Made by a program: the position numbers and the translations under genes. From Chondrosia reniformis (taxonomy: Eukaryota; Porifera; Demospongiae; Chondrillida; Chondrillidae), in assembly GCA_947172415.1 (NCBI GenBank), contig OX359190.1, positions 9,672,001 to 9,736,000 on the forward strand: a DNA stretch of 64,000 nt, read 5' to 3'. Below are positions 1 to 64,000 of the stretch, piece after piece. The notes under the pieces are model-generated. The model saw only the letters and a program-made list of their open reading frames with translations, was not told the origin of the DNA and searched no databases. How positions within the stretch are numbered: position 1 is the stretch's first letter; every line of letters begins with the position of its first letter.

Positions 1-166
1 TTGCGTTCATAAAAAGTATCCTAATCTATTGAGACTCAGCAACAATTGTATTTAAAACAAAATGGAGGTCTTCATCAGCATAACAATAATACAATAGGGG
101 CATGGAGTTAATTGGACTCTTAATGAATTTGTTTAATCCATGAATGTTAATGTTTGTTGTATATCC

Positions 167-3100
167 TTTGTATAGTGCTGCATGGGGCAATATAGTCCTA
201 GTGTGCAACTTTGTATAGTACTGCATGGGGCAATATAGTCCTAGTGTGCAACTTTGTATAGTGCTGCATGGGGCAATATAGTCCTAGTGTGCAACTTTGT
301 ATAGTGCTGCATGGGGCAATATAGTCCTAGTGTGCAACTTTGTATAGTACTGCATGGGGCAATATAGTCCTAGTGTGCAACTTTGTATAGTGCTGCATGG
401 GGCAATATAGTCCTAGTGTGCAACTTTGTATAGTGCTGCATGGGGCAATATAGTCCTAGTGTGCAACTTTGTATAGTGCTGCATGGGGCAATATAGTCCT
501 AGTGTGCAACTTTGTATAGTGCTGCATGGGGCAATATAGTCCTAGTGTGCAACTTTGTATAGTGCTGCATGGGGCAATATAGTCCTAGTGTGCAACTTTG
601 TATAGTACTGCATGGGGCAATATAGCCCTAGTGTGCAACTTTGTATAGTGCTGCATGGGGCAATATAGCCCTAGTGTGCAACTTTGTATAGTGCTGCATG
701 GGGCAATATAGCCCTAGTGTGCAACTTTGTATAGTGCTGCATGGGGCAATATAGTCCTAGTGTGCAACTTTGTATAGTACTGCATGGGGCAATATAGTCC
801 TAGTGTGCAACTTTGTATAGTACTGCATGGGGCAATATAGTCCTAGTGTGCAACTTTGTATAGTACTGCATGGGGCAATATAGCCCTAGTGTGCAACTTT
901 GTATAGTGCTGCATGGGGCAATATAGCCCTAGTGTGCAACTTTGTATAGTACTGCATGGGGCAATATAGCCCTAGTGTGCAACTTTGTATAGTGCTGCAT
1001 GGGGCAATATAGCCCTAGTGTGCAACTTTGTATAGTGCTGCATGGGGCAATATAGCCCTAGTGTGCAACTTTGTATAGTGCTGCATGGGGCAATATAGCC
1101 CTAGTGTGCAACTTTGTATAGTGCTGCATGGGGCAATATAGCCCTAGTGTGCAACTTTGTATAGTGCTGCATGGGGCAATATAGTCCTAGTGTGCAACTT
1201 TGTATAGTACTGCATGGGGCAATATAGTCCTAGTGTGCAACTTTGTATAGTACTGCATGGGGCAATATAGTCCTAGTGTGCAACTTTGTATAGTGCTGCA
1301 TGGGGCAATATAGTCCTAGTGTGCAACTTTGTATAGTGCTGCATGGGGCAATATAGTCCTAGTGTGCAACTTTGTATAGTACTGCATGGGGCAATATAGT
1401 CCTAGTGTGCAACTTTGTATAGTGCTGCATGGGGCAATATAGTCCTAGTGTGCAACTTTGTATAGTGCTGCATGGGGCAATATAGTCCTAGTGTGCAACT
1501 TTGTATAGTGCTGCATGGGGCAATATAGTCCTAGTGTGCAACTTTGTATAGTGCTGCATGGGGCAATATAGTCCTAGTGTGCAACTTTGTATAGTGCTGC
1601 ATGGGGCAATATAGTCCTAGTGTGCAACTTTGTATAGTACTGCATGGGGCAATATAGCCCTAGTGTGCAACTTTGTATAGTGCTGCATGGGGCAATATAG
1701 CCCTAGTGTGCAACTTTGTATAGTGCTGCATGGGGCAATATAGCCCTAGTGTGCAACTTTGTATAGTGCTGCATGGGGCAATATAGTCCTAGTGTGCAAC
1801 TTTGTATAGTACTGCATGGGGCAATATAGCCCTAGTGTGCAACTTTGTATAGTGCTGCATGGGGCAATATAGTCCTAGTGTGCAACTTTGTATAGTACTG
1901 CATGGGGCAATATAGTCCTAGTATGCAACTTTGTATAGTACTGCATGGGGCAATATAGTCCTAGTGTGCAACTTTGTATAGTACTGCATGGGGCAATATA
2001 GTCCTAGTGTGCAACTTTGTATAGTACTGCATGGGGCAATATAGTCCTAGTGTGCAACTTTGTATAGTACTGCATGGGGCAATATAGCCCTAGTGTGCAA
2101 CTTTGTATAGTGCTGCATGGGGCAATATAGCCCTAGTGTGCAACTTTGTATAGTGCTGCATGGGGCAATATAGCCCTAGTGTGCAACTTTGTATAGTGCT
2201 GCATGGGGCAATATAGCCCTAGTGTGCAACTTTGTATAGTGCTGCATGGGGCAATATAGCCCTAGTGTGCAACTTTGTATAGTGCTGCATGGGGCAATAT
2301 AGTCCTAGTGTGCAACTTTGTATAGTACTGCATGGGGCAATATAGTCCTAGTGTGCAACTTTGTATAGTGCTGCATGGGGCAATATAGTCCTAGTGTGCA
2401 ACTTTGTATAGTGCTGCATGGGGCAATATAGTCCTAGTGTGCAACTTTGTATAGTGCTGCATGGGGCAATATAGTCCTAGTGTGCAACTTTGTATAGTAC
2501 TGCATGGGGCAATATAGTCCTAGTGTGCAACTTTGTATAGTGCTGCATGGGGCAATATAGTCCTAGTGTGCAACTTTGTATAGTGCTGCATGGGGCAATA
2601 TAGTCCTAGTGTGCAACTTTGTATAGTGCTGCATGGGGCAATATAGTCCTAGTGTGCAACTTTGTATAGTGCTGCATGGGGCAATATAGTCCTAGTGTGC
2701 AACTTTGTATAGTGCTGCATGGGGCAATATAGTCCTAGTGTGCAACTTTGTATAGTACTGCATGGGGCAATATAGTCCTAGTGTGCAACTTTGTATAGTG
2801 CTGCATGGGGCAATATAGCCCTAGTGTGCAACTTTGTATAGTGCTGCATGGGGCAATATAGCCCTAGTGTGCAACTTTGTATAGTGCTGCATGGGGCAAT
2901 ATAGTCCTAGTGTGCAACTTTGTATAGTACTGCATGGGGCAATATAGCCCTAGTGTGCAACTTTGTATAGTGCTGCATGGGGCAATATAGTCCTAGTGTG
3001 CAACTTTGTATAGTACTGCATGGGGCAATATAGTCCTAGTGTGCAACTTTGTATAGTACTGCATGGGGCAATATAGTCCTAGTGTGCAACTTTGTATAGT

Positions 3101-3348
3101 ACTGCATGGGGCAATATAGTCCTAGTGTGCAACTTTGTATAGTACTGCATGGGGCAATATAGTCCTAGTGTGCAACTTTGTATAGTGCTGCATGGGGCAA
3201 TATAGCCCTAGTGTGCAACTTTGTATAGTGCTGCATGGGGCAATATAGTCCTAGTGTGCAACTTTGTATAGTGCTGCATGGGGCAATATAGTCCTAGTGT
3301 GCAACTTTGTATAGTACTGCATGGGGCAATATAGTCCTAGTGTGCAAC
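167..3348. repeat. 43-bp tandem satellite, 74 units
   Basis: Seventy-four head-to-tail units of exactly 43 bp fill this interval; the first starts at 167, the last at 3306, and the spacing shows no indels. Units differ almost only at two places: unit base 11 (G or A) and unit base 31 (T or C). The order of these variants is itself repeated. Units 29-44 (from 1371) and units 55-70 (from 2489) show nearly the same series of variants 26 units (1118 bp) apart, so the array grew in blocks as well as by single units. A unit length that is not a multiple of three, and stops in the frames I checked, argue against coding. Function unknown. Confidence 0.97.
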
Positions 3349-3850
3349 TGCATACGGTGAACTCAAATCAATAATAATAATAATAGACACGTATATTTAC
3401 AGTATACGGTATATACACAACTTTTATTGGCAATTCATCATTTTGCTGTAGAGACTTTAGCACATACAATGCTCAATCATTCCTACATACCTCTCTACTA
3501 GAATGGGGTGCTCCCCGTAAGTAAAGGGCCTGCTTCCTGGAGTTCTACCTGAGAGCGGTGGACGAGAAAGCGCCTCCTTTTGAAAGTTTGCATATCTATA
3601 AACATAAATGAATGTATCATTCTCCTGATGCTGGCTAGTTCCACGTTAGAACAATCTTTAATTATTACTAAAAAAAGCTAACTTCTTGTCGTCGATAGTT
3701 ATTCGTCTGAGGTCACGTGGTGTAAGTAGCTGTGATGACTGAAAAGTCCGAGACAGTGGCGTACACGACGGTCTTTCTTCTGAAAACATTTTGCAAACCA
3801 CCTCCTACGCAGCCATTTTTTTCCGGGAGATACGTAGCAACGAAATTAAA
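3349..3850. other. spacer between satellite and nitrilase gene
   Basis: No gene seen. It holds a short AATAAT run just after the satellite and a somewhat GC-richer stretch from about 3500 that probably contains the promoter of the nitrilase gene. No clear TATA box was found. Confidence 0.4.
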
Positions 3851-4696
3851 ATGGCGGAGATTGGAGTAACCCATGGCCAGAAAAACTTTTACGTTGTCTC
3901 CATCTTTCAAGGTACTCCCGAAGTTGGGAAGAAAGAAAATAACTTGAAAAAGATGAAATCTATGATAAAGAATGCAAGTGTCATGAACTCTGACCTCATC
4001 GTCTTTCCAGAGCTATTTTTGACCGGTTATTCCATAACTCGAGAACAATTGACCGATTTAGCCGAAACGTCAGCAGGCCCGTCCAATGACGAAGTAGCCA
4101 AATACGCCAAGGAGTATAAAATAGCTGTAATCTATGGTTATCCAGAGAAAGTTGAACATGACGGGAAAATTACATATTTCAACTCTGCCAAGCTAATTGA
4201 TAAAAATGGAGAAAGTCGAGGAGACTACAGAAAGATTCATCCTTGGGGCAATGAAGATAAACTCTTTTGTGCTGGAGACAAGTTAGCCATTGTTGACTTG
4301 GATGGTCTCAAAGTTGGCATCATAATCTGCTACGACATCCATTTTGCTGAGCTCTTTGTTGCCATGGTAACAAAGGGGGTTAATATAATCATTTGTGCAT
4401 CTGCCATTCCTACTGGTTATCCGGCTACCACCCAACTTGTTCCAGGATGTAGAGCTTTAGAGAGTAAAGTCTATGTTGTTTTAGCAAACCAGTGTGGAAT
4501 CGATATCAATGGAGAGCATTTCATAGGAGAGTCCTGCATTTGTAAGCCAAATGGGATTGACTTGATCCGGGCAGGAAATGAAGAATGTCTGTTGACAGCA
4601 ACAATTGATACAGAGCAGTGCCATAGCTTGGGAAGTGATCCCATTTTAAGGGATAGAAGACCTGATTTATACAAGAAGCTACTCTATGACGTATAA
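3851..4696 (+). CDS. carbon-nitrogen hydrolase (nitrilase superfamily), intronless
   Basis: A single uninterrupted 281-residue reading frame of the nitrilase/amidase superfamily, enzymes that hydrolyse non-peptide C-N bonds of amides, carbamoyl groups or nitriles. All three catalytic residues are visible: Glu54 in FPELFLTGY, Lys128 in YRKIHPW and Cys160 in IICYDIHFAEL. The Cys motif has His where many relatives have Arg. The length fits a one-domain member. The start is the ATG at 3851; the frame is open for 20 codons upstream but without an ATG, and this ATG lies in an AAAATGGCGG context. The substrate cannot be told from sequence. Resemblance is closest, from memory, to bacterial-type amidase members of the superfamily, and lack of introns is unusual beside its multi-exon neighbours, so bacterial transfer or retroposition are both possible. 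No signal peptide is seen. Confidence 0.9.
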   Translation: MAEIGVTHGQKNFYVVSIFQGTPEVGKKENNLKKMKSMIKNASVMNSDLIVFPELFLTGYSITREQLTDLAETSAGPSNDEVAKYAKEYKIAVIYGYPEKVEHDGKITYFNSAKLIDKNGESRGDYRKIHPWGNEDKLFCAGDKLAIVDLDGLKVGIIICYDIHFAELFVAMVTKGVNIIICASAIPTGYPATTQLVPGCRALESKVYVVLANQCGIDINGEHFIGESCICKPNGIDLIRAGNEECLLTATIDTEQCHSLGSDPILRDRRPDLYKKLLYDV

Positions 4697-7138
4697 GGAG
4701 CCAAAGAACTTATATCAGTACTACATATTTCAATGGAATTATGACTTTTCTTGGATTCTATTTTTAGGCCGATTTGAGTTTTGTACTTTACATTATCACT
4801 GATCATTCATTAGTTTTATAAGCGTTGAGTACGCATGTGGTTGCAGTAAGATGTAAGTAGACCAATAAGTTTATCTCGTGGGAGTACATACATGTCCCCA
4901 TTATCTAGTTGAAAACTGCCCCCTCTCCTCCCCATTTCTGCTGCCTATACATGGTACATATATGGTTTGTAATTTTATCACTTTCAAACTTAGCGGTTAG
5001 TTTATGTCATAAAAGGCCTGGCTCTTTTATACTCATTGATGGCCACAATCCCCTGTCCTCAGTAGTGGCATTTATGATGAATGGAACAATCCAGTCCTCC
5101 CAAGTCTTAATATGGTGGTGTTGCAGTATATCCAGACTTTTGAACCATTCAGAGCGACAAATAGCAATCAATATCCTTATCAGGCCAGAGCTGGTAAATA
5201 GCTATTGGTGCATATTTCCTATAGGTTTGAGACAATTCAGATGCTATCACTTAAGGTGGTATACTACTATTATTAGAATCCCTATAAAGCAGTTGTGTAT
5301 CCAGCTCTCTCTAAAGATAGATCAATTCATAGATGCATTCAGATTTCCCTATAAATACCTTTTACTCGTAGATCAGTGTTTTTTGACCACATTGTTAAAA
5401 TATACATATGCAATGATAAAATGATGGCTATGTATACATATGTATTATACAAACTTTGTGAATGGGCTAAAGTTGGCTTTACTTTTAAAGGAGACCTGTA
5501 ATGCATTCTGTTAATATAGTTCAATGGTCTTAACCCTTGTCACTTGATTAATAGTGTCCAAATTAAGGATTATATTGTAAACTGAATCCTTATGTGGATT
5601 GTTATACAGTGTTGCCATAATGTATGTCATGCAGTCAACTAATTACCTGCTATGCAAGAAATTCATCTTCAATGGACTGTTCGGGCACTCCTTATATTTA
5701 ACATAACCATTAATAGACATATATACAGACAAACCCGCCCCAGCCCTATGTGAATCTAAAGGTATTAGGAAAGGAAGGAAAGTAATAGAATAGCTTCAAA
5801 ATTAGTAAGAAAAATTTTAATTGACTGAAGGAAGGATTGTCATACATGTATACCAATCCATACCTATATGTGTATATATGGACATTCTTTTTAAGCGGCC
5901 TGGTTATATATTATATACGTAGAAGTGGATTTGATTCCAAATGTATCAGTAAATTGTATACTGAAAATATAGACGCTGTATACTTTCCCTAATTATATAT
6001 GTACTTCCCACCCTGGAATAAAATTAGCATCTTTAATTCACACTTTATTAACAAAAGATGTCAAAGAAGAGAAGAAAATGTACGTATACCCTTGGCCATG
6101 CACTGTATATTAGAACCTTTGTGTGTATTCTTTGGCAGTAATGCTTATATGTAATTGAGCCATTTATCAAAACCAGTGGCACCTTTACATAGAGAATACA
6201 CACATTGTACATATATATACATAGAAGTGAACACAATTGTTATACGTCTATAGGCGTTACCAATGAATATACATACATGATACCAAATTGATCACCCATC
6301 CGTAGGTGATTTCATTATGCAATACTGCAAATGTAAAAATATATATTGCTGGTGCAGGTATATCTGTATATGATAAAGCTGAAGAAGACATCTGCATTTA
6401 AATGTCCAATTTAGGACTAATAGACTATGTAATTATTGGTGAGGCTCAATAAAACTGGTTATATATAAATAAATGAATATTAAATTAAAGCTTTTACAAA
6501 TTGCAAAAATGTGGAAGCAATTGTATACTTTAATAGTCCTATTATGAGTACATCAACAACATATATATTGGAATTTCGATTCATTCCTATAAACATTTGG
6601 TTGTATAGCTTAGAGATGTCATATCAATATCAGGTCATGTATCACTTTCCTTGTGTCTAGACGAGACTGTGTTAGCTATTGACCATGTGTTTACTGTGGT
6701 AGATAACATCCCCAGTGTGGACTGTGTTATCAGTTGAAAATTAACCTCCTTCTACCCTGATAAAGCCTAGCAACACCTTCTGGTATATACCATAGAAATA
6801 ACAATCACTTACACTGTTAACTGGCTTCTGGTAGATTGAGTATGAATACTGTATTATTGCACCATGAATTGGGTACTATAAATATATAATATCAACAGAA
6901 GTCAGTGAAGCTCTAATTTTCCAGTAGGAAGACGTGTATCTCACAGTAGAGAAGATAGTTGTTACAAAACAAAGCTTAAGAGTCAGTTATACATCAGTTA
7001 CATATTTGGACATTTGAGAGAGCTAGCTAGGACGACTAATCTTGTTAGTGAAAGAGCAGTAATATTACCAATCTGTGCTGAATTTGAAGACTATTGAAAT
7101 AATTCTTTCTGCTCAATATTTCAGCTATAGTAGAAACA
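4697..7138. other. AT-rich spacer without recognised gene
   Basis: About 2.4 kb of AT-rich DNA between the nitrilase gene and the cysteine-rich protein gene. One long open frame (about 4909-5424) starts without an ATG and has no recognisable motif, so it is treated as chance. The last 260 bases should include the promoter and 5' UTR of the next gene. Confidence 0.5.
6877..6884 (+). promoter_or_regulatory. possible TATA box of the cysteine-rich gene
   Basis: TATAAATA lies about 260 bp before the start codon of the secreted cysteine-rich protein. The region is AT-rich, so the match could be chance. Confidence 0.3.
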
Positions 7139-10100
7139 ATGAAGCTGTTTCTTATTTCCCTTCTCTTTGGAACGCTAATAGCCGTAAGTGGCTCACTCAG
7201 AGATGATTAATTGCTACCAGCTCAATTTTACATGCCACTTATATTGTGTAATAGTTAGAGAATGTCCTCAGAGAATTTGAATTTGTATGTCTTACAGTTT
7301 ATATATTTGTATCTGTCGTACTGTGGTACAAGTATATATATTACAATATAAGTCTGCGTCTGTATTCTCTAACACCTGCAGTTTACTGTTAGTCAATGCC
7401 CACCAGACTTGTCTTGTGATGTTCCGAAATTTCTGAACAGTTCAGTCTGTGAGTGTCAGTGTCCTCCACTGCCATGTGAGGTGAACCAGACCACGTGTGA
7501 CTGCGTGTGTAACAAAACCAACGAGGACTGTGATCCCTTTGGAGACTCTGGAGTTAGTCATAATACATACATTATATCTTACATTATATATTACATATAT
7601 GCATGGGCACTATAATAATAATAATATATTGTACATAATATCTTATATACATAATGATATTTATATGTAAATATTTATTACTGCATGGTCCTCCATCAAT
7701 TATTAGTTCTTATCCTCTATAATTGAAACCTAACATTATAAAAATATAGCTGAAATGATTGCATTAGTCAATTATAAACTATTTTTGGGATGGTACGTGA
7801 CTGAAGAAGACCCCCTGGGTCGAAACGTTTGACGAAGAAACGAAAACAAACTGCATTTTTAAATGCTCAAAAGTCGAAGGATGTACCATCCCAAAGATAA
7901 GTTTAACACAGTTAAAAGTAATCCTTATTCAATTATAAACTAATTAACTATACAAGATAGGAGCATGTTTAAATTTGGCTGTGCATATATATATATATTT
8001 ATGGCATATTTTTGTCTATAAATGTAGTTTGTATTGAATCCTTTCACGTGTCAATGCTTCTGTATTCCACCAACCTGTGACAGCCGATATGAGGAGTTCA
8101 ACCTGGAGTTGTGCAAGTGTGAAAGCCTGCCCTCCTGTCCTGAAGTCGATAACACAACATGTCCAATTGGTGAGGTGTTTACTCTCAGAATCTGTGGGTG
8201 TGAACCCATTTGCGAAATAACTTGTGAGGTATGGATCTATATAGGAGGGTCTCTCAGTCTGTATTTTGTGATCCTTAACTTTTATGTACAGTTACCACAT
8301 CTGATCATAAAGATTATTACTGTATACATAAATATGGTCAGAATATTGCTCAATGGCATGCATCTATGATGCAATCTTAGCAATATGAGGGATTACACAT
8401 GATCATATACATAGTATATATTTGATTTAATTTATATATATGATATATAGATTTATTTTTTATATATATTTAGCTTGCTATGATTCACTCAACTTATTTT
8501 AATGTTACTATTAATATGAACCACATATCTGAATTTATAATATAGCCCTGATATAGATTGTTCATATATGAGATGCATGAAATTTATATATTCTGTGTTC
8601 ATTTTAAATATTCTTTACTACACTCTATTTCATAGTCTCCTAAAGTAGTAGACTTTGATTCCTGCTCTTGTGCATGCCCTCCAAGTCTCCATGGGATGCA
8701 GTCCAAATGCCCTCCACCATTCGTCTTTGACGGTGATACCTGCAATTGTGGCTGCCCTCTGCTGAACTGTATCCCACCTCAGGTAAGCACTCTACATAGT
8801 CTCTATAATTATCTATCTACACATAATGAATGCATATATGTATATATCTATTGTGAATCATGAATTGCTACGGATATATAAGCTCAAGACTACTTATTAA
8901 TATAATCAACTAAACCTAGCAATGGACTTCTATATATGATATATATACATACACCCAATATACACATATGTGTGTGTGTATATAAATAATAAGATGAGGT
9001 CAATTAGTCCAAACTCAATTAAAGATTTTGAATCAATTGCACATGTTTGGATTATTAAGCTATTGTTTTGTAAGGTTACATGGTATATTTAGATCGCATG
9101 ATGTAATCTTATAAGATTCTATTTATAGGTCCCAAACAACTCTACCTGTATGTGTGAGTGCCCCAAAGTCATTACATGTCCAATCGGCTTTGTTTTTGAT
9201 GATGACATCACTTGTGACTGCGTAATAAATTGTTCCATTTCTGAGTGTCCTGATGGAAGGGTACTGGATCCCCTAATGTGTGCCTGTGTCTGTGAAGATG
9301 TGCAGGAGTGTTGTGAAGGGAGAAGCTTCAACCCCGACACCTGTGACTGCGAGTGTCCGGAAGTAAAATCCTGTCCGGCAGGATATCAGTGGGATAGCAA
9401 TGCCTGCGACTGTGAATGTACTGCCTTGCAATCCGAAGGGGCCTGGCTGGATAAATCTAGAGAATGTTGGGGAGATCACTATAAGGTGTTTAGCATCTTC
9501 AGCTGTGGATGCGAGTGCCCCAGGTACATTGATTGCCCAAGCAGGAAAGTAATGAACCAACATAGCTGTCGCTGTGAATGTCCTAATGTGACATGCCCCT
9601 CCCACAAGACGTTTGATCACAGCAATTGTGAGTGTCAGTGTCCAGTTATGCAAGATTGTCACAGAGGGAGAGTCTTTAATGCACAAACCTGCAAGTGTGA
9701 GTGCGAGCAATCTCCGGATTGTGGACCTGGTCAGTTCTTCAATGAACGGTACTGTAGATGCGAGTGTAGTGGCAATCATCATTGCTCTGGGGGAAAGCGC
9801 TACAATTACCACAGCTGTCAATGTGAGTGCAAGAGGAAGGACTGTCCGACAGGAAAGTACTTTGATAGTAACTCTTGTGAATGTCGATGTTCACCAAAGC
9901 AGTGTCCTTCAGGGAAGCAAATGGATTCTGATTCCTGCGAATGTGAATGCCCCAGGAAGTATTCTTGTCAAAGAGGACAGAGCTGGAACAGTGACAGCTG
10001 CTCTTGTGAGACAGTATGCCACAGAAGACGCTGTTCCCATGGATACGAGTGGGATGATGATGAGTGTGACTGCAGATGTTCTCTGACCTGTGGAGGATTC

Positions 10101-10624
10101 ACAAAGCTCGATGAAGACAGATGCAGATGCAAGCAATACAATCCTCGCATAGTCTGTCCTTCCTTGAACACAGATCACTGGTGTGCAAAGGGATTGGACA
10201 TCTACAATGTACTGTGCTAGTAAGTAAACATACCATATAAGGCATGCAGTCAATCAATATATACCAACACACATATATATACAGCATTAGTGGTGCCATC
10301 TGTATATAAGTATACAAGTCATAAAGTAACTTTGTATATACAGTATTTATTAACACATAAAGACTATACGGGAATATTAATTTTATTATATAATGCAGTA
10401 TTGTCTGACATCATAATCTTAAGGAACCACTAGTTTACTTTCTTGTATCCTCTCTCTCTCCCTCAAACAGCTGGGATAGGAGCAGTCGGGAGTGCTTGCC
10501 AAAGTGTTGTTATCCAGCTGCCAGTGGACGTTCTCGCCGTACCCTTAGCAACCCGCTATACTGCTTTGGGATCCATGGGGAAAGTCAGTGTGAACGAGCA
10601 AGCTCATGTCAGTGGCTTTGCTAA
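7139..10624 (+). CDS. secreted cysteine-rich protein with CxCxC repeats
   Basis: Six exons join in phase: 7139-7183, 7382-7552, 8028-8228, 8636-8782, 9129-10219 and 10471-10624, giving about 602 residues. Exon 1 is a hydrophobic signal peptide (MKLFLISLLFGTLIA). The rest is a long run of short modules, each about 22-27 residues, with pattern C-x-C-x-C-P, a few residues, C-P-x-G-x-x-(F/Y/W)-(D/N), then C-x-C again; at least 14 are seen. The CxCxC spacing recalls Balbiani-ring-type repeats and the C-terminal tails of VEGF-C/D. No growth-factor domain is present. The last exon adds a non-repeat, cysteine-containing tail ending in CQWLC. The splice at 10219 splits a TAC codon so that an apparent TAG stop at 10218 is removed by a GTAAGT donor. 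Likely an extracellular structural or binding protein; partner unknown. Confidence 0.88.
7785..7894. repeat. inverted-repeat element, family B copy 1
   Basis: Twelve-base perfect inverted arms (7785-7796 and 7883-7894) enclose a segment with CTGAAGAAGACCCC followed by GGGTCGAAACG. Related sequence occurs at 33133-33210, 53777-53930, 60955-61030 and 62440-62590. It lies in intron 2 of the cysteine-rich gene. The CTGANGA, hairpin, GAAA order resembles a hammerhead ribozyme core, but the helix III and cleavage-site positions do not fit well, so only the repeat call is firm. Confidence 0.7.
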
Positions 10625-13400
10625 GAAGATCACATTATCAACTCATAATCAGTTAAATTTAGTTTACACACCTCACAATGCAGCAATATAGCAATCTTAT
10701 TGTACGTATATCCTTAATTGGTCTTAAGATGTAATCGTAATTGCAAGGTTGTACGTATATTACAAATGTGTGGGGTAATAAGAGCATATATCATCATCAT
10801 TGAACTCTGGATGTTACCCCTGCCCACTCATGTCCCCTGAGGAGCGCAATATGATGATGATATTGATGCATTAAGACCAGCTTTAGTTCGTAAAGTTCCC
10901 CTATTTTTCCTGAGAAAATAAATTGTCCTTATAATACAACTTAATTGTGATTCATTTGTAACAGTTGTTTTTGCAGACATTCAAACAAGCCACTTGTATT
11001 ATTTGTTTTGAATGCAAATGCTGAACCCCAATCAAATCTAGAGTTGGAGATATTTCAATTACTTCCTCCCACACAAACTATAGCTATCCGGGAAGAAATT
11101 CTAAAAGTATATATTCAAACCACACAATAGACATTCACAGACATCCATAAAGTATATTCCTCCAGTTCCAGAAATATGATGTCAATTTAAATTTGTTCCA
11201 TCTCTCACCATACATCAAGTTTGTATACCAGTACATAATATACATTTAGTGCTGTAACTCTGTCAAATAGGCAAATATGAAGCATAACTTGGAGTCAGCA
11301 TTCACAGACACATATGAAACAGTTTCATTGAGTTTTAAGGTGTACAAAGTATAGTGTAGTAAATTAAGGTTGCTATGCCTACCTTCCCTTATAAAGTATG
11401 TTCTTATAGACTAAGTTTAAAGGGATTATAAAAGTATAAGTATTTTATAGACTTATAACAAAAAGGTATTGTATCTTTCAAAGAAGTTGTTATTCAATCA
11501 GTGCATGCTCAGACACAAATATTTCCAAAACATGTTATTGCATCAACCACTGTCATGTGCTGTTACAGTGAAACAGTTGGACAGAAAAGTTTCAAATGAT
11601 AGTTTAAAAATCTACAACGAAATTCTCTACCTATGTATATAAGAGTCACAGATAGTTTCTGTTAATAGGACATGTACATGAAATAGACATATTACATCAC
11701 CTTTACATGCAACAAAATAATGTTTCTCTCTTCATGTATACATCCATTAATAATGACTTTGGAGAAACTGCCTGATCTCAATCAGGATCAGCTGACTAGA
11801 TCTTGACTTACATGTGTGAAGTTTGTTCTACAAGTGAGAGCCACATGAACAATTGATTACTTTACTACCAATTAAATGGTTGCCAGGGACTGGTTGTTAT
11901 GGAGACTTTTCTATATGTAGGTTATAATTTACAATGTAAGCAGATACAGACAAAAATTGCTTTATTTACACCTCAGATAGGCCAGCACTGTAACCACTCC
12001 CCCAAATGAGTCTAGCCACAGCTACTAGGAGTTGGAATGGATCCTAAATCAGGTGACCAGTTGGGTAATTTGAAATATTCCTCTATCTAGTTACCATGGA
12101 TACTCAAGAAGAGAGAGGATTATCTAAGTAGCTACAGAAACAAAAAACAACTTTATAATTCGTCTATCAACTAATTTCAAAGCCAATAAACTTAATAATC
12201 TTGCTCAAAGGGAATGTACAGTTTCATAGCCAAATAGCAAGGCAAACGCATCTATAGGTTACAGGAACATAGTAAGTCTGTACTACACACCTCTCCCAAC
12301 TGAACTGGTAACCAGGACTTACTACATATTTAGGGACTGGTAGACATGCTAAATCTGGTGGTCCAATTGCACAAGTGTAGTCCAGTTGTTATACTCATTG
12401 CTGATTCCATACACATCTTCCCTTGATCCAATACTTTCTTTCACTATCTTTCCCATCCAAACAGATAAAGAAAATAACGTTAATGATTCCCTACCACTTA
12501 GTACTTCTTTCTTAATTGGACATGTTGCTAGGTTACTGACATTTGATTTCCATGACAATTCTTCAGTAAATAGATGAATATACAGCAATTAAAGTATAGG
12601 CTGCACAATAAACCATATACTTGCATAATTAACTGTTATGTGGCAAAGATGCTGATTAATATGCTAATCGTAACATTGTAAATTATAAACTTCATTAAAA
12701 GTAGCTATATAGTTTGTCTGATTCTCTAAACAAGATGACCTACCAATCACTGAAGTTTAGAGCTTGTACAACGCCAAAGTTCTTCAAACTATAAGGCAAT
12801 TGAACTACTAGCAACGGCCATTTTGGATTCACAAATTGATTGAGCAATAGAACAATTGAGTTGTTTATTGGAAGTATGAAAGTTAAATAATATGTAGTGC
12901 ATTATTAAAAGTAATTAAATAGGTTATAGCCTACATTACAAGTTTGCATGTATTTAACAGTAAGCCGTTAGAAGTTGCAAAATTGTGGCACAAAGATTTA
13001 GCTATTTATGTGTACATAATAAAGATCCATTCACGAAAATACATTAGCGTAAAGCCTTTCTTTATATTATACATATGATATTTTAAGGAACGTATGATTC
13101 ATGTTAACAACTATATCTGTATATCCTTCATTCTCACCGTCCTGTGTTGTGCATGAAACACGCCGCTTGACAAGAGCTTGTGCATATGTTTACAAGGATT
13201 ACTGATCATTGAGATTGATAGCTTGTTTATTAATTAAACACTTCTATTCATGCAGGTCAGTGGACATGCTACGATTTGCTTCGCTGGATAGCCATGAATG
13301 ATTTCTAGTCGAAATTCAATAACAATAAACAATTTACTGAATAGATCGGGTCATGTACTACATGTTCTCTATTGTTCGCTAACATGACATCGAAAACAAT
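10625..13400. other. AT-rich spacer with dispersed repeat copies
   Basis: No gene recognised. AATAAA at 10917-10922 may be the polyadenylation signal of the cysteine-rich gene. A segment near 10797-10845 matches, inverted, one at about 51775-51840, and 11201-11283 matches 50854-50939. On the minus strand, 12755-12840 is an open frame ending at a GTAGGT donor and 12588-12349 is another open frame; these may be exons of an unrecognised gene but I could not join or identify them. Confidence 0.45.
11201..11283 (+). repeat. dispersed repeat C, copy 1
   Basis: Begins TCTCTCACCATACAT and ends ATGAAGC; clearly alignable, with small indels, to 50854-50939 in the same orientation. Nature unknown. Confidence 0.7.
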
Positions 13401-14290
13401 TAGGTTTCCATGATTTTCCGCCAAGTTCACGATGTTTCCCGCCGACAATTTCTAATAAATAGTCGAGGAAATTTTCAGTCTTTGGCCTCCGGGCTATCAA
13501 CTCTGGAGGTCTACTTTGGTGTGGATCGATGCGCCAACCGTGGTAGGAGCACGACCATGGTACCATGCGACAAAGGGTCATCGGTGTTCGTATAGTGGGG
13601 TGGTCTCTCTATCATGGGTTAGTGCCTGGAGATGTATCTCACTATTAATCCTGCTTGTGTGTTAAATTGGCACTTGCGGATTCTTGCTATACGACCCGTA
13701 CCTGGAGGAGCGTGGGTCCAGTGCCACTACGTAGTCGGTCAGGAACCCCTGTTGTAGGCTGCAGCTTCAGGTTGGTTTGGAAGGCATTTGCATTTCAATT
13801 TGTATTCAATTTTCCTATCCATGCATCAATGTAGTATTTCATTGTATATCATGTATTTTGAATTCTTTTCTTATAGTTCATTGAACTGATGGGTCCCTAC
13901 TCTAAAGCGCCTGGCCGATCCCAATGAGCTAAAGTCTGTGTGCAGTGTTCCCAAGCTACGTTGTGTGCACATGATGATTCTCATTGGTGGGAGTTTGTGG
14001 TCCGCCAGGGTCGGGCTTGTTCTGTTCGTAGCGCGGCAGGGCAAGACTAGTAACTGGTCAGAGGTCGGTCAGGTACGCCGGATCGCTCCCGTGCAACTTC
14101 TCTTACGACGCAAGTAGTGGAAGTGTCAAACAGAGTTGAGAAACCGGAGGCCATTTGGGGCACGACGTACTTCTACCTCCTCGTGGTGTGCCCTGGGGTC
14201 ACCTTTACAACTCAGTAAAGTGATGCGAAAAGAAGTACAGCAGCACCGTTCCAGTAACACTCAAAAGAGAAGAAACAGCAACCATGAAGA
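13400..14290. other. unexplained GC-rich island
   Basis: A stretch of clearly higher GC and CpG content than its surroundings, except an AT-rich gap near 13790-13880. No intact gene is visible. Translation of 13935-14045 and 14046-14310 on the plus strand gives protein-like segments interrupted by single stops, with no family that I recognise. It does not match the common snRNAs, 5S rRNA or tRNAs I could recall. It could be a decayed transferred or transposon gene, a non-coding RNA, or a CpG-rich promoter. Confidence 0.4.
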
Positions 14291-14604
14291 ACTACATTGT
14301 TTGAACATTTTTTAATTTAAAACCATGTACATATACATTTCAGAATTGTCAAACAAAAATGATCATTGTGCAGTGGTTATATACAATCCCAATTGTCGAT
14401 AATTATGAATTCATGAAATTCGTATAATAACATATACATTAAAATCTAACCCAGCTCATCGCAAACGCATATATACATGATTCTATGCATGTAAGCATTC
14501 AGTATACTCTCGTAAATTATTGCATAACAAGTATTATAAAATTCAAAGGCCGGCCCATGTGCGGCAACGTTGCTGGACACATGTATCATAAATGTCATTC
14601 GTGT

Positions 14605-14740
14605 TGTAAGAAGAAAAAAGGGAAAAAAGAAGGCAAGTAAAATGAAAATGAAAAAAGGGAAAAAGAAGGAAAAAGGAAAACGAAAAAGGAAAAGGAAGGG
14701 AAAAGGAGAGCGAAAGGGAGAAAAGAAGATGTATTCTGCA
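14605..14740. repeat. purine-rich low-complexity tract
   Basis: An almost pure A/G run on the plus strand (AAGAAAAAAGGGAAAAAAG and similar). Open frames across it on both strands (Lys-rich one way, Phe/Ser/Pro-rich the other) are artefacts of this composition. Confidence 0.9.
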
Positions 14741-14775
14741 CGATGCGTACTCCAGAGAATAAGAAGAGAGGGAGG

Positions 14776-14880
14776 TAGTGTACCAAGTCCCTTGCAAGGA
14801 CTGCAAGAGGACCTATATATGTGAGACAAAGAGTACTCTCAAGGTCAGACTTGGGGAACACAAACATTGCAAATTTACCT
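14776..14880 (+). mobile_element. retroelement relic with GIY-YIG-like segment
   Basis: In the plus frame the translation contains VYQVPCKDCKRTYICET followed by STLKVRLGEHK and a stop. This is the pattern of the GIY-YIG endonuclease in Penelope-like and some other retroelements, where a Cys pair precedes YIGET and then R-L-x-x-R-L-x-E-H. The Gly of YIG is Cys here and only about 35 codons remain, so it is a dead fragment. The flanks show no further retroelement coding. Confidence 0.6.
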
Positions 14881-15211
14881 AGGTAGTACACACATTACAT
14901 GTTTACGTAAGAGCATTACAAATTTACCTAGGTAAAAGTAAAAGTTTATCTTTTTGCTTATCAGTTATTACTTATATCTTCTTCTTTGGCTTTGTTTTCT
15001 TCCTATTCAACTGCATCTTCCTGCCTGGTTTGGACACATGAAGAAGGTTCTAGTTTTGGTGTTGAAGGGAATTGTTTCCTGGGTGGGTTTAGTACTAGTG
15101 TGTGGTAATAAGCACATCTGAAGGCTTGTAGAGGTAGCAAATAAACTACAGGAGAAACTGGTTAACAAGAATCCATTGTACAGGGTAACGTCTTTCTTGT
15201 TATCAGTATGC

Positions 15212-15597
15212 TTACATGAGGTAGGAGGGGTGGGGTAGGTACACAGTTACATGAGGTAGGAGGGGTGGGGTAGGTACACGGTTACATGAGGTAGGAGGGG
15301 TGGGGTAGGTACACGGTTACATGAGGTAGGAGGGGTGGGGTAGGTACACAGTCACATGAGGTAGGAGGGGTGGGGTAGGTACACGGTTACATGAGGTAGG
15401 AGGGGTGGGGTAGGTACACAGTCACATGAGGTAGGAGGGGTGGGGTAGGTACACAGTCACATGAGGTAGGAGGGGTGGGGTAGGTACACGGTTACATGAA
15501 GTAGGAGGGGTGGGGTAGGTACACAGTTACATGAGGTAGGAGGGGTGGGGTAGGTACACGGTTACATGAGGTAGGAGGGGTTGAGTAGGTACACAGT
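15212..15597. repeat. 35-bp minisatellite, 11 copies
   Basis: Eleven head-to-tail 35-bp copies (core GAGGTAGGAGGGGTGGGGTA) with a few substitutions. The G-rich strand could form quadruplexes. The array ends exactly where a duplicated fragment of the downstream CARD-like gene begins. Confidence 0.95.
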
Positions 15598-15690
15598 TTG
15601 TATACGAAAAGTTGGAGAATGGAACTGTAGGCGATTGTAATAAGTTCTGAAGACACCTGAAAGTGTTGATGGAAGTTTCTATATTACAAA
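15598..15690 (+). pseudogene. fragment duplicated from the CARD-like gene at 15912
   Basis: This stretch repeats about 90 bp of the first CARD-like/TPR gene (its bases 16069-16160), near-identical at first and then diverging with indels that break the frame. It has no start or flanking coding sequence and abuts the 35-bp minisatellite, so it is a partial tandem duplicate. Confidence 0.85.
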
Positions 15691-15911
15691 TGTGCAGGGT
15701 AATCCTGTGCAAATAAGTTACTTATTGTCCCTATAATATTTAATGAAGTTAGAAATAAGGAGGACAGTGCTTGCAACTTGACACAGTTACTATCACATCA
15801 TGATCCATGAGTACGGAAACGCATTAACAACGCATAGCCTCTCGCGTAATTGTGGGGGCTCGCCCAGGCTCGTGCCAAGTTTTGCGTCATTCTATATATA
15901 GTAATTCTTCA

Positions 15912-17510
15912 ATGACTCTTCAAGAAGTTTTAATTTCCGTTAAAGACGATATTTTAGCCTTCATTGTAACTACACTAAACCTTATTGAGTCACTTTTGAG
16001 GGCATATGGACTGTTGGATGGTAACAGCGACAAAAATTACACACCCGAAGAGAAAGCGAAGGTTGTATACGAAAAGTTGGAGAATGGAACTGTAGGCGAT
16101 TGTAATAATTTTCTTTTGGTTTTGAAGGCACGTGAAAGTGTTGATGAAGAATCTGCTAATCTCTTGCAAAAGATTTCATTAAGAGAAGCCGAAAATAGAG
16201 AGGTGACCCCTTCGGAATCGCCGACTACTACTGACGACGAAAATCGACATATCAAATTGACAGCCAGGGCAAATGCAAGAATACAACTCGAAACGGGTAG
16301 CAAAAACACTTCACAATTAGTTGGTGGGCAGAGTCTAGACGTGGTGTATCACAGAGGAGCAGGTCCACTTGTAGGTCAAATACCTAGCAGGGACGATTAC
16401 AGTGAGGTTGAAGACCTCCTTTTTTGGCTCTCGCAGCTCCTTAAGAGCTACTCAGATGGTGAGGATCCGATAAAAGGCCCAATACCCACCTTTTTACGTG
16501 ACACCAGTGTTCACTGGTCGCTTGATAATTTCCCAGCCAGACTGTTTCAAAAGATGACCTTTGTACCAAAACCACTATGTGCCATCACTGTAGTTGGCTA
16601 CCTGAAAAGAGACATTCGTGCTAATATTCACAAGAAGTTGTACAACTACAGTAAAACCAATCCAAAGGCAGCAATGTATATTACTGAGAAGTTCCTTGAC
16701 AATAAAACTATTCCACTAGACCTTAGAATTCTTATGGTTGATGCTGGTGTATCGTGCAGAATAGCAGATGAAAGAATGATTCTACTCCTCCAAAGAGCAC
16801 TGGAGCTGATTGATACACCAGATTGTGTCAACAAGACCATTCTTGGCTGTTCCATTCACAGCCATTTGGCCAAGATATTATGGTACCGTGGAGATATGGA
16901 AAAGGCACAGAAACATGCTAGGATTGGATACCAGCTAGCTCTAATGATTGACGACATTTCAGCCCTTGATTCATTTTGGGTATCTGGGTGGTTGCTCTTT
17001 TCAGAGAACAAGCTTAAGGGGAGACCAACAATGAAACAATCTGAGAGTGAAGTACTTTGCCTTTATAACAAAGCTCACGGAATGATACAGAAATTGGATA
17101 AAGAATCTTGGTTTAGGAAGTATGCAGAGTCTTTTAAACTTGGTAAAGCCGACACTAACCTGAGGTTTGCCAAGAATCGCATTGACGAAATAGAGAGCGA
17201 GGAGTCCACTTCAATAAATCCTTCTGCTAATTCAAAAGTTCAAGATCTACTTTGCATGGCAGAAGACACTCTAAAATCGATAGACTATCCCATGATTAGT
17301 GAACAGAGTCATTGCTTGAAGGATAGATTTGCTTATGCTTTCTACAATCATCTCTGGTTTACCCTCTACTTCCTCAAAGGGGATTTTGAGAAAGCAAAGC
17401 CGTTCATGCAAATAGCTTATGACAATTGGATGAAAAGTGGGGGAAAGGAATTTGCAGAGGAGATAGCTGATATGGTCCGTACATCAGGAGGCAAACTTGT
17501 GATATCCTGA
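15912..17510 (+). CDS. CARD-like / TPR-like protein, paralogue 1 (intronless)
   Basis: A 532-residue intronless protein. The start at 15912 (MTLQEVLIS) is the first ATG in frame and aligns with the start of paralogue 3. Residues about 5-90 look like a death-fold CARD: amphipathic helices, then a polar EEKAKVVYEKLENG stretch and DCNNFLLVLK, followed by a leucine-rich last helix. This matches the usual CARD pattern of xDKAxxIxxxLxxG then FxxxL. A Ser/Thr-rich linker (to about 150) leads to an alpha-helical region (about 180-520) with TPR-like helix pairs such as the segment around HSHLAKILWYRGDMEKAQKH and a conserved block YNHLWFTLYFLKGDFEKAKP. No enzyme motif is seen. Roughly 40% identical by eye to the other two. 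By analogy with CARD adaptors it may act in innate or death signalling in the cytosol, but that is inference. Upstream DNA shares GCTCGCCC and a CGTCAT element with paralogue 3. Confidence 0.75.
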   Translation: MTLQEVLISVKDDILAFIVTTLNLIESLLRAYGLLDGNSDKNYTPEEKAKVVYEKLENGTVGDCNNFLLVLKARESVDEESANLLQKISLREAENREVTPSESPTTTDDENRHIKLTARANARIQLETGSKNTSQLVGGQSLDVVYHRGAGPLVGQIPSRDDYSEVEDLLFWLSQLLKSYSDGEDPIKGPIPTFLRDTSVHWSLDNFPARLFQKMTFVPKPLCAITVVGYLKRDIRANIHKKLYNYSKTNPKAAMYITEKFLDNKTIPLDLRILMVDAGVSCRIADERMILLLQRALELIDTPDCVNKTILGCSIHSHLAKILWYRGDMEKAQKHARIGYQLALMIDDISALDSFWVSGWLLFSENKLKGRPTMKQSESEVLCLYNKAHGMIQKLDKESWFRKYAESFKLGKADTNLRFAKNRIDEIESEESTSINPSANSKVQDLLCMAEDTLKSIDYPMISEQSHCLKDRFAYAFYNHLWFTLYFLKGDFEKAKPFMQIAYDNWMKSGGKEFAEEIADMVRTSGGKLVIS

Positions 17511-18329
17511 ATTAAAGGTTCAAGTGGATCTATTTCTCAATTGCCAATTTAATACAGTACTTATAGCTGTTGGAACCTCTGATCCTAACCCTATGCCCAA
17601 TGTATGATTAGTATAACACTCACACATGAACAATAATCATGCATGTTTATTAAAGCTTATTTTAAAGTAAAAAATGCATGTTTAATTTGCTGATTTGGTG
17701 GCACATGTTGTTCCTTTCTCTAATTGATGAAACTGATAGTCTTCAGGATGTCTTTGAGCATATACATGCATGCATGCAGCTATTACACATATGCATGCAT
17801 ACTGTGTATAATTTTAAAATGAATTTGTATGTTGTATTTATTTAATATATAAGCATATACATACCTCCAGTGAGATTGGACTGCAATCCAGCAATATAAG
17901 GTTTCAAGATCCGCATGCATGCATAATTTCGATATTGCTAGATGCACTGGTTAAGTGCACACAGACAAGTTTTAAGTTGGTCAAAGATATTCCACAGCAA
18001 TATATATATGGTGCGGCATGCTGGTTTGTTGTCAATTTTGATAGAGGTGCATTGACAGGGAGCATATATATCCTGCTTCCATGCAGGTGACATCTATTTT
18101 TTGGGCTTCACTCTCTGTGGCTGTGACTTTGAAGCCAACCTGCGAACTCTCAACCTTCAATTGCTGTAACTGCATCGCTGTGCGGAAATGGATGGTCACA
18201 TGTACGTAGGTGAACATGTAACATCGAAAATTAAGGTCGATCGAATCGTTCGATCACATGACCGAATTTTGACTGGCGTAGCGATTTTTAGCTTACTCAT
18301 GTACACATTTAGGTATTAATTCTTGTGAT
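17511..18329. other. spacer between CARD-like paralogues 1 and 2
   Basis: No gene seen. It contains GCATGCATGCA-type runs near 17765-17800 and a palindromic CGATCGAATCGTTCGATC-like stretch near 18238. The remainder is AT-rich. Confidence 0.4.
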
Positions 18330-18455
18330 CGGAGAGTATATTGCATGGTTTCCCTGTTTTCATGTCGCTACGCTAAGCATAATTCAGCCATTACTAAGAG
18401 TATAGATAGTCTATATATATAGCGATCTGCATATCGCCAAGATACTTAGAGATTA
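18330..18455 (+). pseudogene. decayed CARD-like coding sequence upstream of paralogue 2
   Basis: This segment aligns to codons 5-65 of paralogue 3 (shared blocks include TGTCGCTACGCTAAGC and TATAGCGA), but carries several indels and cannot be read as one frame. It joins without a gap to the intact frame starting at 18456, so paralogue 2 has lost most of the N-terminal CARD-like domain by decay rather than by a clean deletion. Confidence 0.8.
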
Positions 18456-19910
18456 ATGGAACCAAGAGATGACTGTAACTTTTTATCGGCTTTAGAGGAA
18501 TTCGCTGCAGTTAATGCCGAAGCAACAGGTCTTTTTCATAAGATCAAAGAGGCTCAAAGCAGAGATATGGACGATTCGATGGATTCGGAACCGTTCAGTT
18601 CTAGACATGGAGAGTGGCAAGAAATCTCATCTATTAATGCTCATAGCTTCGTTACTAATTGTTGGCCAATTGAAGCTGCTTTGAGGGGAAATGGTTATTC
18701 GACCCAAAGTACGGGAGTGCGCAGAAGGGAGCATGCATATGTGACCTGCACTGCAGAAAGCAGTATGAGATCAAGCTACAGTAATGATGAAAATGGTACG
18801 GAGATAAGCTGCAGGGATTTTCAACTGCATGAGTGGATCCTGGCATTCCTTTCCAAATTCAAGTATGACAGGAACGCCACAAAAAATGACCAAATTCCTA
18901 CAACATTGAGGAATGTCTTTATTGAATTAGGGGAACTAGATGGACTGTTTATCAAACTGACTTATTTACCAACTCCTCCTTCTAGAATTAAGGTGTCTGG
19001 TGTACTAAAGCAACTACGTGGGAGAGTTTACAAGACCGTCTATGATAGGTGTCGAATGGAGCCAGAAGTTACAATCAAACTAGCTGAAGAATGTCTGGAA
19101 AACAGAGAAATACCATTGGATTTGAGGATTCTTATTGTTAATGCAGGCATTATTGCAATAGCTGCCGGTGAAGAAGCTTTATTATTACTCTATAAGGCCT
19201 TGAAGTTGGTGGATTCACCTGACTGTGAGAATAAAACCATTCTTAAATGCGGTTTGCATGGATACCTGGCATCTAACTATGCTAGTATGGGAAAACTGGA
19301 AATGGCAATTAAACATGGTTCCTATGCAATGCAGTTGTCAGAAATGATTGATGACATTGGCTCTTTTAATCCAGTTTGGATATACGGTTGGATTCTCTTT
19401 TTGATGTCAAGTAAAAATGAAGAGAGTTTACAAGATTCAGAAGAATCTATTCTTGCACCCTATCACAGAAATCATGAGATGCTGCAGAAAATGTCAGATG
19501 GATGGTTCAGGCCATATGCAGAAAGATTGAAAATTGGCAAGGCAGATATGCAGCTAAGACTAGCAAAAAATAGAATTGATAGAATTGAGACACTGGATCT
19601 GGAAGAGAAGAGAAATCACCCAGAGGTTCAACAGTTGCTTCGCTCAGGAGAAAATACCATGCGGTCAATTGATGACCAAATGATTGATGAGGGGAGCCAC
19701 TTTTTAAAGAACAAATTCTCCTTTGCTCAGTATCACCATCTTTGGTTTATGCTGTATTTTTTGCAAGGAAATCTTAAGGAAGCAATGCCTCATATGAGGC
19801 CTGCTTTTGACAGGTGGATCATGTATGGCAGATTAGACTTTGCACAGGAGATTGCAGAAATGCTAAATGATTCAAAACTTTTACAGGAAGTTCATGATGC
19901 TAAGAATTAA
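18456..19910 (+). CDS. CARD-like / TPR-like protein, paralogue 2, N-terminally truncated
   Basis: A 484-residue intronless frame, very close to paralogue 3 over its whole length (most residues identical by eye). It begins at MEPRDDCNFLSALEEF, which corresponds to the last part of the CARD-like domain of paralogue 3; the preceding domain is present only as decayed DNA. The rest keeps the linker and the TPR-like helical body, including DLRILIVNAG, a helix pair near HGYLASNYASMGKLEMAIKH and the block YHHLWFMLYFLQGNLKEAMP. Either it is expressed as a CARD-less variant, perhaps a competitor of the full-length proteins, or it is an early pseudogene whose remaining frame is still open. An intact 1.45-kb frame favours recent loss or continued selection. 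Confidence 0.7.
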   Translation: MEPRDDCNFLSALEEFAAVNAEATGLFHKIKEAQSRDMDDSMDSEPFSSRHGEWQEISSINAHSFVTNCWPIEAALRGNGYSTQSTGVRRREHAYVTCTAESSMRSSYSNDENGTEISCRDFQLHEWILAFLSKFKYDRNATKNDQIPTTLRNVFIELGELDGLFIKLTYLPTPPSRIKVSGVLKQLRGRVYKTVYDRCRMEPEVTIKLAEECLENREIPLDLRILIVNAGIIAIAAGEEALLLLYKALKLVDSPDCENKTILKCGLHGYLASNYASMGKLEMAIKHGSYAMQLSEMIDDIGSFNPVWIYGWILFLMSSKNEESLQDSEESILAPYHRNHEMLQKMSDGWFRPYAERLKIGKADMQLRLAKNRIDRIETLDLEEKRNHPEVQQLLRSGENTMRSIDDQMIDEGSHFLKNKFSFAQYHHLWFMLYFLQGNLKEAMPHMRPAFDRWIMYGRLDFAQEIAEMLNDSKLLQEVHDAKN

Positions 19911-20220
19911 CTGTACATATATCAATTTACATTTTAATTTACATTTTAATTTAATCACAATCTGCCCATGCCACTAACATCACAGTATATAGTATACATT
20001 TCTTTGAATTTTCACTTCATGAATGTTAACATGTTTCAATCATTTTTTGTTTAAGCCTGAAATTTACACACTATACATAGTGCAATATACCGGTATGATC
20101 CAGTAAATACATGTCTTTGAAGTAATAATTAATCAAATTAATTAACCTTAAATAAAATTAAGAAAGAGCCTTTTCCTGGGAATTCAACTATGTATATAGC
20201 ACTGTTAATAAACAGAACAA

Positions 20221-20837
20221 ACACTCTCCAATAGTATCCATGATTAATACCTTAATACTATAACAAATTTTATGCAATAAAAATACCAACTTTATATATT
20301 GTTAATTAAAAACTCTAATCTAATTGGTAGAGTCAAATTTAGTTGATTCTCTCAGTTGGTCATCAAGTTCACTTCCAAGTGTCCAGAGTTTCTCCAGTTC
20401 CATGCAGCTGTTGTCTCTTCTCCTCCAGTAGGCAGTGAACCACAATGTGTCCCATGTCAACCACCATCCAATCATCACTGTTCCAGCCATCCAAGATTAC
20501 CCGTTCCACTCCATCCATCTTCACTCCTTTGGACTAACAAGAATTAACACCATTAATAGAGTAATACCAAATCTATAGCAATTTGTAGAGTATGTATGTG
20601 TGCCCATAGAAGTGGGTGTATGTACTAGAAGAGGGTAGAAGTGGATGTTCCCACAGAAGTGGGTGTGCCCATAGAAGTGGGTGTGTGTATGTACTAGAAT
20701 TGGGAGTGTGTATTCTGCTCTCTGTGACCCACCTCTTTAGCAAGTCTACCAGTTACAGCCCTCAGATGTCTTGTTGATGTTCCAGTGCATGTCACAAGAT
20801 AGCGAGCATACTTAGCCCACTAGCCACACCCAAATCC
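20221..20837 (-). pseudogene. partial MALSU1 duplicate
   Basis: Matches the MALSU1 gene and its 3' flank at 23610-24155: 3' flank, exon 2 (about 20331-20547), the intron and the start of the domain-coding part of exon 1 (about 20740-20837). Because the intron is included, it was copied as DNA, not by retroposition. Exon 2 carries a 4-base insertion near 20402 that shifts the frame, and the intron has gained short internal repeats (GAAGTGGGTGTG type). It stops abruptly where a LINE fragment begins. Confidence 0.85.
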
Positions 20838-21086
20838 GTGATATTTGAATACCTGTGCTTGCATGCACAAAGGATTCAAACACCTTAGCTACAATATAGG
20901 AAAGATAGTTACTGGACGGAAATCTTGGATCTTTTTGGCTTCAGTTGTGTTAGGAACGGGAATTACCTTTGCCTTCTTCCACTCTGTAGGAAGAACAGAC
21001 TTCTTTAAACTTAAGCTAAACCTTAAGAGGTGACATAAACTTTCCCCAACATCATCCATAATTGATCTATGTATATATATATTCAT
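20838..21086 (-). mobile_element. non-LTR retrotransposon reverse-transcriptase fragment
   Basis: On the minus strand the translation gives SLKKSVLPTEWKKAKVIPV, then a spacer and DFRPVTIFPIL, the hallmark start of a LINE reverse transcriptase (x-x-P-x-x-WK-x-A-x-V-x-P-x-x-K ... RPI-S-L). After a frameshift and stop the expected continuation KVFESFVHAQVFKY follows. Only about 75 codons survive. It sits exactly at the breakpoint of the MALSU1 duplicate. Confidence 0.8.
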
Positions 21087-21247
21087 TTCAAATTCAGCTC
21101 GTTAATTAGCATACATTTGTATATATATATGGTGTGTAAATTTGAGGCTTAAATGAAACATGTTAACAAATCAAAGAAATGCACATGATGTTAGTGAATT
21201 ACCAGTAATGATTGTATGGTAACTATAAGTAAGACTAAAGATTACTG

Positions 21248-22891
21248 TCACTTCTTAGCATCATGAACTTCCTGTAAAAGTTTTGAATCATTTAGCATTT
21301 CTGCAATCTCCTGTGCAAACTCTAATCTCTTACATACAATCCAGTTGTCAAAAGCAGGCCTCATATGAGGCATTGCCTCCTTAAGATTTCCTTGCAGAAA
21401 GAACAGCATAAACCAAAGATGGTGATAGTGAGCAAAGGAGAAGTTGTTCTTCAAAAAGTGGCTCCCCTCATCAATCATTTGGTCATCAATTGACCTCATG
21501 GTATTTTCTCCTGAGCGAAGCAACCGTTGAACCTCTGGGTGATTTCTCGTCTCTTCCGGATCCAGTGTCTTAATTCTATCAATTCTATCTTTTGCTAGTC
21601 TTAGCTGTATGTCTGCCTTGCCAACTTTTATTGGCTCTGCATATGGTCTGAACCAATCGACATCTGACATTTTCTGCATCATCTCCTGATTTCTTTGATA
21701 GGGTGCAAGAATAGATTCTTCTGAATCTTCTAAACTCTCTTCGTTTTTACTTGTCAAAAAGAGGATCCAACCGTATGCCCAAACTGGAATGAAAGAGCCA
21801 ATGTCATCAATCATGTTTGACAACTGCATTGCATAGGAACCATGTTTACTTGCCATTTCCAGTTCTCCCATATGAGCATAGTGAGATGCCAGGCATCCAT
21901 GCAAACCACATTTAAGAATGATTTTATTCTCACAGTCAGGTGAATCCACCAACTTCAAGGCCTCATAGAGTAATAGTAAAGCTTTTTCACCGGCAGCTCT
22001 CACAGGAACGCCTGCATTCACAATAAGAATCCTCAAATCCAATGGTATTTCTCTGTTCTCCAGACATTCTTCAGCTAGTTTCATTGTAACTTCTGGCTCC
22101 ACTCGACACCAATCATAGACGATCTTATAAACTCTCCCACGTAGTTGCTTTAGTACACCAGACACCTTAATTCTAGAAGGAGTAATTGGTATACAAGTCA
22201 GATTGATAAACAGTCCATCTAGTTCCCCTAATTCAATAAAGACATTCCTCAATGTTGTAGGAATTTGATCATTTTTTGTGGTGTTCCTGGCACATTTGAA
22301 TTCGGAAAGGAATGCCAGGATCCACTCATGCAGTTGAAAATCCCTGCAGCTTATCTCCATACCATTTTCATCATTGGTGCAGCTCGATCTCAGATTGCTT
22401 TCTGAAGTGCAGGTCACATATGCATGTTCCCTTCTGCGCACTCCCGTGCATTGGGTCGAGTAACCATTTCCCCTCGAAGTAGCTTCAATTGGCCGACAAT
22501 TAGTAACGAAGCTATGAGCATTAATAGATGAGATTTCTTGCCACTCTCCATATCTATAGCTAGAACTGACCGGTTCCGAATCCATCGAATCGTCGGAAAG
22601 GATATCTCTGTTTTGAGCCTCTTTGATTTTTTGTAAAAGATCTGTTGCTTCAGCATTAACTGCAGCGAATTCCTCTAAAGCCGATAAAAAGTTGTTACAG
22701 TCATCCTCGGTTCCATTCTCTAACGTTTCGTAAATTTTTTCGGCTTTGTCTCCCGGAGACAGGTCGCTATATCTGTCAACTAGTAGTAGTCCTATTTCTT
22801 TTAGTGATGGCTCAATTAGGCTTAGCGTAGCGACAAGAAACGCTAAAATATTATACTTCAGGTAAACCAATACTCTCCGAATGACAACCAT
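21248..22891 (-). CDS. CARD-like / TPR-like protein, paralogue 3 (intronless)
   Basis: A 547-residue intronless protein on the minus strand, the complete member of the family. The N-terminus (about 5-93) has the CARD-like pattern: hydrophobic helices to EPSLKEIGLL, then YSDLSPGDKAEKIYETLENG, DDCNNFLSALEEF and ATDLLQKI. A polar linker (about 95-165) leads to a helical, TPR-like region (about 170-540) with DLRILIVNAG, a helix pair near HGCLASHYAHMGELEMASKH and the signature YHHLWFMLFFLQGNLKEAMP. No transmembrane segment, signal peptide or catalytic motif is seen. The upstream region (22892-23000) has a TGACGT element and a GGCTCGCCC motif like those before paralogue 1. It points toward paralogue 2, so the two close copies form an inverted pair around the MALSU1 duplicate and LINE fragment. 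Role in signalling is inferred only from the domains. Confidence 0.78.
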   Translation of the reverse strand: MVVIRRVLVYLKYNILAFLVATLSLIEPSLKEIGLLLVDRYSDLSPGDKAEKIYETLENGTEDDCNNFLSALEEFAAVNAEATDLLQKIKEAQNRDILSDDSMDSEPVSSSYRYGEWQEISSINAHSFVTNCRPIEATSRGNGYSTQCTGVRRREHAYVTCTSESNLRSSCTNDENGMEISCRDFQLHEWILAFLSEFKCARNTTKNDQIPTTLRNVFIELGELDGLFINLTCIPITPSRIKVSGVLKQLRGRVYKIVYDWCRVEPEVTMKLAEECLENREIPLDLRILIVNAGVPVRAAGEKALLLLYEALKLVDSPDCENKIILKCGLHGCLASHYAHMGELEMASKHGSYAMQLSNMIDDIGSFIPVWAYGWILFLTSKNEESLEDSEESILAPYQRNQEMMQKMSDVDWFRPYAEPIKVGKADIQLRLAKDRIDRIKTLDPEETRNHPEVQRLLRSGENTMRSIDDQMIDEGSHFLKNNFSFAHYHHLWFMLFFLQGNLKEAMPHMRPAFDNWIVCKRLEFAQEIAEMLNDSKLLQEVHDAKK

Positions 22892-23372
22892 CGTGCAAGA
22901 ATACCCAAAAAAACTCTGAACGAATCAACAAACAATGACGTATTATTAATTGGTTGGGGCGAGCCTGAGCATGCCCATGCACTGACGAGTTGTCTACGCC
23001 GTACGTCGGTAGCCACCGTATACAGTTGAAAATGGAACGGCTTGAATATTCGCCGTGGAAAGCTTCAAATGCTCTGTTATGCGCACAAAACAAAGAGTAT
23101 ACTTACCATGCAACCTTACCCATACCCAACGTTTTTGGAGCGGCATCGTGAAGATCACCACCTATTCTCGCTTCAGCCTTAATTTTTCCTTCCACCCAAA
23201 CTCAATTGATATCCAAAGCATCCTGCTGAGCTTGCTCCCTTTTCATCTACATCAGCTGAATAGGGAGTGCACAACTATACAGAATAAAATATATGGAGAT
23301 GGTGCTGTTAATGAATTAACAATGGCCAAAAGGGGAGAATTAGAAATGGAATTAATTAGTTATAATTAATTA
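22892..23372. other. upstream region of paralogue 3 and unclear plus-strand frame
   Basis: Holds the likely promoter of the minus-strand CARD-like gene. On the plus strand a short frame starts at an ATG near 23032 (MERLEYSPWKASNALLC...) and ends after about 40 codons; it might be a first exon or a gene relic, but I found no convincing continuation. Confidence 0.35.
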
Positions 23373-23455
23373 TTAGAAGAGACTACAGCTGGAACTGGAG
23401 AAACTCTGGACACTTGGAAGTGAACTGGATGACCAACTGAGAGAATCAACTAAAC
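23373..23455 (+). pseudogene. third MALSU1 fragment, inverted
   Basis: About 80 bp match the sense strand of the end of MALSU1 exon 2 (the part coding ELEKLWTLGSE to the end), in opposite orientation to the real gene at 23710. It has no start, no upstream coding sequence and no regulatory context. Confidence 0.85.
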
Positions 23456-23709
23456 TCTATATAGCTATGCCAATAGATTAACAATAATTATTTTTTAAAG
23501 TTCATACATTTTAAGTTGATGAAGTGTCAATATTAATGTGCATACAAATGTGCCACTAAATCAGTGAAAACATTTTTTACTTTATATATATTAAAATACA
23601 GATGGTGTTTTGGTGTACCAATAGTATCCATGATCAATACCTTAATACCACAACAAATTTAATGCAATAAAAATACGAGCTTTATATATTTTTAATTAAA
23701 AACTCTAAT

Positions 23710-24795
23710 CTAATTGGTAGAGTCAAATTTAGTTGATTCTCTCAGTTGGTCATCAAGTTCACTTCCAAGTGTCCAGAGTTTCTCCAGTTCCAGCTGTTGC
23801 CTCTTCTCCTCCAGTAGGCAGTGAACCACAATGTGTCCCATGTCAACCACCATCCAATCATCACTGTTCCAGCCATCCAAGATTACCCGCTCCACTCCAT
23901 CCATCTTCACTCCTTTGGACTAACAAGAATTAACACCATTAATAGAGTAATACCAAATCTATAGCAATTTTTAGAGTATGTATGCCCATAGAAGTAAGTG
24001 TATGTACTAGAATTGGGAGTGTGTATTCTGCTCTCTATGACCTACCTCTTTAGCAAGTCTACCAGTTACAGCCCTCAGATGTCTTGTTGATGTTCCAGTA
24101 CATGTCACAAAATAGCGAGCATACTTTAGTCCACTAGCTACGCCCAAATCCAGCACCCAAAAATCAAAGGCTCCCTCATCCCTCAGAATATCAACACACT
24201 CTTTAATGGTCAATGGTGATGTTCGTTCAGGAATTGGCTTTTCCTGTTCATCTTCTTCCTTCTGTATATTGATCAAGAGATCTTCCACATCAAAAGTTAA
24301 CAATTTATCAGAAACTTTAGAGCTCTTTACTAGTTCATGGATAGTGGCCTGGGTGCTCTTGGGAGTCTCATCTGAGATGTTAGTGGCCTGGGTGCTCTTG
24401 GGAGTCTCATCTGAGGTGATAGTGGCCTGGGTGCTCTTGGGAGTCTCATCTGAGGTAATAGTGACCTGGGTGCTCTTGGGAGTCTCATCTGAGATGTTAG
24501 TGACCTGGGTGCTCTTGGGAGTCTCATCTGAGATGTTAGTGGCCTGGGTGCTCTTGGGAGTCTCATCTGAGATGTTAGTGGCCTGGGTGCTCTTGGAATC
24601 ACCATCACAAATAGTTTTGTCAAAGTCACTTGATTTATCACTTGAATCACTTGACTCCCTACACAAAGTAACTACAGATGGTGTTAAACCTTGCCATATA
24701 TTGCATGCCTTGTGCTTCCTGCTAAAACTATTCCAAGATATGAGAGAGTGTCTTTGACCAGTGTTTGATATCCACCTGGCTCCCCAGCAGAGCAA
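23710..24795 (-). CDS. MALSU1: mitochondrial ribosome assembly factor MALSU1 (RsfS/Iojap family)
   Basis: Two exons, 24795-24046 and 23919-23710, join in phase at a GTAGGT donor to give about 319 residues. The C-terminal half is the RsfS/Iojap domain: FDFWVLDLGVASGLKYARYF, TGTSTRHLRAV, then in exon 2 SDDWMVVDMGHIVVH and LELEKLWTLGSELDDQL, all close to animal MALSU1. This protein binds the mitochondrial large ribosomal subunit and aids its assembly. The N-terminus is basic and Ser-rich, as expected for a mitochondrial presequence. Between them lies a run of seven 13-residue repeats (TNISDETPKSTQA type). There is no ATG in the open frame, which extends upstream of 24795; the true start is probably in a small upstream exon, for example an ATG near 24950 joined at a GTATCT donor, but this is not proven. 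Divergent from RPS29. Confidence 0.88.
24335..24600 (-). repeat. 39-bp in-frame coding minisatellite in MALSU1
   Basis: About seven near-identical 39-bp copies inside MALSU1 exon 1, each coding 13 residues (DETPKSTQATNIS-like, with T/I and A/V variants). Because 39 is a multiple of three, copy-number change would keep the frame. It sits in the linker between presequence and Iojap domain. Confidence 0.92.
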
Positions 24796-25052
24796 ACCTC
24801 GGTTGAAGGGTAAGACTAAGTTGAAGTGTCCATGTTGAAGGAACTAAGCATTGTAAAGGGAGTTAAATGCGTTACACCTGTGCAGAGACCATGCTGTAAT
24901 TAGGAATATGAACTAAATGTTGAAACGGTACAGATACTACAGCATAGCGGCATTCTAAGCACGGTCGCTCACCCGTAAAAAGCAAGATCTAACAGAATTC
25001 ATTTCATTTCTGATAAGTAAACCACAACTTTTTTATCCTCTATCAAAGCTAC

Positions 25053-25094
25053 CACGTGCGTAGATGATGACGTCATTCCTTCTTCCAACACGTG
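25053..25094 (+). promoter_or_regulatory. E-boxes and CRE before RPS29
   Basis: CACGTG occurs at 25053-25058 and 25089-25094, and a full palindromic CRE, TGACGTCA, at 25068-25075, 16-57 bp before the RPS29 start codon. A pyrimidine stretch (CCTTCTTCC) between them could be the 5'-TOP start of the mRNA. The segment also lies in the shared spacer with MALSU1. Factor binding is inferred. Confidence 0.5.
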
Positions 25095-25109
25095 TTCGAA
25101 GAAAAGAAT

Positions 25110-25535
25110 ATGGGTCATAACAACGTTTGGTTTTCACATCCGCGTAACTACGGCCAGGGATCAAGAAGATGGTGAGTTCTTCTTTAATTTCAAATAATCG
25201 CCTTTAGTTCTGCCTGCTTACTCTAAATCTTGTTTTGTAGTCGTATTTGCTCTAACCGCCACGGCTTAATAAGAAAGTATGGATTAAACATATGTCGGCA
25301 GTGCTTCAGAGAGAGATCGGAGAATATAGGGTTTATGAAAGTAAGTTGAGTGTAAATATTTTTCCTTTCTAAGCAAAGTAGAAATAACAGTTCTGGAAAT
25401 ATAGTTTCTATGTAAATACTTTAAAAGTGGCTATATTGTTAGAAATAAACCATTCTGTATGTTTACAGTTGGATAGAGCCTTTTCATGTGTCACATTTAC
25501 TCAATAAATTGTCTTCCCTTCTGTAGCTACGTTGA
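25110..25535 (+). CDS. RPS29: 40S ribosomal protein S29 (uS14)
   Basis: Three exons, 25110-25171, 25241-25340 and 25527-25535, encode 56 residues, the usual length of RPS29. The protein begins [20 protein letters not shown] and contains the zinc-binding set C21-x2-C24 ... C39-x2-C42 (CRIC, CRQC), followed by the typical GFMK ending. It is a small zinc-ribbon protein of the 40S ribosomal subunit head. The last exon codes only Leu-Arg-stop. It is convergent with RNASEK (stops about 250 bp apart) and divergent from MALSU1. Confidence 0.97.
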
Positions 25536-25785
25536 AGAACGTCAATGAAAGCTGACAAAAGAATAGCTTCCGACTCTTTTACTGTTTTGTGTAATAATTG
25601 ATAAATTTGCAGTAAATTCTTTAATCTCATTGAATCTGACTGTCAGATATTGAACTATGATGTACAAACAAGACTGCCTGCAACTTGTAATGTGCATACA
25701 TACATATATACGTAGTTCAAATACATAATACAATGGCAGAACTGTCATTAAGTCAAAATGAACCAAAAATGAATTACACACAAGT

Positions 25786-26773
25786 TCATTTCTTTTTGTC
25801 TTTATTGATAAAGAGATTTATAAATATAAATGTGGTGGACAGTAGCAGAAAGAAGACGTAGATTCCAGCAGCACCAAAGGCAGCGCTACAGAAAGGAAAA
25901 AAATCTCTCACATCACACATGGCACAATTGAATGCTCAAGTGTAATTAAATGTACTAGAGATGGTAAACATGTAGACTATTTAGTCAAACCAGCTACCTC
26001 TTGCAGACAGTACTAGAGGAGGTTCTACTAATGTCCTTCATGGGGGGACTGGGGGTACATTAACCAATAACTTGCATCACTTGGAGATTTCTGATCCTTT
26101 GTCGTAAAAAAATGACCAATTTTACTAAAACGTTTACTAATAAAGTTCATGACTCCTGTATCTTCATCCAAAGCTCTCTTCAGGTTTAGTTCCCCTATAG
26201 GCTCTTTACAGAATAGGCATAGCATGTAGGAAAATGGTATCTTAGATTTTTCACAAGAATGAGAGATTATTCCTTAAATATTCAGGTCTTCAGGTGTCTC
26301 TGTACTTACCTGGCAGATGTCTGGTAGGCAGCTGTTATGTCTGCACTAGTATGGTTCTTCTTTAGTTCCAAATGACCATTTTTGGAGGTTTCAAACAATC
26401 CGGCCGTGTAAGTGTCTTCAAAGAGAGCCACTGATTCCACCTCAAAAAATACTCCCATAAGTGCCTGATGTATCAAACACAACAATGAAGACACTATGGT
26501 CAGAATGCTGTCATTTTTTGAAATTCCACGTAAAATTTGTTAATCAATGTCTATAAACTCACTACTAGTTCAATAAAATTAATACAATGTGTACAATTAT
26601 TAAAGTACCCCATTCACTCTTTAACCAACCAATACGAATATTGTACTCACCAACATTATTATTCCCCAAAGACTAAGTATGAAACAGCATACGGATCCTT
26701 GTATACCACAAATACAGAAGAGAAATTTGACTAAATAGTCTACCGGCTTACTAACGGTTTTCTCTGTCGCCAT
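25786..26773 (-). CDS. RNASEK: ribonuclease kappa-like small membrane protein
   Basis: Three exons, 26773-26651, 26464-26310 and 25885-25786, join in phase to 125 residues. Two hydrophobic segments are visible: about 20-45 (CCFILSLWGIIML continuing to ALMGVFF) and about 93-117 (GAAGIYVFFLLLSTTFIF). The central part, VESVALFEDTY and ITAAYQTSASAAFGAAG, matches the RNASEK family, a V-ATPase-associated membrane protein of the endolysosomal system once described as an RNase. The start MATEK is chosen because it lies in the family's position and in an AAGATGGCGAC context. A hammerhead-type repeat fragment lies in intron 2. It shares a 66-bp head-to-head promoter with BBOF1. Confidence 0.93.
26150..26248 (+). 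repeat. family A interspersed repeat, tail fragment (copy a)
   Basis: Matches the tail of the hammerhead-bearing repeat (see 54310-54536): CCAAAGCTCTCTTCAGGTTT through GCATGTAGGAAAATGG. The part where the ribozyme core would lie (about 26028-26150) is too degraded to recognise. Located in RNASEK intron 2. Confidence 0.8.
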
Positions 26774-26820
26774 CTTTATATGAAGGTCACATGATGAAGG
26801 AAATGTGGGTTTGGTTATTA

Positions 26821-26834
26821 ATTTCCATGGTAAC
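26821..26834 (+). promoter_or_regulatory. RFX X-box before BBOF1
   Basis: ATTTCCATGGTAAC fits the RFX X-box consensus GTHNYYATRRNAAC at all positions except the first. It ends 5 bp before the BBOF1 start codon and within the 66-bp spacer shared with RNASEK. RFX factors control ciliary genes across animals, and BBOF1 is a basal-body gene, so placement and target agree. Confidence 0.6.
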
Positions 26835-26839
26835 ACAAA

Positions 26840-29800
26840 ATGGCGAAGGGAGACAAGAAGAAAGCAAAGAAAGGCAAGGCCAAGTAAGTCGGGGATGCTA
26901 AAGTTAGACTCCTATTTTACTTCCGGAAAATATAGACTTGTCATTAAGTAAAACTGGATGACTAATTAGTCCATCCCACCTTTTGGCTGTAAAAATGTTT
27001 TATGTACTTCCTGTTTGTTTGTAATTCAGGAAGAAGCAAGATGGGGAGATGGACAAGGAGACTATTGCCAAACAGGCCGTGGCCACAGCCAAAGTTTGGG
27101 AATCAAAATACATTGCTAGTGAAGACTCTCGGTACAAGTACAAAGACAACGCAATGAAATTGGTGGATGAAAATGAATCACTTCAGACTTCAGTTTACAA
27201 GACTGAACAAGATACTATCGAAGTAAGCCCATGTACTCCAAATACACTGCTATTTCTGTCAGATCTTTGAACATTCAGTCCTACGTACGTACATATGTAT
27301 TGAAAATGATGTATTGTGCCATATACGTACATCAGGGTTTCATTCAGGGGGACGTTTGCCCCCCCCCCTTGCTAAAAAGTTGCCCCTTTGGATTTAGGTT
27401 GCCACTTAACAAGGTATGACACTGCCCCTGCAAAAATTTTAAAATCCAATTTTTGCCCCCCTCCTTACAAACTTTTCTGGAGGAAAGTCTGTACAATGTT
27501 AGATAATAGGGATTTCTTCTAATTGCACCAAACTTATCTTCCAGATGGTTCATGGTCGTACGTATTCAGTGCTCTATTGTGTTGGTTTGTAGGTCATTGC
27601 TTTCCTGAAGAAAGAGGAGGCACAGAGAAATGCAGAGCTGCTCTCCTTGAAGCAGCAGTTGAAGGAGTCGCAGGTTCAGGCTGTGAGAGAGAGGGACCAA
27701 CTGGTGCAAACGTTTCAACAAAAGATTACATCACTCGAAAACACTTTAGAAGAACGCAATCATGAGGTATGTATGAACATACATCAGATGTGGACAAGTG
27801 ATATAAGTATATGTGTGTACGTACTACTTGACCAGATTTAGTAGAATGCTGTGTTGAGGTGAGTGTTTCTACTTCCTCTGCTGTTAGGTGGCTACTCTGC
27901 AAGGTGAACTGGAGTTGTTGAAGGAGTTTAGAAGCAGCAAGGCTGCACTGGATAAGGAGATTGCTGACCTTAAAGAGACCATCCAACAAATGGAACTGAA
28001 CTACAAGAAGACTTCTTCCAGAATGCAAGAGAGATTTTTAGAGGAAAAGGTAAGTCAGAGAGACATCACCTCAACTGTTTGTGTGAGAGTTGTTGGAGTA
28101 TTTGTGTACCATATATGTACATACGTATGTAACATTCATACGAGTGTCCATTTCTACAAATAGGCTCTTGCTAGCCTGTTGCGGCCTCCACTGTGTAATG
28201 CCAGTTACTGGATAGAGGGATGACTCGTATGTGTATATGTTCACTCCTGTAGCACCAGCTTCAGAAAGAAGCAAATCGGCAGGTTACTGATTTGGCAAAG
28301 AAGGCACATGAAATGGCAGTAAAGAATCTAGATCAAAAGACGAGGACCATTTACAGAGAAAATGTACAACTCACAGAAGCACTGTCCCTTCATCTTAAGG
28401 ATGCAGATGAGATGAAAAAGGTTGGAAGAGTGGCATGTGTATGTACATGTTTATACGTACCATCTAGCTGGGCAAATAGATTATTAATTTGATAGTTTGG
28501 CACTTTACACTGCTAATGATCACCAATGGATGTAAATTTATAATGTTTTTAGATGTTGAATCGGATCAGAACAGAAAATGGAGAACTAAAGTATACAGAA
28601 CAGTTTGATAAAGACATGTTACACAAACTAGTTTCAGAAGCCACCAAACACAAGAAGGTCATCAAAGAAGTCAGTCCTGCTATCCTTTACGTAGCCATGG
28701 ACACTTGGTATATTGTATAGTAATAGCATATGCATACGTATGTACATATATACTTGTATATATTATATGTAGATGTATACGTACGTATATGCACAAATGT
28801 GTGATATGTTCTGTACCATGAATGTATTTATATACGTAGTTACATTCTAAAGTTCAGAGCTTGGAAACTTCTCTCTCTAAAATGGTGACTGATCTCGAAG
28901 AAGAAAAGCATAGGCTGGTGAAGAAGTACAATGATGAGACAAGCCAGCTCCAGTGAGCCTCACCAGATACTGCATGAAACATGCTTAAATGTCTGCCTGC
29001 TGTTAGGTGTGAAGTGCTGGTGCTTAGAAGGAACGCTCAGCTGCAGGCAAAGGAGACCAACCACGTCAAGTTGCTAGCAAGGCAGCTGTTGGATCAGAGG
29101 TCAGATGTGGAAGAGTTCTTCATCACAGCTCTCAATGAGGTCAGACAGAACGCCAGAGTGACCCAGTAAGTTTGCATACACACGATGGTAGAATATGGAC
29201 AGTAGCCATTTGTGTTATTACCTAATTAGGTGATAGGGGAAACATGGCTGCCCTATTCACTGTTCTATGTACGTATGTATGTACACATTAAAGGCTTTCC
29301 TGTTATTCATATTTTGGCTACTTTCCTGTACCCCTGTCTAACCTCTATAGTACATCCGTACGTACATCTAGTTTATACATACATACGTGATACTATTGTA
29401 CATATACTCTTTGATATACTACAATGTGATATGTACACATGTACCTGCCTACATATTTGACTGCTGTTATGTATCTATTGTAGGAGTCACTATCGGCAGG
29501 TAGCTCAAGACACATACCAGAAGCGAGTCACTGAAGCAAGTAAGGGATTAGAGGAGTATCCACAAGTCAGGACATTCAGGTAGGGAACTGGACCACTGTA
29601 ACGTTGCCCTTCTAATTTACTACCTACGTACATAAGTTATTTTTCCCTCTTTACTTCATGATGATTGAGAAGACTACTTGTGGTTTGATTATCACTTTGA
29701 TTATTTATACAGTACATGTACTACATATGGTAAGAATGTACTGAGTTTGACCTCAGTATGATCTGTGTCTTAGGGACCTGCCCAACAGTACCAACAGTGT

Positions 29801-30014
29801 ATACAATGACTTGAGACAAGCAAGAGACTGGGATCCTCGGTTTGAAAACCAGTTGGACCTCGCCGACTTGACTTGGGAGCAGAAGGAACAGGTTCTGAGA
29901 GGCCTCTTTGCTATGATGAATGGCAAGGCCAAGATTCAGTCGCCAAAGAAACTGTCCCCTAAAACAGCTGTTGCACTTCCAGCCACTTCATTGGCACTTG
30001 CACAGAAATCGTGA
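26840..30014 (+). CDS. BBOF1: basal body-orientation factor 1 (CCDC176)
   Basis: Ten exons join in phase: 26840-26883, 27030-27222, 27593-27766, 27888-28049, 28253-28420, 28553-28669, 28858-28952, 29007-29165, 29484-29579 and 29774-30014, giving 482 residues. The start MAKGDKKKAKKGKAK is the Lys-rich N-terminus typical of the family. Most of the protein is coiled coil. Family hallmarks near the C-terminus are SHYRQVAQDTYQKRV, YPQVRTFRDLPNSTNSVYND and DLADLTWEQKEQVLRGLF, all close to vertebrate BBOF1. That protein sits at ciliary basal bodies and helps align them in motile, multiciliated cells. An X-box just upstream supports a ciliary role. Exon 5 uses a weak donor (GTTGGA) and exon 6 GTCAGT. 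Intron 2 contains a run of 11-12 C. Confidence 0.94.
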
Positions 30015-30196
30015 CTCAACATTTCTAAACAATGAACTTTGTCAATCTGTGAAAAGTAATTTAACTCTTGAAAAATTGCTGCATTAAAGTGGAATGTACA
30101 AATCATTTATACATAACGAGATACAATTCATTCAGTATAAGGTGTGATGCATGCATGCATGAGTTGAAACTTCATGTCAAAATGTTTAATGAAACA

Positions 30197-30763
30197 TCAT
30201 CCAAATTGGTCCATTGTGTCGACTGTAAGAGTCACAAGTTCTAAGAAAGACCCTACAGCCACGCGTAACAGTCTCGCCTCTTCACCTGAGAACACCCTAA
30301 GTGACACAAAAGAGATATCGCAGTGATGCATGGGCAGCTTACTGCTGTATATTATATAGGCTATGACTCAACATGTAGAGCCGAAAGGTGGCATCGCGCG
30401 ACTAAGGAGAGATTGGCTGGACCGAATGAAATGGGAGAGGTTAGAAATTATTGAATTTTAAGAGATATATAGTGGTTGTTAATATATAGTGGATTTGGAT
30501 AATTACCGACTTGTACCGATATTTATAGTACGAGCGCGCTTACACTTTAAGGATAGTTCCGTTAGCACATAGATTCTTCTTTATGTTGCTACGTTTCGGT
30601 TCTTTGTCGACGCTCAGAGTATTGTAAGCAATTTTTGCTAGGCGTTCGTCAGGAAATGGAATTTCCAATACACTACGCACAAGTAAATGAACCAATAAAG
30701 TGAATGTTATCGAACATTTCGCAAAGTAACACTTTACCATTCTAGACTTCTGACGGCCGCCAT
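30197..30763 (-). CDS. LAGE3: KEOPS/EKC complex subunit Pcc1 (LAGE3)
   Basis: Three small exons, 30763-30738 (26 nt), 30672-30544 and 30296-30197, join in phase to an 84-residue protein, the size of yeast Pcc1. It reads MAAVRSLEC, then VLEIPFPDERLAKIAYNTLS, NLCANGTILKV and, in exon 3, EEARLLRVAVGSFLELVTLT ending DTMDQFG. These match Pcc1/LAGE3: a beta strand FxxxxPFP, helix with AxIAYxxLxVD, strand G-x-I-L-x-V and helix LRxxVxSFL. Pcc1 is the dimerising subunit of KEOPS, which makes the t6A modification of tRNAs. A longer single-exon reading from an ATG at 30740 would give an odd N-terminus, while the first-exon model puts the start in an AAAATGGCGGCC context. Head-to-head with the CCP gene, 101 bp apart. 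Confidence 0.92.
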
Positions 30764-30864
30764 TTTAATATAGGGGTGGGATGCCGTAATTAGTTGAAAT
30801 CTAATACGGCCCGGCTTGCGAATTGCGCTGTAACACAAAGGGAAACAAAGCAGTTGCGGAGAAG

Positions 30865-33800
30865 ATGCTATTTTCCGCTTTCTTTATCATTTCAGCTGTT
30901 CTGTGGCAAACTAATGCATTCGAAGAGCAACGTAAGAATTATTAACCACCTAGCGCGTCACGACCAAACCTCTTAGTGTGTCGTTCTTTTTCATATGATA
31001 ATTAGTAATACCTAGAACAGTATTATTCATTAATTGCGTACAATGATCATGTTGTAAGCAAGTTACACGTTTCATTAACATTCAATTATTGTGTTTGCAA
31101 ATAGTAGATGGTTAATTTTCCGTATTTTTATGCATTTGTGCATCATGAAATTGCAATGCAAACCTTTAACAACCAGCAAATATCAACAGTGTATGTGACT
31201 AAAGCTGCACTATATTCTCTTAGATTATTCCAAAACGGAATTTTGTCCCGTCCTCAATTTGATCTCCAGAGGGCGTGTTGTACCATATGTATATGACTAT
31301 GGCTTTCAACCCCAGAGGGAGGGGGCGGTGTCTCGGTACAAGTGTGGTGAGCCATATGAACTGGAAGGGAATGAGTTTAGGACATGCATGACAGGACCAC
31401 ATGGACTGTTTTGGAACGGAAGCAAACCTCGATGTGTCCGTAAGCTGACTTGTGTTGGTACAGTACTGTAACTGTTGGCCAACTTTATTTAATAACTACC
31501 ATCAGTTTTTGGAATTCCACCTTACTTTCCTTCTGAAGAAAAAAGTTTTGGAAATTTTTAATCTTTCTTGCAGCCAAACGATGTCCATCTCTTGCTGATA
31601 CGATCGAACATGGACAAGCAATTGAGGGCACGCGTCTTCCTGGTTCACAGACCATCATCACCTGTGACCCAGGTCAGCTTGAAGTTGGATGATCTCAAAC
31701 TATACCATTTGGATTGTTTTGGTTATTTGTAATCTTAGGGTTCTTTCTGGAAGGGAGTGTTATCCTGAGGTGTCTCAACAATCACACATATCACAAACCT
31801 ATCCCTAGTTGCAGTAAGTCTTCAAAATTGGTTCAGAAACAAATCAATTACTTAATATATTATTTATGTCCATGTTGTAGATTGTTTAGATATACTTTGT
31901 TAGCTAAGTAAATTGTCACATATTTTTATAGTTGCTGCTTGTCCTCTAACGCCACCCCTTGACAATGGCCGCTATAATCAGACATATGCAGGTCTAAACA
32001 GATCAGTAGAGATCCTATGTGATCGTTGCTTCAATTACACCAGAGGACCTCTGTTAAGATGTCTGCCTAATGGCTCCTTTGAACAGCCATATCCAAGATG
32101 TGAAGGTAATTGGTATACAATTGCTGACTGTAATATATACCTCTTGGATGCAATGAATTTCTTATATGTCTCCTACTGAAGATGATTGGCCTTCCACAGG
32201 TTATATATATATGTTTGGAGTTCTTTATAATGTTAGGGCAATTTTAAAAATTATTATACCAAACCAGTTGCCATGGAGCTTTTAATTATAAATACAGGAT
32301 TGATGACCAAAACAGTAGTGTTACCTACTATGCTGGATCTAGCAGAATGTTTGACAAAATTAATTCAGAAGATTGCATGGTTATCTTTAATTATAGTCTC
32401 TCCTTCTCCAGTGAAATCACATACATTTGCCCTTGTTCCTTCTGTTAGGAATGAACTGTCCCACGCCAATATTCCGAGCAGCAATGTTAGCTATTGTGGT
32501 GGAGTATATGTGTGATTCTATAGCCAAATTTGACTGTCCATCTGGACTTGTATTAAATGGTCCTGCAAATGTGACTTGTAATGAAAATGGTGAATGGTCT
32601 GATGTAATACCACAATGTGTTGCAAGTTCCCCTTCATCAATTATTGACACAACAGGTAAATGCATCCATCTATCCATTTATCCATCCATCTATCCATTTA
32701 TCTATCCATCTATCCATCCATTTATCTATCCATCTATCCATTTATCTATCCATCTATCCATCCATTTATCTATCCATCCATCCATTTTTCTATCCATCCA
32801 TCCATTTATCTATCATCTATCCACCCATTTATCTATCCACCTTCCTACTTGATTGCACAAACTCTGTATTTTGCCAATTCTAGGTCTCCCTCAAATTGAT
32901 GGGTGTATGCTACCGCCTTCTTTGGACAATGGAAACTACATGATGAAAATCCCTGGGCCGTTCAGAATGAATGACTTTAATGTGATGGTAAGTATTATAG
33001 CGCAGTATACTCAAGTGTGTCTACACATAAAAACTCAAAACTGGGGCTAAGAAACTTGTATGGACGTATGTTCACCCTATTTAAGATTAATTATATGATA
33101 TGGGTTTCTTCTATCTATTAAAATTATCTTTGAAAGGGATCATTTTTGATCTCTCAAGCATCTAAAGATGCAGTCTTTTGGTTGAAACTTCTTGCCAGAT
33201 GTTTTAACCAAAACCTGCATCTTGAAGATTGAAAGTTGAACCCTCTCAAAGATATGGACTACATACTCCATGACAATATCTCTGATGTTGCTATCAGGGA
33301 ACAGATGCAGAAAAGAGCTACACCTTGTATACCCTACTTGGTCCAGTAGCAACGGGCAAGGAGCGGGTGGTTCCAGAAGGTACTGTGGTCCTCTACAAGT
33401 GTGATAGAGGCTACACGTTGGAGGATGGAGATGAACGTCACATTTGTTTGTTAAATAAATGGATGGGAGTAGTACCCAAATGTCAACGTAAGTAAACAAG
33501 ACTTGTCAACGTAAGTAAACAAGACTTGTGAACATCTGATGTTATTTATTGCTCTCAAAACATTGGTAGACATCATCCATCTCCTTGATAGCTGCAGGTG
33601 TTTATATGTTTAGGTGTTTATATGTTTAGGTGTTTATATGTTTAGGTGTTTATATGTTTAGGTGTTTATATGAAAAATCTAATACACCATTTCCTACATG
33701 CTATGCCTACTCTTTAAAAAAGCATATAGGGAACTAAACCTGGAGAGAGCTTTGGATGAAGATATATACAGGTCCTGTTTTCTTCTTCTATACTGGGCCA

Positions 33801-35448
33801 GACAGCTGTTTCTGGGAATTCCATCCACAACCCCTCGAATCTTTGTCTTTTCTTGATCTTGATCTTTTCTGAATCCTTGGCTATACACTGTTCATAAGGT
33901 GTATGGTACATTTTCTAGCTATCATTTGCCCAATGCCTGAAGAGGATCCACTAGGCAATGGATATTACGAAATATTACGATCAGAGTTTCGTCCAGGGAC
34001 TATTGCAACCTTCAGGTGCTACGCTGGTTACTTCACTGAGAGCTCCCATCAGATAAGATGTGGTTTTAATGGCACCTGGATGGGTGGTCCCCATCCTTAT
34101 TGCGAAAGTGAGCTTTCCTGAACTCATTGCAACCTGCACCACCAACCTTACAAGTTACTTTGTTTTATTTGAATTATACATCACTTTAATCTCTATATAT
34201 CTGTCTACCAGTCTCTAGATGTACGTAGATTTAAATCCAGACTCACACTATCTCTCTTCATTTATAATGTGTATACAACACATCGGAAGAGAGCAATCAA
34301 GAGCAATCAATGAAATTTCATAGTTTTATTTCTTAATTATTCAAAGTTTTGATTCTTTTGTCATAGTGCTAGTCAGAATTATGCTGCATGAGCAATTAAT
34401 ACACCATTTTTCGACATGCTACATCTAATTAGTAAAGGCCTATAAACCTAGTGAGAATTTTGGATGAGGATACAAGAGTTTTCTTCTTCTCCTCCTCTTC
34501 TCCACTTGGCTACATGTACCACATACAAGTGTCCTCTGTTCATATCACCTCAGGAGTGTTATGTGGCTATCCACCAGTTTATGATGATGTCGATGTGGAA
34601 GGAAGTGAGTTCTTTCCAGGAGGTGATGTTTTCATATCTTGTGCTGAGGAAGATGGATTTAGTTTTAATGAATCCGTAACCTGTCTTGAGAATGGACAAT
34701 GGGATATGGACCCGTTTACTTGCGACCCAAGAAGTAAGACTGTGATGGGACAGAAGTCGTGCTTTATTATTGTTTATTTATTTTTCTGGGTGGTGAGGTA
34801 AACAAGTTACTTAACTGCTGCTATGTTATTGGATATTTCATTGCTATTTCAGGTTTTGTTGAGGCCTGTCCACGTAGACCAACTTGTAAGACTGTTGACT
34901 TTGGTAAGGCTACAGGAGACATTTCTGTTCTGACTTTTTTTAAGTTTAGCAATTGAAGATCGGCAAATATTCTGTTAGACTCTATGCAAATATGATCCCT
35001 CATTTATCAAGTCTCAAAGTGTTTACTGTGTTAGGATCCTCGGTAGCATTATAGATCCAGCTAGCATGTTAGATATCTCCAGTGCATGGCACATTTTTAT
35101 TTATATTTCTTATGTACAGCTGTTGTTGGTACATTGAGGAGTGTGGGTTCTAACAGAATGACTGTCTCCATCAGGGATGTACTCCTTCAGGAACACCCAA
35201 TCGAAACCGGACTGACAATTATTCGTCACTTTAATCTTCCCACAGAAATGAAATGTTGCAATCGTCTTCTTGTAGGACAGCAGTATTTGTTTACCGGTAG
35301 CTCTTTTACAATTGGACGTAACTCCATGCTTTTTAGTATGGGATGTTCAGATATATATGACGTGACTCTGAGGAATGGACAATATTTTTATAAAGTCAGC
35401 AGTTCAAATGTGCAGAAATTTCAACCTTTTTGCCCCAATCGTTTTTGA
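30865..35448 (+). CDS. secreted seven-sushi (CCP) protein with C-terminal netrin-like module
   Basis: Twelve exons join in phase: 30865-30931, 31224-31439, 31574-31672, 31739-31813, 31932-32105, 32449-32655, 32884-32987, 33298-33487, 33919-34107, 34554-34733, 34853-34903 and 35120-35448, about 626 residues. Exon 1 is a signal peptide ([18 protein letters not shown]). Exons 2, 3+4, 5, 6, 7+8, 9 and 10 each code one sushi/complement-control module, with four Cys and the Trp before the last Cys in most (for example [12 protein letters not shown]). Almost all introns are phase 1, as usual for shuffled modules. Exons 11-12 code a C-terminal domain with CPRRPTC, a basic strand region, [15 protein letters not shown] and a final Cys, which resembles an NTR/netrin-like fold as in complement C3-C5 and TIMPs. 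No membrane anchor is seen. Likely an extracellular recognition or complement-regulator-like protein; ligand unknown. Confidence 0.87.
32661..32843. repeat. ATCC/ATCT microsatellite in CCP gene intron
   Basis: Imperfect run of CATCCATCTATC-type units in intron 6 of the sushi gene. Open frames across it (Ile-His-Pro-Ser repeats) are artefacts. Confidence 0.93.
33133..33210 (-). repeat. inverted-repeat element, family B fragment
   Basis: Alignable on the minus strand to the right half of the element at 7785-7894 (AGCATCTAAAGATGCAGT block followed by a GTTGAAAC-like stretch). Located in intron 7 of the sushi gene. Confidence 0.5.
33481..33528 (+). repeat. 23-bp tandem duplication of a splice donor
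   Basis: The last codons of exon 8 of the sushi gene plus its donor, TGTCAACGTAAGTAAACAAG with the next three bases, occur twice in a row. Use of the second GTAAGT would add 23 nt and shift the frame. Confidence 0.85.
33593..33671. repeat. 16-bp minisatellite, 5 copies
   Basis: Five head-to-tail copies of GGTGTTTATATGTTTA in intron 8 of the sushi gene. Confidence 0.93.
33677..33893 (-). repeat. family A interspersed repeat, copy b
   Basis: Near full-length copy in reverse orientation (tail at 33677, head at 33893) in intron 8 of the sushi gene. GAAA, helix III and the GUC cleavage site of the hammerhead core are kept, but the CTGATGA box is mutated beyond recognition. Confidence 0.88.
34395..34505 (-). 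repeat. family A interspersed repeat, truncated copy c
   Basis: Tail half only, in reverse orientation, in intron 9 of the sushi gene. The ribozyme half is missing. Confidence 0.75.
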
Positions 35449-35699
35449 AAGCAGCTATATATGCTCCAACATCCCTCAACTACACCTATGCCATAGTTCC
35501 TATTGTTTATTTCAAAACTTGATAGTTTGTCGCATTATATATTATATTTCTCTCTATGATAATCATATTATCAGTCCTCGTGTAATGGCATATATGTATT
35601 GTTTTGAAAGCGGAAGTGCTCAGAATTGAGAATTCGGAAGTTAAATCACCTTCTCATAAAGCGATGCTTAGTTATACATCTCCGATATTGTAGTAGAGC

Positions 35700-35856
35700 T
35701 CCGTCTCGAATGTACTAGCTATATAGTAAATTTACTGAAGAGATACGGAGAGCTGAATAGGACGATTAGGACATCTTCCGCAGTGCAGATACGAGTCTAA
35801 TAATCAGCCAAATCAACTAAAGTAGAACTACTCTAACGACCGGCATTCCGTAGAAG
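35700..35856 (+). other. possible 5' UTR exon of the PH-PTB gene
   Basis: Sequence of mixed composition with no long frame, ending TAGAAG before GTAAGT at 35857. It is the only strong unassigned donor noticed between the sushi gene and the docking-protein gene. The left edge is arbitrary; transcript data would be required to confirm it. Confidence 0.3.
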
Positions 35857-37287
35857 GTAAGTCTACTGCGTCCTTCTAATTACGTGTGTTCTCTAGTTAG
35901 CATCTATTGTATTCGTTTATTAGTAGTAACTAATTACGTACTTAGCAACCCGTTTTGATTATGATTCCATTACTGTTTTCTTCCAGACAGCAAGTTGGGG
36001 GAATTTTAAATATGTAGATCTTAAAAGTATTGCTTTGTATATATGATTGTCACCGAGAAGTCGATAACTTAATTCGACAGGTTTATTTCATACCAGTTAG
36101 TATATACTGTCGTGTTGGTACTTGCTCTTCGGCTTTGTTGTGACGACTAGCTGATAAAGCTTTTGATAGCTTTTGTTTAAAAGTGCTCCAGGATGTGGAC
36201 CAATCTAATGGACTTTAGGTTGATGCGTCGCTCTGTGGCCTACCTTCTTTTAAGAACTTGTCTGATTATCTGTCCTTTGTTACGTACAAGCAAGCCCTAG
36301 TTTGTCGAATCTATAGCTGCAATTCGAATTACATTTATCTGTTCATGCTACAGCAGGGTGAAATTTATCGAAATACACTAGGTACGATTTTTAGAGAATT
36401 CAAAGGAAAACATAGATGGAATCACATCTGGTTTCTTTATTATCTACATTGACAGTGTATAGACTTGTATTGATTCCCAGATAATGAGTTAATGTATTGA
36501 ATGATGAGTACTTATTGAGATGCATCATGCTTGTGTATCTGCTTAGAGCTCATAATCTCATTTTCTGCGCATTTATTTGCGGCCCATTTGGAATCACCTG
36601 TGACTTGCGGATGTTTCTCCACTTGCGGTTGAAGCTTAGAGCACTCATGGTCGTCCAAGTGTTAAAACTTGAAAGCAGTCACCTCACGATCATTGTTTCA
36701 TAACTACTGTAGCATTCAGATAGCTTGTTAAACTATATAGTACTACATTGTAGACATATGCGGTAATGCAAGTCAAAAGTATGAAGAATTCTATTAAATG
36801 AAGTATTTAATGGATGCAGGCCCTGGGATAGTATTAATAGATGGGTGGATATGTGGATGGATGAGTGGATGGGTAGATGATACACTGGCTAGTTGAACGG
36901 GTGGGAAATGAATAAGATATGTACTTGTATAAATATGTACACACTAGATTAGAGTGGGAGAGAATTGATAAACATTGGTCCTCATATAAAATTGTGGACA
37001 CCTCACATTTCAGGTGGTATATGTCTTGCGATAACTACCAAAGAAACTAAATAGAGAGCATGCAATAATCTTCTTGTGAGTTTTGGCCGAGTTGTAATAT
37101 CTACTTCTTGTGTCTTTTGTAAGACTTCAAATTTAAAGCCTCAGTTGGTGTCATGTGCATTAACATATAGGGTATGGGTTCAAATTATCCTTAAAATTTG
37201 CCTGTCACTGTGACCTACTGCATGGAAGCCAGATTAAATTGAAATTAGTGCATATCCAACCACTATTAATTAATATAAACAACTGGT

Positions 37288-37500
37288 GTCAAGGACTCAC
37301 AAAGATCAAGAAGAAGACAAAGATTCCCAGGGTCATTGGTGAAGGGTGGAATTCCCAGCAACAGTTGTCTGGCCCAGTGGAGAAGAGAAATTGAAGGAGA
37401 AAATTCTTGTATCCTCATCCAAAGCTCTCACTAGGTTTAGTTCCCTATAGGCCTTTACTCTAAAGATGTAGCATGTAAGAAAATGGTGTGTTGATTTTTC
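37288..37500 (+). repeat. family A interspersed repeat, copy d
   Basis: Full-length-type copy in forward orientation. Hammerhead core positions are partly mutated: the CTGATGA box reads TTGGTGA and GAAA reads GCAA, while helix I (GGGTCA / TGGCCC) and GTC are kept. Confidence 0.88.
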
Positions 37501-39540
37501 ATGTATTTAGATAAGAAGTATTTATTTTTAAGATGTTTACCACTTGGCAGTGATGTAATTCAGTGATCCTAGTTATAGTCAGGACTGATTGCTAGACTTT
37601 TAGAAATATGAATGATTTCAGATATGATTCAGCACAAGATTAGTATATTTGCCACAGATGGCCATCCTGATTGGCTGAGCTGTGACAGGTGCAATTCAGT
37701 TGAGTCCTAATAACTTATTTAAGGATGATAAAGGAGGAATGGAAGGGCTAAATTGTCTGAAGATATATCTTAAAAAGTCTACTGTAATCTGTTGTTGTCT
37801 GCAAGTCTATTAGAACTTAACTCTGAATCTCCTGCTATATAGAGGTTGCCTAGGTGACCTTGCCCATATATCCAATGACATCAGAATATCAATATGAACT
37901 CATATTATCACACAATTTGTTGTATACTTGAAGTTTTTGTTCAATTTGAAATTGATAGGTATTACAGTGAATGCAGTTTAGAATACACAATAGAATTAAG
38001 TCTTGTCGTAGTGCATTTGAAAAGTTTAATGTTTAGATCCAATTTCAAATTGTCAGTGTACACAACACAGAATTATGTGTATTAATATAGAAGTTATAAT
38101 AAAATAAAATGTTTATGCTGTCATATTTGTTTTGATGAAGGTTTGTTCCTCATTTCAAAGTATTTTATTTCAAATATGAGTGATATCTTCAAGAAGCTTA
38201 ATGTTAAGTTTGATAACAAGGTAACGCCATTTTTGTGAAGTATCTTTGTAAATTTGATCAAACCTGCATTCATTTATAGTGTGAAATTGGTTTCCTCTGA
38301 TTCCACCATCATGTGTTAATTGTTAATTAGAGTATGTCTCTAATCATATAGGGTTTTCCTCTTGGGATTGGAAGATTATGAAACTGTCTTAATAGTCAAT
38401 GGCTATTTTATATACACTGCCAATTCAGCCTATAAAATCCGTCTTTACGAGTGTTATATATCTTGGTACATGAACCGATATCAGCTTTGCGCCCTACAAG
38501 TGGTGGTATGAATCCTCATTTGAGGAGCATTTTAGTAAAATGTTAAATCAAAGTAGCCATTTTTGAGGTGGTTGCATTTCCTAGGCATCATCCAGACATT
38601 GTTCTGTTGAAAGTGCTGAGTTAGAAACACTGACTCATGAGGGGATGGACCAAACTAACTTTGACAATATTTGGAAATAACCTTTTTACAACTGCCCCAA
38701 ATCAAGCAAAATGTATTTGTGTGTGTATATATACAGTTATTAATAGTGTTATTTTAGTCCAGAGGGTGTGTATGTATATATACAGTTATTATACAGTTAT
38801 TAATAGTATTATTGCAGTGTGTGTGTATTTAGTTAACTAGGTTGTATGTACATATGTATACAGAATGTGCACACTAAATAGTTAAGTAGCCATTGGCTAA
38901 CAGACTGCCCAGTTAAAATAATGCTTATTGAATTGAATTGAATATATGGTAAAGCAATTTCTCAAAAATTACCCTCAGATATGTAAATCACTTTGATGAT
39001 GTAATAATCTGTTGATTGAAAGTAGTTTTGTGGTTAAGTTAGTGTGCACCACACATGGCAATAGGAAGCAGTACTTGTCTATATGTGTGTATACATACAT
39101 ATATACTAGTAGCTGACATTAAAATATCTGCATATATTGTGTTTTTAGTCTATCCTCCTTATGTATAATGACCATAATTTTCTGGAAAATGGTGTTTTAG
39201 ATTGTACATTTATGTACGTACGCATGTAGTTACCAGCTGCAAACTTGATTTGAATATTGTGAATTTTTGTGTATTATTTACTTCATCTTTAATGTATACA
39301 TACCGTTCTCTTTATTATTACACTAAAATAAATCTAGCTTTTAAAGTTTAGTGACTAAGTGACTAAATGCGCACCCTTTAAGGTAATATTTAAGGACAAG
39401 TGATTCAGTGGACGTTTGGCTTCATCATTGCTTCTACTGTTTGTATTCATCCTACCTCTCAGTAATCTCAAAAAAGGGTTGCCACATTTTAGCTTGTTCA
39501 TTCTTGAGGAAATCGAATGAAGTGTTTCAGTAGACAGTAT

Positions 39541-39554
39541 GTTACCATGGTAAC
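39541..39554. promoter_or_regulatory. perfect palindromic RFX X-box
   Basis: GTTACCATGGTAAC satisfies every position of the X-box consensus and is a perfect palindrome. It lies far from any recognised start codon, so it may be an enhancer, a promoter of an unseen transcript, or chance. Confidence 0.4.
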
Positions 39555-40794
39555 AGATTGGGAACCCATTTTGCACTTAACATATTTAAAACTTAATTAC
39601 ATATATTCCTATATAGTCCATTAGTATTCTGCACTTGTATACCCTGACATGTGGTTGACCTGACTTTTGTTTGCCACTTTCAAGATGGAAGGATCTATGA
39701 TAAAAGTTCTACCCCCAGGGGGGATACCGTGGGGTGTGTCATGGCGAATTGTTGACAAATGCTACTGTTCTAATTGTTTATTTTGGAACTAGTTGGGATA
39801 TACTGTTGTATTGTGTGAAATATTAATAGAAAAATCATATCTCTTTTCACTATTGTAGTACCTTCTCTTTGTGTCATTGTCTTTGGTATATATTGGATTA
39901 TCATATTGTCTCTACCATAAGAGTTGCATACATATATGCATACGTTTGTATGTACGTATACACAGTGCAAATATATATGTATATGTACACCAGATATTCT
40001 GTCATGGCTGGATGATGCTTATACAGTGTATGAAAGTGTTCAGTACGTGTGCTTGGTAAAGCTACACATGTATAATGTATACACCATTTCCTATAGGTAT
40101 GACTGAGCTCTAGTTTAGGATACAATTATTTTGGTCGAATTTTCTTCAGATCTTGTTTAGTTTTCATGTCGCTAGGCAACAAGGGTCATGTATATTGGCC
40201 CATAAGTCTATGTGTACATGTCTGTGAGGATTCTGTTGGTTGGCCAAGAGGCATTAGCATTATTAACAAGAGATCCATGGTCATGACAAGTTTATACAGT
40301 CAAATATAATGAAGAGATTCAGTTTGCAAACATTTTAAGTTGCCACTCTATAAAAACAAACAACACATCCAATACCACATCAATAAACAGAATCACACAT
40401 AGTTTTTTTTGGAAATCTTTAGAATTCTTGTACATGGAAATCACTTGTTTAAATTTTTCAAAATAATATCTTTACCTCTTAATGTAGTTTTAGTTATTGT
40501 AATTTGAATTGTCACAGTGGACCAATAGCAAGTAACATTGAAGAGGTTGGCAGACAAATGTATTTAAACTCTTGGATGCCTGTAAAGGGCTCTATGATAA
40601 CAGTCACATATGGCAGGTGATCATGGGACTGTTAGAATGCTAATCCAATTAGTGTTTCCTACAAAATGGAGAGGAATACTTTGTTTAATTAAATTAGGTA
40701 TTCTCAGAATAGTGATATAGGAAACTCTGAAATGGGAAATGTGTCTTATTTTGATATGTCAGATATACATAGTCACTGTGAGTTGTCATGCCTA

Positions 40795-40845
40795 ACTAAA
40801 CAAGCCACCAAAGTCTGGTCTTGGTTGGGAGACTGAAGTCCTACT
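40795..40845 (+). repeat. 5S rRNA-like segment
   Basis: TGGTCTTGGTTGGGAGACTG (from 40815) matches the 5S rRNA box C region (ACTTGGATGGGAGACCG) at 14 of 17 positions, preceded by a weakly similar CTAA region. The rest of 5S is absent. It may be the head of a 5S-derived SINE or a chance match. Confidence 0.3.
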
Positions 40846-42304
40846 AAGGCAACCAATGATCACCTCCCAGTCATCCATACAGTATTACGTATGTACTCAC
40901 AAGGTTTTATTCGATACTTGAAAACGCTCTTTTGTGCTGAAACTATTTGTATCTATGAAGTATTTAAGATAGGCCAGGTGCCTCACAGCTGTATAGTCCT
41001 TGTCATATTAGAACCATATTAGCACCTTGCTTAAGTAATTTAATATCCTATAGTCTTAGGCGACCCCTTTGGTGTAGTCTTGGTTCATTCCAGCATTAGA
41101 GAGACCAGATGAAATGTTGAACTGCATGAAATCATTGTGTATTTGTGGCCATGCCAAACCCAATAAGACACTCAACCCAACTAGCTTCCTTAACTAGCAC
41201 TGTTAACTGCATAGTCAGAGAAACCTTTTTTATGTTGTGAAAGTCTAAATATTTAAAATAGCTCATGGAGGAGGAAAACAATATCGTAACCTCACTCCCA
41301 TCTCTGTAGCTATAGAGGGAAAATAGTGTAGTACATGTACAGTACCCTGGTAATTCTTACATCGTGGGTAATGAGATAAGTATTTGAATTATAAGGAAAC
41401 CACAAGTATTTGCTGGCCTCCTGTCATTAAGTGTATATAATATAGGTAGTCAAAACATGGTTAGCAATCTAACTTGGTGAACTTATATACATATAAGTCG
41501 GCATAGGTGTGTACCAATCCTGTATTTCTCTTTTTACTCTACTGAAGCTACATAAGTCCTATGACACGTGTTATTATTACGTATAAGGAAGGTGTTGTCC
41601 AGTGAGGTATACCCAAATAGTAAGTCCTTCTGTTTTTGGTAGCATTAGATTTACTGTTTATAAGTCTTCAAGGGTCAATTATAATCACACATTGCACCAT
41701 ACTCTTACAAGTTACATATTTTAGCATCTTAATGTTGCTAGGTGACTATAGATCCATTTCCTAGACTTTGTGTGCTCCTTTCAAATGTATCCAGTCAAAT
41801 TCTAGGACAAACACTCCCTTTGTTGTGAACTATGAATACAAGATGACAGATTTTAAATGTTTCAAGTTAAAGACTTAGGATGTCTGGTTCCTGGGTTATT
41901 GAAGGCCCCATTAGCATGTGAAGCCTCGAGAAACATCAGGTCTTTGCATTCCTCACTGCATGCCTCTTGAGAAAGTTGTGAAATACTATTTATCACTATT
42001 GTCAGAGGAAGTGAGTGGAAGTACTATCAATACCATATGCATTTTATATTTGTTTGTTGGCATTGCACATACCCAAATGTTGACTGGCATGACAGCTGTC
42101 TATTACGTAAGGGATGATTTGAGGTCTTCTGACAAGTGTATTGTAGTCCTCTATTGAATGAGGTCTGATTTATCATTTTTGGCAATAGATAATTAGTTTG
42201 AAGTTTATTTTCAGGAGGATACCTTTGAAGTGTTGAATAATAATTGTGCCATTTAATTGAATACACAAAGCAGTTGCAATGGCTTTAAGTGCACTGCAAC
42301 AAGG

Positions 42305-42375
42305 TCAAAATAGTTGAAGGTGTGGTTAAGGAGGTGTGGTTAGAGGGTGTGGTTAAGGAGGTGTGGTTAAGGTTA
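42305..42375. repeat. GGTGTGGTTAA-type short tandem repeat
   Basis: Four to five imperfect copies of GAGGTGTGGTTAA in non-coding DNA. Confidence 0.85.
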
Positions 42376-44201
42376 ATTTGAGATTATTGTGACAGTAATT
42401 GAAGTAAGTACGTATATGGCAGTAATTCAAATGCAAATTTAAATTGTGTTGTCATAGAGATATAGGTGTCCCTTGTAAGGTTTTGCTAGCTTCTCTTTTG
42501 GGTAATAATGAAACTCACACTGTGCAATTGCACAGTGTTAGTAGCCAGCCAAAACCACAAGTATTTTAGTAATGTTCTGGCAGACTGCATCTTAATTGAT
42601 TCACTTGCTTTGTCAAATTGCTGTATGGATTATTAGTTTTCACTGCTAATCTCCAAATTAAATTCTTTTGATATATCCATTTGACTTTATGCTTACATCA
42701 AGTTTCACAATGGCCTACTTCTATTGTGTTAATTGTACTGTGTTTTAATTAGTGCCTTGAACATGCATTGTGCAATCAACACCCCTACTGTCATGACAAC
42801 AAACTAACTTATTCTTACTACAGATTCTAAAATCCACATTCTTGCGTGATAGTAGTTCCAATATCTCACTTTTATGACAAAGTGAGAATGTAATGATAAT
42901 GTCATTGTGGACACGTTTTCTTTTCCTCAAATTATCAATCACTTCCTTTTACCTACAACCTACAACCTATCTAAGATCTATTTAAACCTAAAGTATTTAA
43001 GAGAGAACTATTTCAAAGTTGCTATTAGTTAGAGGAGGTTCTGGTCCATTTTTAGCTGTTACAATGTTTTTGGAAGTTCCTGTTAGTATTAAGATCTTAG
43101 CATTCTTGGAATGTGAAGAGACAACTTCAAGTAATTCCTTTGACAGAAAAGGTGATTCTTTGAATCAGTTTAAACCATGTACTCTTGCCTTTGATATCAC
43201 TGGTATTTCTATTTTGGCTTCACCTTCAATAGAGCTTCACTGGTACCACCTGACATAAGTGTACTACTTACTTAAATGACACTGTATTTACATTCAACAT
43301 GCCCTCAACTGGTTTAATGTCCAAACCACCAGTGTTGATGTCATTGCACCACTTTGTAGTAATCCTCTTATATGGCACCTAATTATATTTATTCCATTCA
43401 ATAGCTATCAATCAATTATGCCTATGAAGGTAAGGAAGTATGGGTGGACTTAAAGGACTTAGAACACAATTTTCTTAGACTAGTTACGTACACGGTGCAA
43501 ACCTTAAGGGTCTTGAATGAGGATATTGTTGGTCTTCTTCTCTTCCTTTCTCCATTGGGCCATATTTTATTGTGTATAGTCAGTGGAACCTTTATAAATA
43601 GTCAATAACCTTTGATCTTAGTTGGTGGGTTGCTTAAAGCGGTCACTTCAATCAAGTCCCAAATATTCACACCACTTTATATTAATCTGGTCACCTATTT
43701 AATGCAGCCAAAAAAATTAGACTGATATATACTGATAGATTAGATTATAGGTAGGTCCCTGGCCATAGGTGGCAGGTTACACTGTACCTATACATTAATC
43801 TCCTGTAGTCTTCACTACATATATCTTAATAGTGATATTCACTGGGGATATTATATTTCCTGATAAGATAGGGGGTGATAGTCTGTATTCACTTAATTGC
43901 ATACTCAGCAATCCTCTACCTGGTTGTCATGGAGATATGGTCTGTCCACATGTTTGCAGTCTAGCCCAACTGGTTTTAAGTGAATTCCTAACATTGTTCC
44001 ACTGTCAGTAAATTGAGTAATATAATGATTTATTAAATGGAATGTGTATAAGAATTCCATGTATGGTAACACTGATACAACAAATATTATCAATTATGTG
44101 CATATACTAGCCTAGAGTTTATATACGTATGAACACTTTATGTAATTATTAGCTATATATGTATAATATACTGCCAGTATGTATATAATATATAAAAATA
44201 T

Positions 44202-44345
44202 AAGGATTCAAAGAAAGACTTCCAGGCTGATGAAGGGTGCTATTCCCAGGAACAGCTGTCTGGCCCAGTGGAGTAGAATAACAAAGAGAAGACTTGTATC
44301 TAAAGTTCTCTCTATGTCTAATTTCCTAGTTATTAACCTTATAGT
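44202..44345 (+). repeat. family A interspersed repeat, copy f
   Basis: Forward copy with intact CTGATGA (44227-44233) and GTC, but GAAA changed to GGAA and helix I shortened. Confidence 0.85.
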
Positions 44346-44851
44346 CAAAGGTCATACATAGTACATCCTGAAGGTCATAAGTGTTGGGAAGTTGTGTTTA
44401 TATTACTCATCTAAATAGGAAGCTTAAGGCATACGTATACTTATGGCTCATCTTAAAGCTTTCTATGTATGTCAAAATTTCAAGCAGAAAAGACCATGTA
44501 TACGAAGTTGTGATTCAGAAATTAAAAGTACATGGTTCATTTTCTCAAGATGAGATAGTCCCTTTTGCTAGCTACTGATATGACCACGGTACAATTACAC
44601 AGGTCTCCCAGCTTATTTAAATCATATGCTGTTACTTTGAAGTGCTGCACAGTTGTGGCTTGGAGTTGAAGTGCTGTTTCAGTTGTCCCTTGAACAGGAT
44701 GAAACTTATTATTTGAGTGAACACAAACCAGTTTCAAACTTAGTTTCATGTTTACCATTTACCCTTTCTATTTCATGAAATGTTGTTTAAATTGTAAAAC
44801 TGTTAGCTGACAAGATTTTCTTTTTAAATTATAGACCACACTGAGGGAGAG

Positions 44852-47800
44852 ATGTCAGCTGAAGGCAACGATGTAGTCCACTCCGGGTTTCTCTTGTTGA
44901 AAGTAAAAGGGAAAATTCATTCAGTGAGGCTTCTTGCAACCTTTACATTCTAATGACTTCATTCTCTTACTAGTGTCATACAAAGTGCAGCAGCCTAATC
45001 TATGAAAAGTGTCATTTGATTAAAATGGCGGCAGTATAGGACAACACAGTTATAGAAAATGAAATAAAAATGACATGTTCATAGATCTAGGAAACATGTA
45101 TAAATGCATGATTTCATTTCATCTATATTTTTCATGTTATTGGATATCAGGTCAGCTTTCAAATTGTGTATGTGTAACTAAAGCTTTACAGGCTATTATC
45201 TTAAATTTGTGATACATGGAGGAGAAGAATAGACTTTTGTATCCTCATCCAAACCTCTCATTCGATTTACTCCCTATAGGCCTTTTACTGTAGAATGGAT
45301 GTAGTGTATAGGAAATGGTGTCTTAGAATACTCATACGTACGTATGTCTACAGATAATTGCAGTTCAGGAGGTCTTAAGTGTGGTTAATCTTTCTTCCCT
45401 CTTCAGTCCTACCATCAAGGCATCTGTGCCTTACACAGAGAAACACTGGATGGAACAAAGAGGTTGGAAATCAAGGAGCTGAACAGTGGAAAAGTTACAA
45501 CTATTCCAATTAATGACCTCCTTGAGGTCCGAGAGTCAACTTCCAAGAAAGAAAAATCTAGCAACTTTCCATTTGAGGTATAATTGTTGCTGGATTTGAT
45601 GTGACATTCAATCTCTGTACCTGCAGTGTACATATATGTATAATAAGCCTGTTTATGGATTAAAATTGAATTAAACGTATGACCACTTCAGTTTCACTGC
45701 TGGTGAAAGACGTTGAAAGGTTTTAATTTCAAAGGGGTACCAATATATGGGAGTTTCAACAGAATCATAAATAAACACTAAGACCTGTATGCATATAATA
45801 TTGAAAAGGGCATATCAATGAAAAAAATGAATTTTACAGATATCTGAATTTATAAATATATTGTTATCAACATGATGTATTATTGTTGCTAGGTAATCTG
45901 TGCCAAAGGAAAGCATACATTAGCAGCTGAAACAAAAGAAGAACGACAAAATTGGATTGCTCTGATTAACAAAATATTTTCCGGTGAACCTGAACCAGGA
46001 ATTACTTGTGAGTGTTCCAATACTTCAGATTTTCTTGATATTTCCGGTGCTTCTTCACCAAATCTGGCTAGCTGTTTAAAATTTCATTATATTAATGTAA
46101 TGCACTTTGCACTTTAATAATAAGAATGAGAGTAATCTAATTGAGTCTGCACATCGAAGTGAATGAGGTCCATCTGATTCATTTAATTATTTATTTATTT
46201 ATTTATTTCTGCAGATAAATACTCTGTCACAATGCAAGCTAACGAGAGTAGCAAGAAGTTTGGGATGAGTGGAAACTATGTTCTTCAAATTTCAGAAATC
46301 AACATGTCGCTCTATTCGGCTACTGGGCTCATACCGACGCCATTTAATTTGGATTTGTGTGACATCCGGCGGTTGCAGCAATGTTCTCTGATGGGGAAGC
46401 AAGGCGGGAGGGAGGATATCATTGTGATATACACCATGCCGTAAGTGAATATCTTCTCCCCTCACTGCATGATTGTTCAGGTCTGGTTTCATGCAGTAAT
46501 ACGTACATATGTAGTGTGAATAAATTGATTACAACCAAAATGAACAATTATTTCATAAGGATGGCAATAAAACATAGTTTATTATTGGTGAAATTTGTAT
46601 TATGATTGATTTAGTAGTTTGTAATTATTCATTGTCAGTTAATTAACATTTTAATCCTAGAGGGAAATAGCAGTTAACCAGTTACCTCTTAGAAGCTCTC
46701 TAAAGCCTTTGAAAATTAATGTGGTTCCTTCTCTCCATCCTTACAGGCACAGTGGAGTTGGTGAAGGGACTTATGTGCTTAAGTCACCAAATTCTAGTGA
46801 AATCTCCCAGATCATTGATCGAAGGATAAAGATTCTACTTCAGAGAGATGGTAGCTCAGATGAAGTGTCTATTGTCAGTCGTGAGAGCACACCTCCTCCT
46901 CTCCCATCCTGTAAGTAATACTTCCTGTAACTGCTCCTTCCTGTAAGTAATTCTTCCTGTAACTGCTCCTTCCTGTAAGAAATCCTTCCTGTAACTGCTC
47001 CTTCCTGTAACTTCTCCTTCCTATAACTGCTCCTTCCTGTAACTGCTCCTTCCTGTAACTTCTCCTTCCTGTAACTGCTCCTTCCTGTAAGTACTGTACT
47101 TTTCCTGTGAGTATCTTTTCCTGTAAGTGTCCTAAACTGTCACTTTTCTGTGAGTGCCCCTCCCTCTCATGTCCTGTAAGTGCCCCTCCCCTCTCATGTC
47201 CTGTAAGTGCCCCTCCTCTCTCATGTCCTGTGAGTGCCCCTCCCCTCTCATGTCCTGTAAGTGCCCCTCCCTCTCATGTCCTGTGAGTGCCCCTCCCCTC
47301 TCATGTCCTGTGAGTGCCCCTCCCTCTCATGTCCTGTAAGTGCCCCTCCCCTCTCATGTCCTGTAAGTGCCCCTCCTCTCTCATGTCCTGTGAGTGCCCC
47401 TCCCCTCTCATGTCCTGCAAGTGCCCCTCCCTCTCATGTCCTGTAAGTGCCCCTCCCCTCTCATATCCTGTAAGTTTCATTCAGTCTTTACTGAGGCAAT
47501 GTGTAATTTATAACAAAATTAATTTTTCTTTCAGCCTCAGGATCTAAGAAGAGGGGAAAGAGGCAGCATAGTATGGAGAACAATGTCATGAAGTATCACG
47601 AGCGTCCTAGCATTAAGCTAAAGAATGGAATACAAGATCGCAGCAGAAGCTTCACCTCCACGAGATCTGGCAGCATAAACTCTGAAATTGTGAAAGCTCT
47701 TTCCCCTCAAGAAAAAGCACCAAAGAAAACTCTAGCCAACATTGGGCACTCCTATTCTGAAGACAGTCCAATGTCACCTAGATCTAAGACATTTACTAGT

Positions 47801-50487
47801 CAGAATTCATTCACTAGTACCACATCCGATGCCTTTAATGATGAACCTATACTTGTTGACACGAAGGAGATTATGAGCCAAGTTAGAGCCTTGAAGAAGA
47901 ATGGGTTTGTGCAGCGCAATGCTTCAATCAATGAGCAAGAAGAGTTTGCTCCTACTCTCCCTCCTCGCAGACTTCCTTTCAGAAATGACAGTACGTTACT
48001 TTTTATTTATACATACTTAGGTACAGCAGAACCTATATGATTGGTCACCTCTCTAGGATGGTCACCTCTCTAGGATGGTCACCTCTCTAGGATGCCCGCC
48101 TCTCTAGGATGGTCACCTCTCTAGGATGGTCACCTCTCTAGGATGCCCGCCTCTCTAGGATGGTCACCTCTCTAGGATGGTCACCTCTCTAGGATGGTCA
48201 CCTCTCTAGGATGCCCGCCTCTCTAGGATGGTCACCTCTCTAGGATGGTCACCTCTCTAGGATGGTCACCTCTCTAGAATGGCCGCCTCTCTAGGATGGT
48301 CACCTCTCTAGGATGGTCACCTCTCTAGGATGCCTGTCTCTCTAGGATGCCCACCTCTCTAGGATAGCTACTTCTATTGGTATCCAAAATTTAAATATGT
48401 TACTGTCACCTATCTAAATCAGCCAGATTATTTAGGTCCCTAAGGTAATTGGATTAAGCAGGTTCAGCTGTGTATTCTACCATGTGATCTTGTCTCCATC
48501 ATCTTTGTAGGAAGTTATTCACCTCCAATTAGCAACTTCTCAGGCAGCCCTTCTCCTGGTACACCGTCGTCTCGTTTCCCGTCCTATGGTACAAGTGGTA
48601 GACACCAGTCTCTCTCAAGTAGGTCCTCCAACAACTCTGAGGGATCTCCCAGGAAACATAAGGGATCTGTAGGCAGCAACTGTAGCTACCACTTGACCAA
48701 TGGTTCTTCACTCAACAACAGTTTTGGCGGGACTCCTAATGGAATGCCCCTGGATGTGCTTCAGCGTAGTGAACAGAGACGAGTATCGGAACAAATGACT
48801 CTAGCTAAGTGGGCTCCGCATCATCGCAAGGAGTCAAAACCTCTTCCTGAGCTGCCTGACAGAGATGCTAGGTACATCAGTAATAGTGACATCCAACCAG
48901 GGCCTGAAAGGATACACCGACCCATTGTGAACTTTCCACCACACCTTTCTGACTCCACCTCGACACCAGGTGGCTCTACTCGGTCTTCCTCCTGTGATGA
49001 AAGTGGATACCTGATTTTGAAGGCGGATGACAAGGATTTAGCTAGTTGGTTAGAACACAAAGCAACTCAGAAAGATTCATCGCCTGCAGTAAAGGAAGGG
49101 AAGAGACAAGTACATCGCAACACTTCCGCTGATGTAATATTGCAGAAGAAGGTAAATTATTATCTTCATAAAGTTGCAGTACAACCTAACACTAAAGCAT
49201 CTGAATAAAATTCACCAAGAATCCTCTTTATTAGTTAAATGTCTTTCACTTTAGGATACTAGTGATATTGCACTGCAGGATATTGAGGATGGATATGAAC
49301 CGCCCCCAGGACACACCCACTTGAAGAAGAAGAAAGCTAAATCATTCAGTGAAGACACAAACATGCTTCCAGAATTTTACGACAACGTTGAGGAATTGAC
49401 CAGTGCACAGGTAAATATTAATGATACGCTCGTTCATACGAATTAAAGAATTAGTGAGCTTCAGCAACTGAGAATTCTTGAGAATTAAACAGTTCAACCC
49501 AAAGGCTTTCAACAGCAATATAATAAAGAGAAATGTGTTTAAACAAGTAACTCCTGACATCTATTTAAACACACGAGAGGTGTTACTTACATGTAATTTT
49601 ACTTCTTCTTTTCTTGTACATAGCACTTGCCGAACGGACACAATCACAGTGACTCGGAGAGTACATCAAGGGAAACCAGCAGCTCCCCCTACTCCAACTT
49701 GCCTCTCGGTGCCATGGCAACAGGTGGACCCACTCAAAGAAGTCCTGCTCTGTCTTCCTCAGATGATGAAGACGTCAGTAACTGGACCAACATCACATCA
49801 CTCTCTGAAGCTGAAGGTATGATTGATATTTAGCATTTGGAGATCATAAAATGATCAATACTCGGTTTATAATTAATAATTGTATGTGTATTTCAGATAA
49901 ATATATTGCAATTTATGTGTATTCTTTTTTTTCAATTTTCCAATCAATTTACCAGGAATGCATGTTAGAAGAAAGATTAGTACCTCTTCAGTGACAGGCA
50001 GACGAGTTTCCATCCACAAGTCCTCCTCCATTACCGGCCTGAATAACCTGATTACACCAATTGTTTCGGAGGCTCATTATACAAGAGGTACGTAGACTTG
50101 TATGCACTGACAAGCTGTTTTGAATAGTCCTTTGAATTGACAGTTATATGGCACTGCTTGCTTTATGTTTTAGATGGATCGGACAGCGAGAATGATGAAA
50201 GAGAAGATCCAATTGAAATTGCCCAATTAACCCGACGACTGATTAGGCAGGGTATGTTAAGCGCTGTGCATGTAGTTGCATCACCCCTTAGTCTATATAT
50301 AGTAGTTGCATCACCCCTCTTATCCTAATCAGATAGGTACAGTCTATATATAGTAGTTGCATCACCCCTTAGTCTATATATATATATAGTACATCATGCT
50401 TCTTATTATCTCTTTATTTCAGATACATCAACTTCGAACTTCAGATCAATGGAGAACATACATGAGGCTGCCATGAATGCTACATAA
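44852..50487 (+). CDS. PH-PTB docking protein of the IRS/DOK type
   Basis: Twelve exons join in phase: 44852-44902, 45407-45577, 45893-46007, 46215-46440, 46747-46910, 47535-47990, 48511-49151, 49255-49410, 49624-49816, 49956-50087, 50174-50251 and 50423-50487, giving 815 residues. A PH domain spans about 9-112 (VHSGFLLLK to the conserved Trp in RQNWIALINKIF). An IRS/DOK-type PTB domain follows at about 114-225 (YVLQISEINMSLYSATG, CDIRRLQQCSLMGK, GTYVLKSPNSSEISQIID). The long tail is Ser/Pro-rich and disordered, with tyrosine motifs suited to SH2 binding: YDNV near 576 and YSNL near 609 (GRB2-type), plus EDGYEPPP near 548, and a PPLPS proline stretch. Such proteins sit at the inner membrane and relay receptor tyrosine kinase signals. 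I did not see clear YxxM PI3-kinase motifs, so DOK-like is as likely as IRS-like. The coding exon begins after an acceptor at 44834, so a 5' UTR exon lies upstream. Introns 5 and 6 hold splice-site-like arrays. Confidence 0.9.
45213..45335 (+). repeat. family A interspersed repeat, truncated copy g
   Basis: Tail half in forward orientation in intron 1 (coding part) of the PH-PTB gene; the ribozyme core is absent. Confidence 0.78.
46911..47480 (+). repeat. array of splice-donor-like repeats in intron 5 of the PH-PTB gene
   Basis: The array begins at the authentic exon 5 donor (TCCT|GTAAGT at 46911) and repeats that junction. First come CTTCCTGTAACTGCTC-type units (to about 47100), then 25-27 bp units containing CATGTCCTGTAAGTGCCCCT (to about 47480). 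By count about 17 copies keep GTAAGT or GTGAGT. Reading frames across it (PLMSCKCPS-type) are artefacts. Confidence 0.93.
48045..48367 (+). repeat. 17-bp array of acceptor-like repeats in intron 6
   Basis: About 19 copies of GATGGTCACCTCTCTAG with minor variants. Each contains a short pyrimidine run and TAG|G, resembling a 3' splice site. The real acceptor used in the model is at 48510. Confidence 0.93.
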
Positions 50488-51046
50488 ATAACCAAGACTT
50501 TGAAACTGGACTTTTGGCATTATATACAATTTTTTCATTATTTTGTCATTTATTTTGTATGTACGTAATCTCTTTCAGCATCTTATATAATATTATCTAT
50601 ATGCTTAAATATGTGTGTATACGTATGTGTACTCTTCAATATTATATGCATACTTTAAAATTGCGACTGCCATATATAGAGCTGCATGCATATACATATA
50701 GGTCCTTGCTCTTGGGGAAAACATATCTAAATTAACTGTACACTCTAAGTTCGTGAACAAAGGGAGTTATAATTACACAGAGCCTGCGTGTGTGTAATTA
50801 AAGGCTATGATGATATATATGCCAAACCAGCCAAGTCAAATTTGCCCTATATATCTCTCACCATACATTACGTTCATATACCAGAATTTATTGTACATTT
50901 AGCACTGCAACTCTTTCAAACAGACAGATATATGAAGCTGAAAATTTAAAGTTAAAATTTGTATATAAGTGTATGACGCCCTATTATAATTAATAATAAT
51001 TATACTATATGTATATAAATTACTATTACGTTATGCACAAAACACT
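50488..51046. other. spacer between PH-PTB gene and MSMO1 copy A
   Basis: AT-rich, with the 3' UTR of the docking-protein gene. 50854-50939 is a copy of the dispersed repeat at 11201-11283. No gene seen. Confidence 0.5.
50854..50939 (+). repeat. dispersed repeat C, copy 2
   Basis: Alignable with 11201-11283 in the same orientation; see that entry. Confidence 0.7.
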
Positions 51047-54000
51047 TTAATCATCTTTCTTCTCAGGGAAGGCCACTCCTAGTTCCTTCTTACTGAGGTA
51101 CTCCTTGTACTGGTGGTCAGTGCCAAAGAGCTTGTCCCACCAGACAAAGGTGCTCGAGTAGTTACCATTAAAGTTCATGTGATGGAAATCATGCCATCTT
51201 GCACCTGAAGAAGACAGTGATCAGATGACAGACGGGTAGAAATCAGTAAGATATATGGAGAGGCATGCAGGATAATGATTTAGCAATGGGAGTGAGTGGT
51301 GAAGCAATAGTGAGTGATGAAGCAATAGTGAAGCAATAGTGAAGCAATAGTATGAGTGATGAAGCAATAGTAAGACACATTACTAGTGACTGACAATCTG
51401 CATATCTCACTTACCTGCATATCCAGGGATGAGGTGTAGAAGGTTGAAGGGGAAGTCATAACCGCTGTGGACATCAATGGTCTCCAACAACCTGAAGAAC
51501 ATCCAAGCCCAGAGGAAGAAGACGTGGTTGGCAAAGAAGAGGATTCCAAAGAAGAAGCCACCTCCTAATACTGTAGGAAAGATAGCCTCATTAAAAACTT
51601 CCAATCTAAAGAACAACATGGCTGAAGAATAGGGGAGTTTAGGATCAAGAGCTAATTAAAAACCATCACCATTTGACTCTGGATTTGGATCATTATAAGT
51701 AAGAAACAGATGTCTATACATCTCAACCATCATTTTGAGTGGCTAAGGGAAGACTCTGGTTCCCATCAAATATATTTTGGTTCCACCCAATTAGCTCAGG
51801 AGACATGAGTGGGTGGGGTAATTCCAGAGTCACATGACGATAACATGGCAGAGATTTAATATATGGTGAATGTAAAGCATCTATATCTTTTATTAGAAAT
51901 CCTAGAGGACTGCGATGTGTCTGTTCCTATGGTTACGTACTGTTCCTATGGTTACGTACTTAGGGTCTCCAGTGGGTGGGCGTATTCTGCTACAAGTCCA
52001 AAAGGCACTTGAAAGTGGTGATGCACTTTGTGTATGTACTTGTAGACTCTTCTGTGGTGAAGAAGACGATGGAAGAAGTAGTGCCATGTGTCTTCAATCA
52101 CAGCACAGCAGAAGCACCTTCCCAGCACAGAGTACCTAGGGGAGGGGCAAGGAGGAGGTTGCATCATCACTCTACCATGACCTTAAGAAATGTACATGTA
52201 GTAAAGTAGGATCTTCAAGTCTCATGAATACACCATTTTACTTACTTACTACATCTACTTAAAAATAAAGGCCTATATATAGGGAACTAAACCTAGTGAG
52301 AACTTTGGATGAAGATACAAGAGTTTTCTCCTTCTATATACTTCTCTTCTTCTCAACTGGGCCAGACAGCTGAGCCTGTTTCTGGGAACTCCATCCTTCA
52401 TCAGTGACCCTGGGAATCTTTTTGTCTTCTTCTTGATCTTTTGTGAGTCCTTGGCTTAAACTTTAGAAACTCATAAAGTGAAATAAGACTAATATGATTG
52501 ATTTCTCTTCTCCTGACCGCTCTAGAGGCACCTGACATGATATAGCACTAAATATAGTAAGTATTGAGAGTAACATTCCTACCATCTTGGCAACCTCTCC
52601 CAGTCATAGGGAATGTCCATAAGGATAGTGAAGTAGTAAGTCCCTGCAATTAGTGGTATCTGGAAATGATTAGAAGAAATACATTGATATTAGACGTAGT
52701 GACAGTATTCACTACTCTAGATCTAGTATTACTGCCACTCTCCTTTTAATATTATATATATAGGATCTATCTATGCTAGTTTAATACATGCCATACATAT
52801 ACACCTATAGTAATAGCCATTCCTATACTTCCTCCTTATTATACTTCCTCCTGATGCTCACCTGATGTGTCAGGTCATACGTTCATATATTATATCCCAT
52901 TTCATCAAACCTCACTTATACAAGAATACCAACAATGACATTTCCTAATTTGGCATGTGTATTCATCAGCCCACACCAGTGAGAACGCATGATTCTCACC
53001 TGATCACATCAGCTGACCTACCTCTTGCCAGTTTGAATAATAATAACAATACTGGCTAGATAATGATATTCATAGATGATCAGTGTGACCTTTCCAAGTC
53101 TTAAGTGTCCCTTTTACATGTTCTAACACCACATTATTTAAACTTTATCATTTAGTATTTCTTTCTTGTGTGAACATTATCCTTCTCCTTATGGGTAATC
53201 TATTGCTACACACTACATCCATTCTACAGTAATGGAACTAAACCTAGTGAGAGCTTTGGGTGAGGATACAGGAGTCTTTTCTTTAATATTCTTCTCCACC
53301 GGGTCATGGCTGTTTCTGGGAATACCATCCTTCATCAGTGACCCGGAAGTCTTTCTGGAAAAGTTCCTTCGATCTTCACATCTCAAATACGTATATGTAA
53401 CTGCATTTCCCACAATCCACCCTCTCTCATTAACCCCTCCTCCCACCCCCTCCGTTATCCACTTTTCTTTATTTCTCGACAGTAACTCATATCTCTCCCA
53501 CCTCCCTCAGTCTCCCACCTACCTCAGTCTCCCACCTCCCTCAGTCTCCCACCTCCCTCAGTCTCCCACCTCCCTCAGTCTCCCACCTCCCTCAGTCTCC
53601 CACCTCCCTCAATCTCCCACCTTTATAAACTCACTTGTATAAATACATGATTAAAAATTAGTCTTTTCATGCACATCCACTGCTTTTCAAAGGTCTCCCT
53701 TTGGCCCTATATACAGATTAACAGAATTACAGCACATTGCTAAACAGATTTAGTAACAAAACCATATGAATAGATCTTTTGAAATGATCATCTTTTAACT
53801 TTTAGAGCATCCAGTGACCCTACAGGTCGAACCTCTGACAGTCAAGAAGTGTCTTTAGACGCTCTAAAGTCGAAAGATGATCCTTTCAAAAGATAAGTTC
53901 AATGCAGTTAGGAGAAATCCTTAATCTATTACACACGAATAGACTATGCTAAATCAGTGTGATATACTATGCAGTATATAATGATATGGAAACTCCACTA

Positions 54001-55281
54001 GCCTAAAAATATCACTGGACGATGTCGAAGTCAAACGCTTCGGCCCAATCCTGGGCCCTCATCAGTGAAAGATTATTTTTTTAGGCTAGGGGAGTTTCCA
54101 TATCATTATATGATGCAGCAACCTAGCCACACAGAAACTTTCCATACTATGCAGTTATTGATGATTCTTGAGCTTCTAATAGCAGCTTACAAAGTACTTG
54201 GGAATAAACATGAAAATAGTATACACAATATGTATACTATTTATTTAATTGAGTGCCAACAACATAGTTTTACAGTGATAAACAGTTTGAATGAAATGTC
54301 TTCTTTGGGATAAGGATTCACAGAAGATCAAGATAAAGAAAAAGACAAAGACTCCCAGGATCACTAATGAAGGGTGGTATACCCAGAAACAGCTGTCTGA
54401 CCCAGTGGAGAAGAAGATAAAAGAAGGAAGAAAAGACTCCTGTATCTTCATCCAAAGCTCTCTTCAGGTTTAGTTCCCTATAGGCTCTTTTACAGAATAG
54501 GCACAGCATGTAGGAAAATGGTGTATTAGATTTTTATGGTCCTCCTCCACCCCAAAGAGCTCTCTCTCAGTTGAAGCACTTTTAGACATAGCATCTTCGC
54601 ATGCTAGAATTAGTATAGTTTTTAAGTGTTAAAGGTAAAAGGAGGTGAACAAGTAAATATTTCTGAACTACCTACAGTACTACTTTAGTTGTACGGCTTC
54701 CTTGTAACAACTAGGGTGCCATTTTTCTTATAAACCATAATATCCCTATCTTGCTACTCACTTGAATTTTATAACTTCTTGCAAGATACAGAAACTGAGA
54801 TAAGAATCCCGGAAGACATAGTCCAAAATATACAATCTATTTGTTAGAGAAGGAAAGGCAACATGTGAAGCGAATTGCACGTGGGGCAATTCTGATATCA
54901 TGGAATGATTTTAAGCAATGATTAAGAATGAAGAAATAATACTTTCTCAAATCCTTCAGATGCTATTCTTCATTTGACAAACAATTTCTTAAATTTCAGA
55001 CATAAAGAGTTTCGACCAGCACTCTTTGAAATAGTATTAGAATGTGCAATTATTTATTTATTATTTACCACATAGAGATATATAATAGTCGAAGGTGTTA
55101 GTATTTAGTAATATCGGCTCGCCTCATGAAGAAGTATAGAGCCGTAAGTTGCTATGGCGAACTTGGAGTAGTTATCGGTCATGTAGCGCCAGCCCAACTC
55201 AAAGTACGGCAGAGTAGGATTATCCGGAACGAACTGGTCATAAGCGCTCGTTAGCACATTTAAAGTAGAGTTGATGTCCAT
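51047..55281 (-). CDS. MSMO1: methylsterol monooxygenase 1, copy A
   Basis: Seven exons (55281-55123, 54836-54762, 53706-53635, 52659-52583, 52135-51960, 51570-51415, 51204-51047) join in phase to 290 residues, the usual length. It belongs to the sterol desaturase/fatty acid hydroxylase superfamily and oxidises the C4 methyl groups of sterol precursors at the ER. The three iron-binding histidine boxes are present: HRLLHH (about 150), HKVHH (about 163) and HDFHH (about 243). Hydrophobic segments lie near 45-70, 103-115 and 180-205. The exon 1 donor is GCGAGC (55122 downward), a GC-AG intron, while copy B has GTTAGA there. Exon lengths are the same in both copies. Introns hold three family A and two family B repeats and a CCTCAGTCTCCCAC array. 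Confidence 0.93.
51775..51840 (-). repeat. dispersed repeat D
   Basis: The reverse complement (ACTCTGGAATTACCCCACCC and onward) aligns with 10797-10845. It lies in intron 5 of MSMO1 copy A. Family unknown. Confidence 0.55.
51920..51959 (-). repeat. duplicated donor segment in MSMO1 copy A
   Basis: TGTTCCTATGGTTACGTAC occurs twice in a row directly after exon 5, so two GTACGT donors lie about 19 bp apart on the minus strand. Confidence 0.85.
52225..52462 (-). repeat. family A interspersed repeat, copy h
   Basis: Full-length-type copy in reverse orientation in intron 4 of MSMO1 copy A. It contains the most complete hammerhead core (see 52359-52410). Confidence 0.92.
52359..52410 (-). ncRNA. 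type I hammerhead ribozyme motif
   Basis: Read on the minus strand: helix I strand GGGTCA (52410-52405), CTGATGA (52404-52398), helix II segment (52397-52383), GAAA (52382-52379), helix III ACAG/CTGT, cleavage triplet GTC (52367-52365) and helix I strand TGGCCC (52364-52359). GGGUCA pairs fully with UGGCCC (with one G-U), and helix III pairs four bases. All invariant core bases are present. Helix II is weak in this copy but perfect in the sister at 54371-54385. Self-cleavage is predicted, not shown. Confidence 0.65.
53200..53365 (-). repeat. family A interspersed repeat, copy i
   Basis: Reverse copy in intron 3 of MSMO1 copy A. CTGATGA, helix II and GAAA are intact; the cleavage triplet and helix III are altered by a small deletion. 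Confidence 0.88.
53490..53622. repeat. 17-bp CTCAGTCTCCCACCTCC minisatellite
   Basis: About eight copies immediately downstream (on the gene strand) of the exon 3 donor of MSMO1 copy A. Confidence 0.92.
53777..53930. repeat. inverted-repeat element, family B copy
   Basis: Arms 53777-53794 and 53875-53892 pair at 17 of 18 positions. The interior (GACCCTACAGGTCGAAC and CTCTAAAGTCGAAAGATGAT) and the right flank (AATCCTTA) align with the copy at 7785. Intron 2 of MSMO1 copy A. Confidence 0.75.
53982..54105. repeat. inverted-repeat element with hammerhead-like core
   Basis: Near-perfect 28-bp inverted arms (53982-54009 and 54078-54105). On the minus strand the loop carries CTGATGA, a GGGCCC/GGGCC hairpin and GAAGCG, an order like a hammerhead core; GAAA is replaced by GAAG, so activity is doubtful. 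Intron 2 of MSMO1 copy A. Confidence 0.75.
54310..54536 (+). repeat. family A interspersed repeat, copy j (reference copy)
   Basis: About 227 bp from AAGGATTCACAGAAGATC to TGTATTAGATTTTT. Hammerhead positions: CTAATGA at 54364-54370 (one change from CTGATGA), a perfect helix II at 54372-54384 (GGGT / ACCC), GAAA at 54386-54389, GTC at 54395-54397 and TGACCC after it. No open frame or tRNA-like promoter is seen. Intron 2 of MSMO1 copy A. Confidence 0.92.
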
Positions 55282-55866
55282 GTTTCCACCTGCTCCTGTC
55301 CGTGTAGGCTTGGAGCGAGATTACGACAGATACGTCCACTCTATCCGTTTGGTAAAAGGGCCGGTAAATGTCATCCGAGTATAAGGCCATTTTTCACGTG
55401 CAAACCACGTATCTTTCGAGCGTCGATGTATCGCGCGATTAACAGCCGATCGCGAAAGTATTACACAGATCCCGTGGAATATAAAATTGATCTATACGTA
55501 TACGTATTAGTATGCAGTGATTATAATTTTTTTTAAACTTTCTATAATTATACAGTTACATTTTAATAACTATAGTGATTCTTATCTTCGCTTGCTGAGA
55601 TCTCAACCTCAGGAAACGGTTGTGAATTCTGTACTGTAATCAGGCTAAATGCATAAATACTGAGCTATATTTGCGAATATATTCATATGTGCACTTTTAT
55701 TGTGAAATAACATTCACACTAAAGTGAACCAGTTCCTATAATTTGTAGAAAATATTAGAAATAATTGTGTAATAGGAGGAGGATATACTCTTAACTAACA
55801 TTATTTTATGTAGTCATACATGTTGTTTATAACAAAATTATAATTTAAATTGAGATTTTAACTCTA
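55282..55866. other. spacer between the two MSMO1 copies
   Basis: Includes the likely promoter of copy A (GC-richer part to about 55470) and the 3' UTR of copy B. No gene seen. Confidence 0.5.
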
Positions 55867-58150
55867 TTAATTGTCTTTCTTCTCAGGGATGACCATGCCT
55901 AGTTCCTTCTTACTGAGGTACTCCTTGTACTGGTGATCTGTACCAAACAGCTTGTCCCACCAGACAAAGGTGCTCGAGTAGTTACCATTAAAGTTCATGT
56001 GATGGAAATCATGCCATCTTGCACCTGAAGAAGACACAGTGATCAGATGACAGACAGGTATATATGCAGGATAATGATTTAGCAATGGGAGTGAGTGATG
56101 AAGCAATATAGTGTGAGTAATGAAGCAATAGTGTGAGTGATGAAGAAATAGTCTGAGTGATGAAGCAATAGTTTAAGTAATGAAGCAATAGTCTGAGTGA
56201 TGAAGCAATGGTAAGACACATTACTAGTGAGTGACAATCTGCATATCTCACTTACCTGCATATCCAGGGATGAGGTGGAGAGGGTTGAAGGGGAAGTCAT
56301 AACCGCTGTGGACATCAATGGTCTCCAACAACCTGAAGAACATCCAAGCCCAGAGGAAGAAGACGTGGTTGGCAAAGATGAGCATTGGAATGAAGACCCC
56401 AGCACCTAAAACTAGTGTGTGAGGTACACAATAGTAGTAAACACAGCTAGACAGAGATGCCTGTGTGTTGCCATTAGTTACCATGTAAGACTTACTGAAT
56501 GTCTCCAGTGGGTGGGCATATTCTGCTACAAGTCCAAAAGGTACTTGAAAGTGGTGATGCACTTTGTGTATGTACTTGTAGATTCTTCTGTGGTGAAGAA
56601 GACGATGGAAGAAGTAGTGCCACGTGTCCTCAATCACAGCACAGCAGAAGCACCTTCCCAGCACAGAGTACCTAGGGGAGGGGCAAGGAGGAGGTTGCAT
56701 CATCACTCTACCATGACCTTACATGTAGTAAAGTAGGATCTTCAAATCACATGTTTTGCATGAAATGAACTTGTAACAATCCCAGAAATATTCATAAAGT
56801 TAAAGTTTAAGAGAAGATTGGACATCACTTTTAAGGATAGCACCTCTCATGAATACTACTGTATGTAATATTTAGGTAACAGTATATAGATATCTTTCAA
56901 TATTTGAGTAAGTTGTCATGGTAATTTAGTGTAATATGTTTGGCCGTTTATCTGAAGATGCATCATTCACAAGTGACACTGACCATCTCGGAAGGGTGTC
57001 CCAGTCATAAGGAATGTTCATCATAACTGTGTAATAGTAAGACCCTGTAATTAGTGGTATCTGTGAGAAGAGAAAGAGATATCACGATAAATTATCATAT
57101 CCAAATTGCTGGATGTGATGTCTTTATGATGTATAGAATTTGGTATAGAATTCACTAAAGTAATAATAATGATACGTTAATTTATATCATATATATACTG
57201 CACCTAATCTCTGAATGATATATATGATGATGATATATTTTCAGACTGTTATGTTCCTTGTTGTGGGAGTTGCTAAGCAACTGGCAATATCACTACGTAC
57301 TTGCACAAAAAAGTGATTAAGCAATAGTCTCTTCATGCACATCCATTGCTTCTCAAAGGTCTCCTTTTGGCCCTACATATGTACAGGACTGGTTGTAATA
57401 TATTATACAGGACTGGTTGTAATATATTATACAGGACTGGTTGTAATATATTATACAGGACTGGTTGTAATATATTATACAGGACTGGTTGTAATATATT
57501 ATACAGGACTGGTTGTAATATATTATATAAACCTGTACAGTATGTATAATGTAAAATCGATGTCTACTGTTAACATTTCCATATGGAAAATTCCTCTTAG
57601 AAAGACACTTTCAGTATGTAAACAATTTAGTAAACAATTGTCACTATATAGTACACACATCAATCCAATGATACACTACGTAGTGTGTGCATGTTAGTGT
57701 GTGCACGTTAGTGTGTGCATGTTAGTGTGTGCATGTGAATTTGTATAAATAATAAATAGATATAAATAGATATAAATAAATGTAGTGTAGCTATAGGCCT
57801 AGATTTGGAATTAGAACTTAAAATACCTGTATTTTAAATATTTTCATGAATGATAGAAACTGGCTAATGAATCCTGGTAGACAGATTCCAAAATACATAA
57901 CCTACATATGGAGGAGCATAATCAGTATGACATTTCACAGGACAGTGACCTCCTGTAACGTAGTGCCGCTAGTAAGGTCTATCGTTCTAACCTCGTGTAT
58001 AAGTATTGTACCGTAAGTTGCTATGGCGAACTTGGAGTAGTTTTCGGTCATGTAGCGCCATCCCAACTCAAAGTACGGCAGAGCAGGGTTACCCGGAACG
58101 ACATGGTCGTAGAAGCTCGCGAACGCATTCACCGTACTATTTATGTCCAT
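55867..58150 (-). CDS. MSMO1: methylsterol monooxygenase 1, copy B
   Basis: Seven exons (58150-57992, 57901-57827, 57372-57301, 57060-56984, 56671-56496, 56411-56256, 56024-55867) join in phase to 290 residues. The protein carries the same histidine boxes as copy A (HRLLHH 150-155, HKVHH 163-167, HDFHH 243-247) and the WWDKLFGTD block near the end. Exon lengths are identical to copy A. Exons 5-7 and parts of introns 5 and 6 are much more alike between copies than exons 1-4, which suggests gene conversion or a recent partial duplication of the 3' half. Function as for copy A: sterol C4 demethylation at the ER. All donors are GT here. Head-to-head with the coiled-coil gene, 245 bp between start codons. 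Confidence 0.95.
57381..57528. repeat. 24-bp minisatellite, 6 copies
   Basis: Six copies of ACAGGACTGGTTGTAATATA plus four bases in intron 2 of MSMO1 copy B, next to the exon 3 acceptor. The TGLVVIYY frame across it is an artefact. Confidence 0.95.
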
Positions 58151-58395
58151 TTCCTACGACCAGTCCTCGACTTCTGGAACTTATTAAACGTGCAGTAGCT
58201 GAAATAATAATATTGCTTCAATCAAAACAGATGGTCAGATAGTGGCATGACCATGCAATGCTAGACTATGTAAACGCGACTATGGCCCGGCTGAAGTCCC
58301 GGAAGAAGACACTAGAGTTTTAAAGTAGGATTCAGTTTGGGAATGACTACTATATAACTAACGAGTACCAGGTGGGCGTGTCGCAAGAACTAAAG

Positions 58396-61300
58396 ATGCA
58401 GGAGGAAGAGAGCCTCAAATCTCCACACAGTGAGGATGGCATGGACGAGATCGAATCAAAGATGCGAGAGGAAATCAAAGCTCTTCAAGAAAGAAAAAAT
58501 ACTGTTCTTCTTCGTCAGTTAGCTGACTTGAAGCTCCACCGAGAAAAGGCAATGCGGAAAATTGCCAACTTAGAAGCGACTGTATCTGATCTTGAAGATC
58601 AGAAGGAGGCATTTCGATTGGATGCAGATGTTCACCTGGAATCATTGAAGCGAACTCTTGCGATGGAACAGCAAGAAAAGGAGCTTCTCAGGAAACAGCT
58701 CGGCGCCGCTACCAAGCAGAATAGCAGTCTGGTCCTGCGACTGAAGAAACTGGAGGCCGAGTTAGAACCGCTTAAACTGCGAAGAGGTCATCGTGATGCT
58801 CTAGAGAAATCCTTGTACCAGGACCCTTCACTGGTCGATAGTGCTGGTAGGGCTCCAGATAGGGCTAGTCCCTCCCTAGATACTGTCTCCACTGTGGATT
58901 CCAGTGAAAGTGCTGAAGGTAAGAGAGAAGGCAGCATGGTAAGTTAATTATGTCCTTCCCGGCCAGCATGAATAACAGAACACTGAAATAATGACATTTA
59001 TTACTTACGGCAGTATTCATCGATGATCAATCTGAATTAAAAATTCTAAAATCTTTAATAGTTTTCCAAATATCTGAAATTCAACTAAAAAATCACTCAG
59101 GCAAGAAAATATCTGAATTAGAAATCCATTTTTAATTAAATTTAATATCTCTCTCTATTTTCAGCTAGGGAAGGCTCAGTTGGAGGTGGAAGTGAATATA
59201 ATTACAACCACAGTCCGGCAGAATTGAATTTGGAATATAGATCTACTAGTGATATGAAATTTGTAGGCAGTGAAAAATCTAAGTCCCAACTGAACAAGCT
59301 TATATCCAATCATTCAATTTCCTCATGGAAATACTCCTCAGCAGGTGACTTGTAAGTCTCATAGGTATCAACCATTCTGCTTACATTTAATACAAACTTT
59401 AATCTATTACAGACACCTCTTAATATGCATTCTATAGCCCACCTCTCATTTATATATGTAAGTATATGCATATATATATATTCATATATTTGTGAACCTC
59501 TATCACTATAGGACCAATCTGTTACATGGGGGACAAGCCCCACCCTATGGTACTTTCCCCTACACCCTCACACCTTCAACAAGTAGCTGCAATAACAGTC
59601 CTTCTTCTCGACCAAAGCGTTACATCCTGGCTGCAACCGTCAAGAGAGAGGTAGGTACTCAGACAGTATTGGACGTGGAGGATCTGGAGACTGACGGACC
59701 TCTGTCTACTTCTGAATTCCAAAATGTGCTGTCACATGTGAAGTACAGAAATGAGACTTTGAATAAAGAAAATGAGGTACATACGTGTTAATATGACAGT
59801 GTTGACATCAAATCTCAATGTACATACTGAATTGTAATTTATATAATTATGATGAGTAGGAACACTTTGTTGAAGTATATATGTATGCTAACTCATGGAA
59901 TTTATATATACACGTGTACGTACGTATATAGCGGCTGTCTGTTCAGATAAAGGAGAAAGAGGAGAAGTTACAGGAATCTTACAGCAGATATCAAGTGCTC
60001 TCAAACAGTGCAGCAGTAAACTCATATCTAATCTAAGACTTGTATATTGATACGTACATTGAAGCTATCAATGTATGCATATTATAGTGATTTGAATGTC
60101 ACAGGTTGTATTTTTATCATATTCACTACTAAAATTTAATAACACCATTACTGATTGTATAAACGTACTAGGTTACCATAGGCCATATATGTATACATAT
60201 TCATACTGAGTTACAGATTTATATACGTATTATATGTAGATATTGGACCCCTATATTACAATAATTATATTTGTGTATCTTCTGATACTGCATATATGTA
60301 GATTTGTATTTCTGAGTGCTCCACTTTAAGGGACCAGTTACAGGTAGTGAGACGAGAGGTCGAAGGTCAATTAACTGAAATTAAGGAGGATATGATGGAT
60401 ACAGCTAAAGTCATTTACACTCTTCACGGATCACTCTCCAAAGTGAGTGCTTTCAAGTTATACTTTTCTATCAATTAAAATTATTGAATTTCATAATTTT
60501 TGAGATTTGGATGAATGTCTTTGTGTGATATTCCTTCTAGGAATCTACAGTTATCAGTGATTTGTGTAAGAGGTTAAAGGACAGCCAGACCAATGTTGGT
60601 AGACTGGAATACGAAAAGAGGTACATAAGGACTAACTTACCAGAAAAAGACATTATGCAATAACTATAAATTACATATACATTATGCAATAAGTAATTTA
60701 GTTACTGTATTATAAGTTATATATACACATTTCTTGAATATGCTACCTGTTTGGGTGTTGCTTAATTAAACTGCAGGAATAATTAATCAAGGGCAACTAT
60801 TAATTCCTTCATCGCATCTTTGCTACTTTTTGTGAATTAGAGATGCATGGTTTGTTTGAGGATTCAATTAATAGTGCAGTATAATTAGAGTGCATGTAGG
60901 GAGAAATCAAGAGCTGAAAGCAATCAAGGAAATATTAATTTATACTTTTAAAATCCCTGGGGTGCATCTTTAGAGACTCAAAAAGTCGAAACATGATCCA
61001 TTAAAAAGATTACTTTTACTCTGTTGTGTTATTACAGTACTTTGAAAGAAGAGATTAAGAAATTGGGATCTAAATTAACACAATATAAGGAGAAATTGAA
61101 GTGAGTTGCATTGAACACATAACAGAAAATTTTATGTAAGTCGCAATATAATGTGTGTTCAAATGCTGTATTTTCTAGTTGTCGATCAACAGTTACTGTA
61201 ATAGTTACTGTTAGTTGTCATAGTTACTATATCCTATTTCTGTCTGTCTAGAAATTCCTCTCCGAGGAAAGACAGTTCCAGTGGGAGGTCACCTAAGAAG

Positions 61301-61456
61301 GTTATACACACCAACACCACACCCCTCAAGGAGTCAACGACCCCGCCCGCTAAGCCATTCTCTCTAGCACAACACCTCAAACTGACGCTGCAGGATCCTC
61401 CAGTTGAACCTCCAAAGAGACAACTCACACTAACTGGGAAACCAGTGGACATTTGA
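58396..61456 (+). CDS. coiled-coil protein of unknown function
   Basis: Eight exons join in phase: 58396-58918, 59165-59351, 59512-59776, 59947-60015, 60302-60442, 60541-60620, 61038-61100 and 61252-61456, about 510 residues. The first ATG is at 58396. Residues about 15-135 form a strong coiled coil (KMREEIKALQERKNTVLLRQ onward, rich in Leu, Glu, Lys and Arg). A Ser-rich, low-complexity middle (about 145-290) follows, with PPYGTFPYTLTPSTSS. A second coiled coil is at about 310-440, and the basic/Pro-rich tail ends SLAQHLKLTLQDPPVE...LTGKPVDI. No catalytic domain, signal peptide or membrane segment is seen and I do not recognise the family. Two donors compete at the end of exon 1 (58919 and 58940); only the first keeps the frame. 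Divergent from MSMO1 copy B. Confidence 0.8.
60955..61030 (+). repeat. inverted-repeat element, family B fragment
   Basis: GCATCTTTAGAGACTCAAAA and GTCGAAACATGATCCA align with the right part of the element at 7785-7894. Located in intron 6 of the coiled-coil gene. Confidence 0.55.
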
Positions 61457-62807
61457 CTGTATATATATACAACTATGAACTCTTATCAATTATTAACTGT
61501 ATACAGTACCTACATACATACATAAGCTATATAGTGTGTATATGTACATAATTATCAAGCCATGAATGTTATACAATTTGTACATGTTTATACATAAAGG
61601 ATATCTATATACCTATATTAGATATAGCAAAATAATTTCAGACTATTATATATGAATTGTTGTATTTCTGGAATTATGGTATAAGTATTAATTAATATTG
61701 CTGTGGTAATCTTAGTTCAGCTCATGATCAGCTGCAGCTCTCCAGGGTTGCATGCATATCAGAGAGTACGGTAGTACTCTCTAAGTAGGAATGACCGGGA
61801 AAAAAATGGCCGCCCTATCCAATGTATTAGCAATCGACACCTCATAAATCGCCAGCGAAGCGATTTTCGGTTATATTCGGTTATTTGCAGCGATTAATGC
61901 ACGCTTTCCTAAATGCCAAAACATGTTTCGACGCTCTACACGCTCTATAGCGTTCAAAAAGCGGCTAACTAGGAATAGACCCACTTCCAAAATTCATTTT
62001 TTCTTCTTCTTTTATTGAATAGACTAGCGCTAATATGCGAACTTATGCGGGCACGTACTAGTTATAAATCGTCATAAATATTTCGGAACTAGGGAATAGA
62101 CAGCCCTAAATCTGAATGCGCTCTACAATAAGCATGTTAATTGTGAAGAGCGAAAATTGTGGTCTTCTCGGACGCCATTTTTTAATTAAGAGATCATGGT
62201 TTTCGGTATATTTCTCTTGTCTAAGACGTTATTTTGGGATCTTCGCCAAGAAAACTTTCAAATCAATTTTAAAACTAGTAATATTAAGAGGAAAAAGGGG
62301 GAATACAAGTAAATAAAAAACATTTACAAAAATGATGTTAGAAGTAGGAATGGTAGTGTTCACTAATACATCTGCAAAAAGTATCGAAACAAGACACTGA
62401 TTATATGATAAGGCTAATCATACAGAAGTCTCTTGATGTCTGGGAATGATATATACTTTGAGATGGTTCATCTTTATATATAATCTGTCTTTTGAGTGTC
62501 TAGAGACAGTTTGTTCTTTTGAAATCTGACGTTTTTACTCCGGGGTCTTCTTCAACGACTGACTTATCAATGCAACATTAATTCAGAAAACTATAGAAAT
62601 TATATTTATGTGACATGTTTCAATTGAAACTTCCTTACATCCTGTACTGTCATACACATGCAAAACATATACGTACAGTGTATATCTTGTTCAATATGGT
62701 AATTACAGCTTCCAACCAATCTCTACAATACTAGTTTTAGACTAAATATTTTCTACAGCAGCAATCCACAAATGACTAGAGTAAGTGTTCAGATTGATAA
62801 TTCAACA
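61457..62807. other. spacer downstream of the coiled-coil gene
   Basis: The first 300 bases are AT-rich 3' flank. 61790-62180 is richer in GC with ATGGCCGCC (61807) and an inverted GGACGCCATTTTT (62171), which could mark an unseen promoter. A family B element lies at 62440-62590. No coding exon found. Confidence 0.45.
62440..62590 (-). repeat. inverted-repeat element, family B copy (minus strand)
   Basis: The minus strand reads GTTGAAGAAGACCCCGGAGT, then AAAAGAACAAACTG and ATGAACCATCTCAAAG, in the same order as the element at 7785-7894. Confidence 0.65.
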
Positions 62808-62906
62808 TCAGTCAAGCTTTTCAGATTCTGAAGGCTGCATATGTTTTACATCAGGGCCACTTTCAGATACAGAACTTGTCTGTCTTTTACCAGTGTACAT
62901 GCGTCC
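62808..62906 (-). CDS. terminal exon of an unidentified minus-strand gene (partial)
   Basis: On the minus strand an acceptor (AATGTAG at 62910-62907) opens a 32-codon frame GRMYTGKRQTSSVSESGPDV ... SESEKLD and a TGA at 62810-62808. It ends in a polar, Ser/Glu-rich tail, typical of a disordered C-terminus. The frame is phase 0 at the acceptor and would continue the 18-nt candidate exon at 63007-62990 (QWNPQL). The upstream exons lie beyond the window, so identity is unknown. A non-coding reading is possible. Confidence 0.45.
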   Translation of the reverse strand, partial: GRMYTGKRQTSSVSESGPDVKHMQPSESEKLD

Positions 62907-62959
62907 CTACATTATACGAAACAAATAGGAGTGTTGATAGACAGTCAATTGATAAACAG

Positions 62960-64000
62960 AGAAACAAATATTAGCTAACAAATACTCACCAGCTGAGGAT
63001 TCCATTGCTGTGGTAGATAGTTAATGAAGCAAGGGAGAAAAGAACATCCATCCGCAAGTAACATGCATGACAAAGCATTAGCTAACAAATACTCACCAGC
63101 TGAGGATTACAATGTTATGGTAGATAGTGAATGGGAAAACAGAGAAAAGAACATCCATCCGGTCCTCTAATAAAATGAATTACATTAGCTTCCAAATACT
63201 CACCATCTGAGGATTACATTGTTGTGGTAGATAGTCAATGGGAAAACAGAGAAAAGAACATCCATCCTCAAGTAACATGCATGACAAAGCATTAACTAAC
63301 AAATACTCACATCCTGAGGAATATATTGTTGTGGTAGTTAGTTAATGGGAAAACAGAGAAAAGAACATCCATCCTCAAGTAACATGCATGACAAAACATT
63401 AGCTAACAAATACTCACATCCTGAGGAATACATTGTTGTGGTAGATATTTAATGGGAAAACAGAGAAAAGAACATCCATCCTCAAGTAAAATGAACGACA
63501 AAGCATTAGCTAACAAATACTCACCATCTGAGGAAAACATTGTTGTGGTAGACAGTTAATGGGAAAACAAGAAAAGAACATCTATCATCAACTAACATGC
63601 ATGACAAAGCATTAGCTAACAAACACACTCACCCCCTGAGGATTACATTGTTGTGGTAGATAGTTAATGGGAAAACAGAGAAAAGAACATCCATCTTCAA
63701 GTAATATGCATGACAAAGCATTAGCTAACAAATACTTACTGACTGAGGATTACATTTTTGTGGTAGATAGTTAATGGGAAAACAGAGAAAAGAAAAATCC
63801 ATCCTCAAGTAACATATATGACAAAGCATTAGCTAATAAATACTCACATCCTGAGGATTATATTGTTGTGGTAGATAGTTAATGGAAAAACAGAGAAAAG
63901 AACATCCATCCTCAAGTAAAATGAACGACAAAGCATTAGCTAACAAATACTCACAATCTGAGGAAAACATTGTTGTGGTAGACAGTTAATGGGAAATCAG
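62960..64000. repeat. 107-bp tandem repeat, about 10 copies, runs off the window
   Basis: Units of about 107 bp, each with AAATACTCACC, CTGAGGATTACATTGTTGTG, GTTAATGGGAAAACAGAG and CAAAGCATTAGCTAAC, repeat from about 62960 to the right edge. On the minus strand nearly every unit has a GTGAGT donor-like site. Only the first unit has a CAG acceptor 18 bp before it. Confidence 0.95.
62990..63007 (-). other. candidate 18-nt microexon in the first repeat unit
   Basis: Minus strand: CACAG, then CAATGGAATCCTCAGCTG, then GTGAGT. It is 18 nt, phase 0 with the terminal exon at 62906, and would add QWNPQL. Other repeat units keep the donor but lack the AG acceptor. Confidence 0.35.

Follow-up and report, generated by a model that had tools for sequence, protein, structure and literature searches.

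The 64,000-nucleotide stretch of the Chondrosia reniformis genome analysed here (contig OX359190.1, positions 9,672,001 to 9,736,000; hereafter the window) contains a short repeat whose head resembles a hammerhead ribozyme, which raises the question of whether this repeat is a mobile family in its own right or a part of something larger. A preliminary description of the window had listed about nine copies in both orientations, and proposed that they may form a separate, small, non-autonomous class akin to retrozymes.

Repeat copies in the window and the genome

Searching the window with a profile built from 11 genomic copies (threshold 0.01) recovered all nine listed copies, the weakest with an E-value of 7.8e-20. 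They are dispersed, lie in both orientations and are each single (Table 1). The head with the motif is found in six of the nine, three of these heads having been among the rows used to build the model, and the remaining three copies are 5′-truncated. As had been noted before, the core lesions differ between copies, and only the head at 52359-52410(−) retains CTGATGA, GAAA and GTC together. Its stem III, read by eye, is longer, with ACAG/CTGT enclosing a 6-nt loop, and its stem II is reduced to two G-C pairs. A hammerhead descriptor requiring three stem II pairs gave 0 matches per strand in the window. The segment at 53979-54106 was considered as a second hammerhead and dropped by eye; its CTGATGA sits within the palindrome of a fold-back element.

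Table 1. Repeat copies and hammerhead-like motifs in the window
Feature	Position	Strand	Remark
Pseudo-LTR/3′ end copy, nearly full length	54299-54535	+	Start near the CCAAGG start site
Motif in this copy	54358-54403	+	CTAATGA replaces CTGATGA
Near full-length copy with CCAAGG start	52227-52459	−	
Motif in this copy	52359-52410	−	All core nucleotides kept
5′-truncated copy with motif	53203-53354	−	Profile match
Motif in this copy	53301-53344	−	Stem I of six Watson-Crick pairs; cleavage triplet (GTC) lost
Older-subfamily copy, near full length	37282-37504	+	Profile match
Motif in this copy	37330-37375	+	Core altered: TTGGTGA, GCAA
Copy with CCAAGG start	33669-33888	−	Profile match
Motif in this copy	33795-33833	−	CTGATGA gone
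Copy without 3′ end	44210-44327	+	Profile match
Motif in this copy	44221-44266	+	GGAA for GAAA; 5′ strand of stem I absent
5′-truncated copy	34393-34512	−	First bases TAGCCAAGTGG, at or no more than 2 nt from the predicted cleavage point
5′-truncated copy without motif	45219-45335	+	Profile match
5′-truncated copy without motif	26150-26253	+	Profile match

Across the whole genome, one flank-anchored pattern found 684+700 copies and a second found 1228+1209, with 0+0 in the reversed control of each. The looser pattern CTGATGA-N6-30-GAAA, to which several families contribute, gave 4185+4456 occurrences against 1090+920 in its reversed control. Retrozyme-like tandems with a spacing of ~354 bp are also present in the C. 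reniformis genome.

A coding parent element

The 80-mer lying just upstream of full-length repeat copies gave 40 scored matches, all at 100%, among which were four same-strand pairs ~3.5 kb apart; two of these pairs enclose an intact 973-aa open reading frame (ORF). Near-identical copies of a 3,501-bp retrotransposon are present in the same 117 Mb genome, and among the matches listed there are ten full-length ORFs, 99-100% identical and nine of them without stops. On sequence grounds, the window repeats are 3′ ends and pseudo-LTR pieces of this autonomous retrotransposon. The preliminary description saw elements with neither coding capacity nor obvious long repeats; the parent unit has both the ORF and pseudo-LTRs, and what had been taken for a retrozyme-like class of its own matches a coding Penelope-like element (PLE) in its pseudo-LTR and 3′ end.

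The 973-aa ORF has an N-terminal GIY-YIG domain (PF01541) at aa 102-135, scoring 24.2 bits on the N-terminal piece and 22.0 bits on the whole protein (cut-off 22.6). Reverse transcriptase (RT; PF00078) matches at about aa 594-808 with an E-value of 6e-6 and 26.5 bits, below the 29.6 cut-off, and does so on C-terminal ORF pieces only, the whole protein giving GIY-YIG alone. By these matches on ORF pieces, a single ORF combines RT and GIY-YIG, as in PLEs. Between the two domains, at aa 395-397, lies CEC, a CxC motif, and this order, with the endonuclease N-terminal and the CxC motif ahead of the RT, is what we take to be the permuted order of Naiad-type PLEs. Naiad-type elements have an insertion bias for short tandem repeats, and five of the elements here (C1, C7c, C11a, C11b and C13) are, by raw count, flanked by ACTAGTACATACA-like arrays. 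A search of bacterial and archaeal genome contigs for relatives of the ORF found 18 stretches that fit a pattern, 0 of which were confirmed, and a sequence search of the PDB returned nothing useful.

On the 3,501-bp unit map, the pseudo-LTR contains a TATA box (3227), the CCAAGG start (3258), the hammerhead-like motif with its predicted cut (3346) and the shared end TTTTTCAT. The TATA box lies 31 bp upstream of CCAAGG, the preferred 5′ end, the predicted cut 88 nt into the pseudo-LTR from its start, and the hammerhead about 280 nt before the ORF. Repeat copies have a common 3′ end and variable 5′ truncation: among 100 sampled copies, 30 have their first base between −3 and +6 relative to a single start site (for 8 of these the reference itself begins at that point) and 16 continue through the promoter as far upstream as sequence was fetched. 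The short copies are 5′-truncated pieces or copies of a predicted ~241-nt RNA begun at the pseudo-LTR start site, and can be called non-autonomous only as solo pseudo-LTRs can.

The hammerhead-like motif and its sister family

The conserved core of a type I hammerhead consists of CUGANGA, GAA, A15.1-U16.1 and H17. We found this core in both common forms of the window's repeat, hereafter family A, and in a second repeat family of the genome, family D. The expectation that the consensus would keep CTGATGA, GAAA and GTC is borne out by the common forms; all core letters checked are retained in 53 of 65 sampled heads, each of which agrees with the family at no fewer than 32 of 46 positions, and every one of the ten elements read has an intact core in its 3′ copy. 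Old and young forms differ in stem I and loop III and nowhere in the core.

Three stems, open at stem I, could be drawn over 41 ungapped rows (31 from family A and 10 from family D), 8 of 49 distinct rows having been excluded for indels or a damaged stem. The paired cells amount to 87.4% in stem I, 79.3% in stem II and 97.6% in stem III, and to 86.4% overall, compared with 10.6-52.2% when partners were slid. Cells changed on both sides numbered 50 versus 1-5 with slid partners. Two of the five measures in this compensation test failed to exceed shuffles, pairs with both-sided change numbering 6 against a shuffle mean of 5.9 and further pair types 14 against 16.0. Between families A and D, four of the six pairs in stem I and one of the two in stem III are compensated, one of them resting on two rows only. 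Family D was chosen for a loop II resembling that of family A, and its search pattern held the core and the larger part of stem II constant; no selection was made on stems I and III. Both families are also flanked by CCCA and AGTGG, and no ORF like that of locus L122 was found near family D at E ≤ 1 (L125-L136, 1.5 kb on each side). Because this second family combines the same core and a nearly identical loop II with different but compensated stems, the motif most likely represents a true type I hammerhead lineage. Family A alone would be unconvincing, since 89 out of 400,000 random elements fit a loose hammerhead descriptor by chance.

Several properties of the motif depart from the standard hammerhead. 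A G-C pair is expected at the base of stem II (10.1-11.1); family D has G-C or G-U there in 10 of 10 rows, and family A has A.A in all 31 distinct rows, the young subfamily having an A.C in stem I as well. With z between +1.33 and −0.55, the folding energies of the family A and D motifs show no clear gain in stability over shuffles, and the family C motif gave a z of −2.79. The best fold of the young form is not the hammerhead; in the old form and one D form, the best fold has some core nucleotides paired in place of stem III. The covariance search suggested with the preliminary description came out negative: the Rfam type I model (RF00163) had no match in the window, even at E ≤ 10, and none in the scanned family A or family D loci. 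Other repeats of the genome do score with the Rfam hammerhead model, including the family C hammerheads, besides which the matches in our Rfam scans of the window and loci fell below their families' cut-offs. We take the Rfam miss as a limit of the model and not as a refutation, because the better-paired family D was also missed. A type I hammerhead stays the best reading of the conserved head, with compensated stems in A and D and without the Rfam match.

Pseudo-LTRs and a possible RNA cycle

We consider it probable that the repeats are fragments of one permuted, Naiad-type PLE family whose pseudo-LTR contains a type I hammerhead. Its head-to-tail partial tandems share one seamless junction, TTTTTCAT followed by GTGTTTAC, with one base differing in element C2. 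An upstream partial unit is present in eight of ten near-intact elements, seven times with the promoter and hammerhead. Seven of these units begin at positions 2122, 2288, 2356, 2374, 2546, 2849 and 2998, in every case upstream of the start site at 3258, and one begins at 3464; two elements have none, and the unit is also absent at three further, 5′-truncated loci. The element has the pseudo-LTRs, formed from partial tandems with variable 5′ truncation, of a PLE. That upstream units reach past the predicted transcription start suggests circular or read-through templates. C2, C5 and C7c each have a variant in both copies that the other compared elements lack. Discordant differences between an element's two copies number five in C7c and one each in C2 and C11a, and C1, C7a and C7b have neither shared variants nor discordant differences. 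Both copies in C2 have a 32-nt duplication whose first base is exactly the one that follows the predicted cut, and no microhomology accompanies it. Of 53 copies with ends at 7-166, 4 (from 3 insertions) begin exactly at 88. This is a weak test of the cut site: 3 more copies begin at 93, and the bases flanking L087 and L167 agree in some letters with the element at that point.

These features could be joined in one cycle. Transcription from the upstream pseudo-LTR would give an RNA with two hammerheads, and cutting at GTC^T in both would release a unit-length RNA that ligation could close into a circle. Reverse transcription, primed at the target, would begin at TTTTTCAT and often stop early, leaving short copies such as those in the window, and would sometimes make more than one round of the template, producing the pseudo-LTR; short RNAs begun in a downstream or solo pseudo-LTR would yield ~241-bp SINE-like copies. 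That each pseudo-LTR has a functional type I hammerhead, by which the element makes unit-length circular RNA, and that reverse transcription over more than one round rebuilds the pseudo-LTR at each insertion, is a tentative proposal that we hold to be rather doubtful.

The motif might instead be a fossil, active in an ancestor and no longer cutting, or needed to cut, in the present element, its letters persisting as the copies are young. The A.A at the base of stem II, the A.C in young stem I, the young form's best structure and the Rfam result would all fit such decay, as would the report that ribozyme mutants of a canonical PLE left in vitro insertion unchanged (PMC11167929). However, the core is intact in every 3′ copy read, old and young forms diverge only outside it, and the C2 duplication starts exactly at the cut point. 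We regard a fossil as a real possibility, short of even chances. That the resemblance reflects chance or another constraint is very improbable: with many repeat families, one match to the loose descriptor would not be very rare, and neither Rfam nor folding energy singles the motif out, but chance would hardly supply a sister family with the same core, near-same loop II, similar flanks, and different yet complementary stems, two of which were not selected for.

The copies themselves could form a non-autonomous family of their own, a retrozyme or SINE with a hammerhead, mobilised in trans and captured by the PLE. The clustering of starts is what full-length copying of a ~241-nt RNA should give, but the copies that continue through the promoter, the presence of the repeat in both direct copies of complete elements with seamless junctions, and the single state of the window copies, unlike tandem retrozymes (PMC7229834), already make this unlikely. 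It is nearly an even question, by comparison, whether the upstream partial units derive from read-through or tandem-array transcripts and not from a circular template. Transcription of a repetitive PLE locus into multi-copy mRNA has been proposed (PMC11167929), and other PLEs are also described as having partial tandems (PMC3846280). Against this, full ORFs spaced one unit apart do not occur among the 50 protein matches listed, and the seven long upstream parts exceed the template of a transcript begun at the pseudo-LTR start.

Permuted PLEs of the Naiad/Chlamys type reportedly have an N-terminal GIY-YIG, a CxC motif, a C-terminal RT, pseudo-LTRs and insertion into short tandem repeats, the first four of which recur in the present element. 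They are also said to be without canonical hammerhead motifs, whereas this element has a hammerhead-like one. Our literature search found no paper joining Naiad, Penelope-like and hammerhead; a hammerhead in the terminal repeat may be new for this PLE branch. Canonical PLEs (Penelope/Poseidon; Anolis PAc, PMC11167929) resemble this element in pseudo-LTRs from partial tandems, in GIY-YIG and RT within one ORF, and in a hammerhead near the pseudo-LTR/ORF junction. They differ in that their hammerhead overlaps the start codon and their nuclease is not N-terminal; a reverse transcription start inside the RNA, shown for PAc, is only surmised here. Metazoan non-LTR retrozymes (PMC7229834) share with this repeat a type I hammerhead whose stem III has 2 bp and a tetraloop, small size and many copies. 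Retrozymes, however, are tandem, non-coding and without apparent promoters (PMC7761336). In contrast to tandem non-coding repeats of 150-450 bp, the nine window copies are dispersed and single, have a TATA box and derive from a coding element, of which the repeat forms the end.

As this case shows, a plain terminal repeat known from its short copies alone can pass for a new SINE or retrozyme family. Should permuted PLEs have a hammerhead, the ribozyme may be of greater age and wider occurrence among PLEs than has been assumed, and its role can be put to the test, as near-identical ORF-bearing copies, compensated ribozyme families and pseudo-LTRs outrunning the transcription start all occur in one genome. 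The circular-RNA reading, if true, would explain why ribozymes and partial tandems co-occur in PLEs, and one RNA cycle would link autonomous PLEs to retrozymes.

Parent element of the repeat

Eleven genomic copies were used to build a nucleotide profile, which recovered nine copies of the ~230-bp repeat within the window, at all nine places named in the preliminary description. Copies of this repeat (family A) share a common 3′ end and are shortened to varying extents at the 5′ end, the pattern expected of target-primed reverse transcription, and direct repeats at copies, e.g. CATGTTTACTCACA on either side of L009/L080, are putative target duplications. Upstream of some copies is a promoter-like stretch that contains TATATAAGG, located 31 bp before CCAAGG. 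An 80-mer from this stretch had 40 scored matches in the genome, each at 100% identity, including four same-strand pairs ~3.5 kb apart and one pair 2.1 kb apart. Two of the ~3.5-kb pairs, when read through, were direct repeats around an intact 973-aa ORF, and the element unit is 3,501 bp. Pfam identified a GIY-YIG domain at the N-terminus of the protein (24.2 bits on the N-terminal piece and 22.0 on the whole protein; cut-off 22.6). The reverse transcriptase match came from C-terminal pieces only and was below cut-off (best E 6e-6), and the RT motifs FDFSTLYTAIP, GIPMGTD and YIDDL were found by eye. The nuclease-first order and a CEC motif fit the layout of Naiad-type Penelope-like elements (PLEs). 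Because at least 10 full-length ORFs among the 50 protein matches listed are 99–100% identical, nine of ten without stops, this PLE family has probably moved recently.

Coordinates of features in the window and, where named, on contig C1
Feature	Position	Strand	Observation
Head with intact core	52359-52410	-	
Repeat copy	34393-34512	-	starts close to repeat position 88
Fold-back element	53979-54106		inverted arms near-perfect
Possible fold-back element	~53780-53890		may be similar to that at 53979-54106
Weak protein match	14763-14864		to GIY-YIG part of the element's ORF (34 aa, 38%, E 0.006)
Three long ORFs	15852-22891	both	484-552 aa, look related on inspection; apparent local gene family
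Four repeat copies (L107-L110)	C1:3633703-3638284		one insertion, four times within a larger local repeat

A hammerhead-like motif in two repeat families

The hammerhead core is complete in both subfamilies of family A, the old form and the young form, where stem III is 2 bp long and closed by a tetraloop, and the core was kept in 53 of 65 sampled heads (a head being counted if at least 32 of 46 places match family A). The sister family D has stems GTGCTA/TAGCAC, GGAG/CTCC and AA/TT around the same core. It was first picked from a core-pattern list by the likeness of its loop II to that of family A, and its exact core pattern occurs 32+37 times in the genome (control 0+0). The two D subfamilies have in common only ~65–90 bp around the ribozyme, and their flanks differ; at L125–L136 this module lies in two otherwise unlike repeats, and some D copies form inverted pairs (L125/L126).

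We gathered 49 distinct motif rows and counted 41, excluding eight that had either indels or damage to a stem. Across the 41 rows, 86.4% of cells were paired vs 10.6–52.2% with slid partners, and both-sided changes were found in 50 cells vs 1–5. Three of five measures were above all 500 shuffles; pairs with both-sided change (6 vs 5.9) and further pair types (14 vs 16.0) were not, which probably reflects the fact that the change is in essence a single contrast, family A against family D. Since the family D search pattern fixed most of stem II, independent support comes from stems I and III only: stem I has four compensated pairs, one of them owing to just two rows, and stem III has one. Flanking CCCA and AGTGG are present in 55/65 and 57/65 family A copies and in 11/14 and 6/14 family D copies, the latter also having ATTGG and AATGG. 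By their sequence these flanks can form a bulged outer stem, which together with the kept loop II may resemble the loop-loop contact of natural hammerheads.

The hammerhead reading also has weak points. All 31 distinct family A rows carry A.A as the basal pair of stem II, and the young form has a further mismatch, A.C in stem I; its predicted fold is not the hammerhead, and in the predicted folds of the old form and of one of the D forms part of the core is paired in place of stem III. Folding energy was not clearly below that of shuffles for the two A forms, a window copy and two D forms (z +1.33 to -0.55); a motif of family C, a set of retrozyme-like repeats, was clearly stable (z -2.79). 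For the type I hammerhead proposed in the preliminary description, Rfam had no match in the family A copies scanned and missed family D too. A loose hammerhead descriptor had a chance rate of 89/400,000 elements and no match in the window, so the case for a hammerhead rests on the comparison with family D. A covariance model from the 41 rows found six heads in the window (E 7.6e-18 to 6.3e-7), three of which were among its own rows, so this search mainly locates them. CTGATGA, GAAA and GTC are all kept in one head, and the other five are damaged, each differently, in agreement with the earlier observation that core lesions vary between copies.

Elsewhere in the genome, type I hammerheads of canonical form, scoring up to 43.1 bits with Rfam, occur in the retrozyme-like repeats at L019–L022, L025–L027 and L029–L050, several of them tandem at ~354 bp spacing, with 65 scored matches. 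A third core, CTGATGAAGACC-loop-GGTCGAAACATT, is also repeated (L016–L018 and other core-pattern places) and presumably resembles the minimal hammerheads of PLEs, which lack stem III.

Copy starts, possible cleavage and template

We sampled 100 copies, chosen regardless of 5′ end; these are all 100 places listed for a flank-anchored pattern, and all lie on contig C1. Thirty start within -3 to +6 of CCAAGG, 37 start at 7–166, 16 run upstream as far as the fetched limit, and the remaining 17 start in between, mostly read as chance alignment extension. The 30 include four copies (L107–L110) of one amplified insertion and eight for which the reference itself starts at that point, L098 and L164 being visibly longer. 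Such clustering of copy starts suggests that RNAs of ~241 nt, initiated in a pseudo-LTR and terminating at TTTTTCAT, are themselves copied. The short repeats first described are real, and what had been proposed as a possible non-autonomous class would be copies of this pseudo-LTR RNA.

The prediction that truncated copies begin with the T after GTC (position 88) was fixed before sampling. By strict alignment, which wrongly trimmed some old copies, 53 of 116 copies had their 5′ end at 7–166. Four, from three insertions (L087, L167, and L094 with L097), start exactly at 88, with ~0.3 expected per position; because flanking bases match the element there, the true junctions of L087 and L167 may lie 1–3 nt further on. 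L162 starts close to 88, as does the window copy that prompted the cut-site idea, which was kept out of the four, and three copies start at 93. The excess at 88 would be a weak sign of cleavage. A 32-nt duplication in element C2, starting from exactly 88 without microhomology, appears a cleaner sign, though a single event.

An upstream partial unit begins at unit position 2122–2998 in seven of ten near-intact elements and at 3464 in one; two have none, nor was one present at three further loci read, all 5′-truncated within the ORF. With the start site at 3258, a transcript from the upstream pseudo-LTR start would be too short to serve as template for the seven longer forms. Comparing pseudo-LTR copies, with differences scored relative to the L122 unit, we found variants common to both copies of an element and absent from the other elements compared (two in C2, one each in C5 and C7c), and discordant differences between an element's two copies (five in C7c, one each in C2 and C11a); on this scoring, elements C1, C7a and C7b had neither. 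The partial units and shared variants fit two passes over one template, either a circle or read-through of tandem units.

Relation to known elements

To our knowledge, Naiads have been reported without canonical hammerheads. Published accounts describe hammerheads in canonical PLEs and retrozymes (PMC11167929; PMC7229834; PMC7761336), propose a circular template for retrozymes and name PLEs as their likely helpers (PMC7229834; PMC7761336). In the PAc study, the hammerhead of this canonical PLE cut only with its protein present and was dispensable for insertion in vitro (PMC11167929). Within the open-licence literature searched, three points seem to be new: the presence of a hammerhead lineage in a permuted-protein PLE, the SINE-like products derived from that element's pseudo-LTR, and the argument based on how long the pseudo-LTRs are.
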